The notes under the pieces: generated by a model
The model's database searches: none
Told to the model about the DNA's origin: nothing
Seen by the model: the letters and a program-made list of their open reading frames with translations, nothing else
In this document: one piece after another, positions 1-64,000 of the stretch
Position numbering within the stretch: position 1 is the stretch's first letter
How the letters are laid out: each line of letters starts with the position of its first letter
Made by a program: the position numbers and the translations under genes
NCBI GenBank assembly: GCA_947034885.2
Contig: OX344757.2
Location: forward strand, 8,928,001 to 8,992,000
Direction: 5' to 3'
DNA length: 64,000 nucleotides
From: Thuidium tamariscinum
Taxonomy: Eukaryota; Streptophyta; Bryopsida; Hypnales; Thuidiaceae

Positions 1-1
1 T

Positions 2-748
2 TGCGAGGAAGAGGAGGAAATACTGAGTGAAAATTATCCATACCTCGCTGCGATCGGAGCACTTTTATATTTGGCTACGTCTACAAGACCTGATATTTCA
101 TTTGCAGTCAGTGTTCTTGCAAGGCATAGTGCTCAACCTACACTTTGACATTGGAATGGCATTAAATACCTTTTCCATTATTTGAAAGGAACTGAAGACT
201 TGGGACTACACTATACTCGATCACTTGATTCAACATTAGTTGGATATACTGATGTAGGATATAGATCTGATCCTGTAACATCTAAATCTCAAACAGGCTA
301 TGTTTTCTTGCGACATGGAACTGCAATATCTTGGAAATCTGTAAAGCAAACTATTACTGCTACATCATCTAACCATGCAGAAATTGTTGCTTTACATGAA
401 GCATCTTGTGAATGTATTTGGTTGAGATCGATTGACAAGTTCATTCGAACAAACTGTGGATTATTTTATGATAATTCTCCAACTGTTTTATACGAAGACA
501 ATAGTGCTTGTGTTATTAAAATGCAAGCAGGTTTTATTAAAGGTGATCGTACAAAACATATTGATCCAAAGTATTTCACCTTTACTAATGACTTAATTAT
601 AGACAAAGTACTTAAAGTTAAGAAAATTGCATCAGCAGATAATCTTGCTGATCTTTTTACCAAGGCTCTTCCATCAACTACCCATCGTCGACTTGTCCAT
701 GGCATTGGAATGCGGCGACTTATTAGTTTGGAACAAGAAATCCAATAG
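2..748 (+). pseudogene. Ty1/copia polyprotein relic: end of reverse transcriptase plus RNase H
   Basis: The frame is open from the window edge and reads into the C-terminal copia RT block ([37 protein letters not shown]). The RNase H domain follows: GYTDVGYRSD, then KSVKQTITATSSNHAEIVAL, YEDNSACV, RTKHIDPKYF and DNLADLFTKALP, ending GMRRL. An in-frame TGA at 146-148 replaces the usual Arg before HWNG, so the gene is broken. The open stretch after the stop covers about 189 codons to TAG at 746-748. The integrase and most of the RT lie outside the window. In an intact element the product would copy element RNA to DNA in cytoplasmic particles. Confidence 0.93.
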
Positions 749-1296
749 TTTTTCTTTATAAAGTTTATTGACCCTTTATAATTTCTCTCCATACATTTTT
801 CCCATTAGGTTTTACTATGAGATTGGATTGATAAAGGAGTTGTACTCTTTTTCCTTCATCTGTGGTTTTATCCTTAAAATATATTAAGGTTTTCCCAGAT
901 AAGGTTTTAACGAGGCAACATTTATAAACTTTTACAAAATTTTCATATAGAAAAAAGTGGGGTCGTGGTGAGAACTACGGTTTAGGTTTCAATGCTGGAG
1001 CTTGTTACCATCTTGGGGTGTCCTGCACCTTGTCACATCATAGCTCAGGGGTAGGGTAGCGGGTCAGCTGTTTATTCCTGCTTCACTAGCAATGCCAAGC
1101 CGCGAGTTCCCGAATCAATCGACGAGGCCGACGGGTATCGAACCTCGGACCGATCGGTTGACCACCGACATATGAAACCAGCCAACCAAGTCCACGACTT
1201 GGTGACAGTGACTGGTTTTTATTTGATTTTATAGCCTTCATCGATTAGTACTTATTAAAATTTTATTTTACCATTATTATGTTGAGCGAGGAGGAG
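749..1296 (+). mobile_element. Copia 3' untranslated region with polypurine tract
   Basis: This stretch lies between the pol stop and the LTR. A phrase around 850-925 (CTTTTTCCTTCATCTG, then GGTTTTAACGAGGCAAC) matches the text usually found just after pol in plant copia elements. The purine run GAGCGAGGAGGAG at about 1284-1296 abuts the LTR and is the likely polypurine tract. The spacer is longer than usual because a GC-rich tRNA-like block sits inside it. Confidence 0.7.
955..1215 (-). repeat. tRNA-like (SINE-like) insertion inside the copia 3' region
   Basis: A GC-rich block stands out from AT-rich flanks. On the minus strand it contains GGTTCGATACCCGT (about 1125-1140), a good match to the tRNA B box. 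It ends at a T-run (the A-run near 950-958 on the plus strand), as some plant SINEs do. On the plus strand TAGCTCAGGGGTAGGG near 1040 also looks like a tRNA A box, so orientation is uncertain. I found no convincing target duplication. It could be a pseudo-tRNA or part of the copia leader. Confidence 0.35.
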
Positions 1297-1512
1297 TGTT
1301 AAGATATGTAGTGTGAACGCTCACCATAATGGTGAGTGACACGTGGCTTAGGGAATCATTCTTGTCCAATGGGAAAAGGGAACTATTCATTGTCTCTCTC
1401 CCTTCTCCCCTTGTATATACCACCAACTTATTATGAAGACACTTAGTTCTTTGAGTATACTTTTGGTGTTGATTGTTGCTTTGCTATTTTGTTTAGTATT
1501 CTATTCTCAACA
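1297..1512 (+). mobile_element. 3' LTR of the Ty1/copia element (216 bp)
   Basis: It begins TGTTAAGATATG directly after the polypurine tract and ends CTCAACA at 1512, giving TG...CA ends with a short inverted match. A CCAAT box lies near 1366 and a TATA box (TATATAC) near 1414, in the order expected of an LTR promoter. No second LTR is in the window, so the element continues to the left. Confidence 0.82.
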
Positions 1513-1834
1513 GAAACAACCCTCAAAGTGTTTGTCACTCCAAATTCCATCCTCATCACCCCCAAATTTCTCAGCATCAAACTATTGAAAATCAGTGCTA
1601 TTTGGAGCACTAACCCCACAATCAAAGCATCCTTCAATCCATATAGTGGGCTTACTACTATTTAACCCCAATGTGATGTGGAAGTTGAATTCCTACACTG
1701 GTCTATCTAAGTTGCTGCTTTGGGGAGGCAGAGATGGGCAATCGGAGTGGTTAACCACCCAAAATCTAAAACTACAAATGATGGAATTTGAACTCTTTAC
1801 ATAATGGTAAGATTGCTACCAAGTTAAAAATAAC

Positions 1835-2005
1835 ATAACATTCAGTAGCCCATAGAAGGACTGCCTTTCTGTTTGTGAAGTCCCCATCACCTAATTTCAT
1901 CTGACATTTCTTGAAGTTTGCAACTTTAGTTATTGAATGGTGTGGAATATTCCAGACCATTTCATCCGTTGGGAGGCAGTGTGACAGGCTACTACTGAAT
2001 GTTAT
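1835..2005. mobile_element. Small inverted-repeat element
   Basis: ATAACATTCAGTAGCC at 1835 is repeated in inverse as GGCTACTACTGAATGTTAT ending at 2005. The same terminal phrase (CTACTGAATGTTATGATG) occurs near 8909, so it is a repeated family. The target duplication is not clear. It carries no coding potential. A near-palindrome TGGAATATTCCA lies at about 1941-1953. Confidence 0.45.
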
Positions 2006-3805
2006 GAAAATTGGAACTTCTATTATAAAAGACCAATGACCATGGGTTAAATTATTTAGAAGTTAAGAAATTCAAAAAAATTATCAATTGAAATTTTATT
2101 GACTAAAGACTAAGAATCAAAACCTTCAATTTTTAATTTTATAAATATATGAGAAACTAAACTAAACTAAATTTCTTCATGTGTACAAACTTGGAAATTA
2201 AAGTTTTCATATTTAGGAATTACAAATTTTTATTTTGATAAATTAATATTATAATATTTCAAAAAATATAATGTCCAAATGTTCATGGTTGATTTCATTA
2301 ATAATCCATATAGTTGTACAATTTTATTTTATTTTTGAGATGTTAATTTTATTATTATTGAATTATTTAAAATATATTTAAATTTTAACAATTTTTGGGA
2401 TACTTTTAATACTAAAATAATTCATTTTAATACATTTAAATTATGTAGTATGTTTGTTTTACTGTAAGGAAAATTATGAGTTTAATGTTTGATCATATGT
2501 ACATAGAGAAGATTGTAAAGCCTTTATTTCTGATCGCTTAAGGGGATGAAAAGTGTCCCCATATAGTTTGGCAATACAATTCAAAGTGCTATAGTGACTT
2601 TTGCATTCAATGTCCAAATTCAATTAACTTGTTGAGAAAGTTGCACATACTACTCTAGTTTGTGTGGTAAAATTTTTAGGTAAATCCAATGTGTACAAAT
2701 TTTCTGAAAGCCAATCAAAATTCATAAGTTCAATTTGGATTCATCAAACTACATTTCAATGGTTGTAACTTTAGAGGCTTGTATCTTTTTTAAGAAATGA
2801 TAGTTTTCAATAAAAATTTGTTGGGTTGTGTTTTAATTGATTTCTACTAATTGTGGTAACATTTTCATGTCAATCCAAGTTGTTTTGAATATTTGGGAGC
2901 AATTTGAAGTTTAGAAGCCAAACATTTTTGGATTGTAGTGAAATTTGGCAATTTATTTCATCTTTATGTAATGTCCATTTCGAATAAAAATTTTGGAAAA
3001 TTTGCACACACTAGTCTAGTTTGTGTGGTTAAAATTTTGTATCAATCCAAGAAGTTGTAAGTGACTGAAAAGCATCTTAGTAGAAGGAGGTTCAATCATA
3101 GATGTATTTTTGACAACCTTTTTTGCTATATTTTTGACTCTTCAAAACCATTTTGCAAACACAAAGAGTCAATTGAATGACATTATTTTCACCAATGTCT
3201 TTGTATGTTGATTTTGAAGCAACTTTTAGTTAAAGTTTGTTCAATTGAGTAGGTTTAGAAATCAAATTTCACCTGTGGATGTGTTTTAAGGAAAATTTCA
3301 ATAGCTTTTTTCAACACTAAAACATTATTATTTTGCAATCTATGTAGCCAAATGACTTCAAATTTGATCCACATCATCTACATTATGTACACTATAAGAT
3401 TGTATAATTGAGATTTTCATACCTTATTGACATTTAGACTTATAAGGTTTGAAAAAAAAGGATGATTTTAGACATGTTTGGGCTTAAGGTAGTGAGAAGT
3501 TAAACATTGCTATTAGAAATTTGATGTAGTAATAGAAAAGTATGTCTTTTATTCCATTTATTATTAAATATAGAAGGTGATATAGAAAACTTATATATTG
3601 TATAAATGAATTAAATCCTTTTAATTTTTCAAACATTTTTATATTTTAGAACTAATTTGTCACAAATTGACACCTAATGCAATGAATTCAGTAATTTTAA
3701 ATTAAATTATAACTACAATTTGATTATTTTAATATTATATTTATAATATTTCTATGATGTATTATCAAGTATATTTGTGTGAGCAAAAACATCATGAATG
3801 CACTT
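2006..3805. other. AT-rich stretch without a gene
   Basis: No coding frame or recognisable domain was found. A loose internal duplication is visible: a phrase with CTAGTTTGTGTGGT near 2650 recurs near 3015 with similar flanks (TTGCACA before it, AAATCCAA/CAATCCAA after it). This suggests an old tandem duplication of about 370 bp. Otherwise I see nothing specific. Confidence 0.5.
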
Positions 3806-5720
3806 TGTAAGACCCTAATTTGTTACTTGGGATTTACTATTTTTTTTATTTTTTTTTGCAAAATATAATGTGAAAAATAGTATAAAAAGTTTAAAAAAGA
3901 GTGTAAAATAAAAATAGGTATGTTACATGCTAATGTAATATTTGATCATATTTTGAGAGTTTTTTCCCAATTAGGTTGAAATCCCACTTGTAAATAGGTT
4001 AGAAACTACCAAAATCCAAATAAAATTCATCATTGGTAGATTTATCTAAAATAGCCCTACGTATTGTGCATGTGATGAAATTGGATAAAGTAGGTCTGAG
4101 AGAATTTGGTGAGATCCCTAGAACTTATTTTCACAAATAGGTTTCAAATTCCCATTCAATTTTCACTTTTTGTAGGAATCCCAATTGTTAGTTTGCAAGT
4201 TGAAAATATTATGATGAACCAATGAAAGGAATCTACGGTCAAAAGATGGTGTTTCAAGATTGAAATCACACTAGGAACTCAACGGTAAAGTCACTTTGCC
4301 AAGATTCCTCTCCATGTATAAGATTCCCTAGAATTCAATAATTAAAGGATGGTGCATGATTTTACTCTCCTTTGATAATTGTATAGAGCCTAGACTTGGG
4401 CTTATATATCTTTTGTGGTATTCTATGGGAGATTCCACAAAAACTTTTGAAATTTTCAGAGACCCAAGAGATGTTTCTCCAGACAATCAACTACTTTAAC
4501 TTCCAATGGAAAATTCATAGAAATTATCTAAATTGTGGTAAAATCTCACTAAAAATTAGAATATCTCTATTTATGTTAATAAAAGTCTCCAAATTTTTTA
4601 AAACATTTCAATAGTGAGAAGTATCCAAATTGACGAGATCCTCTCCGAATCGGCAAAGTTAAAGATTACAGTGGAATTTGACCAACGTTTCAGATGCCTA
4701 CAAAATCAGAATAAGGTCCAAATTAGGTCTTTGTTTACTCTTGTACACCTACTTAAAGACCCTAGGCTAGTTATTTTTCTTAGAAAAATCAACCTTCAAA
4801 AGTTGAATTTTTCCCTTTTTGGTCATTAACTTAGTATTCGGATTTGTTGAATTTTTAGCATAAGAAAAAGGGGTTTGGAGGATTTATAGACTAAAAATGG
4901 ACTTTTGAAGCCTATAGCACAAGCCGTTTGTGATGTGGACTTAATCTCCAAAAGTTTAAAAATAGACTAGCTTACAAAATAAAAAATGGTTAGATTAAAA
5001 TGAAAATCGTAATTGATAAGATTGTTACAAGAAAATGAGAGGTTGATGCCCTTTGAAGAGTATATATGGGCATCCGTTTTTCTCTCAAAACACCCCTTGT
5101 AGTCATTTTTTTGGCACAAGACTACGATGTTCATTTATTTAGCCAAGTTTGAGCCAAGTTTAAACCATATTTAAACCAAGTTACCAAATGTGTGTATTTT
5201 ATAGCATTTCAAGTTCTTAGTTTGTGTTTTTGTTGAGGCTTTGAAGGACTTTGGGGTCACTTTGAGTTTTGCTAACTTTCAGTGGTGTGTTTTGTTGGAG
5301 TTTTAGTACTCTTGTTTAATGTCTTTGTTGCATTTTTGTTAGAGTTTACTAACATTTGTACTAATCCCTAGAAGATTTCTTGCCGTATGACTAGCAATGT
5401 TGCTTAACAATTGTCTTTAGTGCTTGTTTGAAGTATTTTGTGAACTAACATGTATACTAACTTGTGTTGTAGTTGGTGTTGTACTAATCATTTTTTTAGT
5501 GTCTATATTATTCTTGATTCATTGGGACAGCAAAGCTTTGATTTCAAGTGGTTTGAATTGTCTAGTATTTTTATTCATATCCAAACTCATGGTGAAGCTT
5601 CAACTTCAAGTGGTTTGAATTATTTAAAACTTTTCCCGTATTCAAAAATACAACAAAGCTTTGACACCCCACCTTCACTTCTACTCAATTGTAGTCCAAA
5701 TTCTTCCTTTTTGCTTTAGA
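3806..5720 (+). repeat. LTR-like repeat, direct copy, degraded
   Basis: The stretch starts with TG (TGTAAGACCCTAATTTG) at about 3806. It matches the reverse strand of 6640-7915 over roughly 900 bp. A phrase near 4515-4560 (ATTCATAGAAATTA, then GGTAAAATCTCACTAAAAA) is also present in the solo LTR at about 47975-48020. A promoter-like GAGTATATATGGGCATCC lies near 5058, comparable in place to the TATA box of that solo LTR. This suggests distantly related LTRs. The right boundary is uncertain and no coding domain is seen. Confidence 0.45.
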
Positions 5721-5790
5721 AAATGAAGTATGTAGGATTTGTGAGTGGTTGGGAAACTCCAATTAGCCTTAACTTCTTGACAAAACTATT

Positions 5791-6129
5791 CACTAGAAGA
5801 AAACTGTACTATTCATTTCCAAAACTGCATTGAACTTGTGAAATCTGTGTTTTACTCAACAGAGACTGCGTTGGAAGTGCGTTGGATTTAACAGAACGTG
5901 TGGGGTGGATTGTGTTGAGTTCTCCTTCCATAACGCAAAATTTTGCGTTTCCACGTTTGAACATAAAATTGAACAAGTAAAACGTAGAATTCAACAAGTA
6001 CAATGCAAAATTTCATGTTAGAATGAAAAATTCCGTTTCACAAAGCAAAACTTCAACACAATCCACCCCACGAGTTCCCGTTCACTACAACGCAATTTTT
6101 GTCAAATGCAACGCAGTTTTCTTCTAGTG
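5791..6129. mobile_element. CACTA-type MITE, 339 bp
   Basis: The ends are perfect 16-bp inverted repeats: CACTAGAAGAAAACTG at 5791-5806 and its complement at 6114-6129. ATT flanks both sides (5788-5790 and 6130-6132), the 3-bp duplication expected of CACTA elements. Inside, GTGGGGTGGATTGTGTT near 5898 has an inverted partner near 6055, and the motif GCAAAATT recurs. It has no transposase and would need one from elsewhere. Confidence 0.88.
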
Positions 6130-6640
6130 ATTTGTTGTAAAAATAGCCCAAAAAATTCCAAGTTGTAGTTGAGTTTTTTGGCCATCCCTTACCATTGCCA
6201 AACCAACTAAGGAGGCTAAAACCCCGGCCAGCCATCAGGGCCTTAGCCTTGGCTAGCCAACCCCCCATCGCAATGCAAGCCAGTCAACTCCCCTTGGAGT
6301 AGGCCACTAGCCAAACCCATCGGGAAGAGCCAATAGCCAATTAGGGAGCCAAGAGAATTAATCACCCCCCTCCCATCAACTTATTGAATCTTTAATTGTT
6401 TTTTTTGTTGGATTAGAAGGAAAAAATAAAGATAGAAGGAGGTGGAAAAAATTAGATAGGGATAAAATAGGGGCCTAGATTTAGAGTTGTGGAAGAAATT
6501 AAGATAAGAAATAGAGATTAAAAGAGGAAGTACCATTAGAAGTAGAATTAGAAGGGAAGTTGTATAAATTATCAATTCCTATTTCACCCATTAGATGACC
6601 GTAAGGGGTAAAAATTCAAATTATGAATGTTGACTTTTAT
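6130..6640. other. GC-rich then purine-rich stretch without a gene
   Basis: The segment 6170-6360 is rich in GGCTAGCC/GCCAACC-like short words. The following 200 bp is purine-biased. It may be the inner part of the reverse LTR-like copy. No domain was found. Confidence 0.35.
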
Positions 6641-7915
6641 GAGAAAAATAATTAGCTTAGGGTTTTTAGTAGGTGTAAGGGAGTATGAAAAGACCTAACT
6701 TGGAACTTATTCTAATTATGTATGCTCTCACAACATTGGTTTAACTCCATTGTAATTTTTTATTTTGTTAGTATTTGGAGAATCTTGTCAATTTGGATAC
6801 TTTTGGTTATCAAAATGTCTTGAAACCTATTGGAGCCTTTTATTAATATAACAAAAGTTACTCCAATTTTTAATGAGATTTTACTGCAACCAAGATCATT
6901 TCTATAAATTTTTCTATTGGAAATTAAAGTAGTTGATTGTTTGAAGAAGCATCTTCCGAGTATTAGAAAATTCTAAAACTTTTTGTGAAACCTCCCATGC
7001 AATGCTACAAAGGACATCTAAGCCCATATCTAGATTCTACATGATTGTTAAATGAGAGTAAAATCCCGCACCATCCTTCAATTATCGAGTTCCAAGGAAT
7101 CTTTCACACAAAGAAAAATCTTGGCAAAGCAACTTTGCCATTGAGTTTCTAGTGTGATTTCAATTTTAAAATAGCATCCTTCGGCCATAAATTCCCATCA
7201 TCAGTCCATTGTGATGTTTTTCAACTTGCAAGCTAACAATTGGAATTTTTACAAAAAGTAAAAATCGATTGGAAATTTGAAAACTATCTGTGAAATTGGT
7301 TTCTATAGTTCTCAGCAAGTTCTCTTGAACCTATTTTAGCCAAATCCATCACATGCATGTTAAGTGGGGCTATTTTGAATAATTCTACCAAAGCCCGGGG
7401 ATGACACTTCTTGTATATTTGGGGGACCCACGTACGGCGGTGGGGTATTTTTAGGGGGGCTATCAATTACTTGTAATCATTATTTGGCAACATTAAAAGA
7501 GTCCCTATTTTACCATAAAGTGGAAAATCAGCCATATTATCATCCCTATTTTATTTTTAAAACACTTTGCCTTTTTAATGTCCCCTATTTTATATGTAAA
7601 TTTCTTATAAATTTTACCTAAGATTATTTAAATGTACCCTATATTCCGCCGCACGTAGGTTATTAAAAAATGGGAAGTGTCCTCCCTTAGTACCAAAGAT
7701 GGGTATTATTTGTTTTTTGGTGATTTCTAACCTATTTACAAGTGGGATTCCCAGCTAATTTGATAAAAACACTCAAAATATGGCCAAATACTATATTGGT
7801 ATGTAACATACTTATTTTAACTTTGTACTCTTTTGAGAACTTCTTATATTGCTTTTCACACTATATTTTGCAAATTTTTTTAAAAAAGAACATCAAGTCT
7901 TAGGTAACAAAATGG
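6640..7915 (-). repeat. LTR-like repeat, inverted copy, interrupted by a MITE
   Basis: The reverse strand matches 3815-4700, including the counterparts of ACTTGTAAATAGGTTAGAAA, CTTTGCCAAGATT and TGATTTTACTCTC. It is split at 7394-7690 by a small element; once that is removed, the two halves align with the uninterrupted copy. The outer end near 7915 reads CCCCATTTTGTTACCTAAGA on the minus strand. Confidence 0.45.
7394..7690. mobile_element. hAT-type MITE, 297 bp
   Basis: TACCAAAG at 7386-7393 is repeated exactly at 7691-7698, an 8-bp duplication typical of hAT elements. The terminal repeats are imperfect: CCCGGGGATGACACTTC against CTAAGGGAGGACACTTC, 13 of 17 alike. A CCGCCG/CGGCGG word lies just inside each end. 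The uninterrupted LTR-like copy carries the single site (CATTGGTA at 4031-4038), which supports the insertion. There are several CCCTATTTTA repeats inside and no gene. Confidence 0.8.
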
Positions 7916-8125
7916 GGACTCTTTCCAAACTCTAGTTAAGAATCTATTGCCATGTAAGCATTCACTAGCCATGTAGGTAGTTTTGGGGACATCAAATTTC
8001 GGTAAACTTTGGATTATGTCATGTAGTCTGACAAATTGAGAGGTTGAATTCATACTTTCTTGAAATTTGATTGGTAGAAACTGCCAGACTCTTGATTTGC
8101 GGCCACACTATGAAGTGCTCCTAAA

Positions 8126-8165
8126 TAAAATTACTAACCCACCAACCGCAAGTGGCCAGGTGGGG
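8126..8165 (+). repeat. Copy of a repeat that also lies at the right window edge
   Basis: The segment AAATAAAATTACTAACCCAC and the following CGCAAGTGGCCAGGTG are repeated with few changes at 63961-64000. It is part of an unidentified interspersed repeat. Only this short overlap can be compared because the second copy runs off the window. Confidence 0.6.
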
Positions 8166-8248
8166 AAATCAGACTTTTTGAATCATTTTCATTCATTTTT
8201 TGAATACATTTCAGAAAAATCATTACTGTTCCTAACAAAGAACATTAA

Positions 8249-8500
8249 ATCATACCATTGAAGGTGGGCCCAACGGGATTAATTTCATTTTACTAGGGGT
8301 TGACAAGGGTTTGGGGTTTATATTTGTGTTGGGTTTTTTTGGTATGTTTGGGGTCCTCCCACCTAATTTGGGGTCTCTAATTCTGAATTTGAATTGTGAA
8401 TTTGAAAAAAATAAAAAATGCAAAAAATAAAAAATTTTGGCGTTTTCCCTTGGGGATTTTCCTAAATCCAGCTTGCGGGGTCTACCTTTGATGGTATGAT
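8249..8500. mobile_element. TTAA-flanked MITE, 252 bp
   Basis: TTAA stands on both sides (8245-8248 and 8501-8504). The ends are inverted repeats of about 25 bp: ATCATACCATTGAAGGTGGG against ATCATACCATCAAAGGTAGA. The interior is T- and A-rich with no frame. TTAA duplications are typical of piggyBac or Kolobok-like elements, but these termini differ from families C and F here. Confidence 0.7.
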
Positions 8501-8504
8501 TTAA

Positions 8505-9945
8505 CGCTATGCGTTCCTAACTACAAGTCAACAATTAACAAATACCTGCATTGCCTAGACTATAAAAAATTGAAAATCGTCAATCATAACTTTTAGTAGC
8601 AGGAGAGCAGACAACTTCATTCTCGACAAACTGATGTGGAATATTCCACATCATTTCGTCACAATCAATAACTACTGATTTGCATTCTCATTTGTGCAGG
8701 TAGGCTTGTCAGGGTATGCAGGTTCTAAAATGCAGTTGGCCATGCCTAATTGGATGTTAATTGTCTCTAAGGCAAGTTAATTCAGTTCAGTGAACTAATA
8801 TTCAACCTATTGTCAGGGCTTCAGTGAAATTGAAATTTCAAACCAAACTTGTCAGGGATGGAATTCTTCAATTTGCTTTCGAGAGAGCAAAAGGCAGTCT
8901 GCTCTCATGCTACTGAATGTTATGATGAAATTCCGTTTCATTTGTTAAAAAGAAAAAAAAATTGAAAATCGTCCATTGAGTAATTCGAAGTACTACACAT
9001 TTAACATTAATTGTTGCCATGTAATTATGTATCCACCATATTTAAATTACTTTCAATCAATTGTAATAATCATCAATCCATTCAAACTCAGAGAGGTGAA
9101 TTCCCTAAAAACTGTTTTCAATGGTGGACACATTAACCCTTGAAGGATGGACTGGTAGCCGTGGAAATCATGTATTTTAATTCCGTGTGACATCATTTTC
9201 TTTGAAAAAGTCTAATATGTTCATTGGAAGTCAAAGAACTATTGAAAATCTTTCCTTTTCACTCCTAATACCAAGGATGAAAAGTTGCACTTCTGTCATG
9301 TAGGGAAAGATTCTTTGTCATTCAAAGGACGTAGAACATCCTCGGCGGTGTTTGAGGGTTAAGCAAGGCCCACCCTTGGAAACACACAAACCATGGGTCC
9401 TTTTTGGAATGTTGGGGGTGCTTACCCAAACAAAACTCAATTTCATTGCAAATGATAAACAAAGGCCTTTCTTCTTCTTCTTCTTTTTTGAAACAAATGA
9501 AATGGGACATAAACAAAGGCTTTCAATTGATGAAAGGCCTGCCGTGCTGCAGCCTCTGTCCAGGGGCAAGCTAGATCAAGACACTACGCTATTAATTATT
9601 AACTAAAACTATTGTTAACCCAAACTAAAGCCTCCACATGATCACTACCACAATATTCCTTCTGTCTGCACACTGAATGAATCAATGCTGTCACCATTCC
9701 CCAAACCAAGTTTTAAGCTTCTTTTTCCATCTTCTGCTTCTTCTTTTCTGAACAATCAGGCATTGAGATATTCGAATCAAGCTTGTGAAAGATCAAAAGG
9801 GCGATGGATGGCAGAAGTCTCAGCCCACCCTGAAGGAGTCTGTCAAGGGCAACGGAGAATCCACTTTACTGTTCAGGAATGGAATATCTGTACCTTGAAA
9901 CATGAACAGGGAAAAAAAAACAAGACAGAATGAGGGTACCATGAG
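8505..9945. other. Intergenic stretch with weak coding-like patches
   Basis: A perfect 16-bp palindrome TGTGGAATATTCCACA lies near 8635-8650. A CTT microsatellite lies near 9471-9489. A plus-strand frame at 9685-9933 gives an 82-residue peptide whose Ser/Phe-rich start resembles a transit peptide, but I recognise no domain and see no continuation. It may be a gene fragment carried by a repeat. Confidence 0.4.
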
Positions 9946-9949
9946 ACTT

Positions 9950-10415
9950 TGTGGGGTGAGACTAGCAGTCTCTATAATCAACACCTTGTACAGTTGTAGG
10001 TGTTAATGTTATAGGTACATATGTTACAAACACCTTTAAGGGGGTCCTTACATGTATCGGTGGGCAAGGAAACTTCACAGGGAGTGCTACAGGAGAAAAT
10101 AGTCATTGCACTTTCATGTGGCCCCGGTGGGTGGAGAGGGATTAAATAAGAAACGGACACGTATGAGATTCTCTCAAGCTAGCCACCTCTCCGCCAATGA
10201 GATCGCCCACCGGTTGTCCAACCGAATCGGTGAAACTTCCCCTCCTCCTTTCTCGTTTGCCGATCCCGGCAAGACAATCGGTGCTTGCTGTTTTGTCTCA
10301 TTCTCACGATTCACACTGTTGCTGCCCACCGGGTCCGCATGTAAGGAGGCCCTAAATGGTTGTAGGAACATACCTACAATTAGGTTCAAGGCTCTCAACC
10401 CTAGAAGGATGCTAT
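9950..10415. repeat. Family A-like copy, split by another MITE
   Basis: GACTAGCAGTCTCTATAATC, then GTTATAGGTACATATGTTA and CAAACACCTTT on the left, with CATACCTACAATTAGG and AAGGCTCTCAACCCTAG on the right, resemble the interior and right side of family A. They are separated by a 313-bp insertion at 10040-10352. The ends are too diverged to set exactly. Confidence 0.45.
10040..10352. mobile_element. PIF/Harbinger-like MITE, 313 bp
   Basis: The ends are inverted repeats of about 27 bp: GGGGGTCCTTACATG against GGGCCTCCTTACATG, then CGGTGGGCA in both. TAA flanks both sides (10037-10039 and 10353-10355), the target preference of PIF/Harbinger elements. It is GC-richer than its surroundings, and the open frames in it are by-products of that composition. 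Confidence 0.8.
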
Positions 10416-10961
10416 GGAACAAAATGGTCAAATGGGTGACAAGGATTTCTTGCATGTAAGACAAAAGTGCAATCGTTCATTCGCAAGAATTTGGTGCAAA
10501 AAAGAGAAGGTCGTAAATAGTAATTTGGTCTTCAATGAATATTTTTTGTTTTTTTTAAAGTAAATGATTTGCACAATTTCAAAAGGGATGGTTTCCATGG
10601 AGACCAATTTGTCCTTACAAGGTTAAGTTCTCATCTTTATCAAGCACTAGCATCGTTAGTATGTGTCATGGGTCAATTTATTCACTAGTTGGATCTCACA
10701 TCCCTACTCCAACCAACTTCACTCGTGTCGTGTACTTTGAATATAGTTGGTGATAAGAATTGATAATTTAGATTCTAAAATGACATAACATTGCTAAGCA
10801 ACTACTATACTTCCCCCCAAAAGTGGAGGTATAATCCTCCCCTCCATATCTTGGGGGGATTTCAATTGTAGTAGTGATAAATAATCTCATGGATTCCTAC
10901 ACGTCTTGTGTTGTTGGATTATCAAAGTAGAGCTATCACAATTTGCTAGGAGGCTAGATTT

Positions 10962-11698
10962 TTAACTACTAAAGGACCAAATTGCGTTTTTTGATAACAT
11001 GGCAATTTTGGGTAGCTCATTATAAATGGAGTTTTTATTTTTTTCTATGAATTTTTCACACAACATGTGTCTAAGGAGTAGCTTTAAGGCCCGACAATTT
11101 TCATAACTTATGACTATATGGTGAAATTTTTATTGCATGATATGTGATTTTCTTTAATCTTTGGGCAACTTGCGCAACTCAAAAAACTTCCTTAAAAAAC
11201 ACTTTGAAAAAATAAAAAAGTGAGATTGGTTTATAGAATTTATATCTTTGTCGAAAGCTTTGAATCATTCCATTTTGATTGATGAGATGAAAGTTGTGAG
11301 GAGTTTTAGTTTGGGGTAGTTTGTAGTTAGTTATAGAATCTCTATTCTACAAAAAAAGTTTGAAATTCTTTTTTAAATTCAATTTTTAATATTTCTGAAA
11401 AAGATTAAAATGTTTGGTGAAGATTGTTTATTACAATATTGCAACCATTGGGATTGTCATTTTTCATTTCCATAAATAAATTGTTTACAAGTTAGTATTT
11501 TGGATCATTTTCTATTCCTTTCTACTCACTCTTTTTTTCCTATATGTTGTACAATTCCAAATGGTTTGAAATTTTTTTAGCATCCTACACTTACACATGT
11601 CAAATTCTTTAAAAAAAATTGCACTTGTATCAGAATTTACACTTTTGGAGCATTTTTGATAAAATATATATATATAGTCAAAATCCTTTAGCCATTAA
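10962..11698 (+). mobile_element. Family C element, copy 1 (internally shortened)
   Basis: It starts TTAACTACTAAAGGACCAAA and ends near CCTTTAGCCATTAA, with the family C interior (CATGGCAATTTTGGGTAGCT, then AGATGAAAGTTGTGAGGAG). It is 737 bp long against 933 bp for better copies, the loss being in the right half. Both ends have drifted from the CCCC consensus, so it is old. No coding frame. Confidence 0.7.
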
Positions 11699-13387
11699 AT
11701 AATTTAAAATGACAGAGCTCCCGACATTTTCAAACTATGCTCAAAAATCATACTTTGCACATAGATCTTGGATGTTTAAATAAAATTAAGTTCCTAAGCT
11801 AGAGATTTTGCATAGATCCAAGGAATGGATTATTCTTTCTTGAATGCATATATTGTTCGTACTATGACTAAAAATACAACTTATCCCTCATGGTTTCTTA
11901 ACACTTTTTAGAATTTTAGAATTTTTTTTTTTTTCCAAAAATTCAAAATTTCAACCAAATAGGGGGAGTTTGTAGTTTCTAGACAACACATAGAACACGC
12001 AATGGAACAATCCTATAATGGGCTTCTCTTGCCTTCAAATTCCTTCTAATATATAAGGTTGAAGCACCAATAGTCCATCATTTAAGTAGTTATATAACAA
12101 ATTGTGGGGAATATGAGATGGTAGAAATTTTTGCCATGTAGAAAGATAGAAAATGTAGGGATAGCTAAATTTTCATCATATTAATCCCAAAATTGAAATT
12201 ACTATGAATTTTGGAAATCAAAAAGTGCATTCCTCCAATACCCAAAGTCTATAGTCCTCTAATTTGAATTCTCCTATAACTACCTTCCACTCAACTCTTT
12301 TATTCACTACTACAAGACATGTGTCATTCCCTTTAATAGTTCCAACCTCAAAAAGGACTAAGAAAACACATTCTAAACTTTGGTTGGATATCACTCTATC
12401 CCTTGGTTGGAATTATTGCACTCATAGAAGTTAGTTATTGGATGTGGTTGACAATTGGTGCTTCTATATTGAATAGGGGTTTTCACCCCTAAAGTCCCAT
12501 TGTCTCCTTGGGGGATAAAATGGATTTTGGATAGGTCTTTATAGTCCATTATTTATCAAGTTTTTTTGAAGCTTTTTGTAAATATAGGAAAAAACATAAG
12601 ATTTGTGGGATTATAATTTTCATTTTAATTGATGCTAGAGAACAAGAGTTATGGCACAAAAGTCTTTTTTTGGATGTAGTAGGCATAAACTTCTTCACAC
12701 ATACACCCAAAAGAAATTTTAATTTATAAAAATTAGTTTCTTGTAGATTGTAATTTTATATACATAAGAAGCTTTGAACTATTCCATTTGAATTTGTCAT
12801 GTGAAAGTTATAGACAATCTTGTTTTTTGGGTAGTTACAATACCTTCGTGAAGAAATAACTTACAAATTTCATTTCTAAATGCATTTTCACAATTTAAAA
12901 AATAAATTCTTAGACATAGTTAAGTATATTTGGTAGAACAATCTTACCATTGAAATTGTTGTATTTCAATCTCATCTTAGAGTTATTAATGATTTAGTTT
13001 TTTATTCAATCTTTGACCTACTTCTATTTAACGATTTTAAAAAAATTGAAAATCAAGTGGGTTTTTTTTGGTAAATTTTATCCTAGACATTTGACTTGAT
13101 GTCTTCAACACAAAAAAATTAAATTTAAAGAGTCTAGTGCAAAAAATTTCCACAAATGAAATTGCAAGCTAGAGTTTTAAAATGCTTTTATTTTTCTAAC
13201 TTTGAATGCTAATATCTTTGAATCCATAGGGTCAAACTTTGTGAAATTCCTACTACATGACCTCAAACAAGTGAAGTGTAAGATCTTAAAATTAGATTTT
13301 GAAACAAAAAAAATTCCTTTCTTGGATGAAGGTAGCAAGAATGGTAGTTTTGAGTCATTTTTGACAAGAAAATGGCCTTGGGATTGT
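11699..13387. other. AT-rich stretch with diverged repeats
   Basis: CATAGATCCAAGGAATGG and TTCTTGAATGCATATATTGT near 11812-11855 recur at about 52348-52392, so this is an interspersed repeat. A phrase around 12300-12480 (GACATGTGTCATTCCC, CAACCTCAAAAA) recurs in altered form at 29690-29820. Segment 12600-13380 has family C-like words but no clear ends. No gene was found. Confidence 0.45.
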
Positions 13388-13871
13388 CATTGTTGCTAGT
13401 ATGTGAGCATAGAAAGTCTAAGCCTATGAACGTAGAATTCTATACACCTACAGTGTACATGTCTATATTATAGACACATCAATGGTTATAGTATATTTAT
13501 GTTTTAAACATCTATATTATAGGTGTTTATGTTACACGGTTGCTAGTATGTGAGTATAGAAGTGTGAGCTTATGAGCCTCAAAGATGATGCACCTATGGA
13601 ATAGGTGCTTATACTATAGAAACCTTCTATAATAAGAATATATTTATATTATAGGTACCTATATTATAGGTATTTTTACTATAAACACCTTTAAAGGTGG
13701 TAGCATACCTACTTACATACATATTAGAAGCTCACAAGCTCGCATATTCATACTCACACACTAGCATCATTGGTTTATGTTATAATCACCTTCAATGAGT
13801 AGGATACTTACTTATACTTAAGCTCAAGGCTCACAAGCTCAGACTTCTATGCTCACATACTAGCATCGTTG
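13388..13871 (+). mobile_element. Family A element, outer copy
   Basis: It begins CATTGTTGCTAGTATGTGAG and ends ...CTCACATACTAGCATCGTTG, the family A inverted ends. Its interior is a palindromic AT tract of CTATATTATAGGTGT-like words. It is split by a second family A copy at 13535-13772; without that and one duplicated site it is about 236 bp, the family length. No gene. Confidence 0.75.
13535..13772 (+). mobile_element. Family A element, 238 bp, nested in another A copy
   Basis: The ends are CACGGTTGCTAGTATGTGAG and the complement of CAATGATGCTAGTGTGTGAG. An exact 10-bp duplication GTTTATGTTA flanks it (13525-13534 and 13773-13782). Ten-base duplications are usual for Mutator-like elements, so it may be a MULE-derived MITE, although CA...TG termini are not the common MULE ends. 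The interior is rich in palindromes such as ATAGGTACCTATATTATAGG. Confidence 0.85.
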
Positions 13872-15137
13872 TTGAGACTGAAGGGACAAAGGAGACCCAT
13901 ACTAACTAACCAATTGTATAAATATCTATTTTTGTTGTACATTGATAGCTAATGAAGTGAATGAGGGTTGTACATCATGTTTCAAACATCTAGAGTTTTC
14001 AAAGATACATTCTTTTAGTTTTTTTGTCCCCTCAACCCCCCTAAGCTTATTTAGTGTACCTTAGTTGTGGCGCATGGAGACTCCCAGTAGAAAAGTTGGA
14101 CCAGACTGTTTTGGTGTTATTTTGACACCAAAGGTTGCATTTTGACAACATATGCCTGTGCTATTTTCTCCATACTCAGTTGATAAGGGAGAAACACCCA
14201 TTTCCATCCCTGTACCTATTCTTGGTCACTAGAGTGTCACTAAATCTGTCCATAAGCATTCATTAAAGTGTCCGACAAATGTTTAAATCTAATTTGCTGA
14301 CACAGTTGTAAGACACATGTATAGTTTTCATTCATTGACAGATGATTTTAGCAAGTGTTTAGTTCAAGGTACACCTATAGGATGGTTCCAGTGGTCTAGG
14401 GAGCCAACACTTTGGAAATTTATAGAAATTACATACTAATTCCGAAAATTTTAATTTTTTTTTTAATATTCATGTTTTTCACTCGCTAATACTAGAAAAA
14501 TATCAATTTTAGAAAAACATGCCTCCAACTATGCTGAATTCCTTAAATGGACGGTTTTGGATGTTTTGCCCTTATGGAGGTTGGCACTAAACTTACTTGA
14601 TTGCATTTCAATGCACCATCACAGCACCATATTCACATGCCTTGAAATTCCTGATGCCCCTTGCCTTGCCATGGACCACTGGCCAGGTGCACTTGTTTTC
14701 GACGCCCCCTCTCCAGTGGTTACATTCAACATGCTCAAGCTGGACTGCCATGCAAACAAAGAGGACCACCTGGAGCCGTGTGCCATGCCGTGCCTATCCA
14801 GGCAAGCCGCTTTTGTTTTGGTTTCCTTCTTTTTTTTGGTTTCTTTTTGGAAAATTTATTCTATTCTGGACAGAACTGCACTTCCTGTCAGGTTCTGCAG
14901 TTGTTGTGCTGCCAATTCTTCTGTCCACTTGCCACTTAAGTCAGTTGTTATTGCATCTGCCAAAGAAGATGATTATTGAATTTGTCATTGTCTTTTTTGT
15001 ATTTGTCATTAGTCATCTACATTCTACCTTCCTAGAAACTTAACTCAACTGCTGTGGTTGTAAGGTAGTTTGCTCTAAAAGAGATCATGACACAAGGGTA
15101 CATTTTGGTTTCTGCAATGTACTAGTGGTGTATAGTT
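13872..15137. other. Intergenic stretch
   Basis: Overlapping frames at 14557-15043 yield peptides of 90-148 residues in all three plus frames. This is a composition effect and none shows a known domain. Nothing else is supported. Confidence 0.4.
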
Positions 15138-15340
15138 CAGCAGGTGGTCGCTTTTAGTGACCACCGCATTTTGAACTTTTAAAAATTCATAACTAATCCT
15201 TCACAGGTCCAAAAAAGATGAAACAACTTCGGTTCAATGTCAATTCCATTTTCCTTCTTATAAAAATTTACTGAAAATTGATTCAAGGAGTTTAGCCTCC
15301 CCCCAACTCTTACATGGTTGCTTTTAGAGCATACTACCTA
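15138..15340. mobile_element. MITE with AGGTRG ends, copy 1
   Basis: CAGGTGGTCGCTTTTAGTGA on the left is answered on the right by the complement AGGTAGTATGCTCTAAAAGC. The body (AAAATTCATAACTAATC, GATGAAACAACTT) matches the element at 27838-28049. The TA flank is not preserved here. Confidence 0.5.
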
Positions 15341-16330
15341 TTTTATTCTTGCTATGAAATTCTACTTCGTTTGTGTCCTAAAAAACTATTAAAACTTACC
15401 CCAATTGTAAAGTCTACCTGCCGTGCACTGGCACTCAGGAAGGTAATGACTAATGACGGACTTGGTGAGCGAGCCAAGAGAAGTATTGTAAGTTACTTTA
15501 ATTGTGTTTGGCAGGTCTGAAGAATTTACCGTAACGTACTGGCAAATAAGAATGTCCGTCTCCGCAGCCTTTCGCCTGCTCCAACAGACTGAGTTCTATT
15601 CCGTGTTGCAGACAGACAGACTAGAGCGCTTGGGACTTGGGTAAGGTAGCTACGGCGCCAGATCTGATCAATTTGTTTGCCAACTTTATGTTCAATTCAT
15701 GGCTGGCAAACGCTCCCTTTTCTAGTTTTCTCAACCATTGACCAAAGCTTCCTGCATGGAAGTGTACTGAAAAACATTCAATAGTTTTTTAGTGGATTTG
15801 GGGAATAGAGAATTTGCTGCTTCGGCCTGCTTGGGGAGGCTCAAGCTTAGTAGTACTCCTTGTGCTTACAGCGAGGGAGTCCGTGCTTATTGAAAATTAA
15901 TAAGAAGTCCGAACAATCCGTCCTGTACTGGGGGTGCAATTCAGTACACTACTTTTTTAATGTAAATAATTGCACCTGAAAGCACACCAGGGTCATAACT
16001 TACCAGAGTGGATTTCCTTGACACACTCATCCACAGACTTGGGTCTCCTCTCATCATACTGTAAGTTAGCAAGCTGTATACTATCAAAACAAAGTTGTTT
16101 AATGTTTTGTTTTTTTGTTTTTGTTTTTCGACACTAGGTTTTGGGGGAGTTTTGACACGGATTTGTTTAATGTTTCATTGCAATCTGGATCAGCAATAAG
16201 ATAGGTTACTGCAGGCAGACCCAAACCTTCAGTCTATCTTATCTCCTAAGAAGTTCCTGGATGCACCTTGGTCAAAGTCAATTGCGATTTTCAAAATATT
16301 CATTTACTTGCTGTGTGTTGTTCAGCGATC
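15341..16330. other. Intergenic stretch of average GC content
   Basis: No domain, strong inverted repeat or known motif was found. It may contain unrecognised gene or repeat fragments. Confidence 0.35.
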
Positions 16331-16335
16331 ACATA

Positions 16336-16775
16336 AGAGCATACATGGCCAGAGCCTCAAACTCGGCATTTGGCCGTGTGGAGTCCAAGAAACTTCCCCA
16401 CGGCACGCAAGAAGAGGCTCAAAATCTGTCCGAGCCCGGCCAAAATTGAAGAAGAAACGGCCAAATGGTGAACACTGATCGTGGCTCTCCACGCGATTTG
16501 GCACAATTCTCAAGTTACAAATCCATTAATTCAACACAATTCTCCCCAAAGATACACTTTTATATTCAAAAAGTGAATGGGGCCCGGACTTCATTGATGG
16601 AGGATACTTGAATCCGGGGGGAGATTCTTTGTGTTGCAATAAAATAAGGAAAAGTGACTGGGCCCTGTCTTCCCATTCCGTGTTGCCCGTGGAGCTTTTT
16701 TTGGAAACACGCCCCGGCCTCTTTGGATCAGAGCTGAATTGCTGATACTGAGTCCCCCAAGTCGTGGGGATACTC
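16336..16775. mobile_element. PIF/Harbinger-like MITE of family P, diverged copy
   Basis: The left end reads TAAGAGCATACATGG and the right end CGTGGGGATACTCTAA, diverged versions of the family P ends. It shares GGCC-rich words with the next element and abuts it, sharing the central TAA. Plus- and minus-strand frames across it are not genes. Confidence 0.55.
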
Positions 16776-16778
16776 TAA

Positions 16779-17169
16779 GAGCATCCCCACGCCTGGCTCG
16801 GGCAAATGGCCCGGCTAGGGACTACTTGCCGAGCCATTAAGGAAGCCTGGGCCCGGCTAAAAAAATTTGCCCCACCCCAACACAGCCAACAAGGCGGGGA
16901 AGCAAGTTATTTCGGACTTCGAGGTGCCACCTCATGGTTGATGCCGAGAATCAATTCTTCTAAACTCCAAAAGTACCTCGAATACAGGAATGAAATCTAA
17001 AATAATTGAACACTGAGACCAACCACACACTCGGCACTTGGCTGTGCCATTCTCAAATTTGGCCGGGCCCGGCCTTATTTGTGGCTTTGTCGAGTGTGTC
17101 ATGGGGCAATTTCTTCGACCAGCTACTTACCCAGTTTGCGCCGAATTTTGAGTGGCCGTGGGGATGCTC
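16779..17169. mobile_element. PIF/Harbinger-like MITE of family P, 391 bp
   Basis: GAGCATCCCCACG at the left is exactly inverted as CGTGGGGATGCTC at the right. TAA flanks both sides (16776-16778 and 17170-17172). It is strikingly GC-rich (GGCCGGGCCCGGCC) compared with its surroundings. Related copies lie at 36485-36916, 52612-53468 and (right end only) 24737. No coding capacity. Confidence 0.85.
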
Positions 17170-17172
17170 TAA

Positions 17173-18099
17173 GTGGCTAAAATTCGCCAGAATTTTACTG
17201 AAAAATTCTTGCGCTAAATGCACATGGTGGGATTTCTAAAAGAAACGAAGATTCTAGCAATTTTGCAATTGTGATGAACAGAAGCTCGCAAATACAGCTT
17301 CTCATCCAAATTTGTTGTCGCAGTCATCCGCCACGTTACGTGACACATGTTTGCCCAAAGTGAATCAGAGCCATCGATCTTGAGCAATTCCAACTGCATC
17401 GCGACCACCCATTTTGCAGGTGAAATTAGGGCTGTAGCTGCAGCCTGGGATCCCTGATTAGTAGCTTCATCTCGGCCACTTCTGTAATTTTAGCAGTTGC
17501 ATGCAACTGCAGTGCTACTATGTTATTGTTACTATTTCCATTTTTTTTTGTTGGAGTTGCTTTGTGCAATCTGTGGCGTTGCTTGGTTTTGGGATTGTTG
17601 CTTTGAGTTTGAAACTATAAGATGAGGGATTTGAGGGGGAAGTCATCATTAACTCCTGATGCTTTGTTCAAAAAATGGATCTTTGGTGCTTTGAATGTGA
17701 TCGTGACTGGAGTTCCATCGTTTGCAATCGCAAGCGCCAATTTCTGATGTTGTGAAGATTTGGAGACATTGGTCTAGTAGTCTCTTGCATTCACTGCATT
17801 CTAAAAAATCAACGCTTTGATTACATTGCTGATCAATTTTTTGGAATTGTTGCTTCACTGATCGATGAATGTTGGCGTGGCTTCTTCCTTAAAAAAACCT
17901 GCTTCCGATCTCTCAAAGCACATCTCACAAACTCACGGTGCATGCTTTCTATTGCCCCCTGCATTTCATCTTCAATTTGTTGCCGTTTTCCTTGATTCGT
18001 CAATTTTCTTCTGTGGATTACGATATTGTTGCCGGACTCGTTCTTTGCTTTTGTTGTAGGGTGCGTGTGTTGGTGAATTGGGGTCTACATTCCAATCCG
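17173..18099. other. Leader region before the hAT relic
   Basis: It holds no recognisable domain. Because the reading frame at 18100 is the N-terminal part of a transposase, part of this stretch may be the element's terminus and 5' leader. I could not find a terminal repeat. Confidence 0.3.
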
Positions 18100-18885
18100 A
18101 TGGCGCCTCGTCTAAAACTGCCTGATAAATTTAGAGTGAAGACCTTCTGCTCTAGCCGCAATAGTCGAGGGCTTGGTGATTTGTTGCCAACAATAGAGGC
18201 TGGTGTTGTCGATGTCGCGCCGATCGATCCACCACTTGTGATCGACCTCACTTTGAACCTTGATGACATTACACACATCTCAGTCATGCAACTTTCCGAT
18301 TCTGTGGTTGTTCCTATGAATTGGCCAAGCCCATCGGAAGAACGGTGGTGTCACCTGATGGACGCAAAGATACTATTGTCTTATCTGCTTGGGGGGGGAG
18401 AGTGGACGCAAATGCAGCTGCTTACGCCTCGAAAAGGAAGAAGGTCGTTGCGAGCACGATTACATGGAGGTGGTAGGCCGTGTGGGCTTGTAAGTATACA
18501 TGGGTTGAGGGGGAGTTCGATTCGAATGGCGACTTGATCAGAGTCGTTTGCCAATGTTGCAGTGCGATCAACAGTAGGCAAAAGGTGATCGTGTCGAAGG
18601 GAGATAACTTGGAGAAGCATGAAGGAAAGAGGACATGTGTTGAGGATAGGGTGCCGTTTCCTGATCTCAAGAAGGGTGATACTTTCACCAAACTTGACTA
18701 CAAACACTTGTAGAATTGCAAGCTCTGGGCTGGACGCAAACGAGGTGGGAGCGTGGCTGACTAACTCATCGCTGGCTTGGAGGGTGAATCTAAAAGAAAG
18801 GGAGTACAATTTTCTACCTTATTTCAAGTTCGTCATCATGGTCGTCCAATGTGTGATATTTGGCAAATGTGGTTTGGCTTCTAAA
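18100..18885 (+). pseudogene. hAT transposase relic, N-terminal zinc-finger part
   Basis: From ATG 18100 the frame reads MAPRLKLPDKFRVKTF. At a run of eight G near 18391-18398 it must shift frame to continue as ANAAAYASKRKKVVAST, which contains a basic nuclear-localisation-like KRKK. A stop follows near 18472. The same frame then gives WACKYTWVEGEFDSNG, RVVCQCC and SKGDNLEKHEGKRTC, a C-x2-C...H-x4-C arrangement like the BED/TTF-type finger at the start of plant ZMYM/ZNF862-like hAT transposases. Another shift leads to TLFQVRHHGRPMCD near 18811-18860, also family-like. The catalytic part is missing. It is the same broad family as the minus-strand relic at 45-52 kb. Confidence 0.65.
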
Positions 18886-18899
18886 GGTACTTGATATGT

Positions 18900-19528
18900 G
18901 AGTACAAAAAGGAAAATGGGAAAGCTTTTTATACAAGTAGGGAGATGGAAGGCATGACAAACCATATGGGATATCTAAAATGCAGAAATTGTATTAGAAA
19001 TATTATTTTAGACCTCATTTACATATAGTAGATCAACTTTTTTTAAGAAACTTTGAACTTAAAAAGTTGACAAATCTATTGTACTTGTAGCTCTAAAAAT
19101 TAGTTTTAGATTTTAGCCTTCAAATCAAAATTTGAGAGCATTTTTGTTTACATTTCCAATCTTTTTTTCCAGTATAGTAGTATAAAAGACGTGACAGAGT
19201 CATTTTCGTGTTGAAACCGCAATGCATTACTGTAATGCAACTTCCATACATGTGACTAAACATAGTCACATAGAAGTCATTGTTGATCCTATTGAATTAA
19301 TATCATAGAACTTTGGTATTAGGAAAGTTGATTCAGTTACATGTATCACCTAGGCTCTGAAGAAAGGCTTCTTTATGAAATTCTATGCATATAGAAGAAA
19401 TGAAAGTATATGATTTCTTGGCCAAAATTATATGTTAAGCACATAAATGTGCAAAAAAATGTCATTTACTAGTCACAATTTACTTAAAACCCTTGATCAT
19501 TGTTGAAAAGTCATTTGGCCTTGAGGGA
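18900..19528. other. AT-rich stretch without a gene
   Basis: Nothing with recognisable structure was found between the hAT relic and the next family C element. Confidence 0.4.
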
Positions 19529-20461
19529 TTAACCCCTAGGTAAAGATTTTTGACTATGTTTTCACCAAAACCGCTCCAAAATTGTCATTTCTAGGACAAC
19601 TACCAAATTTTTGAAAGAAAACATTTTTAGAATAATATAACCAAAGGATCTTTTAGTGCACTTGTTGAAAAGATGTAGAAAAAATTTCAGAAAGTTTTGC
19701 TATGTAGGTTGTAAGATATTAGTGTTTGGAGTTACAAAAATCTTTTTTTACCACTGCAAAAATTTGGGCAGCTGCACTTCAAAAGGCCACATTTGTATGA
19801 GAAAATGTTCAAAATGGTTGTTATCCTTTGGATTCATTCTTCAATTCAAGTTGGCTACATGCTTGAAAATTTTCAAATAATTGGAAATTGTATAGTATGT
19901 ACCAAAAAAATAGTAGTAGAAAGAAGTAGAGAATGATTCAAAATACTAAATTGTTAACAGTTTATTTATTGAATTGAAAAATGCCAATCTAATGGTTCAA
20001 ATGTTGTAATAAACAATCTACACCCAATTTTTGTTTGTTTTTTCAAAAATATTGGAAATTGAGTAAAATAAAGGACTTCAAAGTTTATTTTGGAGTAGAG
20101 AATCCATAACTATCCACAAACTAATATTCTTCATAACTGTTGACTCATTAATCCAAATGGAATGATTCAAAGCTTTTCAAGTATATATAAATCTATGAAA
20201 CAAATTTCAAATTTTGGTTTTCCAAGAAAGTAATTTTTTCTAATCCACCCGAATTGCCCGAGTTGGGAAACAAACAACATATCATGCGATAACTTTTCAA
20301 CCATGTAGTCAAAAGTCATGAAAATTGTTGAGCTCTAAAGATACTCCTTGTCCTCACCTTCTATTAAAATTTGGTTTCAAAACATGGAAATCTCTAGTCA
20401 CACATACCTGTCCAAAATCGCTATGTTGCCAAAGAAGGCACTTTGGTCCCTTAGGGGTTAA
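19529..20461 (-). mobile_element. Family C element, copy 2, 933 bp
   Basis: TTAACCCC at 19529 and GGGGTTAA at 20461 bound it. Read on the minus strand it starts TTAACCCCTAAGGGACCAAA and continues through GGCAACATAGCGATTTTGG to GTCAAAAATCTTTACC. It has the same length as copy 3 although it is inverted and about 460 bp away. A 74-residue frame across 19656-19880 has a counterpart in copy 3 only because the DNA is alike; it is broken there. Confidence 0.88.
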
Positions 20462-20788
20462 ATTATGTACTTCACATTAGAAAAAAATTTAGCCTTTAAA
20501 AGGGACTCTTTTTCTTTGAAGAATTCCCCTCAACAAAATTTCTAGGCTCCCAACCCCTTTGGAGAACAATAGTCACTAGTCATCAATGATGGCTAGTGAC
20601 CCTATTAAAATAGTAATAAAAAATTAATGTTTTTTCTTAAAAAGGTCAAAACTTTTAAATTTTACTAGTAAAAAATACGAAGTATTAATTATTAAATAGT
20701 ATTAAAATCATTTTAAAATAATAATGAAAATAATAAAATAATAATAATCTTGGAAACAACATCTTTATATGGTTACATTGATTCCACA

Positions 20789-23349
20789 TTAACCCCTAAA
20801 AATTTAGGCATAAAAAAGTGGATGTGCCTTGGTCAACCTTGATTCTAACTTTCAATATAACCATTTTGGTATTTGACTTAAAATAAGAAAATGAAGCTCG
20901 AAAACTTTTCTTTCTATTGCAACTTAACCCCTAAAGGACCAACATGCCTTTTTTGGCAACATAGCGATTTTGGGCAGGTACGTGTGGCTAGAGATTTCCA
21001 TATTTTGGAACCAAACTTTAATAAAAGGTGTGGACAAGGAGTATCTTCAAAGCCCAACAATTTTCGTGACTTTCGACTTCATGGTTGAAAAGTTATCGCA
21101 TAAAATGTTGTTTGTTTCTCGACTCGGGCAATTTGTGCAGATCAGAAAAAATCACTTTTTTGGGAAATAAAAAATTGAAATTGGTTTTATAGATTTATAT
21201 ATACTTGGAAAGTTTTGAATCATTGCATTTGGATTAATGAGTCAAAAGTTATGAAGAATTTTAGTTTGCGGGTAGTTATGGATTCTCTTCTCTAAAATAA
21301 ACTTTGAAGTCCTTTATTTTATTCAATTTTCAATATTTTGAAAAAAAATAAAAACATTGGGTGTAGGTTTTTTATTACAACATTTGAACCATTGAGATTG
21401 GCATTTTTCAATCCAATAAATAAATTGTTACCATTTATGTATTTTGAATCATTCTCAACTTCTTTCTACTTACTATTTCTTTTCTACATGTTGTACAATT
21501 CCAAATGATATGAAAATTTTCAAGAATGTAGCCAACTTGAATTGGAAAATAAATCCAAAGAGTTGCAACCATTTTGGACATTTTTTCATACAAATGTGGC
21601 CTTCTGAAGTGCAGCTGCCCGGATTTTCGCAGTGGGAAAAAAATGATTTTTGTAACTTCAAACACTAATATCTTGCAATCTACATGGTGGAAATTTCTGA
21701 AATTTTTTCTACATCTTCCCAAAGTAGTGCACTAAAAGATCCTATGGTTATATATGTCAAAAAATGTTTTTTCTTCTGAAATTTGGTAGCTGTCCTAGAA
21801 ATGACAGTTTTGGAGCAGTTTTGGTGGAAACATAGTTGTGGTCCTTGAGGGGTTAAAATTTTGAAAAAATTCCAGAAATTGAAAAATTCATTGCAATTGT
21901 AAGTTCTATATGTTAAAATCCATAAAACACAATACATTGTCTTTTTCATTCATTTTTTTTTGAGATGAATCTTTGATTTGAATTGTAAAATTAAGTTTTT
22001 CATCAATGGTGAAAATTTATATATATTATAATCGATATAAGTTTTTTAACTTTTAACTTTAAAAGCATCACAATAATATGTAGTTTTCATCAAGCAATTT
22101 GTAGAAAGAAAATAGAATATATAGAAAGTGTAATTTTACAGTAGAAATTTTCTTATTGATGTATTAAATAAAAGTTTTAATTTGCTTTAATAGCCAAATT
22201 TGACTTTGAGGTCTTTGTTATAGTTGTTTTTGGTTCAAAAAAATTTATATTCAATTGAAAATTTTGTATAGTAAACTCCATTTGTACTTGTACCTTATGA
22301 AAAAATTGCAAGTATTTTGGATTTTTTTTGCTAATTTTATGTATTTATTTTTAATTTTTTTAAGAGAATGATAACAATTAGAATTTTTCACAAAATCAAT
22401 TGAAATTTTTATTTCAATTGATTATGTGATTTTTGTTTCAATCAAAAAATATCATACAATCAATTGAAACAAAAATATGAATTTTATATCACTAATATTT
22501 ATAGTTTCTATTCCATTTGGTCAAACATCATGCCTAAGCTAAAATTAGCATATTAGATTTTGTTCAAACATCAATCTTATGTTTTTGTTACTTGAAACTA
22601 TGAATTTTATATGACTATGACAAATTTCAAATGATTTTGAAAAAAATTCTAATTGTTATTATTTTTTCTGCAATTTTTTAATTAAATTAAAAAATAGAAA
22701 AATGATCTAGATTGTTTGAATTTTTTTCAAGAGGTGAAAATAGGAATGGACATTAGGGTGAAAAATTTCCAATTGATTATGATACTTTTAAAAGTAAAAA
22801 CAACCATGATAAAGACTTTGAAGTCAAATTCGGCTATCAAACCAAATTTAATTCTTTATTTCATAAATTTATAAAATTTTGATATTTTTTACAAGTAGAA
22901 CATTCTATATTCTACCTAATAATTTTAAAAGAATTTTTTTGATGAAAACTACAAATTATTGTGATTTCTTAAAATTAAAGGTTAAAAAATTATATCAATT
23001 ATAAATTACATTAAAATAATCTGAAATTTTTATTTTTAATGAAGATTAGAATGGAAAACTTAACTTTGCCATTTAATTTGTAAATTCATTTTAAGAGAAA
23101 AAAAATGATTGAAAAATACTACATATTGTATTCTTTGGATTTTAACAAATGAAGCTTGCATTTGCAATAACTTTTTCAATTTTTGAATTTTTTCAAAATT
23201 TCAAGTTGAATTTTGAAAGAAAACTTATCAAACTTCATTTTCTTAGTTTAAGTTAAATACTATAAATGGTTATATAAAAAATTAGAATCAAGGTTGACCA
23301 AGGCTCATCTACTTTTTGGATGCGTGTACTTTTAAAGATTAAGGATTAA
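20789..23349. mobile_element. Family F foldback element with TTAA ends, interrupted by a C element
   Basis: The left terminus TTAACCCCTAAAAATTTAGG (20789) is answered by GGATTAA at 23349. The arms are long inverted repeats: 20810-20923 plus 21857-22390 on the left against 22630-23320 on the right. Examples are CTTGGTCAACCTTGATTCTA against its complement near 23285, and the pair near 22200 and 22840. About 250 bp of central sequence holds further palindromes built on CAATTGAAA. A family C element lies within the left arm. Without it the element is about 1.6 kb. It has no coding capacity. Confidence 0.82.
20924..21856 (+). mobile_element. Family C element, copy 3, 933 bp, inside foldback F
   Basis: TTAACCCCTAAAGGACCAAC starts at 20924 and GAGGGGTTAA ends at 21856. 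The sequence on either side (…TTGCAAC | AATTTTGAAAAAATT…) is continuous in the opposite arm of F as CAACTTGAAATTTTG, so the insertion added one TTAA. The interior has the family hallmarks: CATAGCGATTTTGGGCAG, GGTTGAAAAGTTATCG, GAGTCAAAAGTTATG and TGGTGGAAACATAG. Confidence 0.9.
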
Positions 23350-23655
23350 ATCTGAAAGTTTTGGAATATTGTAATTTTTTTAATATCAATTTTTTTCAAA
23401 AAATATAATATTTTTTATAACCTTTCATTTTGTTGTTCCATAGTCTTTTAGCACTACACTTTGCTAGCCTAAAAAGGTTTTAAGAAAAAAAATTGGCCTA
23501 CATTCCCTAGTTTATCCAAAGCATCAAGGACTCACAAGCCCTTTAAGGGCTCATTTTTTTTCCTAATGATTGTGTAAATAGTCAAGCCATAATAATTTCT
23601 GTCGTATTCCTGCACCTTTCCTATGCTCTAATGTAAAAAGGACTATTTGCTAGGT
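23350..23655. other. AT-rich spacer
   Basis: No feature was found between the foldback and the CACTA-like element. Confidence 0.4.
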
Positions 23656-24142
23656 CACTACAACACGAAACTTTGTTGAAGGTGCACACTAGTTCTAAAA
23701 AAGTCACCTTGAAGTTGGTTAGAAGTCACCTATAGTTGCACAGTACAACTTCTTATGACTCACCCACGACTCTACCCTAAGCCACGGATACGTCAACACA
23801 AAAAAAATCCACATAAGCAACATTTAAATCACATCTTTTTCCTTTAGTGAACTAAAGTAATTCAATAGTTGAAGTGAAGTCACCAAATATGACTGTGACC
23901 TTATCCAAGTGTAAAAGATATGAATTGTTGATGAAAAACCGTTTACAAAGTACGATTTTCATCTCATTCTCAACTTCTAGTTGCGGCCATGACTAGGAAT
24001 TGATTCAACCACAGTTTCTAATGTCCACATTGTGCAATTAGAGAGGGACAGTCATATAGAAGTCATTTCCTCAACTCACAAAGAAGGTGCTTGTGACTGC
24101 AAGTCACCGCACAGTCACATTTTTCTCCATTTTCTTGTAGTG
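23656..24142. mobile_element. CACTA-like MITE, 487 bp
   Basis: It starts CACTACAACACGAAAC and ends TTTTCTTGTAGTG, so the terminal CACTACAA is inverted at the other end. Many GTCAC/GTGAC words recur near both ends, like the subterminal repeats of CACTA elements. The flanking trinucleotides do not match, so the target duplication has decayed. A related right end lies at 52318. Confidence 0.65.
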
Positions 24143-24580
24143 ATTTAGACATCCAAAATCCTTATGCGAAGTATGATTTTTGAACATAGTTTCTAAATGA
24201 AGATGCTTCTATTATTTTTAATTACGTAAAGGGTGGTGACAACACTAAGATTCTAGAAACATATTCCATAACCTAAATATCCACAATAAAAAACCTAATT
24301 GACTTTATAATCAAATTTGTATAGGAATGGAGTGGTCACTAAACACATTGTTAATAGTAGTATTTGAAGGAGCAATTCATACAATGAGCTTTAAATGGGC
24401 AAGGACAAGCTTGCAAATCAAAAAGTTTGCTCCCACATTGTTTCACTTGCTTTTACAAGGTCGTTCAACACAAAAAAAACTTGAGAGAAAACTGTTACTA
24501 AATGGTGAAAATCAAGAAATGGAGGTTTTTGGTGGAATAAAGATTCTACTTGATTTGGAGCTTTTTAGTGGAACAGAGTG
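24143..24580. other. AT-rich stretch; one 84-codon frame of unknown meaning
   Basis: The plus-strand frame 24327-24581 has no recognised domain. The words ATTCTACTTGATTTGGAGC and TTAGTGGAACAGAG recur loosely near 52440, so the frame lies within a repeat. Confidence 0.4.
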
Positions 24581-24584
24581 AGTA

Positions 24585-24660
24585 GACACTTATATCATAG
24601 GTGTATAGTTTTTTAAGCTCATGGACTCACACTCCTAAGCTCACATAATAGCAACCCTTG
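24585..24660 (-). repeat. Family A remnant
   Basis: ACTTATATCATAGGTGTA and then CTCACATAATAGCAACCC reproduce the terminal 75 bp of a family A variant like that at 32129-32363. The other end is missing. Confidence 0.55.
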
Positions 24661-24737
24661 CCAGGTCTTGGCTTACCTGATGGTATGCCAAATAGTCTAT
24701 GGCCAAGCCTTTAGCTAGGCTAGGTGTAGGGATGCTC
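24661..24737. repeat. Family P MITE remnant (right end)
   Basis: GCCAAGCCTTTAGCTAGGC leads to GTAGGGATGCTC at 24737, followed by TAA (24738-24740). The left part is absent. Confidence 0.55.
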
Positions 24738-24740
24738 TAA

Positions 24741-25703
24741 TTGCCTAGGAGGTCATTAAATCTCATTGTCCCACAAAGTGAGACTATAGGGTTGGATTCT
24801 AGGGATAAAGACAAAAAAAATTATTCTTTTCACAATTTTTTTTTTGCATATTCAGAATTTATATTTGCAATCAAAGACTCCAAATTAGCCAAAATTAAAG
24901 ATCGAAGAATTTATCTAAAAATTCGGGACAAAATAGGGGGCTTTTTTTATTTTTACCCTAAGTAACACAAGTTTTATCTTGTTGATTGATTTAATGTCCT
25001 ACAATTTCTTGAGCAACCATATATGGTCACTTTGAAAATTTTAGGCTCAAATTAGAATGGGCAATTAAATTCTCTTGACCGTTTCAAAATTTTAATTAGA
25101 GAGTTTTTAGGGTTAACTATTGAAAACTTTCATTTTTTATAGAGAAAAAAAATTTTGATTATTGAGGGGTCTCCAAAGGCATGTGTGTAACATTAGTTGA
25201 GAGTAAGCTTGCCAATTTTACTTCATTTTCCGGTTTTGTGCACAACTTGCCCATTTCACTTGTAATGATTTAAAATCTAAGAAATTGTACTTATCCAAAT
25301 GCTTTGAAAATGGTCCCAGTAGAAGGATTAAATTGTTTTCATGATTTTCTCTATTGAAAATTTAAACTTGCAAGTATTGATTTGAAGATATTTGTGATTT
25401 CTAATTCTAAAAATAATTTGAATTTCAAAAAGTGCAAGTTAGATTGTTTAATGAATTTGATAGCTTTTCAAGTAAAAATAAGTTTTTTGAATATTCATTT
25501 TAGGGTGCTAATACTATTTGTAATTTTTTTTGTTACCATTAATCCCAAAAAATTTTAATATACAAATTTCTAAAACACTATGGGGAGGGGCAATGTACTA
25601 AGATTAGAAAATACATATTTCTCTTCTTATAATCTTACAACTCCTTTGCAATATTGCACTCAAAATCGGCTTGCATACTAACATGCATCCAAGCTCTCAA
25701 CCT
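24741..25703. other. AT-rich stretch without a gene
   Basis: No domain, terminal repeat or tandem array was found. Confidence 0.4.
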
Positions 25704-26648
25704 TTAAAGCCTTAAATTGCATTTTCTTGGCAATATAGCGATTTTGGGTAGCTCACTATGAATGTAGTATATATTTTATTTCTTTGAAATCTTCACAAAA
25801 CATTTTTCCAAGGAGTAGCTTTAAGGCCCACCAATTTTTATAACTTTTGACTTCATGGTTAAAAAGTTATGGCATCATATGTTGTTGTTTGTACTCGGTA
25901 GATAGTTTGGGCTACTAAGAATTAATTAATTAATTAATTTTTAAATAAAAATTTGAAATTGGTTTATCAGATTTATATGTAGTTAAAAAGCTTTGAGTCA
26001 TTCCATTTTGATTAATGAGATGAAAATTATGAGGAGTTTTAGTTTAGGTTAGTTTGTAGGTAGTTGTAGAATCTCTATTCTATAAAAGAAAAGTCTGAAA
26101 TCCTTTATTTTATTTTATTTTTAGTATTTTTGAAAAAAATTAAAACATTAGGTGAAGATTTTTTATTACAATATTACAACCATAGGGATTGGCATTTGTC
26201 ATTTCCATAAGTAAGTTCACAATTTAGTATTTTGAATAATTTTCTTTTTTTTCTACTACTATTTATTCCTACATATTGTACAATTCCAAATGATTTGAAA
26301 TTCTTTTAGAATAGAGCCAACTTTCATTGAAGAGTGAATTTAAAGGGTAACCACCATTTTGAACATTTTTCTATAGAAATGTGACCTTGTGAAGTGTAGC
26401 TACTCGAGGTTTTGCAGGGTTAAAATTAAGGATTTCTGTCAATTGAAATGTTAATATCTTGCAATCTACATGGTGAAAATTTCTGAAATTTTTTCCACAT
26501 CTTTACAAACCACTTTATTATAAGATCCTATGGTTACAACTGTCAAAAAAATTCAAATTTTTTGCACTTGTATTAGAAATGGTAGTTTTGGAGCATTTCT
26601 GGTCTCATTTTTGGTGAAAATATAGTCAAAAACCTTTTTAAGGGTTAA
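25704..26648 (+). mobile_element. Family C element, copy 4
   Basis: The left end is diverged (near CTTTAAAGCCTTAAATTGC). The interior CAATATAGCGATTTTGGGTA, TGGTTAAAAAGTTATGGC and the right end TTTTTAAGGGTTAA (26648) identify the family. It is about 945 bp long and has an (AATT)n microsatellite near 25921-25939. No gene. Confidence 0.78.
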
Positions 26649-27837
26649 AACATCTATGTGATTGGATTTTGAAAAAAGAAAAATTTGCTTCATTGGAGAT
26701 TACTAGAAGCCAATGCTCTTTTATTATAAGAAAAACACACTGCCTAAGGCTTAGGCACTTAGAGGTTAACTTTTGAGCACCCATCTCATGTTCACCAAAA
26801 TCCAAATCCTCTTGCACTAATTTCAATCAAACTATTGTTAAAAATTAGATCCACAAAAACTAATCATACCGATTCATAGAGGAGATAGCCTTAGAGCAAG
26901 AAAGAAATGAACAAATGATTTGACCGTCCTATAGAAAAGATTATAAGAATCATCACAAGGCAACCTTTCAAATTGGAGAGGCCAGATTTGAGGTGCTAAG
27001 GTGTTCAAGGGTTAAGCCTAAATTTGAGAACAAATTGTTTTCAGATTTGTTCATTAGGAGAAGCTCAATGACTAAGTTAGTACATGTAAGGTAACCTTGG
27101 ATTGTTGCTAGTGCCATTTTGTGGCATTTGGATGACAATCCAAGGTCATTTGAAGAGGTTAACAATAGTTTTTTCATCCATTTTTTTGCAATGACCTTTC
27201 ATGTTGAGTTACAAAGAGTATCCAATTGAATTTTGACTCTAACTAATGTTTGTTTTCATGTAGTGGAAAAGTAAATAAAGTAAATGGATGGGCAAAATTT
27301 GCCATTTTAGTATATTTTGAGAAATTGAGTAAATCTGAAATTTCTCCACAAAAATCATATTTTTTGAGTTTGAGCCCAATCAATGAAATGAAGGTCCTCT
27401 ACTCTAGTTTCTACTCCAATTGGAATTTTGTAAAATTTTGTAATATTTAATATTTTATTGCAATTTAAACTTTGGATGTATTTTCAATGTCTATTGCATT
27501 CTATTTATAGAAGTACACGGAAATTGATTATACACCATGATGTTTGTCATTGTAATGTACACATATGGCAAAAAATTTAGATTTTTTGAGATAAATTTCT
27601 ATTTGATATGATATTTTCTTCACTTTCTCTTCAAAAATTCTTAGAAAAATCGATTCTTGTAAAAAAAAATCTAATTTTTTGTGAAGTAGAGTAGACATGT
27701 AATTCCATCTTTGAAAAATAAATAATTTTTTTTTCATAAGAGGCTTGAACTTTGACAGGGCATTTAGAACCAAACATGACTTAGAGGTACATTTTTCTTT
27801 CTGCGATATTCCAAAATGTACAAACTATGTACATTCT
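26649..27837. other. AT-rich stretch without a gene
   Basis: Short frames occur on both strands with no recognised domain. No repeat boundaries are evident. Confidence 0.4.
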
Positions 27838-28049
27838 AGGAAGTGGTTGCTTTTAGAGCCCTATGGCTTTCAACTTCAAAATTTCATAACTAACTCCACA
27901 AAGCTCCCCAAAATATAAAACAACTTGAGTTGGATGTCATTTCCTCTTGTCTTTCTAAGAAAATTTATTGAAAAATATTTCAAGATGTTTTCCCTCCCCC
28001 AAATTCAGCTTCAATGCTTAGATGGGCGCTTTATGGACCTCCTACCTTA
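27838..28049. mobile_element. MITE with AGGTRG ends, copy 2
   Basis: AGGAAGTGGTTGCTTTTAGA on the left is answered by the complement of AGGTAGGAGGTCCATAAAGC on the right. TA lies on both sides. The body (AAATTTCATAACTAACTCC, then AAAACAACTTGAGT) matches the element at 15138-15340. This suggests a Tc1/mariner-type MITE. Confidence 0.55.
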
Positions 28050-28253
28050 TCTAGTTCCAAAATGGCAACAAACTCAGTGACTACCAACCAGGCTTGAAAT
28101 CAGCAGTTATAACTTAGGTCCATCCTGTAAGAGTGCAGTACTTCAGTTAGCGTAGCTCCAGCTGAGATCCTAATTTACATGAACTCTGGTTGGAAGAAGG
28201 TGATTACCACCCTAATTATCGTATGATTAGGACAAGACATTCACTTCCTAGTA

Positions 28254-28526
28254 AGGTGGGTACACCCAAAAGCGCCCTGTTCCTAAAAGCGCCATCTACA
28301 GTGCACATACATTTCCGAAATCAGTCATGTTCACAGACTGTAGATGGCGCTTTCAGAAACTGACTTTGACTGTTAATAACTTTTGCATACGGTATCCAAA
28401 TCCTGCGTTCTTTGGTGCGTTGGAACAAGCTTTCACTTGCCAACAAGACTACATAAATATTTGAACTCATTAATAGCAGGAACTAGGCTCAGTATGAGAA
28501 AGTGGCGCTTTTGGGTGTCCCTACCT
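28254..28526 (+). mobile_element. TA-flanked (mariner-like) MITE, 273 bp, first of a pair
   Basis: The ends AGGTGGGTACACCCAAAAGC and AGGTAGGGACACCCAAAAGC (complement at right) are inverted. TA flanks both sides (28252-28253 and 28527-28528). Internal landmarks are GTAGATGGCGCTTT (twice, facing each other) and TAACTTTTGCATACGGTATC. It has the same length as its partner at 28585-28857, which is inverted. Confidence 0.87.
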
Positions 28527-28584
28527 TAAATTTACTTTGGTAGGTCTCTGAAAAGCTTGTCACTCAGACTTGGATAAGTTATTA

Positions 28585-28857
28585 AGGTGGGTACACCCAA
28601 AAGTGCCACTTATTGTTACTGTGCCTAGTTCCTGTCATCATGCTGTTCAGATTTTCATACAGTTTTGATGGTGAGTGAAAGCATGTTCCAACGCACCAAA
28701 GAACAGAGGATTTGGATACCGTATGCAAAAGTTATTAACGGTCAAAGCCTGTTTATGAAAGTGTCATCTACAGTCTGAGTACATGAATGATTTTGAAAAT
28801 GTATGCACATTGTAGATGGCGCTTTAAAGTCAGGTGCCATTTTGGGTGTACCTACCT
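28585..28857 (-). mobile_element. TA-flanked (mariner-like) MITE, 273 bp, second of a pair
   Basis: It has AGGTGGGTACACCCAAAAGT and AGGTAGGTACACCCAAAATG ends with TA at 28583-28584 and 28858-28859. Its body is the reverse complement of the first copy (GATACCGTATGCAAAAGTTA here). A 54-bp spacer separates the two. No coding frame. Confidence 0.87.
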
Positions 28858-28876
28858 TACTCTAAGTTAATCTCAG

Positions 28877-29010
28877 CTTGGATGGAGAGGCAAACTTTTT
28901 TGGGGGAGGGGGAGCAAATGAAACAGAGCCCAAGAGACAAACTTTTTTTCTGCGGGTGCGGAACCAAATGAAACGGAGCCCGAGAGACAAACTTTTCGCA
29001 CATGCATGGG
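28877..29010 (+). repeat. Short tandem duplication, about 65-bp unit
   Basis: AAATGAAACAGAGCCCAAGA with GACAAACTTTTT is repeated about 51-65 bp on as AAATGAAACGGAGCCCGAGA with GACAAACTTTTC. A partial GGCAAACTTTTTTGGG stands before them. Minus-strand frames across it are by-products. Confidence 0.55.
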
Positions 29011-30019
29011 AAGGCCCCACCCTCGGGCATCCATCCAAAAAAGCCAGACAATTCACAATAAACAAGCCATCGAAAGGGTAAGCGAGCTGCAACAGTACTT
29101 TAATCAGAGGGTTAAGGTACTGCAGATCACTGATCTGCTGCTCCGCTGTCTGTGTGGCAAGGTAGGTCTGCGGGCTTTATTGGGGCTCCGCAGCAATACA
29201 ATATTGGTACTTAAAAAACTTCACTTAATGTGGCCCCCTGCAAATTTTGTATCACAATAATGCTGCTATGTGTAAGAGAGAAAAAATATATAATTTTCCC
29301 CCACTTGTGACAAACCACACCACTGGCTGGACTCTGTTTTCTTCGGAGATACAGGTTCACTTATTAGGCCAAGCTTGGCTTGCAGGAACCCAAAATTACC
29401 TGCAATGACCTGGATTAAGCTTGAGGCACCCGCCAGTAACCAATCATTTAAGCAGTTTTGGAGCAGATTGTGCGCAGCAGGAGGGGTGGAAATTTTTTAC
29501 CAGCATGTTGAAAGATGGGAAACATGGAGATTCGAAAAAAATTCACAATTTACTTCCCATCTGGAGTTGAAATCATTGTGATTTTAGGAAGCCAAAAAGT
29601 ACTCTTGACGAATAGCCAATCGGTTTGTAGTCTTCCAATTCTGATCATTGAAGAATGAATGTCCTATTCACTACTTCCTACTTTCTTGCTCACTAATTTG
29701 GGACATGTGTCATAACCTTATTACTCTCAACCTCAAAAAAAAACAAAAAAACAAAAACACTCCCAACCTTGATTGGAAATACTACACCCTTACTAGTTGA
29801 ATATTGGTGTTTCAACCTTATTGTCTATGCAGTCTTAGTTAAGATAGAAGACATCAACGCGTTAAGGATTGTCCACACCAAAATGGCCTATGATGTGGAT
29901 GACAAGCCAATTTATCAATAGGTGGATTATGTATTTACAGTTCCTTGATTCTATGACAATGTCTCAAAAGATGGGAACTAAATTACTATACACAATTCTT
30001 TCAAAGGCAATAGGGAAAG
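29011..30019. other. Intergenic stretch
   Basis: Segment 29060-29580 has average GC content and short frames without a recognised domain. Segment 29640-29820 is a diverged copy of the repeat at 12280-12480. Confidence 0.4.
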
Positions 30020-30257
30020 GAGGGTTGCTAGTATGTGAGTATAGAAGTGTGAGCTTATGAGCCTCAAAGATCGCGCAGCTATAGTATAGGTGCTTATACT
30101 ATAGAAACCTTCTATGATAAGAGTATATTTATATTATAGGTACCTACATTATAGGTATTTTTACTGTAAACGCCTTCAAAGGTTGTGGTATATCTACTTA
30201 TATATATAATAGAAGCTCACATGCTTGCATGTTCATGCTCACACATTAGCATCGTTG
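30020..30257 (+). mobile_element. Family A element, 238 bp
   Basis: It begins GAGGGTTGCTAGTATGTGAG and ends with the complement of CAACGATGCTAATGTGTGAG. It has the same length as the copy at 13535-13772 and more than 85% similar text by eye. The flanking 10-mers no longer match. No gene. Confidence 0.82.
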
Positions 30258-31083
30258 TTGAATATTGAAAGACAATCAAATAAAGCACTTATACAAAGTG
30301 TATATAAAGGCACTTTTTAGGGACCAATGTCATCCTTGCTGACCTCACTAGGTACATTGATTTTGGGAGGGACAAATGAATAGTGGTCAAATTTTTGATA
30401 AATTTGGCAATTTTTTGCCAAAAAAAAAATCTTTGTACACATAGTACTCCAAATTTTTCAAAAACTTAAAACTATCCAAAAAACTAGTAAGAAAATTATA
30501 TTGCTATACAATTGCTACCATGTTCTATTGTAAAAATTTCATTGCAAGAAAGGCTCAAGAAAGAAGTCAAAAAATATTATGCAAACAAAAACTTTGGTAA
30601 AAAAATTCACCTACATGTCTCATACATTTTATTAAACATTCTATACGGTTTTAGGTGGGACACTCTAAAAGTATAGCACAAAGGTGTATTTTTCTTTCTT
30701 CAACGAACTAATAGTATTTTTGTTTCAAGAAGTTTAACCTCCTAAACCACCAAATTGCATATTTTGCAACATAGAAATTTTGAACAACTTACTATGAATG
30801 GAAACTTTATTTCATTTCTTTGAGTTTCTTACACAATATGAAGTGAAGAAATATCTTTTAAGCATAACAATTTCATACCTTTTGATTGCATGGTTCAAAA
30901 GTTATTGTATAATATAACATGTAGTTTTTTCCCATCTAGGCACTTTAGGCAAATTTTTTAGATCACTTTTTTCATTAAAAGAAAATTGAATTTGTTTTTC
31001 TAGATTCATATATACATGGAAAAGTTTCAATCATTCCATTTTCATTAATGAAATGAAAATTATGAGGAGTTTTAGTTTGTAGG

Positions 31084-31320
31084 CAATGATGCTAATGTGT
31101 GAGCATAAACATGCGAGCATGTGAGCTTCTATTATGTATATAAATAGATATACCACAACCTTGAAGGTGTTTATGGTAAAAATACCTATAATGTAGGTAC
31201 CTATAATATAAATATACTCTTATCATAGAAGGTTTCTATAGTATAAGCACCTATATTATAGGTGCGCAATCTTTGAGGCTCATAAGCTCACACTTCTATG
31301 CTCACATACTAGCAACCCTC
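31084..31320 (-). mobile_element. Family A element, left flank of the nested unit
   Basis: CAATGATGCTAATGTGTGAG begins it and CATACTAGCAACCCTC ends it. It is about 237 bp and highly similar to the copies at 30020 and 32585. Its left neighbour TAGTTTGTAGG resembles the sequence after the other A copy (TAGTTTGCATG at 32825), not the sequence on its own right. Confidence 0.82.
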
Positions 31321-31352
31321 CAATATTCAATAGAACTTACAAATTGCATCAT

Positions 31353-32558
31353 TTAATCCCTAAAGGTTTTTGACTATGTTTTCACCAAAAATGCTTCAAA
31401 AGTGTCATTTTCAAGAGAAGTACCAAATTTTAGAGAATTTTTTTTCTTAGACACATTTACCTATAGGATCTTGTAATCTAGTTCAAGAAGATGTGGAAAA
31501 AATTTCAAAAATTTCCACCATGTAGGTTGCAAGATATTAGCATTTGAATTGACAAAAATCATTTTTGGCCTTGTAAAAAATTGAGCAATTGTACTTCACA
31601 AGGTCACATTTGTATGAAAATATGTCCAAAAATGGTTGTGATTCCTTGAATGCATGCTTCAAGATAAGATGGCTATATGCTTAAAAAATTTTAGATCATT
31701 TAGAATTGTACAATACAACTTACAGGAAAAAATATAATAAGTTGAAAGAAGTAGAGAATGATTCAAAATACTAAATTTTTAAAAGTTTATTTATAGTATT
31801 AGAAGTGCCACTCTCAATGGTTGTAATGTTGTTATAAATAATCTTACCTAATGCTTTTTTTCAGAAATATTAAGAATTGAATTTAATAAAGGACTTCAAA
31901 GTTCACTATAGAATAGAGATTCCATAACTACTTGCAAACTACCCATAAACTTAAACTCCCATAACTTTCATCTCATTTATCAAAATGGAATGATTTTAAT
32001 CTTTCAACATATATAGTGAGATAGAAATCTAATTTCAAATTTTTATTCAAGAAAAATAAAATTTAGAGAAGTTTTTCTAGGTGCCCAAGTTACCTACCAA
32101 ACAATGAAAACTACATATCAAGTAATCAACAGTGTTGGAATTTGAATTAAAAAAATGTAAGCATGTAAGCCTTGAGTATATATAAGTAGATCTCCTTCAA
32201 CTTTAGAAGGGATTTATAACACAAACATCTATAATATAGATATCCACGTGATAAATACACTATAATCATTAAAGATATTTCTATTACAGATACTTGTATC
32301 ATAGGTGTAGAGTCTTTTAGGCTCATGGGCTCACACTCTTGGGCTCATATAATAGCAACCCTCTTATACAATAACTTTTGAACTATGTAGTAAAAAGTTA
32401 TGAAAATTCTTGGGTCTTGAAGGTACTCCTTGAGCGCATGTTGTACAAAAATTTCAAAGAAAAAAAATTCCATTTGTGGTGAGTTGTTAAATATTGTAAT
32501 GTTGCCCCCCCCCCCCAAAAAAAAAAAAAAGTTTTTTGTTTGTGCCTTTAGGGGTTAA
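31353..32558 (-). mobile_element. Family C element, copy 6, containing a family A variant
   Basis: TTAATCCCTAAAGGTTTTTG at 31353 and CCTTTAGGGGTTAA at 32558 are the two ends. Read on the minus strand the interior follows the family order. A family A variant interrupts it at 32129-32363, next to the segment that reads ATAACTTTTGAACTATGTAG. A homopolymer pair (C-run then A-run) lies at about 32505-32531. Confidence 0.8.
32129..32363 (-). mobile_element. Family A variant inside C copy 6
   Basis: It ends ATAATAGCAACCCTC at 32363 and starts near CAACAGTGTTGGAATTTG. Its interior has the palindromic ACATCTATAATATAGATATC and TACTTGTATCATAGGTGTA. It is more diverged than other copies. The remnant at 24585 belongs to the same subfamily. 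Its flanking 10-mers agree only in part (about 7 of 10). Confidence 0.65.
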
Positions 32559-32584
32559 CTTCCACCTTTTTTTACTTTCCCTAC

Positions 32585-32824
32585 CAACTATGCTAATGTG
32601 TGAGCATGAACATGCGAGCATGTGAGCTTCTATTATATATATAAGTAGATATACCACAACCTTTGAAGGTGTTTATAGTAAAAATACCTATAATGTAGGT
32701 ACCTATAATATAAATATATACTCTTATCATAGAAGGTTTCTATAGTATAAGCACCTATACTATAGGTACACGATCTTTGAGGCTCATAAGCTCACACTTC
32801 TATGCTCACATACTAGCAACCTTC
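32585..32824 (-). mobile_element. Family A element, right flank of the nested unit
   Basis: CAACTATGCTAATGTGTGAG begins it and CATACTAGCAACCTTC ends it, 240 bp. It has the same orientation as the copy at 31084-31320, so the two would form direct flanks of the C element between them. Confidence 0.82.
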
Positions 32825-33434
32825 TAGTTTGCATGCTGTTATATATTCTACATTCTTAAATAAACTTTGAAGTCCTTTATTTAACTCAATTTTCAATTTA
32901 TAAAATAATCATTGGATGAAGATTATTCATTGCAACATTGCAACCATTGGTAGAGAAACTTTTCAATTTCATAACAAAATTCTTAACAATTTAGTATTTT
33001 GAATAATTTTCTACTTCTTTCTACCTACTATTTATTTCTAGTATGTTGTACAATTTCAAATGATGCTAAATTTTTCAAGCATACAACCAACTTGCCATGA
33101 AGAATGAATCCAAAGAAGCACCAACAACATATACTTTTTTTCATGCAAATAGACCTTTTGAAGTGTAACTACTCTATTTTTTGCTAGGCCAAAAAAAAAG
33201 ATTTTTTATTGATTCAAACACTTATATATTACAATGCACAAGGTGGAAATTTTGGATATTTATTTCACATCTTTTCAAACTAGCATATTGCAGGATCCCA
33301 CATTTCTATGTGTCCAAAAATGTTTTTGTATTAGAATGGTAGTTTTAGAGTGTTTAGAGTGAAAACTTAGTTAAGGAATTTAAGGGGTCAACTTCTTGCA
33401 AAATGCAATCAATTCTTAAAACAATGTTTTGAAA

Positions 33435-34388
33435 CACGATTGCTAGTATGTGAGCATAGAAGTGTGAGCTTATGAGCCTCAAAGATGATGCACCTATAGT
33501 ACAGGTGCTTATACTATAGAAACTTTCTATAATAAGAGTATATTTATACTATAGGTACCTATATTATAAATATTTTTACTATAAATACCTTCAAAGGTGG
33601 TAGTATATGGGTCATTGTAAGAAACACTTACCGGTTTGGCTCAAAATGGCTCAAAATCAGTGAGTCTTGTGAGTCTTGTGACTTTTGGAATAATTTTCTT
33701 TAAATTGAAAAAAATATGGATAATTTGAAGAGAAATGAGAATATTATGTCTCTTGAAATTCAGACCTAAATTTTTTTTTCACTAAATGTTATAGACAATG
33801 GAAAATACGATGAAAATAGCTCTTTTTTCACTAATTTGGTAAAAATAGTAAAAAAATTCAAAAAATGAAAATAGAAAATAAAATTTTCTTCCAAATAAAG
33901 GTCTTTCTTTTCCAACAAATTTCATCTTTGGAAAAAATAAATTCTATTCTCTACACTTGCGCAAAGTCAGCCACTTTGACAACATGTGGAGGTTGAATAG
34001 TATAGTATTTTCAAAAGATCTCTTTGAGGTCTTGTGTAACTTTAGGTGAGGTCCTTGCATGCCAATTTTCAGCTCAAAATTTTCATTTTTGGGTCAAAAA
34101 TAGGACTAAAATCCCCTAAAATGGCTAAAGTAGACACCCAATTGGGGGCAGTTTAAAAATAGTAAACTAATTTTGAAAGAATTGAAAATATTAAAAAAAA
34201 TGTAAAACTTTTTTAGAAACCTTCATTTCAAGTTTCAAGTCAAATGAACAAAAGATGCAAAAGTTATGAGCAAAAAACTACCTACTAAAGGTCAAGGGGA
34301 CAAAAAAAAGGATAAGTGTTTTTTGCAATCACCCATATCTACTTATATACATATTAGAAGCTCACATGCTCACACACTAGCATCGTTG
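33435..34388 (+). mobile_element. Family A element, split by a family B element
   Basis: It begins CACGATTGCTAGTATGTGAG and ends CACACTAGCATCGTTG. The 10-bp flanks are TGTTTTGAAA (33425-33434) and TGTTTTGATA (34389-34398), one mismatch. A family B element interrupts it at 33609-34334; without that and one ATAT it is about 224 bp. Confidence 0.85.
33609..34334 (+). mobile_element. Family B element, copy 1, 726 bp
   Basis: The ends GGGTCATTGTAAGAAACACT and GGGTGATTGCAAAAAACACT (complement at right) are inverted. ATAT flanks both sides (33605-33608 and 34335-34338), and removing one restores GTAGTATATCTACTT of family A. The interior carries GCAAAAGTTATGAGCAAAAA and AAGGTCAAGGGGACAAA near the right end. 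No credible frame; the 61-codon frame at 34266 crosses the element edge. Confidence 0.85.
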
Positions 34389-34398
34389 TGTTTTGATA

Positions 34399-35174
34399 GC
34401 ATACTCCTTTATGAATGTATAAGAATTCCTAATAACAAAAGTTGCCTTTAAGACATTCCACTTGCTTGATTGTAAAGATGCAAGGTGCTTCTTTGGTCTT
34501 CATTTCGGGCACTAATGTTTAGAATTGTAGCTTTAAGCTCCAAGACTTAATTTTTATATGTTTGATATTTGCACTCTATGGTCACTAAAATTTAGTATTA
34601 CTACACTGATTGATTTGATACTACTATAAGTTTTTACTCTTGATGAAGATATTTATCAAAAGCATAAATATCCATGTACTACTAAAAAATTTGATTATTC
34701 TATTGATTTGGTGACATTGATTCTATTCACTTTTCTATTGATTTGGACATAAATCAATGGAAAAATAAACCAAATCAATGTAACCAAATCAATAAAGAAA
34801 CTGAGTATTCTAGTATTAATATTGTTCAAAGAAGGGATCTCTATAAAGCGTAGTTCAGTAGTTGCTAATAATATTCATGAAGAGTAAAATATTACACATA
34901 TTTTAAATCAAATAGTTTGGCTAATACTAAATTAAAAACTTGGTGTAGTGGGGATATGGTTTTCATGGACTATATAAATGACCCACCAGAAGAATGACAA
35001 TTGTTCTAACTTGTCATGTAGGTTATGTTGTAGGTCATTTTTAAGATCTATGCAAAACATATGATGTTTATATACTTGAATGGGTTTTGATTTTTCTTTA
35101 TCCTTTTTGAATGGAATGCTGAAGTCAAGTTAGAGAGTATTGAAATACAATCCATCATTAGTGTAATTCTAAAG
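34399..35174. other. AT-rich stretch without a gene
   Basis: TTGATTTGG words recur near 34610-34800 and can pair with CCAAATCAA nearby (about 34760-34790). No further structure was recognised. Confidence 0.4.
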
Positions 35175-35449
35175 AATCAACTTCAATTTTTAAATTTTTT
35201 CAAAAAGTGATTTTTAAAGAAGTTTTTTGAGCTGCTTGGGTTGCCAAAAGATTAAAAAAATCCACATATTATGCAATAACTTTTTAACCATGTAGTCAAA
35301 TGCTATAAAAATTGTTGGGCCTCAAAGCTATTCCTTGGGCGCATATTGTGTAAAAAATTTCAAAGGAAAAATATAAAAGATCCATTCATAGTGAGTTGCC
35401 CAAAATTGCTTTGGTGCCAAAAAATGCAGCTTGATCACTTAGGGGTTAA
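35175..35449 (-). mobile_element. Family C element, copy 7, truncated
   Basis: The right end (CACTTAGGGGTTAA at 35449) and adjoining TGCAGCTTGATC, ACCATGTAGTCAAA and GCAATAACTTTTTAACC are family C text on the minus strand. The rest of the element is absent left of about 35175. Confidence 0.7.
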
Positions 35450-36481
35450 GGAGGTGAGCTCCTAGACCCTGAGCAGTTTTTGAACGTGTCACCACTCACC
35501 ACCTTACCAGCAGTTTCATAGTTTCAAGACAGACAACTTCAGAAATTCACAGAAAATTGCAATTTTCATCTGCAAATTATAATGGACGGAACTTGGGGTT
35601 GGATTCACGAACCAAGCGCAGAGTGGCAGACCTCTGCAAAATAATATTCATGTGGCCCTCTCCCTTGGAGTTGACCCCACGACATCAGTTGACGAGATTG
35701 CTAATCATGTCAACCTTCTCCTCCATGAGTGCCAAACTGCTGCCAACTCCACTCGCTCAGTTCATGCACTTGAATGAGCACTCGCTCGCTGCTGCTCAGT
35801 TGCAGTCAGAGCACTGCTCTGTCCGGCATTCATTCAAACCTCTTTTGTTGTCATTTGATCCAAAGAAGCGCCCCCAAAAAACCCTCGAAAACATATTTTT
35901 TTTGGTTGCTCAAAGCTTCAAGTTTGTCCAGATCGTCTGAAACTGTCACTGCTGAGCTTGGGGTGCAGGTTGTGCATGGACGTGGGGAGTCCGCCAAGTG
36001 TGAACACCCAACGATAAATGCAGATGGAACCTTGAGCGCCGGCCCACACGCTTCCCTACCCGAAGCCCAACTCGAGCTTTTAATAGAATAGAATTTTTTT
36101 ATTAATTTTTAATTTTTTTTGAGACAAACAAATACTGTACGCTTAACATAGACTGACTGATTTGGAGAGAGAAGAAAATTTTCAGTTCTTTCTGCCTGCA
36201 AGACTAAGTTAACTTGCTGCAAGTTAGAGCAGCTTGCATTTTTCAGAAGTAGGGTCACCAATTTCCGTGCAGAGGACAACTGCAGTAAGGTACCAGACCA
36301 GGATCATGTCTTCGAGGCAGGTCTTCTCCTTCCCTCCAAGACTGCCATGGCTGGAGGGAGGGAGATGGTCAAACTTCGCACTTGTTCCACCCTTTGTTCT
36401 TGGAATGAACCCCCAGCTTAAAACATGAAACTAGACATGTGAGCTGGCTTGTTGTGGAGGAAATGAGGGACACTACGCTGC
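35450..36481. other. Intergenic stretch of moderate GC content
   Basis: Overlapping plus-strand frames at 35557-36091 (127 and 105 codons) have no recognised domain. They lie in a GC-richer patch and are probably chance frames or repeat fragments. Confidence 0.35.
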
Positions 36482-36484
36482 TTA

Positions 36485-36916
36485 GAGCATCCCCACGGGT
36501 TGCACATGGAAGAGACGCAACCAGGGGATGGTTGCCGTGCTGAAAAGCTTTAGTTGGCCACGGGCTGCTGCTTTGACCCATGGGAAGACTCTAAATAGAC
36601 ACTGCCAAGGAACTGGGCACGGCCATCGAGAATGTCAATGTGCTGCGATGGTGTGGGGCCACGAAGTCATTGTCAAGGTTGCTGGTGGCTACAATCAAAG
36701 TATATTGTGCTTCGGCTTCTTCAGGGGCCCTTGAAGATTGTATCCACTGACATATCGTGGCCCTGGCCGTGTCCACCATTTAGCCGTCTATTGTCCATTT
36801 TGGAGCATGACCGGTTAATTTTTTGGCTTCGGAGTGCCTCCCATGGGGCAAATATTGAAACCATGGATGGCCATTCCCTGATATGCGTCACTCCCTGAGC
36901 CCCCACGGGGATGCTC
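36485..36916. mobile_element. PIF/Harbinger-like MITE of family P, 432 bp
   Basis: GAGCATCCCCACGGG on the left and CCCCCACGGGGATGCTC on the right are inverted. TTA flanks both sides (36482-36484 and 36917-36919). It is GC-rich like the copy at 16779. At least six overlapping open frames on both strands come from its composition, not from genes. Confidence 0.85.
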
Positions 36917-37147
36917 TTAGAATGGCACTTTGGAAGGAATGCCAAACCGTGAGTGATTGTATGATCTGGTGTCTGAGTTTATTCTTAAATCCAATCTTAG
37001 TGAGTTGGTTTGTAATGTGCAAACCTCTTGAATCCAGAGGGACCCAAGCGATCACAAGGATCAAGTTGGGTGGGACAAAGTCACAACACTTTTTAGGGTT
37101 AGGGTTTGAAGGTGAGGGCAACAAGAGAGAGCGAGCAATAGCTTACC

Positions 37148-37948
37148 ATGGAACGCCCAAGCTATACGGCCATGCTCAACGGAAGGATGGAATACGCGCC
37201 CACCGCATCGGATGCAACAACAAGGAGCAGAGGGAAGAAGTGCCAAACAAAGGGGACTCAATTGAATCTAAACTAATTTCGGTAGTAACCAAGTAAGGGA
37301 ATTTTGCTGCGATCCACCATACCAACACTAAGTGAGTCCCTACTTGAAGGGTATGCATGTAGCTCCATTGGCTTTTTGATTTGTAATACGATTATTGAGG
37401 TAAAAATCAACCAAGATATTGTTAGGAGGGAAATAGAGTGGCTCAAGAAATACATGATAGTTGTTTATTTTGTAGGTGGAATACAAACTTTAGCTACACT
37501 AGCCTAGTGGATGGCCACCTTGCACACCCAGATTGGGGAATGGATAGGCCTTGGAAGGGATCTAGGTAGGGGTTTCTTCCAAATCCTCACCAAGAATGTG
37601 AGAGCCATCCAAAAGTTTCTCATGTTAATCCCGCACCAATTATAATGGGTTACCTGTATTATGCAAATGTGAACTTTAGCCTTCAATCTAGTAGGCTAGT
37701 CAAACTAAAAGTGCCCAGGTAGATAACTCTACAAAGAATTCATAGGGGTGGCACAAGAGATCGCTGGGAGACTAGGAGATGTATTGGGGAAGGACAAACA
37801 AAATGCAAACGCATCAGATCAAAGATTCTATAGGGCAATGCAGGTAGACAAAGGCTACAGGATGCAAATAGGTGTCTACAACTCCTCTACTAATGAGAAT
37901 GTGACTATCACGGTGGATTACTTCATAGAAATTCATATTTTGGCGTAA
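37148..37948 (+). pseudogene. DUF4283/zinc-knuckle-like ORF relic (retroelement-associated)
   Basis: An ATG at 37148 opens MERPSYTAMLNGRMEYAPT and then stops. A second stretch from about 37340 reads IVRREIEWLKKYMIVVYFVG, a stop at 37505, then WMATLHTQIGEWIGLGRDLG and GRGFFQILTKNVRAIQKFLM. After a frameshifted gap the same frame gives KEFIGVAQEIAGRLGDVLGK, FYRAMQVDKGYRMQIGVY and NVTITVDY. The order (GFFxxL block, then an LPLEY-K-E-like region, then a VDY before the Cys knuckle) resembles DUF4283-type gag-like proteins of plant LINE-related ORFs. The Cys knuckle itself is absent. At least three breaks exist. The match is from memory and needs a profile search. Confidence 0.5.
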
Positions 37949-37999
37949 TGAAAATTGTACTTTAATTGACTCTTTTGGAGATACAATGTTTTAGAAAGT

Positions 38000-38365
38000 T
38001 GGCATCCTACACTCATTCTAGAAGTAATTAAGCTCCACATGCATAGAAACAAGCCTTGTATTTTCAAGATAAAAAATGAGTGAGAAAATAGTCTTGCAAT
38101 AGAGACCACTTCATTGTTAAATTTTCTAAAAAGTTGAAAAAAATGATATATTTGTTACAAAATGTAGGGTCAAATTTCAAAATCAAAGATGGTAAAGTGA
38201 AAGAAAAAAAATGTATAATAGGAATCTTTTTTAAAAGATGGTTCAAATCAAAGTGCAAGATGTGTATTCTAGCAGTTGTTGTTGGATATATACCAAGACG
38301 AGGTAAAAAAAAAATATGTCCCACCCTCATTGGCCAAAGTTGTCTATAAGACAACTCTTTGATTC
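38000..38365. other. AT-rich spacer
   Basis: No gene or repeat boundary was recognised. Short frames occur on both strands across 38064-38354. Confidence 0.35.
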
Positions 38366-39411
38366 TTAACCTCTAAACCACCCATGCTTTGAAAATTTCT
38401 ATAACTTCAATAGTTAATCTTCTTCTCAATTTGAATACAAGACTTCAAAGCAAACTTTATTTTCTTAAGAATGAGCCGAACAATAAGTGAATTTTCACAT
38501 TTCTAAGTTTATTGTATTGAACTTCAGGGTTTTCCAAAGCCTAACAACTTCTTGACAATAGAGGTTGTCACTAAGTCATCTCACTTTGATATTTTTTTGC
38601 AAATAGATGTACTTAAGACTTTTAATTTTAACCATACAAAGGTAAAGACTAGTTTGTCTAGTATGTATGGAATTCATTTTACAAAGTATCAACCATAAGA
38701 TCTTTAGATTATGACAATTCAAGATGATCAAATTATAGGCAAAAAACATAGCTTTTAGAAAAGAAAAATTATAAGAAGATGAATTATGGTTTTATCCTCC
38801 ACCCCACTCCCATTAAATTGGATTGGAATTTAAGGCAAATGTAGTATTGTTTGAATTTTAAAATTGAATTAAAAAAATTATTAAATAGAGGTTGGTTTGA
38901 AATTGAAGAATAAACTAAACTATTAATAGCTTTAAGATTGAATTGAACTGCAATAATCCCAATTGTGAGGATGTTCTATCAAGCAAACATAATCTTGGCT
39001 CACAATTTTTTTTTAAGATTCTAAAAATTACATTAAAAAATGAGTTCTAAAGATTTTTTTTTTAAGTTGCCCAAAAAAATAAGATTGGTCATAATTTTTT
39101 CAATATTAGTCCAATTAGAATGAATCAAGCCTCACATGTGGACAAAAATATAATCTTTGAGAAATTTTTAAAAAATATTATTTTGACTTTTTGTGATTTT
39201 TTGTGTTGTTCACAAACCCCTATTTTTGTTTATTGTGTCATAACTTTTGCTTCCAAGCATCGATTCAAATAAAAACTATACATATCCAAAAAATTCTTAT
39301 AGAGCTACACATCCTCAAAAAATCTCAAAAAATCACTTCAAATTGAGACTATAGGAACCTACTTGGATCCAAATTGTCCCCCAAGGAAACAAACAATCCT
39401 TTAGAGGTTAT
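38366..39411. repeat. Possible diverged family C-like element
   Basis: TTAACCTCTAAACCACCCAT at 38366 faces TTTAGAGGTTATGG at about 39399-39412, weak inverted ends of the TTAACC type. The interior has TCATAACTTTTGCTTCCAAG-like words seen in other families here. The terminal match is short and the right flank is TTAT, not TTAA. Confidence 0.35.
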
Positions 39412-39726
39412 GGCAAATCAGCTATGTCAAAAATAGTGTTTGATATGAATGTTGAGTTTTAAGATTTGTTTGGAAAAATATAAAGTGAAATTTGTAAGAA
39501 CATGTATTGATTATTATTTCTATTAGAGTGTTATAATTTTTTATAACAAATTTAAAGGGTAGAATGAGAAAAATCAGACTTGCATGATTAGTTTCATTTT
39601 TAAACTTGAAGTATTAACGTAAATGAAAAACAAAATATTGTATGACCTCAATGTTGAGGGTGTGTGAGTAATAATATTGAGAGTTTGTTTTTTAAACCTA
39701 AAAGTACAATGTGGATGTTTTGTTGA

Positions 39727-39842
39727 AGAATGCTAGTATGTGAGCATAAAAATTTTGAGCCTACAAACCTATCATTATAGTCACTTTTAGTGGTTATAAG
39801 TGTCTCTGTTATAATATCTATGTTAAAGTCTCTTTCTTGCAT
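39727..39842 (+). repeat. Family A remnant (left end)
   Basis: ATGCTAGTATGTGAGCATAA begins a diverged family A left half, continuing TTGAGCCTACAAACC. The right half is missing. Confidence 0.55.
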
Positions 39843-39872
39843 AGAATTATCTATTCTTGATCAAGGACCTAT

Positions 39873-40606
39873 GGGTGATTGCATGAAAGGCCTATACTAT
39901 TTGTTGCATTTTGCAGTAGCACTCTTGACTTTTTCTTGAGTACAGTTAAATTAGAAAATTATTTTTTTTAATTTAAAAAAAAATATGACTTATGTATATA
40001 CCTTTAAGACAAAGGTACCCACTGAAGGAATTGTATAGGAAAATTTTCTAAGTAGGAGAACTTGAAAAGTGCCAAACCTCATGAAAATACATACCTTCGT
40101 GTTTTAATTAGGGAAAGATAGTAAAAATAAGTAAATACAAAAAATGAAAAATGGGCATTTGCAACAACTTTATGGAGATGGTCATTCACCAAAAAACCCA
40201 CCAAAATAATATTTTATATGTTTCAAAATTCAAGCAAAAGGAAGCTCACTATGTAGACTTTCACACGATAAAAAATCAACTATTTTCAAAAATCCTTATT
40301 TTGAGAGCTATAAGTCTACTAGAAGACCATTTCATCCAAATTTCATCTTAAACTCATTACAAAAAGGTACTCCTTAGTACTAAAAACCTCCAAACTGTCA
40401 TATGTGACATTTAATCACTAGTACTATTTTTATATTGAAATATTTTTGAAAATTATGAAAAAATTATATAAGGTGTATGATATTCATAAGTACCTTCTCT
40501 AGAAATCTTGATTCATTTGGAGCGAAAATGAAAAAGTTATGTTCAAAAAATAGATCAGCACAAGACATATGACAGAAAATAGTACAAGTCTTTCATGCAA
40601 TTGCCC
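39873..40606 (+). mobile_element. Family B element, copy 2, 734 bp
   Basis: It starts GGGTGATTGCATGAAAGGCC and ends GTCTTTCATGCAATTGCCC. CTAT flanks both sides (39869-39872 and 40607-40610). The right part holds GAAAAAGTTATGTTCAAAAA and GACAGAAAATAGTACAAG, matching other copies. This is the most diverged subfamily. Confidence 0.78.
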
Positions 40607-40798
40607 CTATATCCAATCTATAGGATGCTATTTCCAACAAAGGCTATAATAGATTTCCAAACAAAGTTTGCAATGTATTTTTTCCTCCTTTCAAAGCTTG
40701 AAACGAACAGGTTATAATATATGTTTTAATTTGTCATGAAGTATATATGAAGTAGTAAATAGGAAAGTAGTCTCTACTATAATCTGAATTGGAAGACT

Positions 40799-41752
40799 TT
40801 AACCCCTAAAGGACCAAACTGCGTTTTTTGGCAACATAGCGATTTTGGGCAGCTCACTACGAATGGAGTTTTTATTCTTTTTCTTTGAAATTTTCACACA
40901 ACATGCACTCAAAGAGTAGCTTTAAGGTCCAACAAGTTTCATAACTATTGACAACATAGTCAAAAAGTTATTGCATGATATGTGATTTCTTTTTATCTCT
41001 GGGCAACCTAGGCAGATAAAAAAACTTCTTTAAAAATAATTTTTTGAAAAAATGAAAAATTGAAAAAATTTATTTAGAATTTTTTGTATGCAAGAATCTT
41101 TGAATCATTCCATTTGGATTAGTGAGTCAAAAGTTATGGGGAGGTTTAGTTTGAGGTAGTTTGTGGCTAGTTACAAAATTCCTACACTACAAAAAAAGTT
41201 TGAAATCCTTTATTTAATTCAATTTTTAATACTTTTGGATAAAAATAATTGAAATAGGTTAAGATTGCTTAATACAACATTTTAACAATTGGGATCGGAA
41301 TTTTTTAATTCCATAAACAAATTGTTTATAATTTAGTGTTTTGGCTCATTTTCTACTTCTTTGTACTTGTTATTTTTTTCCTCTATGTTCTACAACTCCA
41401 AATTATTTGAATTTTTTTTTGCATATAGCCAACTTGCCTTGAAGAATGAATCCAAAGATTAACCACCAATTTGAACTTTTTTTCATACAAATGTAACCTC
41501 ATGAAGTTCAGCTGCCCGGATTTCCATACTGGTAAAAAAAGGATTTTTGTCACTTCAAAAACTAATATCTTGCAATCTACACGGCGGAAATTGATGAAAT
41601 TTTTTCCACATCTTTTTAAACTTGTGCTCTAAGAGATCCTACAGTTACTTTTGTCCCCAAATTTATTTTTCTTAAAATTTGATAGTTGTCTAAAAAATGA
41701 CAGTTTTGAAGTGGTTTTGGTGAAAACATAGTCAAAAAACTTTAGGGGTTAA
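40799..41752 (+). mobile_element. Family C element, copy 8, 954 bp
   Basis: TTAACCCCTAAAGGACCAAA starts at 40799 and CTTTAGGGGTTAA ends at 41752, one of the clearest pairs of ends. The interior has GGCAACATAGCGATTTTGGG, GTCAAAAAGTTATTGCATG and GTGAAAACATAGTCAAAAA. No coding frame. Confidence 0.9.
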
Positions 41753-42164
41753 AGATTGGCTATAGGTTTTAATTAAATATTGAGTTTCAAAATTCATAGT
41801 AATTTCAATCTTTAGAATAAACTACAGAAAATTTACAATCCCAATATTTCTTATCTTTCTATAAGTGAAAAAATTGCATTGTCTCATATTGCTCATGATT
41901 TGTTCCAAGATTGCTTGAATTCATTATAGATATGATAACTACTTATACAATTACTCTATAATTATTTATATAACCAAGTAGATTCTATTTTTTTTCAAGG
42001 TATTTTCTTTATAAGGAAAAAAAATGAATTTCTAAACAAAGTGAAAGCAAAGGGTTAAAAAAGTACAAAAGATATATGTGAATATTTGAACATTAGAGAT
42101 TTTTATTTTATTCAGAATTTTGTTTTCTTCTACACAATCTATTCCTTTTTGATAAAGCAATTTG
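41753..42164. other. AT-rich spacer
   Basis: No feature was recognised between the C element and the foldback. Confidence 0.4.
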
Positions 42165-44280
42165 ATTGGTGTGAAATTTTGACTTTTTTTCACATACTTT
42201 ATTTTTTGTTAAGCTAATTTGGTTGGTGTAAAATTTTGTTAATGTCCTTCATTCTTTATTTATTTTTAATTCCTTTTGACCCCCCTTTTTTTGCTATGAC
42301 GCTTTGGGTAGTATTAGATTTTGCTTCGTTTTTTAAACCTATATTTTTCTTAAGCCACTTTGGATAGTATTAGATTTACCTTTTTTTTTAAACCTATTTT
42401 TTCCTTAAGCCACTTTGGGTGGTTTAGTATACACACGTGATGAAAATGCTCCATAGTTATATGAATTTGATCAAAATAGAGGGCAAATCCAAGATCATAT
42501 CATACGATGGCAAGAGATTGACATTTCAACTTCAAAAATTCATAACTAATGTCACAAAAATTTGAAGCATATGAAACAATGTCATTTACATATTTTTCCA
42601 TATCTTTGTGGTAGAAACGTACTAAAAATTATTCCAAACACAATTAGTTCCTTAAACTCAATTTGCTATTTCCAAGTTCAAATTTAGTTTTATGTTGAAG
42701 TGCCTTGTACCATGAATAGTATGAAACAATGGAACTACAAGCATTCCAAAAAGAATCACCTTTCCAAATTCATTTTTATCTCTTCCCCATTCAAATTCAT
42801 TCTCATATCTCCACATTCAAATTTTGTTTCATCTAGTCATTGAAGTGATTGTTTGTACATGTTACATTCAGATCTCACATTCAATTTGTAATGATGGAAA
42901 ATGTCTTAAAGTTTTAAGAAAAGTGTTTATGGTGATTGTGAAAATCTCTCCTAGTGAGTGATGTTGGACATAGTTAGTGTGGTGGTTGATTTTATGCTAG
43001 AGTTATCGAGCTTATGAGGGCTACACATGCACCTTGGGCTAGGATTGCCTAACAAATCTAACTTACTACTTTAGAGACTATGGATACTATAGGTACCAAC
43101 GGCTCCTCATTTGCAATTGCGTGAATTTAGTGAGCTCTAAATCTTAGAACTTCTTGAATTGTGTAGGTGCTTGAAGTTTGGTTGGTTGAATTCCACACCC
43201 CTCATAGTCATGGGAGTGTAGAAAATCTTCCCGTTTGGATGACGCCACTTCTAAAGTCATGAGGGCATTCTTTTAAATGCAAGCAAGAATCCAATTTTGT
43301 ACATGGACTTGGATAGATGTCTCAATAGATGTGTAGTGGTGTTAGAGTGTTAGCATTTTTGACAGAGATATGAGCTAGCAATTGACATTAGATTGTGATA
43401 TACATTAAGAGATTTGTGATTAGCTTTTTTTGCAATACCTTTCTTTTCTGAACAAATAAATGACATTTCTTCCCAAACCTTTTCTCATACATTACTTTGC
43501 TCTTTGTATTCATTCTTTCAATTTTATCAAGGTACAAGTCACTATGAAGGCGAATGTGAATTTGAATGTGGAGAGATTGAGTTGAAGTTTTAGAGGTGAT
43601 TGTCATTGTAATGCTTTTGCCTCCATTGTTTAATATTAGTCTAAGAACCAATCTGTCTAAAGTTGAAGTGAATTTGAATGCTTATGGAGAGATTGAACTA
43701 AATTTGAATGTGGAGAGATGAGAATGAATTTGAATGAGGAAGAGATAAAAAATGAATTTGGAGAGGTGGTTCTTTTTGGAATGCTTGTAGTTCCATTGTT
43801 TCATGTTATTCATGGTACAAGGCACTTCAACATAAAACTAAATTTGAACTTAGAAATAGCAAATTGAGTTTGGGAAACTAATTGTCTTTGGAATAATTTT
43901 TAGTACATTTTCACCACAGAGACATGGAAAAATATGTAAATGAAGTTGTTTCATATGCTTCAAATTTTTGTGACATTAGTTATGAATTTTTGAAGTTGAA
44001 ATAGCATTCTCTTGCCATTGAATGATATGATCTTGGAATTGCCCTCTATTTTGATCAAATTCATATAACTATGGTGCATTTTCATCACATGTGTGTACTA
44101 AACCACCTAAAGTGGTTTAAGGAAAAAATAGGTTTAAAAAAGGAAGGAAAATCTAATACCACTCCAAGTATCATAGCAAAAAAAAAGAGTGTCAAAAAGA
44201 ATAAAAAATTTAGCCCCGAAGAAAGTGTCTAACCAAAAAAAAAAAGAGTACAAAAGAAACCAAAATTTTGCACCAATCCC
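42165..44280. mobile_element. Large foldback element (family G), about 2.1 kb
   Basis: The left arm, about 42165-42830, is the reverse complement of the right arm, about 43660-44280. Examples are GTGGTTTAGTATACACACGT against its complement near 44091, CAACTTCAAAAATTCATAAC against that near 43980, and ATGTTGAAGTGCCTTGTACC against that near 43830. About 830 bp of unique sequence lies between the arms. The outer ends fade into weak matches, so no target duplication could be fixed. The frame at 43388-43651 on the minus strand has no known domain. Confidence 0.8.
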
Positions 44281-45365
44281 CTTATTACACACAAGGGATC
44301 CAACACACAAAGAGTAATCAACTTAAGACATGCGCACTTCTATCTTACTCCAAAGGATCCTCTATCATCCATCAAATTTCTAAGATGAACCTTTCAAACA
44401 CATTATTGTCAAAAAGTGGATATCACATGATTTTCAACATCATTGTAGAAATGTAGAATGTTCCTATTTCTCCAAAAATGAGATCATCTTTCTTTAGCAA
44501 AATATCTTACGTGATAGGTCTTGTGCATTTATGATTCCTGTAAATACAAATAAATGTATTAAAAAAAATTTCCTTTTGACACAAGGATATTGAACAATAC
44601 CAGCGATCCCAGAACTACTTTTGCAGAATTAGTCCGGGGGCTATACCCGTGGGTATAAGGACGGCTAATCCTGCGACTTGATAATTCCGTGGGAGAAAGT
44701 CTCTGAGAAATTTGAAAAAAGATTGTAGGATAATGAGTTTTTTTTTCTTTAGTAAAGTCATTTTTGCTATAGGTGCTGGTATTGTGTGAATCATACATGG
44801 CTATTTCTGGTCCTTTTTGATGGATCCAAATGCTAAAGAATGAGTGATTTGGTTGTTGAAATTGCTCAAAGATGAGTGATTTGCTTGCTTATTTGGTCAA
44901 AAATGATCACTTGCTTGCTTATTATACATATGCACTTGCACAAAGGAAGTAAACATAGTGTTAAGATTCAGATTTTATAACAAAATGAAAATTGTCAAAT
45001 GTTTGTCTTTTGAGAACAAACTCAAAACTGCCCACTAACTTGGGAATTGAACCCAACTTGCATAAAGCAAGACTGCCCCAATTGCAGTATTAGTGTCCTG
45101 TACACACAAAACAAACAGTCCACATTAGAAGAGAAAGTTAGAAGTAAAAAGTTTCCAAAATTGCAGCAGCGGTCCCCGCTGCGAATCTCCCACAGGCCTC
45201 AGCTTCATGGCGTCCATTCTTGTACTCCACCTTGTGTATGTGCAGTTGATGGCACATACGGCCCAGAAACTTGGAATGTCAAGAAACTCCATTATTTGAG
45301 ATTCAAAGCCAACATAATCTTATGAAAACTAAGGATTGTAAAAGAGAAGGATACTTCCGTGTAGA
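44281..45365. other. Intergenic stretch with a tRNA-like patch
   Basis: A minus-strand frame at 44559-44798 crosses a GC-richer patch (44600-44700) without a domain I recognise. It may include the 3' end of the hAT element. A tRNA-like patch is listed separately. Confidence 0.4.
45028..45106 (-). repeat. tRNA-like patch (pseudo-tRNA or SINE head)
   Basis: On the minus strand GGTTCAATTCCC (45042-45053) matches the T-loop/B box. CTTGCTTTATGCAAG upstream can form an anticodon-like stem, and TACTGCAATTGGGG resembles an A box. The acceptor stem does not close well, so this is not a functional tRNA. Confidence 0.35.
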
Positions 45366-47236
45366 TTACACATCCCCATGACGTCCGACCTTAACAACAT
45401 TCTTCCAGAAATCAATGGTGTCTTTATAGGGAAAAGTGTCAAGAGAATAGTAATTTTGCCCGAACATGCGCACCACAAGTGGCAAATGCTTATCCAGCCG
45501 ATTCCTCTAACATGACTTCAAAAATTTCAGTGTTGAAAAGCAGCGCTCATCTTCTACGGAGCCCAAAACCAGACAATAGCCTATCTTGGCCACTTTAAAG
45601 AATTTAGAAATCAAGTTTTGCAAGTGCCGTGACTGATCAAGGCCTCTCTATAATTTTATGACCGGATTGATATGGTAGGGTGTTGTCAAAGCAGAGTCGG
45701 CATTGGCTTTCATCGTAACTTTAAACATGGATTGCTGATTGTCCAATTTGGAGGCAGATAGGATTTTGGGAGCAATGAAGCCTTCATCATCAAAAGTTGG
45801 CCCACCCATTACAGGCTTCGAATGACAATAAAATTTCTTGAGCAATGTCAAGTGTTGAGGAAAGCTCTTTTCAGCTCCGTCCTATTTCTAGTACTGTGGA
45901 TAAATGATGCCAAAGGCATCAAGTAACTCTTGTTGGGGAAATTTTTTTTCCAAATTATTACAAAGTGATTGAGCTATCTCTACTAAACCCAGGGCATCCA
46001 CAAAAAACTCATTAGAATGTTAACACATGGTAAAAGAAGTTCAAGCAATCACATTAAGAAGAAAAAAAAATTGGAAATAGTAATATTCCTACCTCCACCG
46101 CTAATCTGCACTTCTGGAATTTTGAAATGCAAAGCTGGACTTCCAAATTCGAACAACCTGCCAAAATTTGATAAAAAAAAAGATACAAACTAGAAAGCAC
46201 CTAGCCAAAAAAAATGGGAATGGTATTGAAAAACCTCCATCCCTAACTCATCGCTATCTGTGACTGCAAAACCTTCACCGTTAATCTGTGACTCCAAAAC
46301 CTCGAGCAAAATTCTAAATCTGAATCCACAAAAGCACTAAGACCCAAGCTCAACCTACACCACGCAAGCACAATAAATAGACAAGAACAAGTGCAACAGA
46401 CCAATGCAAGTGAAAGGCACACCAACACAAGTGCCATCCAGACCAACACAAGCTAAAAGGTAAATGAATAACTCAGAAAAGAACAACTTAAAGAAGCAAA
46501 ATAGAAATGCTAACTTGAAAATTGCCGCTCCACTTTGTCTTGTATGTGGTGGTATACTTCTTGTGTGACAAAAACCTCTTGCCCCGTTTGATTATCAGTG
46601 CAACATGCGTAGATAGTGGTAATGCCAAGGTTGAATACTAGGTGGCAAATGCTGGTGTCACCCGGCAAGGCCCGCCATTCCAAAGGTATGTCGGCACTGT
46701 TCACTTTGAGAAGTTCACTATACCAAGAGAATTCCATAGACTAGTATGTTGTAGCAGGGTCAATGAACATCCTTGCTAGTTCACTTTGGCAAACCTTGAT
46801 TGCTTGCATGAAATCACAAATGAAAATATCACGAGCTTGGGTGAGCTTAATCAAGGAATGAACAGCGTTTAGCAAGGGTATGAAGCACGCCAAAGATAAG
46901 AGGACCTCAACGTCACTGAGAATATCAAAGTTGGAAGCAAGGGTTGCATTGCCTTTCTGCCCACTCGATGGGGGCATATGAACCCCCATCTTCACCAAAA
47001 GCGTTTTGTATTCACTGAAAACTCTCTACGCTGGACTCCTCATAGATATCCAACGCGTTTCAACATTTCTCAACATTTTTTTGGCCTTAGTTTCCATAAG
47101 ATCAGCTAGCTTTTGAAGCTCAGATTGTCACTTGTGGCTGCGACAGAAATATGCGTATACAGATTGGAAGAGACCTTCCAAATGAGAAACCAACGGATAC
47201 TGAGACAATGTCTCTACCACGAGATTAATGCAATGA
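45366..47236 (-). pseudogene. hAT transposase relic, C-terminal part with dimerisation domain
   Basis: On the minus strand the text reads HCINLVVETLSQYPLVSHLE, then QKLADLMETKAKKMLRNVET, RWISM, VHSLIKLTQARDIFICDFMQ and NNLEKKFPQQELLDAFGIIY. It ends with a clear hAT C-terminal block, GSVEDERCFSTLKFLKSC and RNRLDKHLPLVVRMFG, and stops at 45366-45368. Interspersed stops (after RSHK, before RVFSEYK and before RNRL) show decay. Gaps at about 46170-46515 and 46025-46090 have plausible GT/AG borders, so the gene may have had introns. The family cuts and pastes its own DNA. The copy is inactive. Confidence 0.85.
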
Positions 47237-48794
47237 CTCGCTGTGAGCCCTCGAGATGGCACTCAGAACTCTGGGTCCATTTTTCGCGATTAAATAGCCA
47301 AAATTAGCCAAAATATTCAAGAAAAAGACATAAAAAGAGTGTTGAGGGAGTTTTGGTGTTAGTCTATGCCAAAATGGTGGAAAACCAACTTAGAAGGTGG
47401 AAAATTCCTAATCCTAGAAATTTGAATCATTCTAAGTCTCCAAAGCAAGTTTATGTGAAGATTTAGTAATTCCGAGAGAAATAAGGAATCGAGAGTTAGT
47501 CAGTCCTAGTAAGTGTCTGTGCAAAATCAACCTTTTAAGGATGAACGTGACATACTGACTAAGCTGAAAGAGTCTACTATGAGCGTGGAAGAGTTACCAG
47601 GGCTTAAGTTCAATTTTGAAACAAATTGGATTTAAAGGTAAAACCACTACAATGGATTTGGAGAATTTGAACTTCACGAGATAAAAGATGGAGGATTGGA
47701 GATTGAAGACTATAGAGAGGTGTTCCAAGGGTAGGAGCATGCTAGGAGCGAACAAGAATCAAACAATTGTCCAAGATTCCCGGGCATCGGGAATTAAATT
47801 GTCCAATTGGGCAAAGTAATTCCAAATTACTAAAATTAGAAAGGTGCAAGGTTGCGTGAGACTTACGCCAAGAATCTAAGAGTACCCTAGACGTTACCCA
47901 ATTTATTTCGGATTTTTCCGAAATTCCACGTTGACCCCATGGGAAGTCAACCGCACATAGAAATGTTCGTAAATTCATAGAAATTACGTATGATGCGGTA
48001 AAATCTCACTAAAAATTAGGATAGGTTTTTGTGTGCTTAATAAGCGCCCGGTCAAGTTTGAAGACATTCCGACATTCCCAACTACCAAAACCAGCATCGA
48101 CATCGAATTTCACTAGAAGTTACAAGTTGGCGGCGGGTTGACCGGCGTATCAGGAGTGAATGATGTCCGATTGTCGCAAATAAGGAGTCATTCCTTACTC
48201 TCACAGACATTCCTAACGACCCTGGCCTGACAGATTCATCGAAATGCGCAAATCCTAGAAGTTAGATTTTTGACTTTTAATTGGAGTTACCGTAATTTCA
48301 ATTTGGGTGCGCAAATGGCCTAGGAGTGAGGGGTAAGGGATCCCTTAGGCTAATTGGTGTCTTCTGAAGACAATGGCGCAGACGGTTTTCCGTTTCGAGT
48401 TGTTCCCTAAAAGATAGAGAGGGTCAGCTCTTAGTTTGACTTTTTAATCGTTAATTGCGGTTAATTAGGAGTGATTGTGGAAATATCTCTTGGAAAATCA
48501 AAGATTGGATTTGGTCAAGATCTCTTTCTTGCGCAAAAATCCATCTTTGGGCTAAAGAAAGACAATTTCCAAAATGACTTTTGGTTAATTTGCAAAATAT
48601 CTACGTAAATTAGGGTTAATTCCAAAATATTTTGGGTTAAAATCTTGGATTTGATTTGGCCAAGATTTCTTTTGCCAAATGGGGATGTTTTTAGAAATTT
48701 CCACCATTAAACAACTAATATTTTGGAATTACATTAGGGTAGTTTAGGGTAGGAAGTAACAAAGTGTTTTCACTGGCAATTACCGAGAGGGGCC

Positions 48795-48840
48795 CGGCCA
48801 CGGGTATATAAGGGCCCCCCTCGAGGTTGCCAGTACCCTT
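48795..48840 (+). promoter_or_regulatory. LTR core promoter
   Basis: TATATAAG at 48805-48812 lies in a GC-rich setting (GGCCCGGCCACGGG before it, GGGCCCCCCTCGAGG after it), about 1.56 kb into the LTR. The position and contrast fit the U3/R border of a long plant LTR. Transcription would run rightward. Confidence 0.6.
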
Positions 48841-49052
48841 ATTTCTCGCACCGACACTTTGTTCTTCCCACGTGCTACCGACATAGTCAGAGCACTACTT
48901 GGACCAAAAGACTTTGGCCAAGTTTGTTTCTTGTATTTGAATTTTGAAGGCTTAGGGCCCCTTCAACTATTTCCCATTTTCCATTTTCCGTTAACAAGTC
49001 CAACTTCAACATTGTTAGTCACTACTCGTGGAAATTTCAAGCATCGAGTGCC

Positions 49053-49205
49053 AAAGTTCGGTTTAAACACTGTCATGTGTACCTCCTTTGGTGGCAAAAT
49101 CTTGAAATACTAAGAAATTTTGGGAATTTAAAGTGAAAGTTCGGTTAAACACTGACATGTGTACCTCCTTTTGCGATTAAAATTCTCAAAATACTAGGCG
49201 ATAAT
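49053..49205 (+). repeat. Tandem duplication in the LTR, about 84-bp unit
   Basis: AAGTTCGGTTTAAACACTGT and CATGTGTACCTCCTTT at 49053 recur from 49136 with small changes, each followed by AAATACTA. Two units are visible. Confidence 0.65.
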
Positions 49206-49589
49206 TCCATACGGCGAAGCTTTGAACCCCACCAAGCACACGAATTACTCAAACCACTCACAACCAAGTTAAGGGTTTGGATAGTTGGAGTTCAAATAAC
49301 TAAGTCTTTGGAAGAGACCATCAACAACCATTCAACAACCAGAAAGGAGAAAGGAAGGGCTTTCAACTACAAGCCAATAATTCTCTTTGTCAACTCTTTA
49401 TTACGTCTACCCCCTGGTTTTGTAGCCATTGGGAGAAACTAGTCAACTTTTGGAAAATAGGATAACATTCCATAAATCCATTAGATTGAGTGACTAGGTG
49501 TTGGTTTTACCATAACTCAAAAATTAAAGGAGAAAAATAATTCCGTTAAGGCTGTTTCTTTAGTTTAAAGTCAAAATTTGGCCAAAAGT

Positions 49590-49760
49590 CCAAGGCCTGA
49601 TCGGACCAGTTTGGAACTGAGGCACCCCAAGGCCTGATTGGACCAGCCGAGACTGAGGCAACCCAGGGCCTGATTGGACCAGCCGACTGAGGCAGCCCAA
49701 GGGCCTATCGGACCAGCCGAGACGAGGCAATCCAAGGGCCTGATCGGACCAGCCGGCTGA
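49590..49760 (+). repeat. GC-rich tandem array in the LTR, about 35-40-bp unit, five units
   Basis: The unit is built on GGCCTGATCGGACCAGCCGA followed by ACTGAGGCAACCCAAG. Five imperfect copies run without a gap. Minus-strand frames of 69-116 codons across it (Trp/Ser/Gly-rich repeats) are by-products. Confidence 0.8.
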
Positions 49761-50427
49761 CGTGGCCGCAGCCAACCACGCCTCGCCACGTGGCAGCCGC
49801 GGGAGAAGGGGTGGCTGGGCTGAGAGCGGAGGGGAGTCCAAGGTGCGGAGGGGAGTCCAGGGAGTCCAAAACTAATCTTTGGACACTCAAAACATAACTT
49901 AGACACAAGTTCAACTACCACTCAAGTAAGCAACAACTACTAACACTTCACTCATACATTGGGTATTGTAAACACTAGATTTTTGATTAAAAACAAAGAG
50001 TTCCAACATAAAGTCAAAACTCATAATTTTGATTTTCCCATCAAAAATCTAATATTTGCAACATCCATCAACCTTCACTAATCAAGCTTCATTACTCAAC
50101 CTCCATAGCCAAACTTTGTTGCGAAAACCTCAAATACAAAAGTGAGGTGCACGGGGGAAGTTAAGAGAAAATTAAGGTTGAAGAAGAAGCAACCCACGTG
50201 AAGGAATTAACAAAAACAATTAATATTTGGGGAATATTACTATTGAATTGGTATCTTTCTTTGACCTTTGGATTTAAAAACTAATATTCAAGGAATCTTA
50301 CTATAGATTTGGTTCTCGTTCTTTAGGAATGTTCTACATTCTTTGGTAGTTAGTCATTAATTAGATTCTTAGAAGGTTTGGATTTTGTGGTTTTGTTTTA
50401 TTAGGCCTAATAAGCCAAAAAGCAAAC

Positions 50428-50645
50428 AAACAAATTGACAACCAATTTCTTTACGAATTAACACAATTTCAAAATTAATTAGATTTGAAAAGATTTGATG
50501 ATCATTTTTGAATTAAAATACCCTAACAAGACAAAAGGGAAGGGACAAATTGACAACTAATTACTTCAAGGAATTAACATAATTTCAAAAATTAATTAGA
50601 TTTGAAAAGATTTGATAATAATTTCTATTCAAAATAATTAATTCC
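50428..50645 (+). repeat. Tandem duplication in the LTR, about 115-bp unit
   Basis: ACAAATTGACAACCAATTTC…AATTAGATTTGAAAAGATTT is repeated once with small changes beginning near 50544. Confidence 0.65.
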
Positions 50646-51324
50646 ATTTAGAATTTCAAATATCGATCAAAAATAATAAAACTAACAACAATAATAACTA
50701 ACCATTGAATTTTCATTGATTGCTTAGGATAGAATATTTACCCAAGTCTTACCCAATTAAGTAGACTAAGTTGAATTGCCGTATTTTCTAATTACCAGAG
50801 ATTTAGGAATTAAAAGAATTACGCAATTACAATTAGATCTACATAACCTTTAGTTTTCTTTTATCAGGATAAATCTAATTGACCAACAAACGTGAGGATT
50901 AATGGATTAGATGGAGAGCCGGGATGATTTTGATGGCGAGGTTGTGGGGGAGTATTTACACATGATGATGTTCAATGACGGGACTATGGAGATTTACGCA
51001 GAGGAGGTAAACTGCTCACATTTGATTTTCATTCTCCTTGTTTTACTTTTAAGTTCCTTTTTACCAAATGCTTGGAATTAGATTTAGGCATAACATCATT
51101 TGATAAGATAAGAATAGAATAGGATTGCTTGGTTGAATTTTAGAGCAGAATAGATAGAATTATAACCACAACATTAGATTAAAATCACTTAAAACATGAC
51201 TAAAAGAGTTCATTGCTTGGAAGGCTTTCTTTTAACACCCAATTAGAAAGAAAACTCAATTAGACACAGGACCCGTGTGAAAAACTCTTAGCTCGAGGGT
51301 AGAGTTAGGAGCGCTCACACTCGC

Positions 51325-51790
51325 ACAGCTCGCAGCAATGCAAAAAAGAGCCCATTTCTGATGAATTTGGGTGCTAACACCTTTTTTCGATCTTTGAAAG
51401 GTACTCACGCCATCCACCCCAAAGCAAACCAGCTTGGAGGCTATTTCCTCCCGATTCAACCCTCCTTCATCCATCAAAGCTAATATGATGGCATTTGTTA
51501 AGTGATCTAAAGTGCCATCAGAAACACAAGACAAATGCAACAAATGTGGGACCCTCTCCCACGAGTTCATTACATAAACATGTACACCCAACCAAGAGAA
51601 ACCATCAACTGTGGTTACTTCATCTGCACTTATCGAAACAATACGCACAGACTGCACAACGCCCTTGAGAGCCTTCAGAACGACTACATGCAAATGCTCA
51701 CTAATCTCCCAACCGGCACTCTCAAACCAATGTTTTCGTCGCAAGTTTTTTACTTCTAGATGCCTCAATAAGTATTGCTTAAGGTATTTG
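51325..51790 (-). pseudogene. hAT transposase relic, catalytic-core part
   Basis: On the minus strand: YIKYLKQYLLRHLEVKNLRR, then SAGWEISEHLHVVVLKALKG, VRIVSISADEVTTVDGFSWL, VHVYVMNSWERVPHLLHLSC and GGLNREEIASKLVCFGVDGV. The ISADE and FGVDGVS segments are where the family's RNase H-like catalytic acidic residues are expected. The 170-codon frame runs into the LTR and ends there artificially. The N-terminal zinc-finger part is not found upstream. Confidence 0.85.
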
Positions 51791-52318
51791 ATGTATGTTG
51801 CAATTTACATTTTAAAGACTTTGTCACAACTTGAAAGTTGAAAGTGACTTCAAACAATATACATAGTAGCCCACGTTGGATTTCTCATGGATCAAATGCA
51901 ATTTCACTTCAATTGCTAAATGACTGAACACATAGCAGTCCACATTAGATTCAGAAGGGGTCCATCGTGACTATGTTGTGACTGCCAAATGACTGGACAC
52001 TTGGCAGTCAACGTCAAATTTATAAAAGGTCCATTGTGACTTCAAAATGACAGGCAAATGAATGGTTACATGGATGTAGCTTTAAAGAAAGCACTTTCTA
52101 GGTCAACATTTTTCATCCATTGCCCATCCATAAAGAAAAAGATGGTGATAATACTCATTTCTAAATCAGACACTTGTAGATTTTAGCCCAATGAAAATGA
52201 CTTCTAAGTGACTGTGAAGGTCACAGTCATCCAATAGTCACATTTTCAAAAAATGACTGCTAGCAGTCATTTTCCAATCATTTTTCGTAGTTACGTTTAT
52301 CCCTATTTTCTTGTAGTG
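51791..52318. repeat. CACTA-like element remnant (right end)
   Basis: It ends CTATTTTCTTGTAGTG at 52318, the same end as the element at 23656-24142. It carries many AGTCAT/AATGACTG and GTGACT words. No left terminus was found, and its left side lies against the hAT relic. Confidence 0.5.
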
Positions 52319-52439
52319 AATGATAGCACCTCAGCTAGACATTTGCATAGATCCAAGGGATGGGTTAATTTTTCTTGAATGCATGTATTGTTAGCACTAT
52401 GACTAAAAATACAATTAACTTCTCAAGAGGAAGATTTTT

Positions 52440-52606
52440 GGAGTTTTTAAGTAGAACAGAGAGAATAAACTATGATATCCTTCTATGATAATAGTGCTTA
52501 TATGCTATAAATACCTATATTATAGGTGTTTATGTTATAAACACCTTCATTCGTTGGATAATATCTACTCATATATATGCTTAAGGCTCACATATTAGCA
52601 CCGTTG
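52440..52606 (+). repeat. Family A remnant
   Basis: ATGCTATAAATACCTATATT, ATAGGTGTTTATGTTATAAA and CACATATTAGCACCGTTG (end 52606) are family A interior and right end. The left end is missing. Confidence 0.55.
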
Positions 52607-52611
52607 TAGAC

Positions 52612-53468
52612 CCGACTACTTAATTTTGCTCCACCCCACCCCAGCCAATAAGTATAAGGAAGCAAACTTTTTTGGATTCTGAGGTGCCAAGTAGTAGGTT
52701 TTGATAAGGCAAAAGCTTACTCTATTCGCAAGTGCTTTAGAACTTGAAAATAATGCCAAAAAAATCATATGGAGTTGACTCTCTATTTGGTGATGTGTAG
52801 TCATTCTAAATTTTTCATTTTTGACTATTTGCCTTGTGTAGTATAAATGTATGCAATTTGTTGAATAGTTTTTACGTTTGTAAAGGTTAATAGACTAATT
52901 GTTAGATAGATCTTAAAGGTCTAATATCAAAAGATATGAATAGTGGCCAATCAACTTGGAGGTTGTTCATTGTGAATAGTTCTCTAACCGATTAGATATA
53001 GCAAAAACAATTTGTCATTTCTATGTATCTCTCTTTTTCATTTTTCCTCTCCAATATCTTTAGAAGTCAAGATGTCTTCATTTTTTTTTCCTTGTAGTTT
53101 TCTTTATAATGCTTGATTGAGATTTTATATTCTTTTTTATTAGCTAGTGATTGGCTTTAGACTTTGTCAATTTGTCAATTGGCTAGTGATTGGCTTTATA
53201 AATAAAATTTTATTAATTTTCTTTCCTTATCCAATACAAAATTCCCTGCGAACGAACCTTTAATACTATACTATGATAAAAATAACAATTTCAATGGCGT
53301 TGTTAATTTTTGGCATGACATGATGCCTCTCTATTTGGTCAATCCATCATCAAATTTGGCTAGGCCTGGCCTTTATTTTGCTTTGTTGTGTATGCCATGA
53401 AGCAATTAAAATGGTTGGGCCTGACCACTTCTCCAATTTGCATCACTTGCATTGGCATGGGGATGCTC
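52612..53468. repeat. Family P MITE copy with internal extra sequence
   Basis: Segment 52612-52800 matches the left half of the copy at 16779 (TGCTCCACCCCACCCCAGCC, GAGGTGCCAAGTAG). Segment 53325-53468 matches its right half (CAAATTTGGCTAGGCCTGGC, CATGGGGATGCTC, then TTA). About 520 bp of AT-rich sequence separates them. The left terminus is lost where a family A remnant abuts. Confidence 0.6.
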
Positions 53469-53471
53469 TTA

Positions 53472-54205
53472 GAGGTTAACAATGACATGACAAATATGGC
53501 AATTGTTGACTTGGTTCATGTGAGACAAATTTTACATTCACTATTGTGTGAATTAACTTAAGTGTAAAAATTCATTCAAAAAATTCAAATAACTTAGGAT
53601 ATGTTGGTACCTTCTGTTAGTAAAAATTTAGGTGTCATTATAGGGGCGAGATTTGACAAAATGTCCCTATTGAACTTCTTTCGGGGGTAGGGATGGGATG
53701 CGGATAGATCAGAGGCTGTGAAACAGTCCTTCTAAGGACCCATCAATCTAGTTCTAATTTTGGTTTAAATTTAATTTTCCCAACATAGTAGAAGAGAATG
53801 CAATAGCACACATGACCTTCAACAAGAAAATTGAAGCAATAACGTTGATTTTATGCCTCACATTCATTTGAGCCTCATAGCCAATCTTGTGATCAAGTGA
53901 GAGAGGTGAGAAACTCTTTATACTAGTGGAATAGTGGTGGGTGAAACAAACCATGTGGGATATGTGAATTAGCACAAAAAAGAGCTCCTCCATTCATCCA
54001 AAATATGATTAGGAAAAATATGACTGTGAAATATGACTCTATGCCCACAAATGTGTTCCCTATCGTTCCCTATGAAGTATTTGGTATTCCCAATGGATGT
54101 ATACTATACACTCTTGAAGTATAAGGTCAAAATATGACTACGGCTAGTCGCCAGTCATCCTCAGTCATATTTTCACAGTCATAAAACATCCATTTTCTAG
54201 TAGTG
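53472..54205. other. AT-rich stretch with a possible CACTA right end
   Basis: AATATGACT/AGTCATATT words cluster at 54010-54185 and lead to CATTTTCTAGTAGTG ending at 54205, reminiscent of a CACTA terminus. No matching left end was found. Confidence 0.35.
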
Positions 54206-54718
54206 TGTGGAAACGCAGGAATTGTGATAAAAGTCAAATTTCAGACGTCATTTAGACATAGTAGAATATATTTTTTCAAAAAACTTAAAACTTAGAAATG
54301 TTGGAGAATCAAGAACACTTTTACCTCCAAATTTTTTTATGAGATTTAAATACTCCACCTAAAAGTATGAACAAATTTCAGAGGAGGTGTTTGAAAATGT
54401 CCCAAAAAAATGTCCTTTCCAGACACTCACACCTCTAGAATTTGTCAAGAACTCTTACATGAGGCTTCAAAATCTCAAGTGGATTTTTAGAGATAAATGT
54501 TAGCTTGCTTCTCCCACTTCTTTTAGTTTAATTTTTTTATAAAAGAGCTATTATACTATGCCCAAATGAAATCTAAAATTCAACTTCAAACACAAGTCTT
54601 GCATTTCTAGTTACATCTCAAATTCTTAAGAACATGAATCAATATTTCACTATTATTGAAATAATATGACAAACACAAAGTAGCCACTTAAGGCTATCTT
54701 AGCAATGCCACAAGTTAT

Positions 54719-54925
54719 ATTGAATCAATGTTGTGAATCAAAGGTATTGTGTCAATAACTTGAATACGGTGGTGTAGGAATATTGAATCCACAATTATTC
54801 AAAGATACTATTTCTACATCTTTAATATGGTGTTGTAGAATATTGAATCAATAGTAACTCAAAAGTATTGTTTCACATTTTCAATATGGTGGTGCAGAAT
54901 ATTAGATCAACAATTATTCATCGTC
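54719..54925 (+). repeat. Tandem repeat, about 60-64-bp unit, 3.3 units
   Basis: TATTGAATCAAT…, TATTGAATCCACAATTATTC…, TATTGAATCAATAGTAACTC… and TATTAGATCAACAATTATTC… follow each other. Each of the first three ends in a GGTGxTGxAGAA-like word. It is AT-rich and without coding content. Confidence 0.65.
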
Positions 54926-54929
54926 AAAT

Positions 54930-57095
54930 TCTTTTAAATCATCTTCTACAACAGTTTCTCAAGACATATCAAAAAAGTCATCACCTCATTGTGTACTTGT
55001 AAGTGCTTGTTCTATTTTAATTGATTCATGCTCTGAAGTTTAAATGTTTAAATGTTAATTGAAGAATGCTATTAAATTTTAATTTTTTGTAATAAAATTG
55101 TTCTCAAATTTTGTGACAGAGAGCATTTTGGGGTTTTAATGGAGGAATGATACTCTTTTATAATTCATAACTTTCAATTGATGTTAATATTCTACATCAA
55201 AATAACATTCAGATTTTTAAAATGTTGGTGGATATCTTATGCCAGTTGTTCACCCCTTATATATTGCAAGTACATGATGATAGATTAATGATGATAAAGA
55301 AACTTGTCAATATCCAAAATTCCAATTATTTACTTGAGAATGCAAAAGGAGACTATTTCCTCTCTCAAGCTAATTAGATTGGATTTGAATATTGGATTGT
55401 GATGCAAATACTAATTTATTTATTTACTAGGTTTGTATGAGGAGGGTATTGTACACACAATAACCCTTTTTGTTTAGTAGGACATCAAAGCATGTCGGAG
55501 CTCTTATCACATAGAGGGTATCTTACAAAAAATGAAACTTCTTATAAGAAGGTATAAAATATGCATTAATTTCAATTTTAATTGTCTATTGATGACATGA
55601 TGTTAAAACAATTTAACTTTTGTTTTACATTTAACCATTAGGTAAATATGGTAAAATATTCCATCACTGTTTTAAATAAAACTAGACTAATTTTTAATTG
55701 TAAAAACAACTTTGTAAAAGTGCAATAATACACCACTAGTTGAAACAACAATGAAACAAGGGGGAGAAAAATTTGAGGTGTAACTATAAATGGCTTCATT
55801 TTCTATAAACAAAATCGAAATGTGTTGAATATAGTACAATGTTAGTGGTGGAGTATTATCAATTCAAACCAAACCTATATATGCTATTGATAGTACATAA
55901 TATTGTACAACTTCTTTGACATTCTTACTTTGTTTGATATTCAAATTTATGATTAGAAAATATTCATATCAAGCTTCTAATATCTTTAATGATTAGTATT
56001 TGTCAAATCACTTAAAAAATAGATAACTTTCAGTTGAAAAGTACAATTTTATTTCATTTCTTGAATGAAAGTTTGTTGTGATTGACAAAACTTACACATT
56101 ATATATAGGGTGCAAAATGTTTTAGTCGTGTTCTAAATTTAAATATATTCATTCATACATTGAATAGAAAATATTGCAAGTACTTTGATTTGTCACTTCA
56201 AAGACATCTTCAAAATCTTTACTTGCTTTTCAAGCTAATAACGCCACTTAGAATTATATTATTTGAAACTTTTTAGAGCATTTGCACTCATGCTTTGAAC
56301 ATGTGGGTTTGATGACTTTGAGGGTCTATATGAGAAAAGATCCAACACTTAAAGCCTTGCAATAGGTAGAATTTGAATAGGCTATCTAAAAACAAGCCAA
56401 CACCTCTAATAGTCAAGGGCCAGTACAATTACTTTAGAATACAAATAAGGTGTATTTCTAACATTACTTGGTCTCATGAGAAGTTGGTTTTCTACTTCAA
56501 AGTATAGTGAGTGTGCTATATGGTTGTTTGGAGTGGAGTTGGAAGTAAAGGCAAGATAGATTACTCCTTGTAGACCTCAAAAACAAATCTAATATGAACT
56601 TTCTTTGTCATAATTGAAGGTCATTTTTTTTAGTATGGGTTTGGATGTTGTTAATTTACCAAGCTTATAAGCATTTAGTGTATAAGAATTCCATGATACT
56701 GGTAACGATACTAAAAAAATCTTTAGTTTGCCCTTGAAGAAAGTATGGTAATACTAAGTTCCACATGGATTCTAAAAACATCTCAAAAACCTATCTCAAT
56801 GCCAATGGCTCATTTTACATTACCTTTATGAGCATGACACTTCTTGACCCTCACTAAACAAAAAGATATCATTTTCTATGCCTTCTAAGTTTCTCTACAT
56901 TCTTTAGTCAACATGATGATGGTGAAAATTAATTCCCAAAAGGTACAATAGAGGAAGATATGGTGCAAATAAAGAATTTAGTGCATTAATGGCTTAGTTA
57001 CCATTTGGAATTTTAAATCCCTTTTGAATTTTGGATTGTGTAAGATCTCTTGCTATTGCTTCAACGACCTTATGTTTTCACTCATGATACCAACT
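54930..57095. other. AT-rich stretch without a gene
   Basis: No recognisable domain, terminal repeat or array was found in this 2.2-kb stretch. Confidence 0.4.
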
Positions 57096-57102
57096 TGTTT
57101 AG

Positions 57103-57827
57103 GGGTCACTACATGAAACACTTACTCTATTGGGGTCAAAATGGCCTATTTCAATAAGTCCTTTGACTTTTGAAATAATTTTTTTAAAATAAAAATAAAA
57201 TATGGATAATTTTAAAATAAACGAGAACATTATGTCTCTTAAAATTCAGACCTAAGAAAATTTAACCCTAAAAGTTATGCACAAAAAAAAATGGAAAATA
57301 CAATGAAAATAGACACTTGGATGTTTGATTTTTGAAATAGTAAAAAAATTCAAAAAAATAAACTAAAATAATCTATTTTTCTAACTTAAAGATTCTCTTC
57401 TTAAATCATTTTCATCTTTGGAAAAAATTAATTGTGTTCTCTACATTTGCATAAATGTAGTGTACTTTGAGCACATGTAGAAGTTGGATGGTTTAACTAT
57501 TTTCTTAAATCTCTTTGTGGGCTAAGTTAACTTTAGTAGAAGTTCCTTCTTATTAATTTTGAGATAAAAATTTGCATTTTGGGGTCAGAGATAGGAACTA
57601 CCCCCCGTCCCCTAATGATTCAATCAAGGGTTGTTTAAAAATAGGAAAATAATATTTATAAATTTCAAAAAATGATATAGTTTTATAGTTATCTATAGTT
57701 ATTTATGTATAGTCATTTCAAGTTTTTAATAAAATAGACATATAATGAAAAAGTTATGATTAAAAAACCATATGTCCAAGGCTAAGGGGACAAAAAATAG
57801 TACAATTGGTGTTTCTTGCAATCACCC
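57103..57827 (+). mobile_element. Family B element, copy 3, 725 bp
   Basis: It starts GGGTCACTACATGAAACACT and ends GTGTTTCTTGCAATCACCC. TTAG flanks both sides (57099-57102 and 57828-57831). The interior text follows copy 1 (GGTCAAAATGGCC, TATGTCTCTTAAAATTCAG, GAAAAAGTTATGATTAAAAA, AAGGGGACAAAAAA). No gene. Confidence 0.85.
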
Positions 57828-57831
57828 TTAG

Positions 57832-59380
57832 AATCTACAACATTGAGACAAGGTTGAAGCACTTGTGGTTGGGGTTTGAAGTTGCTAAAAAAAGTTTATT
57901 TTAACTCACATGGCATTCATAGTTACAATGTCTAGTACTTGCTCAAGAATTCATGATGGCTTTCTATAATGCTCCATTGGTGGTAAGAAAAAACACTAGA
58001 AGAAAAGAAGATCCCACCATTTGTCTTGATGGAGTGGATGATTGGATAAGCAAGATTTCATGTTTCACAAAAATTGGTGGACAAGCCCATTGGTTGAGAT
58101 TGGTCAATCTTGAGAGATTCAATATTTGTAGAGTTCATAGTAGATCCTTCCCTTCTCACTAGGTCCACATGAAAGTGTAATTGCTCACTTAGACCTTACA
58201 ACTACCTTTACAAATTGTGGTCAAGTTTGGTAGAGCATGGCAAAAAGCCCAAAGGATAGATTGAGTCTATAGTAGTGCAATGAGTTGATTACAGAGGCCC
58301 TACCATAGGTGAAATTTAAAACAAACAAACAATGTTGTGCCACAATAATACTACTATTGACACCTTTCCTATCTCATAAGGAGTCTTTGATTGCAAATAT
58401 GTATCCAAAATTTGCAAATTTGATCATGTGTTGCAAATATAAAGTTCTTGCATTTTTCCAAGGGATGGAAGGGATGGTCTCTACAATTGACTTGTTGCAC
58501 TACTCAAGACTTGCCTTGGAGGATGCTCTAAGCAACAAAAGCCTAGGTCAAGCAAGCTTGGGCCGAAAGAGGCCTCAAGGCAATTGCATTCAAGCCAAAT
58601 ACTACCGGTATAATTCAGTTAAAGAGAAGAGTAAATTTGAGGCCTTTTTCTGTCATCCAATCATGCCCAAATCCTAGCTATCAATGCGTCCATCCCTCCC
58701 TTCCTCCATGAGATCATATGTTTGGCCTACAAGATAAGAAGGAAGTTGCACCCTACTCCTTCTATCCCGGCCTTTCTTGGCCTGGGTTTATAATAATAGC
58801 AACACAAGCTTAGGAATTTCGTCACTTACAACTCCCTAGTGTTTTCCAAATACAAAATTTAGTTTGTACCTTTGCATGACTAATGAAGGCCCCACTTTGT
58901 GGCCAATTTCTAATTTAATCATTTTTTAAAGGGAGATTCTATGTAGTTGCTAAGTGTTGCACCATATTGAAATATAGGAAACCATGTAGGCATGAGGTGC
59001 AAATCACTTGCTTGCATTACTATGAAGTGAATTGCATTGCATGTAGACAATGAATGAATGAATCAAAGCCAATTAAGTTAGCTTGCTTGGTTCAAGCTAA
59101 TTGGCCTTCAATTGGCTAGACCAAGCAAAAGAATCATAGAAAAGAAAGTAGAGCTAGATTGTAAAAAGAAGAGGAAGAGTTCAAGAAAGAAATGGGGCTA
59201 CCTCCCCTCCTACTTAAGCAACAATCTCCTACAAATCAAGGTTCTCAAGTTCAAGGTTAAAATATTTTGTATTTTAAGTATAAAATCTTTATGATCCAAA
59301 ATGAAACTCCAATCAAAGGAAGTTAGGTCCTAGTATATGTAGTCTTCACATCCAAATATGCATATTTAACATAATTTTAG
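57832..59380. other. Intergenic stretch with weak open frames
   Basis: Frames at 57953-58162 (69 codons) and 58309-58677 (122 codons) have no domain I recognise. AAACACTAGAAGAAAAG near 57981 resembles a CACTA left end but lacks a partner. GGAGGATGCTCTAAG near 58520 resembles a family P right end. Confidence 0.35.
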
Positions 59381-59382
59381 TA

Positions 59383-59613
59383 CTCCCTCTATCCCCAAAT
59401 GATCGTCTACTTTGAATTTTAGTAGGTCATAAAATACTTCTTTGTGGCTAATTATTTTTTAGGTTTTAATGAACACATGCAATGTTCTTCATTGATTTTC
59501 GTCATATAAAATTTTGGAACCTTGCTTGATCATGTTTCTTACAATACAATCTATGAAATCAACTCAAAATAATACCAACAAAATTTTGGACAATCCAATT
59601 GGAACATAGGGTG
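59383..59613. mobile_element. Stowaway (Tc1/mariner-type) MITE, 231 bp
   Basis: TA then CTCCCTCTATCCCCAAATGA opens it, the classical plant Stowaway terminus. The right end GGAACATAGGGTG then TA (59614-59615) is the diverged inverse. The interior TGATCGTCTACTTTGAATTT is also typical. No gene. Confidence 0.8.
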
Positions 59614-59615
59614 TA

Positions 59616-61325
59616 TATATAATATGAGTGTTAACTAAATTCTCTAATGAAAAGGAAATCTTGCACCTTTTGGCGACCAAACTATTAGCTACAAGACGAA
59701 GAGAGATTGGTTCTATAACTTGCCTAAATGGGCACCAAGAGCCAAAATCTCCTACTGCAATAGTTTGATGTCATAAGATCCTCTTTTCTCCTAGTAAAAT
59801 GTAAATTGAGAAAATATTGTAATAATCTAGCCAAAACCAAATTCTAACAAAGAACATAATATTGACAAAAATATATGATTGATCATCAAATGTAAATGAT
59901 TGATAACAAATTATGACTAGAAGAAAAATGTGTCCACCACAACTAATTGAAATGCAACTATATATTTTATGCGGTTGCCCTACAATTACAATCCTTTGTA
60001 TTTGCTCCAACTTTGGCATAGTGTCGTTTCAAAATAATTGCAAAGTAGTCACAAAATGAAGTTATGGTTACAAGAATGTAAGAAAAGAGTTGATGTGTCT
60101 ATCTACAGTTGCATATTATCTTATTTGATAGCGATTCAAATCACAATGCAACTATAGTGCAACTAGACTACAAATAAACTATAACTACAATGCAACTGCA
60201 TTGCAACTACAATTTGGCTAGAATTTGACTAAAAATGACTAGATTTTAACTAGAAAACAACTAGAATGCAACTAAGGAAAGACTGAAAAGCAACTACTAT
60301 TAAGTCGTTTATTAATTGTCCCATATCAATTGTCAAGAATACTAATAGGTTGGATATATAAGAATTGTAAATTATAGCATTCATGTGTAATGAATTTTGA
60401 TAATGAAATTCTAATATTTCTATATTTTGTAGATTTTTACACTTTTTAGATTTCTACAACTTATAGATTTCTACAATTTGTAGATTTTTACAATTGTAGA
60501 ATTCTATAATCTACAAAAATCTATAAATATTAAATTTTAAGAATTTTTTGGATTTAGAAATCTAAAAAAGAAGATAGATTTGAAATTTTGAATCTACAAA
60601 TCTTTGAGATCAAATTTCAAAATCTACAAATCTATAAGTTACAAACATATTGTAAATAAGTTGCAAACCAATTGCACATTAGTTGCAAACGAATTGTATA
60701 AGAGTTGCACAAAAGTCACACACAAATAACTCCTACATAAGAACCCACACCAAAGAATTCATTGACAAACTTTTAAGTAGACTACCAAATGAGAAACAAC
60801 CTTGAAAATCTTTGCAATTGCTTTGCAACTAGTATGACTTGTTCATTGCAACTGTAGGCTCTAAATTGTCACCTACTTGCAAATGTCTTATGCAACTACA
60901 AAACCAGTTGAAAACAAAAGTTGCACAACTCCTTGTTTTTTTCTAGTGTACTCACTGTACAAATTTAAATATATAGTTTATCTCTACAAAGAGGCATTTA
61001 AAGTGGCAATTACTATATTTGCACAATTTTAACATTATGTTGAGTTGAAAATTGATCCACTTGGGAATTAGGACTATTTATTTGTTTCAATTTTAAAACC
61101 AAAAATTGTGTACATATGCAATGAAATTACAATCCAAACCCAACTATAGCCTAATCTAATTGAATTAGATTCTATATATACTCTATGCATTTGTTAGAGG
61201 ATCCATTATGAGTTGAATTTGAATGACATCAAACAATGAATTAGACCTTGTCGCAAAATGGTGGCAAAAATGAACCTAAGGCTCATTTTTTATTTGGTTG
61301 GGTTTGCTAACTCCAACATGGTTTG
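59616..61325. other. AT-rich stretch with short-word repeats
   Basis: Segment 60110-60300 is full of GCAACTA/AACTAGAA words. Segment 60415-60510 repeats TAGATTTCTACAA-like words that can pair with AATCTACAAATCT-like words at 60590-60640. It ends near a CACTA-like TTTTTTCTAGTGTA at about 60942-60955. It may be a diverged CACTA MITE, but no left end was found. Confidence 0.4.
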
Positions 61326-62982
61326 TTAACCTATAAAGTTCTTAGACTATGTTTTTCCAGAAAAAAACACTCTAAAACTACCATTTCTAGTACAAGAGGC
61401 TAGATTTTAGAAAAAAATATATGTAATTGTAGGATCTTGAAGTATGGTGGTTTGAAAAGATGTGGAAAAAATTTCAAAATTTTTAACCATGTGGATTATA
61501 AGATATTAGCATTTAAATTGATAGGAATGTTTTTTTTGCCTTGTAAAAAACAAGGTAGTTGCACTCTACAACAAGACATTTATATGAAGAAATGTCCATG
61601 CTAGTAATGCTTCTTTAGTTTCATTTTTCTAGGTAAGTTGGCTATATGCTTGAAAAATTTTAGATCATTCGGAATTATACAACATATAGGAAAAAAATTG
61701 TAAGTAGAAAATGATTCAAAATATTGAAGTGTTAAGAATTTATTCATAGAACTAAAAAATCCCAATTCCAATTGTTGTTATTCTATAATAAAAAATCTAT
61801 ATCTTCTGATTGTATTTTTTTGAAGAAATATTGAAAGTTGAGTTAAATAAAAACTTCAAAGTTTATTTAAGAGGAATGGGTACTTGCAAGAAACACTTCA
61901 CATTTTTGTCTCAAAAATGTTGTTTTGGGGCATAGTACTGGTAGTATTATGCAATCATGACAATATAGTGTGTTTGATGCACGCCTACAAATCTCAACCG
62001 TCGATTTTAGGCGCCTGCAAATCTAGGCCGTCAGTTTAGTATTATGTAGTACTATTCAGTATTATAAACTACTACAAAATACTTCACAAGCCACATGGAG
62101 CAAAAAATAGCAGAAAAAGGGACTGCAGACATTTTTATTTTTAATAATTCAATAAAAAATCAAATTTTAAAAAAAATCCATTTTTCTAAAAAAATTGTGC
62201 ATACATTGCAACAAAAAATTGCTCTAAATTTTTTTTCCCTCTTCGTAGCGTTTGTGCAAAGGAAGGTCATTTTGACCCCATGTGGACAATAGACATTTTA
62301 CTATTTTCATAAAAACTCACCGTCAATCCTTGAAATGTTAGTAGACCTCCAACTTGTCCAATTTGTGGCTTCAAATTCGAAATTTTGAGTAAAAAATATG
62401 ACTAAAACCCCCCAAAATGGCCAAGGTAGATAGCCAATCGGGGGCAATTTATAAATAGTAAAATAATTTTAAAAATATTGAAAAAATTATAAAACATATA
62501 AAACTTTTGCGTACATATTCATTCCAAATTTCAAGTTGAAAGGGCAAAAGATGCAAAAGTTATGAGCAAAAAACTACCTAGTAGAGGTCAAGGGGACAAA
62601 AAAAAGGACAAGTGTTTCTTGCAATCACCCAAATCCATAATTGTTTGCAAACTAAAATCCTCATACCTTTCATCTCATTAATCAAAATGGAATAAATCAA
62701 AGATTTCTACATATAATGAAAAAATTCAAATTTCTGTTAATGAAAAAAGTGATATTTTTGGATCTACTTGGATTGTTTCCCTAGCAAAGAAATTACATAA
62801 TCATACAATAAAATTTTAACCATGTAGTTAGACTAAAGTTATGAAAATTGTTGGGTCTTAAAGATATTCCTTCTCCACATGCTGTGTAAGAACTTAAGAA
62901 AAACAAATATAGATTGCATTCATAGTAAACTATCCAAGATTTCTATGTTGCCAAAAAATATGGCTTAGTCCTCTAAGGTTGA
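61326..62982 (-). mobile_element. Family C element, copy 9, split by family B copy 4
   Basis: The left end is TTAACCTATAAAGTTCTTAG and the right end TAGTCCTCTAAGGTTGA, both diverged. The two parts, 61326-61877 and 62631-62982, join at GAGGAAT/AAATCCATAATTG, which in intact copies reads as AGAGAATCCATAAC. It is inverted relative to copies 3 and 8. Confidence 0.75.
61878..62630 (+). mobile_element. Family B element, copy 4, 753 bp
   Basis: It starts GGGTACTTGCAAGAAACACT and ends AGTGTTTCTTGCAATCACCC. The flanks are GAAT (61874-61877) and AAAT (62631-62634), one mismatch. The interior carries AGATGCAAAAGTTATGAGCA and GGTCAAGGGGACAAA as in copy 1. The 65-codon frame at 62095 is not conserved in the other copies. 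Confidence 0.83.
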
Positions 62983-63960
62983 AAACTTAGCTCACTTACT
63001 TATGACTTCATAGACATGAGGTGGATTTTTTGAGCTCAACCAAAATTGTACTTGATTTCTAAATCTTTGTGTTCTTGTAGGGAGAGCTCTTGTCCATCCG
63101 ATCTAGATAACAAGAGTTGCATTGGTAGGAATATAGTTTGCCTAAACTAAAGAATGAAGACAAGAAGACCTACAATTGGTCTAATTGATCATGTTGATAT
63201 TTTTTATGGATCATCTCTATAATTAAAGTAGATCTTGCTTTGACTAGTAGCATCTTATTGTTACATAAAAGTCTCAAGTATTCTCTTATGGTTAAAAATT
63301 TGAGTAACTTAGTCATATTGTACTTTGTACATGAGACACATATAGCCTTGACTCAATGGCTTTCATGATGCCACCATGGCACTCTAGTCGGTGTGGTATG
63401 TAGTCATGGGTTCAAACTTTGGCATTCATTCAACTTTGATTGGGACAAATGATCTCATTGTTATATAGAGACCTAAAAATTCCTTAGGAAAAACATTGCA
63501 AGTTCTACTTCTTCAGTGAGATTTTAAGGATGGAATTTACTATGAAAATTACATAGTTGACTCATCATTCTTAACTCCCAATAGATGCTTTATTCATGTT
63601 GATATTGTACACTAAAGTTAAAACCTTCTTTTCCTAGGTTGAGGTAGAGCGGTCCATTACCGTTTGTTTCCTAAATCTGTCACCCTATATATTTGATGCC
63701 AATTGCGTCCACACCGTCATGCAAATTTCCTCGTTTTTTGAACAATTTCAATGCATTATACATTTGTACGATTTGATTTAGGAAAAAAAACAAATTTGCT
63801 TCATAAAGACAACTACATACCAATGTACTTTAATCATAGTCAAAACACACTTAAAAAGGCTTGGACATTTAAGGATTAAGTTAACATCTGATCAATTAAA
63901 TGACCTCTTTCTTATTGAATCATTTTTTTTTACTCAAATGAAACACACTTTCATCGCATT
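62983..63960. other. AT-rich stretch without a gene
   Basis: No domain or repeat boundary was recognised before the window-edge repeat. Confidence 0.4.
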
Positions 63961-64000
63961 AAATAAAATTACAAACCCACCACCCGCAAGTGGCTGGGTG
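63961..64000 (+). repeat. Second copy of the 8126-8165 repeat, cut by the window edge
   Basis: AAATAAAATTACAAACCCAC and then CCGCAAGTGGCTGGGTG match the copy near 8.1 kb with about four changes. What follows is outside the window. Confidence 0.6.

Follow-up and report, generated by a model that had tools for sequence, protein, structure and literature searches.

A TTAA-target element, very probably of piggyBac type, nested in an inverted pair of TTAA elements within a CACTA transposon

Organization of the locus

The window analysed in this study is a stretch of 64,000 nucleotides (C9:8928001-8992000) from a 363-Mb genome of 19 contigs, and the whole genome was searched for sister copies. The central feature is X, a CACTA (EnSpm) transposon copy at 18858..24142, which is devoid of its first ~734 bases and is interrupted by two members of the element family C. 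The first of these, C1, is a TTAA-target non-autonomous element on the plus strand at 20924..21856. It measures 933 bp including both TTAA copies (20924..20927 and 21853..21856), the element proper lies at 20928-21852, and its ends, read inward, are CCCCTAAAGGACCA and CCCCTCAAGGACCA. An initial annotation of this DNA had placed a 933-bp C element in the left arm of a foldback, and this was found again at the same place. The second, C2 (19529..20461, minus strand, TTAA at both ends), lies ~460 bp upstream of C1 in the same CACTA element and is 87.5% identical to it. The target of C2 in X at 19519-19532 (CCTTGAGGGATTAA) itself resembles the end of a TTAA element, so C2 may have inserted at the border of an older one.

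CACTA / EnSpm plant transposons carry CACTA termini and produce a 3-bp target duplication. The 3' terminal inverted repeat of X, CACTACAAGAAA, is found at 24131..24142 on the minus strand. Similarity among the sister copies spans ~18856 to 24142 and stops at TTTTCTTGTAGTG, the complement of CACTACAAGAAA. Four sister copies with extended flanks have CACTACAAGAAA on both sides, 4107-4224 bp apart (~4.2 kb), and all four are bordered by 3-bp duplications (TTA, AAT, TAG and TTG, read by eye). The copy of X in the window aligns with X from base 735 onward only, so its 5' end is missing and its own target duplication is not visible. No stop-free frame of at least 180 codons was found inside the four X copies, which fits a non-autonomous element, and X is apparently of this kind. 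Further, 51914-52318 (minus strand) matches the first 407 bases of X with a perfect CACTACAAGAAA at 52318, forming a second X-type 5' end in the window.

The foldback at 20789..23349, with C1 in its left arm, consists of two inverted copies of a TTAA element, S, and both of its outer ends are S 3' ends. S as taken from L069 matches 20789-20925 (minus), 21853-22408 (minus) and 22513-23331 (plus), ending exactly at 20789. It therefore runs along the left arm on the minus strand and along the right arm on the plus strand, and the two copies stand head to head; no inverted self-match was found within S. Twelve stretches were fetched for S, of which ten shorter related loci (L067-L076) were tabulated and two (L077 and L078) were excluded as parts of X-type copies. 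At the ten loci S is present, whole or in pieces, as a free-standing element of about 865 bp. Five of them (L067, L068, L069, L071 and L073) have clear TTAACCC ends on both sides; in the remaining five, one end or both are truncated or diverged.

The foldback had been annotated initially as an element of its own, and this did not hold at this locus. The sister copies share sequence beyond both 20789 and 23349 and end at the CACTA termini, which makes the foldback internal to the CACTA transposon. Independent movement of the foldback as a TTAA element would agree with its S-type outer ends, with S being a free-standing TTAA family and with the readable left ends in the sister copies (TTAA in 19 of 20 and TCAA in one). 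The shared flanks speak against it, and a search with the joined flanks gave no match across both of them among the 40 scored of 116 candidates; 12 matches pass the junction by 19 bases, the window's own copy included, and represent chance extension. Independent movement was thus rejected for this locus on the shared flanks and CACTA ends, and we consider it unlikely. The layers are C1 within the S-S pair within CACTA X, and C2 in X outside the S-S pair.

Self-alignment of the foldback arms

The arms of the foldback were found to continue on either side of C1. On the outer side, 20789-20914 and 23215-23342 pair over 128 columns with 83% identity; on the inner side, the alignment of 21853-23204 to its reverse complement spans 1414 columns at 68%. 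The missing segment was located by dynamic programming in which C was not assumed, with excision starts from 20829-21188 and all ends up to 22300. The five best excisions are tied at a score of 526, compared with 169 for the arm alignment without any excision. All of them are 929 bp long, one C length plus one TTAA as the initial annotation had anticipated, and they start at 20924, 20925, 20926, 20927 and 20928, five tied registers being expected from a 4-bp direct repeat. The neighbouring lengths of 928 and 930 bp score 523 and 525, so the length is not sharply set by the alignment alone; it is set by the agreement of the best gap with the ends of family C, which were defined independently. 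With C1 removed, the arms agree in 82 of the first 100 inner columns and in 40 of the last 50 outer columns. The arm alignment score is 147 against a mean of -12 for a random-segment control, of which only the mean is usable as the control may contain the query itself (maximum 203, above the 147 of the arm).

The counterpart of the C1 site in the right arm lies at 23195..23208 on the minus strand and reads CAACTTGAAATTTT, the same string as previously noted. It carries TTGA in place of TTAA and is therefore a near-empty site. Hence, the presence of a filled and a near-empty site in one molecule was borne out, and the right arm as a strict empty target was not. Likewise, C is a TTAA-target element with TTAA on both sides as claimed, but one filled/empty pair does not fix a 4-bp duplication of TTAA, since a 2-bp TA duplication, made by an A...T element with a preference for TTAA, would look the same. 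TTAA as the duplicated unit is suggested by the counts of C ends together with the piggyBac evidence, both described below, rather than by base-by-base proof.

Unoccupied sites in sister loci

The copies of X elsewhere in the genome give stronger proof of the insertion of C1 than the self-alignment does. With the inner foldback as query, 893 first-look candidates were obtained, 40 were scored and 29 loci besides the window were examined. The C1 site is spanned in 24 of the 29 loci, and C is present in none of these 24. The initial annotation had named host copies devoid of TTAA at this position as evidence against the insertion; the empty site reads CAAC-TTAA or GAAC-TTAA in 21 of the 24 covering loci, the exceptions being L032 (CTAA), L049 (GTAA) and L042 (shifted). 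A looser script count places L042 with the TTAA group and gives 22. These sister loci are not all independent because L053 and L054 are one element, and L056-L058, near-equal in score, seem to be copies of a single segment. The empty C2 site is covered in 22 of the 29 loci and reads TTAA in 17 and otherwise in five.

The right-arm site is readable in 24 of the 29 sister loci, where TTGA was counted by eye in 14, TTAA in nine and TTTA in one. TTGA being the commonest form, the TTGA of the window is probably an old variant of the arm, and at the time of the C1 insertion the right arm may have offered no TTAA target. As an exact empty target it was rejected. Loss of a former C from the right arm by precise excision was also considered, since excision by piggyBac is footprint-free according to an excerpt of PMC8086355. 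This is extremely improbable, as C is absent from the aligned site in all 24 readable sister right arms, TTGA is the commonest form there (14 of 24), and the two arms differ by 17-32%, far above the about 4-5% that separates C1 from its nearest copies.

A third and weaker pair was found within the window. When the flanks of the C copy at 40799-41752 are joined, they match 12096-12415 with 68% identity over the junction, and this old relative is without C and reads ATAG at the expected TTAA. A shorter match of the same flanks at 29612-29718 likewise has no TTAA. Both show unoccupied relatives of the site and give no confirmation of TTAA.

Copies, ends and age of family C

The window holds about ten copies or fragments of C, whose lengths vary more than those of the best copies in the genome. 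Besides C1 and C2, a full-length copy lies at 40799..41752 on the plus strand. A further C copy at 31353..32558 (minus strand) contains an insert of ~210 bp at 32152-32363, and both copies have TTAA at either end. Of the C ends in the window, 17 are readable; TTAA stands at 13 of them, and the other four are one base off (TCAA twice, TTGA and TTCA). With at most one mismatch allowed, the string TTAACCCCTAAA was counted 12 times in the window, where 1.01 occurrences are expected, and none of 100 shuffles reached 12. A scan for inverted repeats between TTAA pairs was unselective (19 pairs for TTAA, compared with 61 for AATT, 89 for TATA and 36 for ATAT).

The genome search with C gave 9865 first-look candidates and 42 listed matches, from which 20 full-length copies were fetched. 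These were picked as the best full-length matches to C1 including the TTAA; they represent a young C1-like subfamily and the sample leans towards intact TTAA ends. With this in view, TTAA was present at all 20 of the 5' ends and at 19 of the 20 3' ends (one CTAA), that is at 39 of 40 in all, and the bases outside it were mixed. The copies measure 932-935 bp, start with CC at 19 of 20 5' ends (one TG) and finish with GG at 19 of 20 3' ends (one AG). The inverted repeat of C, CCCCTAAAGGACCA, is perfect over 13-15 bp in 17 of the 20 copies, usually over 14 bp, and over 0, 1 and 4 bp in the other three, and its terminus is CCCCT. The 5'-end pattern of C has 1608 exact matches genome-wide, and the reversed pattern used as control has none.

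The longest stop-free frame in the C consensus is 91 codons. C shows no coding capacity and has many copies of homogeneous length, and it is a MITE in these respects. Among the frames of the window, Pfam gave no transposase (best E 0.05 for 10 frames and 0.01 for 63 overlapping frames). Rfam at the gathering threshold gave no match, C had no match in the viral contigs scanned or in the genome contigs scanned, and the titles listed in a literature search with terminus strings were unrelated.

The mean pairwise identity of the 20 copies and C1 is 95.5%, and C1 itself is 95.0% identical to the others (best 96.0%). The sister CACTA copies that cover most of the query are ~82-88% identical to the window copy. 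C1, at ~95-96% to its relatives, therefore postdates the divergence of the CACTA copies.

The counts of ends bear on the type of the element. The 929-bp gap equally fits a TA duplication by an element ending A...T, and C might accordingly be a TA-duplicating (Tc1/mariner-type) MITE, or a 3-bp PIF/Harbinger-type one, that merely prefers TTAA. This is quite improbable, as 39 of 40 ends in the 20 C1-like copies and 13 of 17 window ends keep the outer T and A, a 3-bp reading gives unequal ends, and piggyBac transposase sequences are numerous in this genome. Kolobok is another superfamily that duplicates TTAA, which agrees with C. Its termini are given as 5'-RR...YY-3' in the part of PMC9587614 consulted, in contrast to the CC and GG of C, and the plentiful piggyBac sequences also speak against it. 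The assignment to Kolobok was rejected on the termini and we hold it to be very improbable.

Other repeats and reading frames in the window

Another C copy (30734-31083 and 32822-33391) is split by a block that encloses the C copy at 31353-32558. The block carries two ~235-bp direct repeats with 95% identity, at 31084-31321 and 32583-32821. This 235-bp unit, D, is possibly a repeat of the LTR/TRIM kind, and it recurs at 13538, 30019 and 33425. A separate repeat family is present at 61873-62635, 33603-34337 and 57097-57830. Its ends are near TTGCAAGAAACACTT and AAGTGTTTCTTGCAATCACCC, and it interrupts the C copy at 61326-62984. The region 28250-28861 is a 612-bp near-palindrome, about 80% self-complementary, and 42262-42834 and 43690-44209 form an inverted pair, ~860 bp apart, with about 90% identity over 519 columns.

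A 182-codon frame at 51259-51804 (minus strand) has 25 relatives without a named function and no Pfam match. The copia frame at 149-745 is plant-like. Among the best 120 of its 1005 relatives, those with a named organism are angiosperms (up to 61%), and the others reach 85%. A land-plant host is the best reading of these relatives.

piggyBac transposases in the genome

The genome was found to be rich in piggyBac transposase sequences. The PF13843 profile gave 659 candidates, and all of the 116 that were scored lie over the Pfam cut-off, with scores from 275.7 down to 244.9 bits; none of 14 control genomes gave a match. Many of the 116 are free of stops over the matched part, and others contain one to three. 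An open frame of 1023 codons without stops is common to eleven loci. Two such copies, with 99.955% identity over 4463 bp, diverge exactly at TTAA with the end CCCTGAAACGCCGG (complementary end TTAACCCTGAAACGCCGG); this is the one TTAA boundary read, the 5' end of both copies being outside the fetched stretch.

The 1023-aa protein matches Pfam DDE_Tnp_1_7 at 5.1e-79 and, in the PDB, piggyBat (9c0f) at 1.1e-27 and the 6x67 transposase, presumably Trichoplusia piggyBac, at 1.1e-22. Its three aspartate blocks, which we take to be catalytic, align to those of piggyBat. Of 80 homologues, the three closest (64-68%) are metagenome proteins; those named to an organism are from insects and fishes at ~24-33% identity, and none is from a named plant.

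The sampled transposase-bearing element ends with CCCTGAAACG, which is similar but not equal to the end of C. A transposase-bearing element with C's own ends was not found in the genome loci looked at. The one piece inspected downstream of another transposase has other TTAA-CCC ends, and C's end is absent from it. At L081:729-780, on the downstream side of another piggyBac transposase, ~4 bp separate a TTAA-CCC end (768) from a new TTAA-CCCC start (773), which suggests side-by-side TTAA elements.

Origin of the nested insertions and comparison with known systems

The TTAA target and the inverted ends of C, taken with the abundant piggyBac transposases, point to C as a piggyBac-type element. 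Very probably it is a non-autonomous (MITE-like) member of this type, nested in the S-S pair in CACTA X. The accessible part of PMC2872659 gives as the piggyBac hallmark TTAA together with an inverted repeat of 12-19 bp that carries CC[C/T]T. The repeat length of C agrees with it, and the end CCCCT, not strictly CC[C/T]T and different from CCCTGAAACG, counts against the assignment; the same part of that paper reports CCCCT for one coral piggyBac MITE family. Against the TTAA rule itself stand the sister sites that are not TTAA (3/24 for C1 and 5/22 for C2), the four of 17 window ends that are one base off, the ATAG of the third pair and the match at 29612-29718.

Most likely, a transposase of the piggyBac family that is encoded elsewhere in the genome would have cut C from another locus and joined it at a TTAA in the left arm of the inverted S-S pair inside X. 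Gap filling would then have left TTAA on either side of C1, and the same course at a second TTAA upstream would have given C2. Since no transposase gene with C's ends was found, we infer the donor of the enzyme to be one of the genome's piggyBac transposases, acting by cut and paste.

On a wider scale, the host is probably a living piggyBac system in which more than 100 transposase sequences (116 scored of 659), some of them near-identical and stop-free, drive TTAA MITEs (C, with S and others) in more than 1000 copies, a degree of piggyBac success otherwise tied to animals. It is similarly probable that these MITEs nest in one another and in CACTA elements. The locus illustrates cleanly how nested transposons can be ordered in layers from a single sequence, the sister copies serving as controls. 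Moreover, piggyBac, known mostly from work on animals, seems to be plentiful and to have been copied recently in this plant-like genome, which would provide a natural setting in plants for tests of piggyBac transposition, the partnership with MITEs and silencing.

The occurrence of piggyBac elements in plants is stated in excerpts of PMC10140906 and PMC8086355, and PiggyBac is counted among seven MITE superfamilies of angiosperms in the consulted part of a plant review (PMC10004981). The portions seen of two genome papers list 1230 PiggyBac entries in a fern draft genome (PMC6890710) and one entry in a grass genome (PMC8319324). Among the listed titles and abstract openings of the open-access literature on land plants, including gymnosperms, ferns and bryophytes, none describes a plant genome with many intact piggyBac genes. 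Hence, the piggyBac MITE kind is already known, and the abundance of piggyBac in this host is the surprising part.

In comparison with known systems, X is similar to CACTA / EnSpm plant transposons in its CACTACAAGAAA ends and 3-bp duplications, whereas its size of ~4.2 kb, its apparently non-autonomous nature and the inverted pair of TTAA element S which it bears set it apart. C and its host resemble the piggyBac superfamily (6x67 and piggyBat 9c0f) in the TTAA target, the short inverted repeats and the genomic DDE_Tnp_1_7 transposase. On the other hand, C is non-coding, and the sampled transposase is of 1023 aa with named relatives that are from animals and only about 24-33% identical. The closest likeness is to the coral MITEs (CMITEs) of Acropora, as far as these are described in the accessible part of PMC2872659. 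Like C, these are non-coding elements with TTAA duplication, short CCC... inverted repeats and empty-allele evidence. Nested TTAA insertions are known in corals from the same source, the CMITE-IN case of Acropora being one of TTAA elements nested at TTAA within other TTAA elements, as here. C differs from the CMITEs in its length (~933 bp against ~100 bp) and its plant-like host, and shares its CCCCT ends with one of the coral families.
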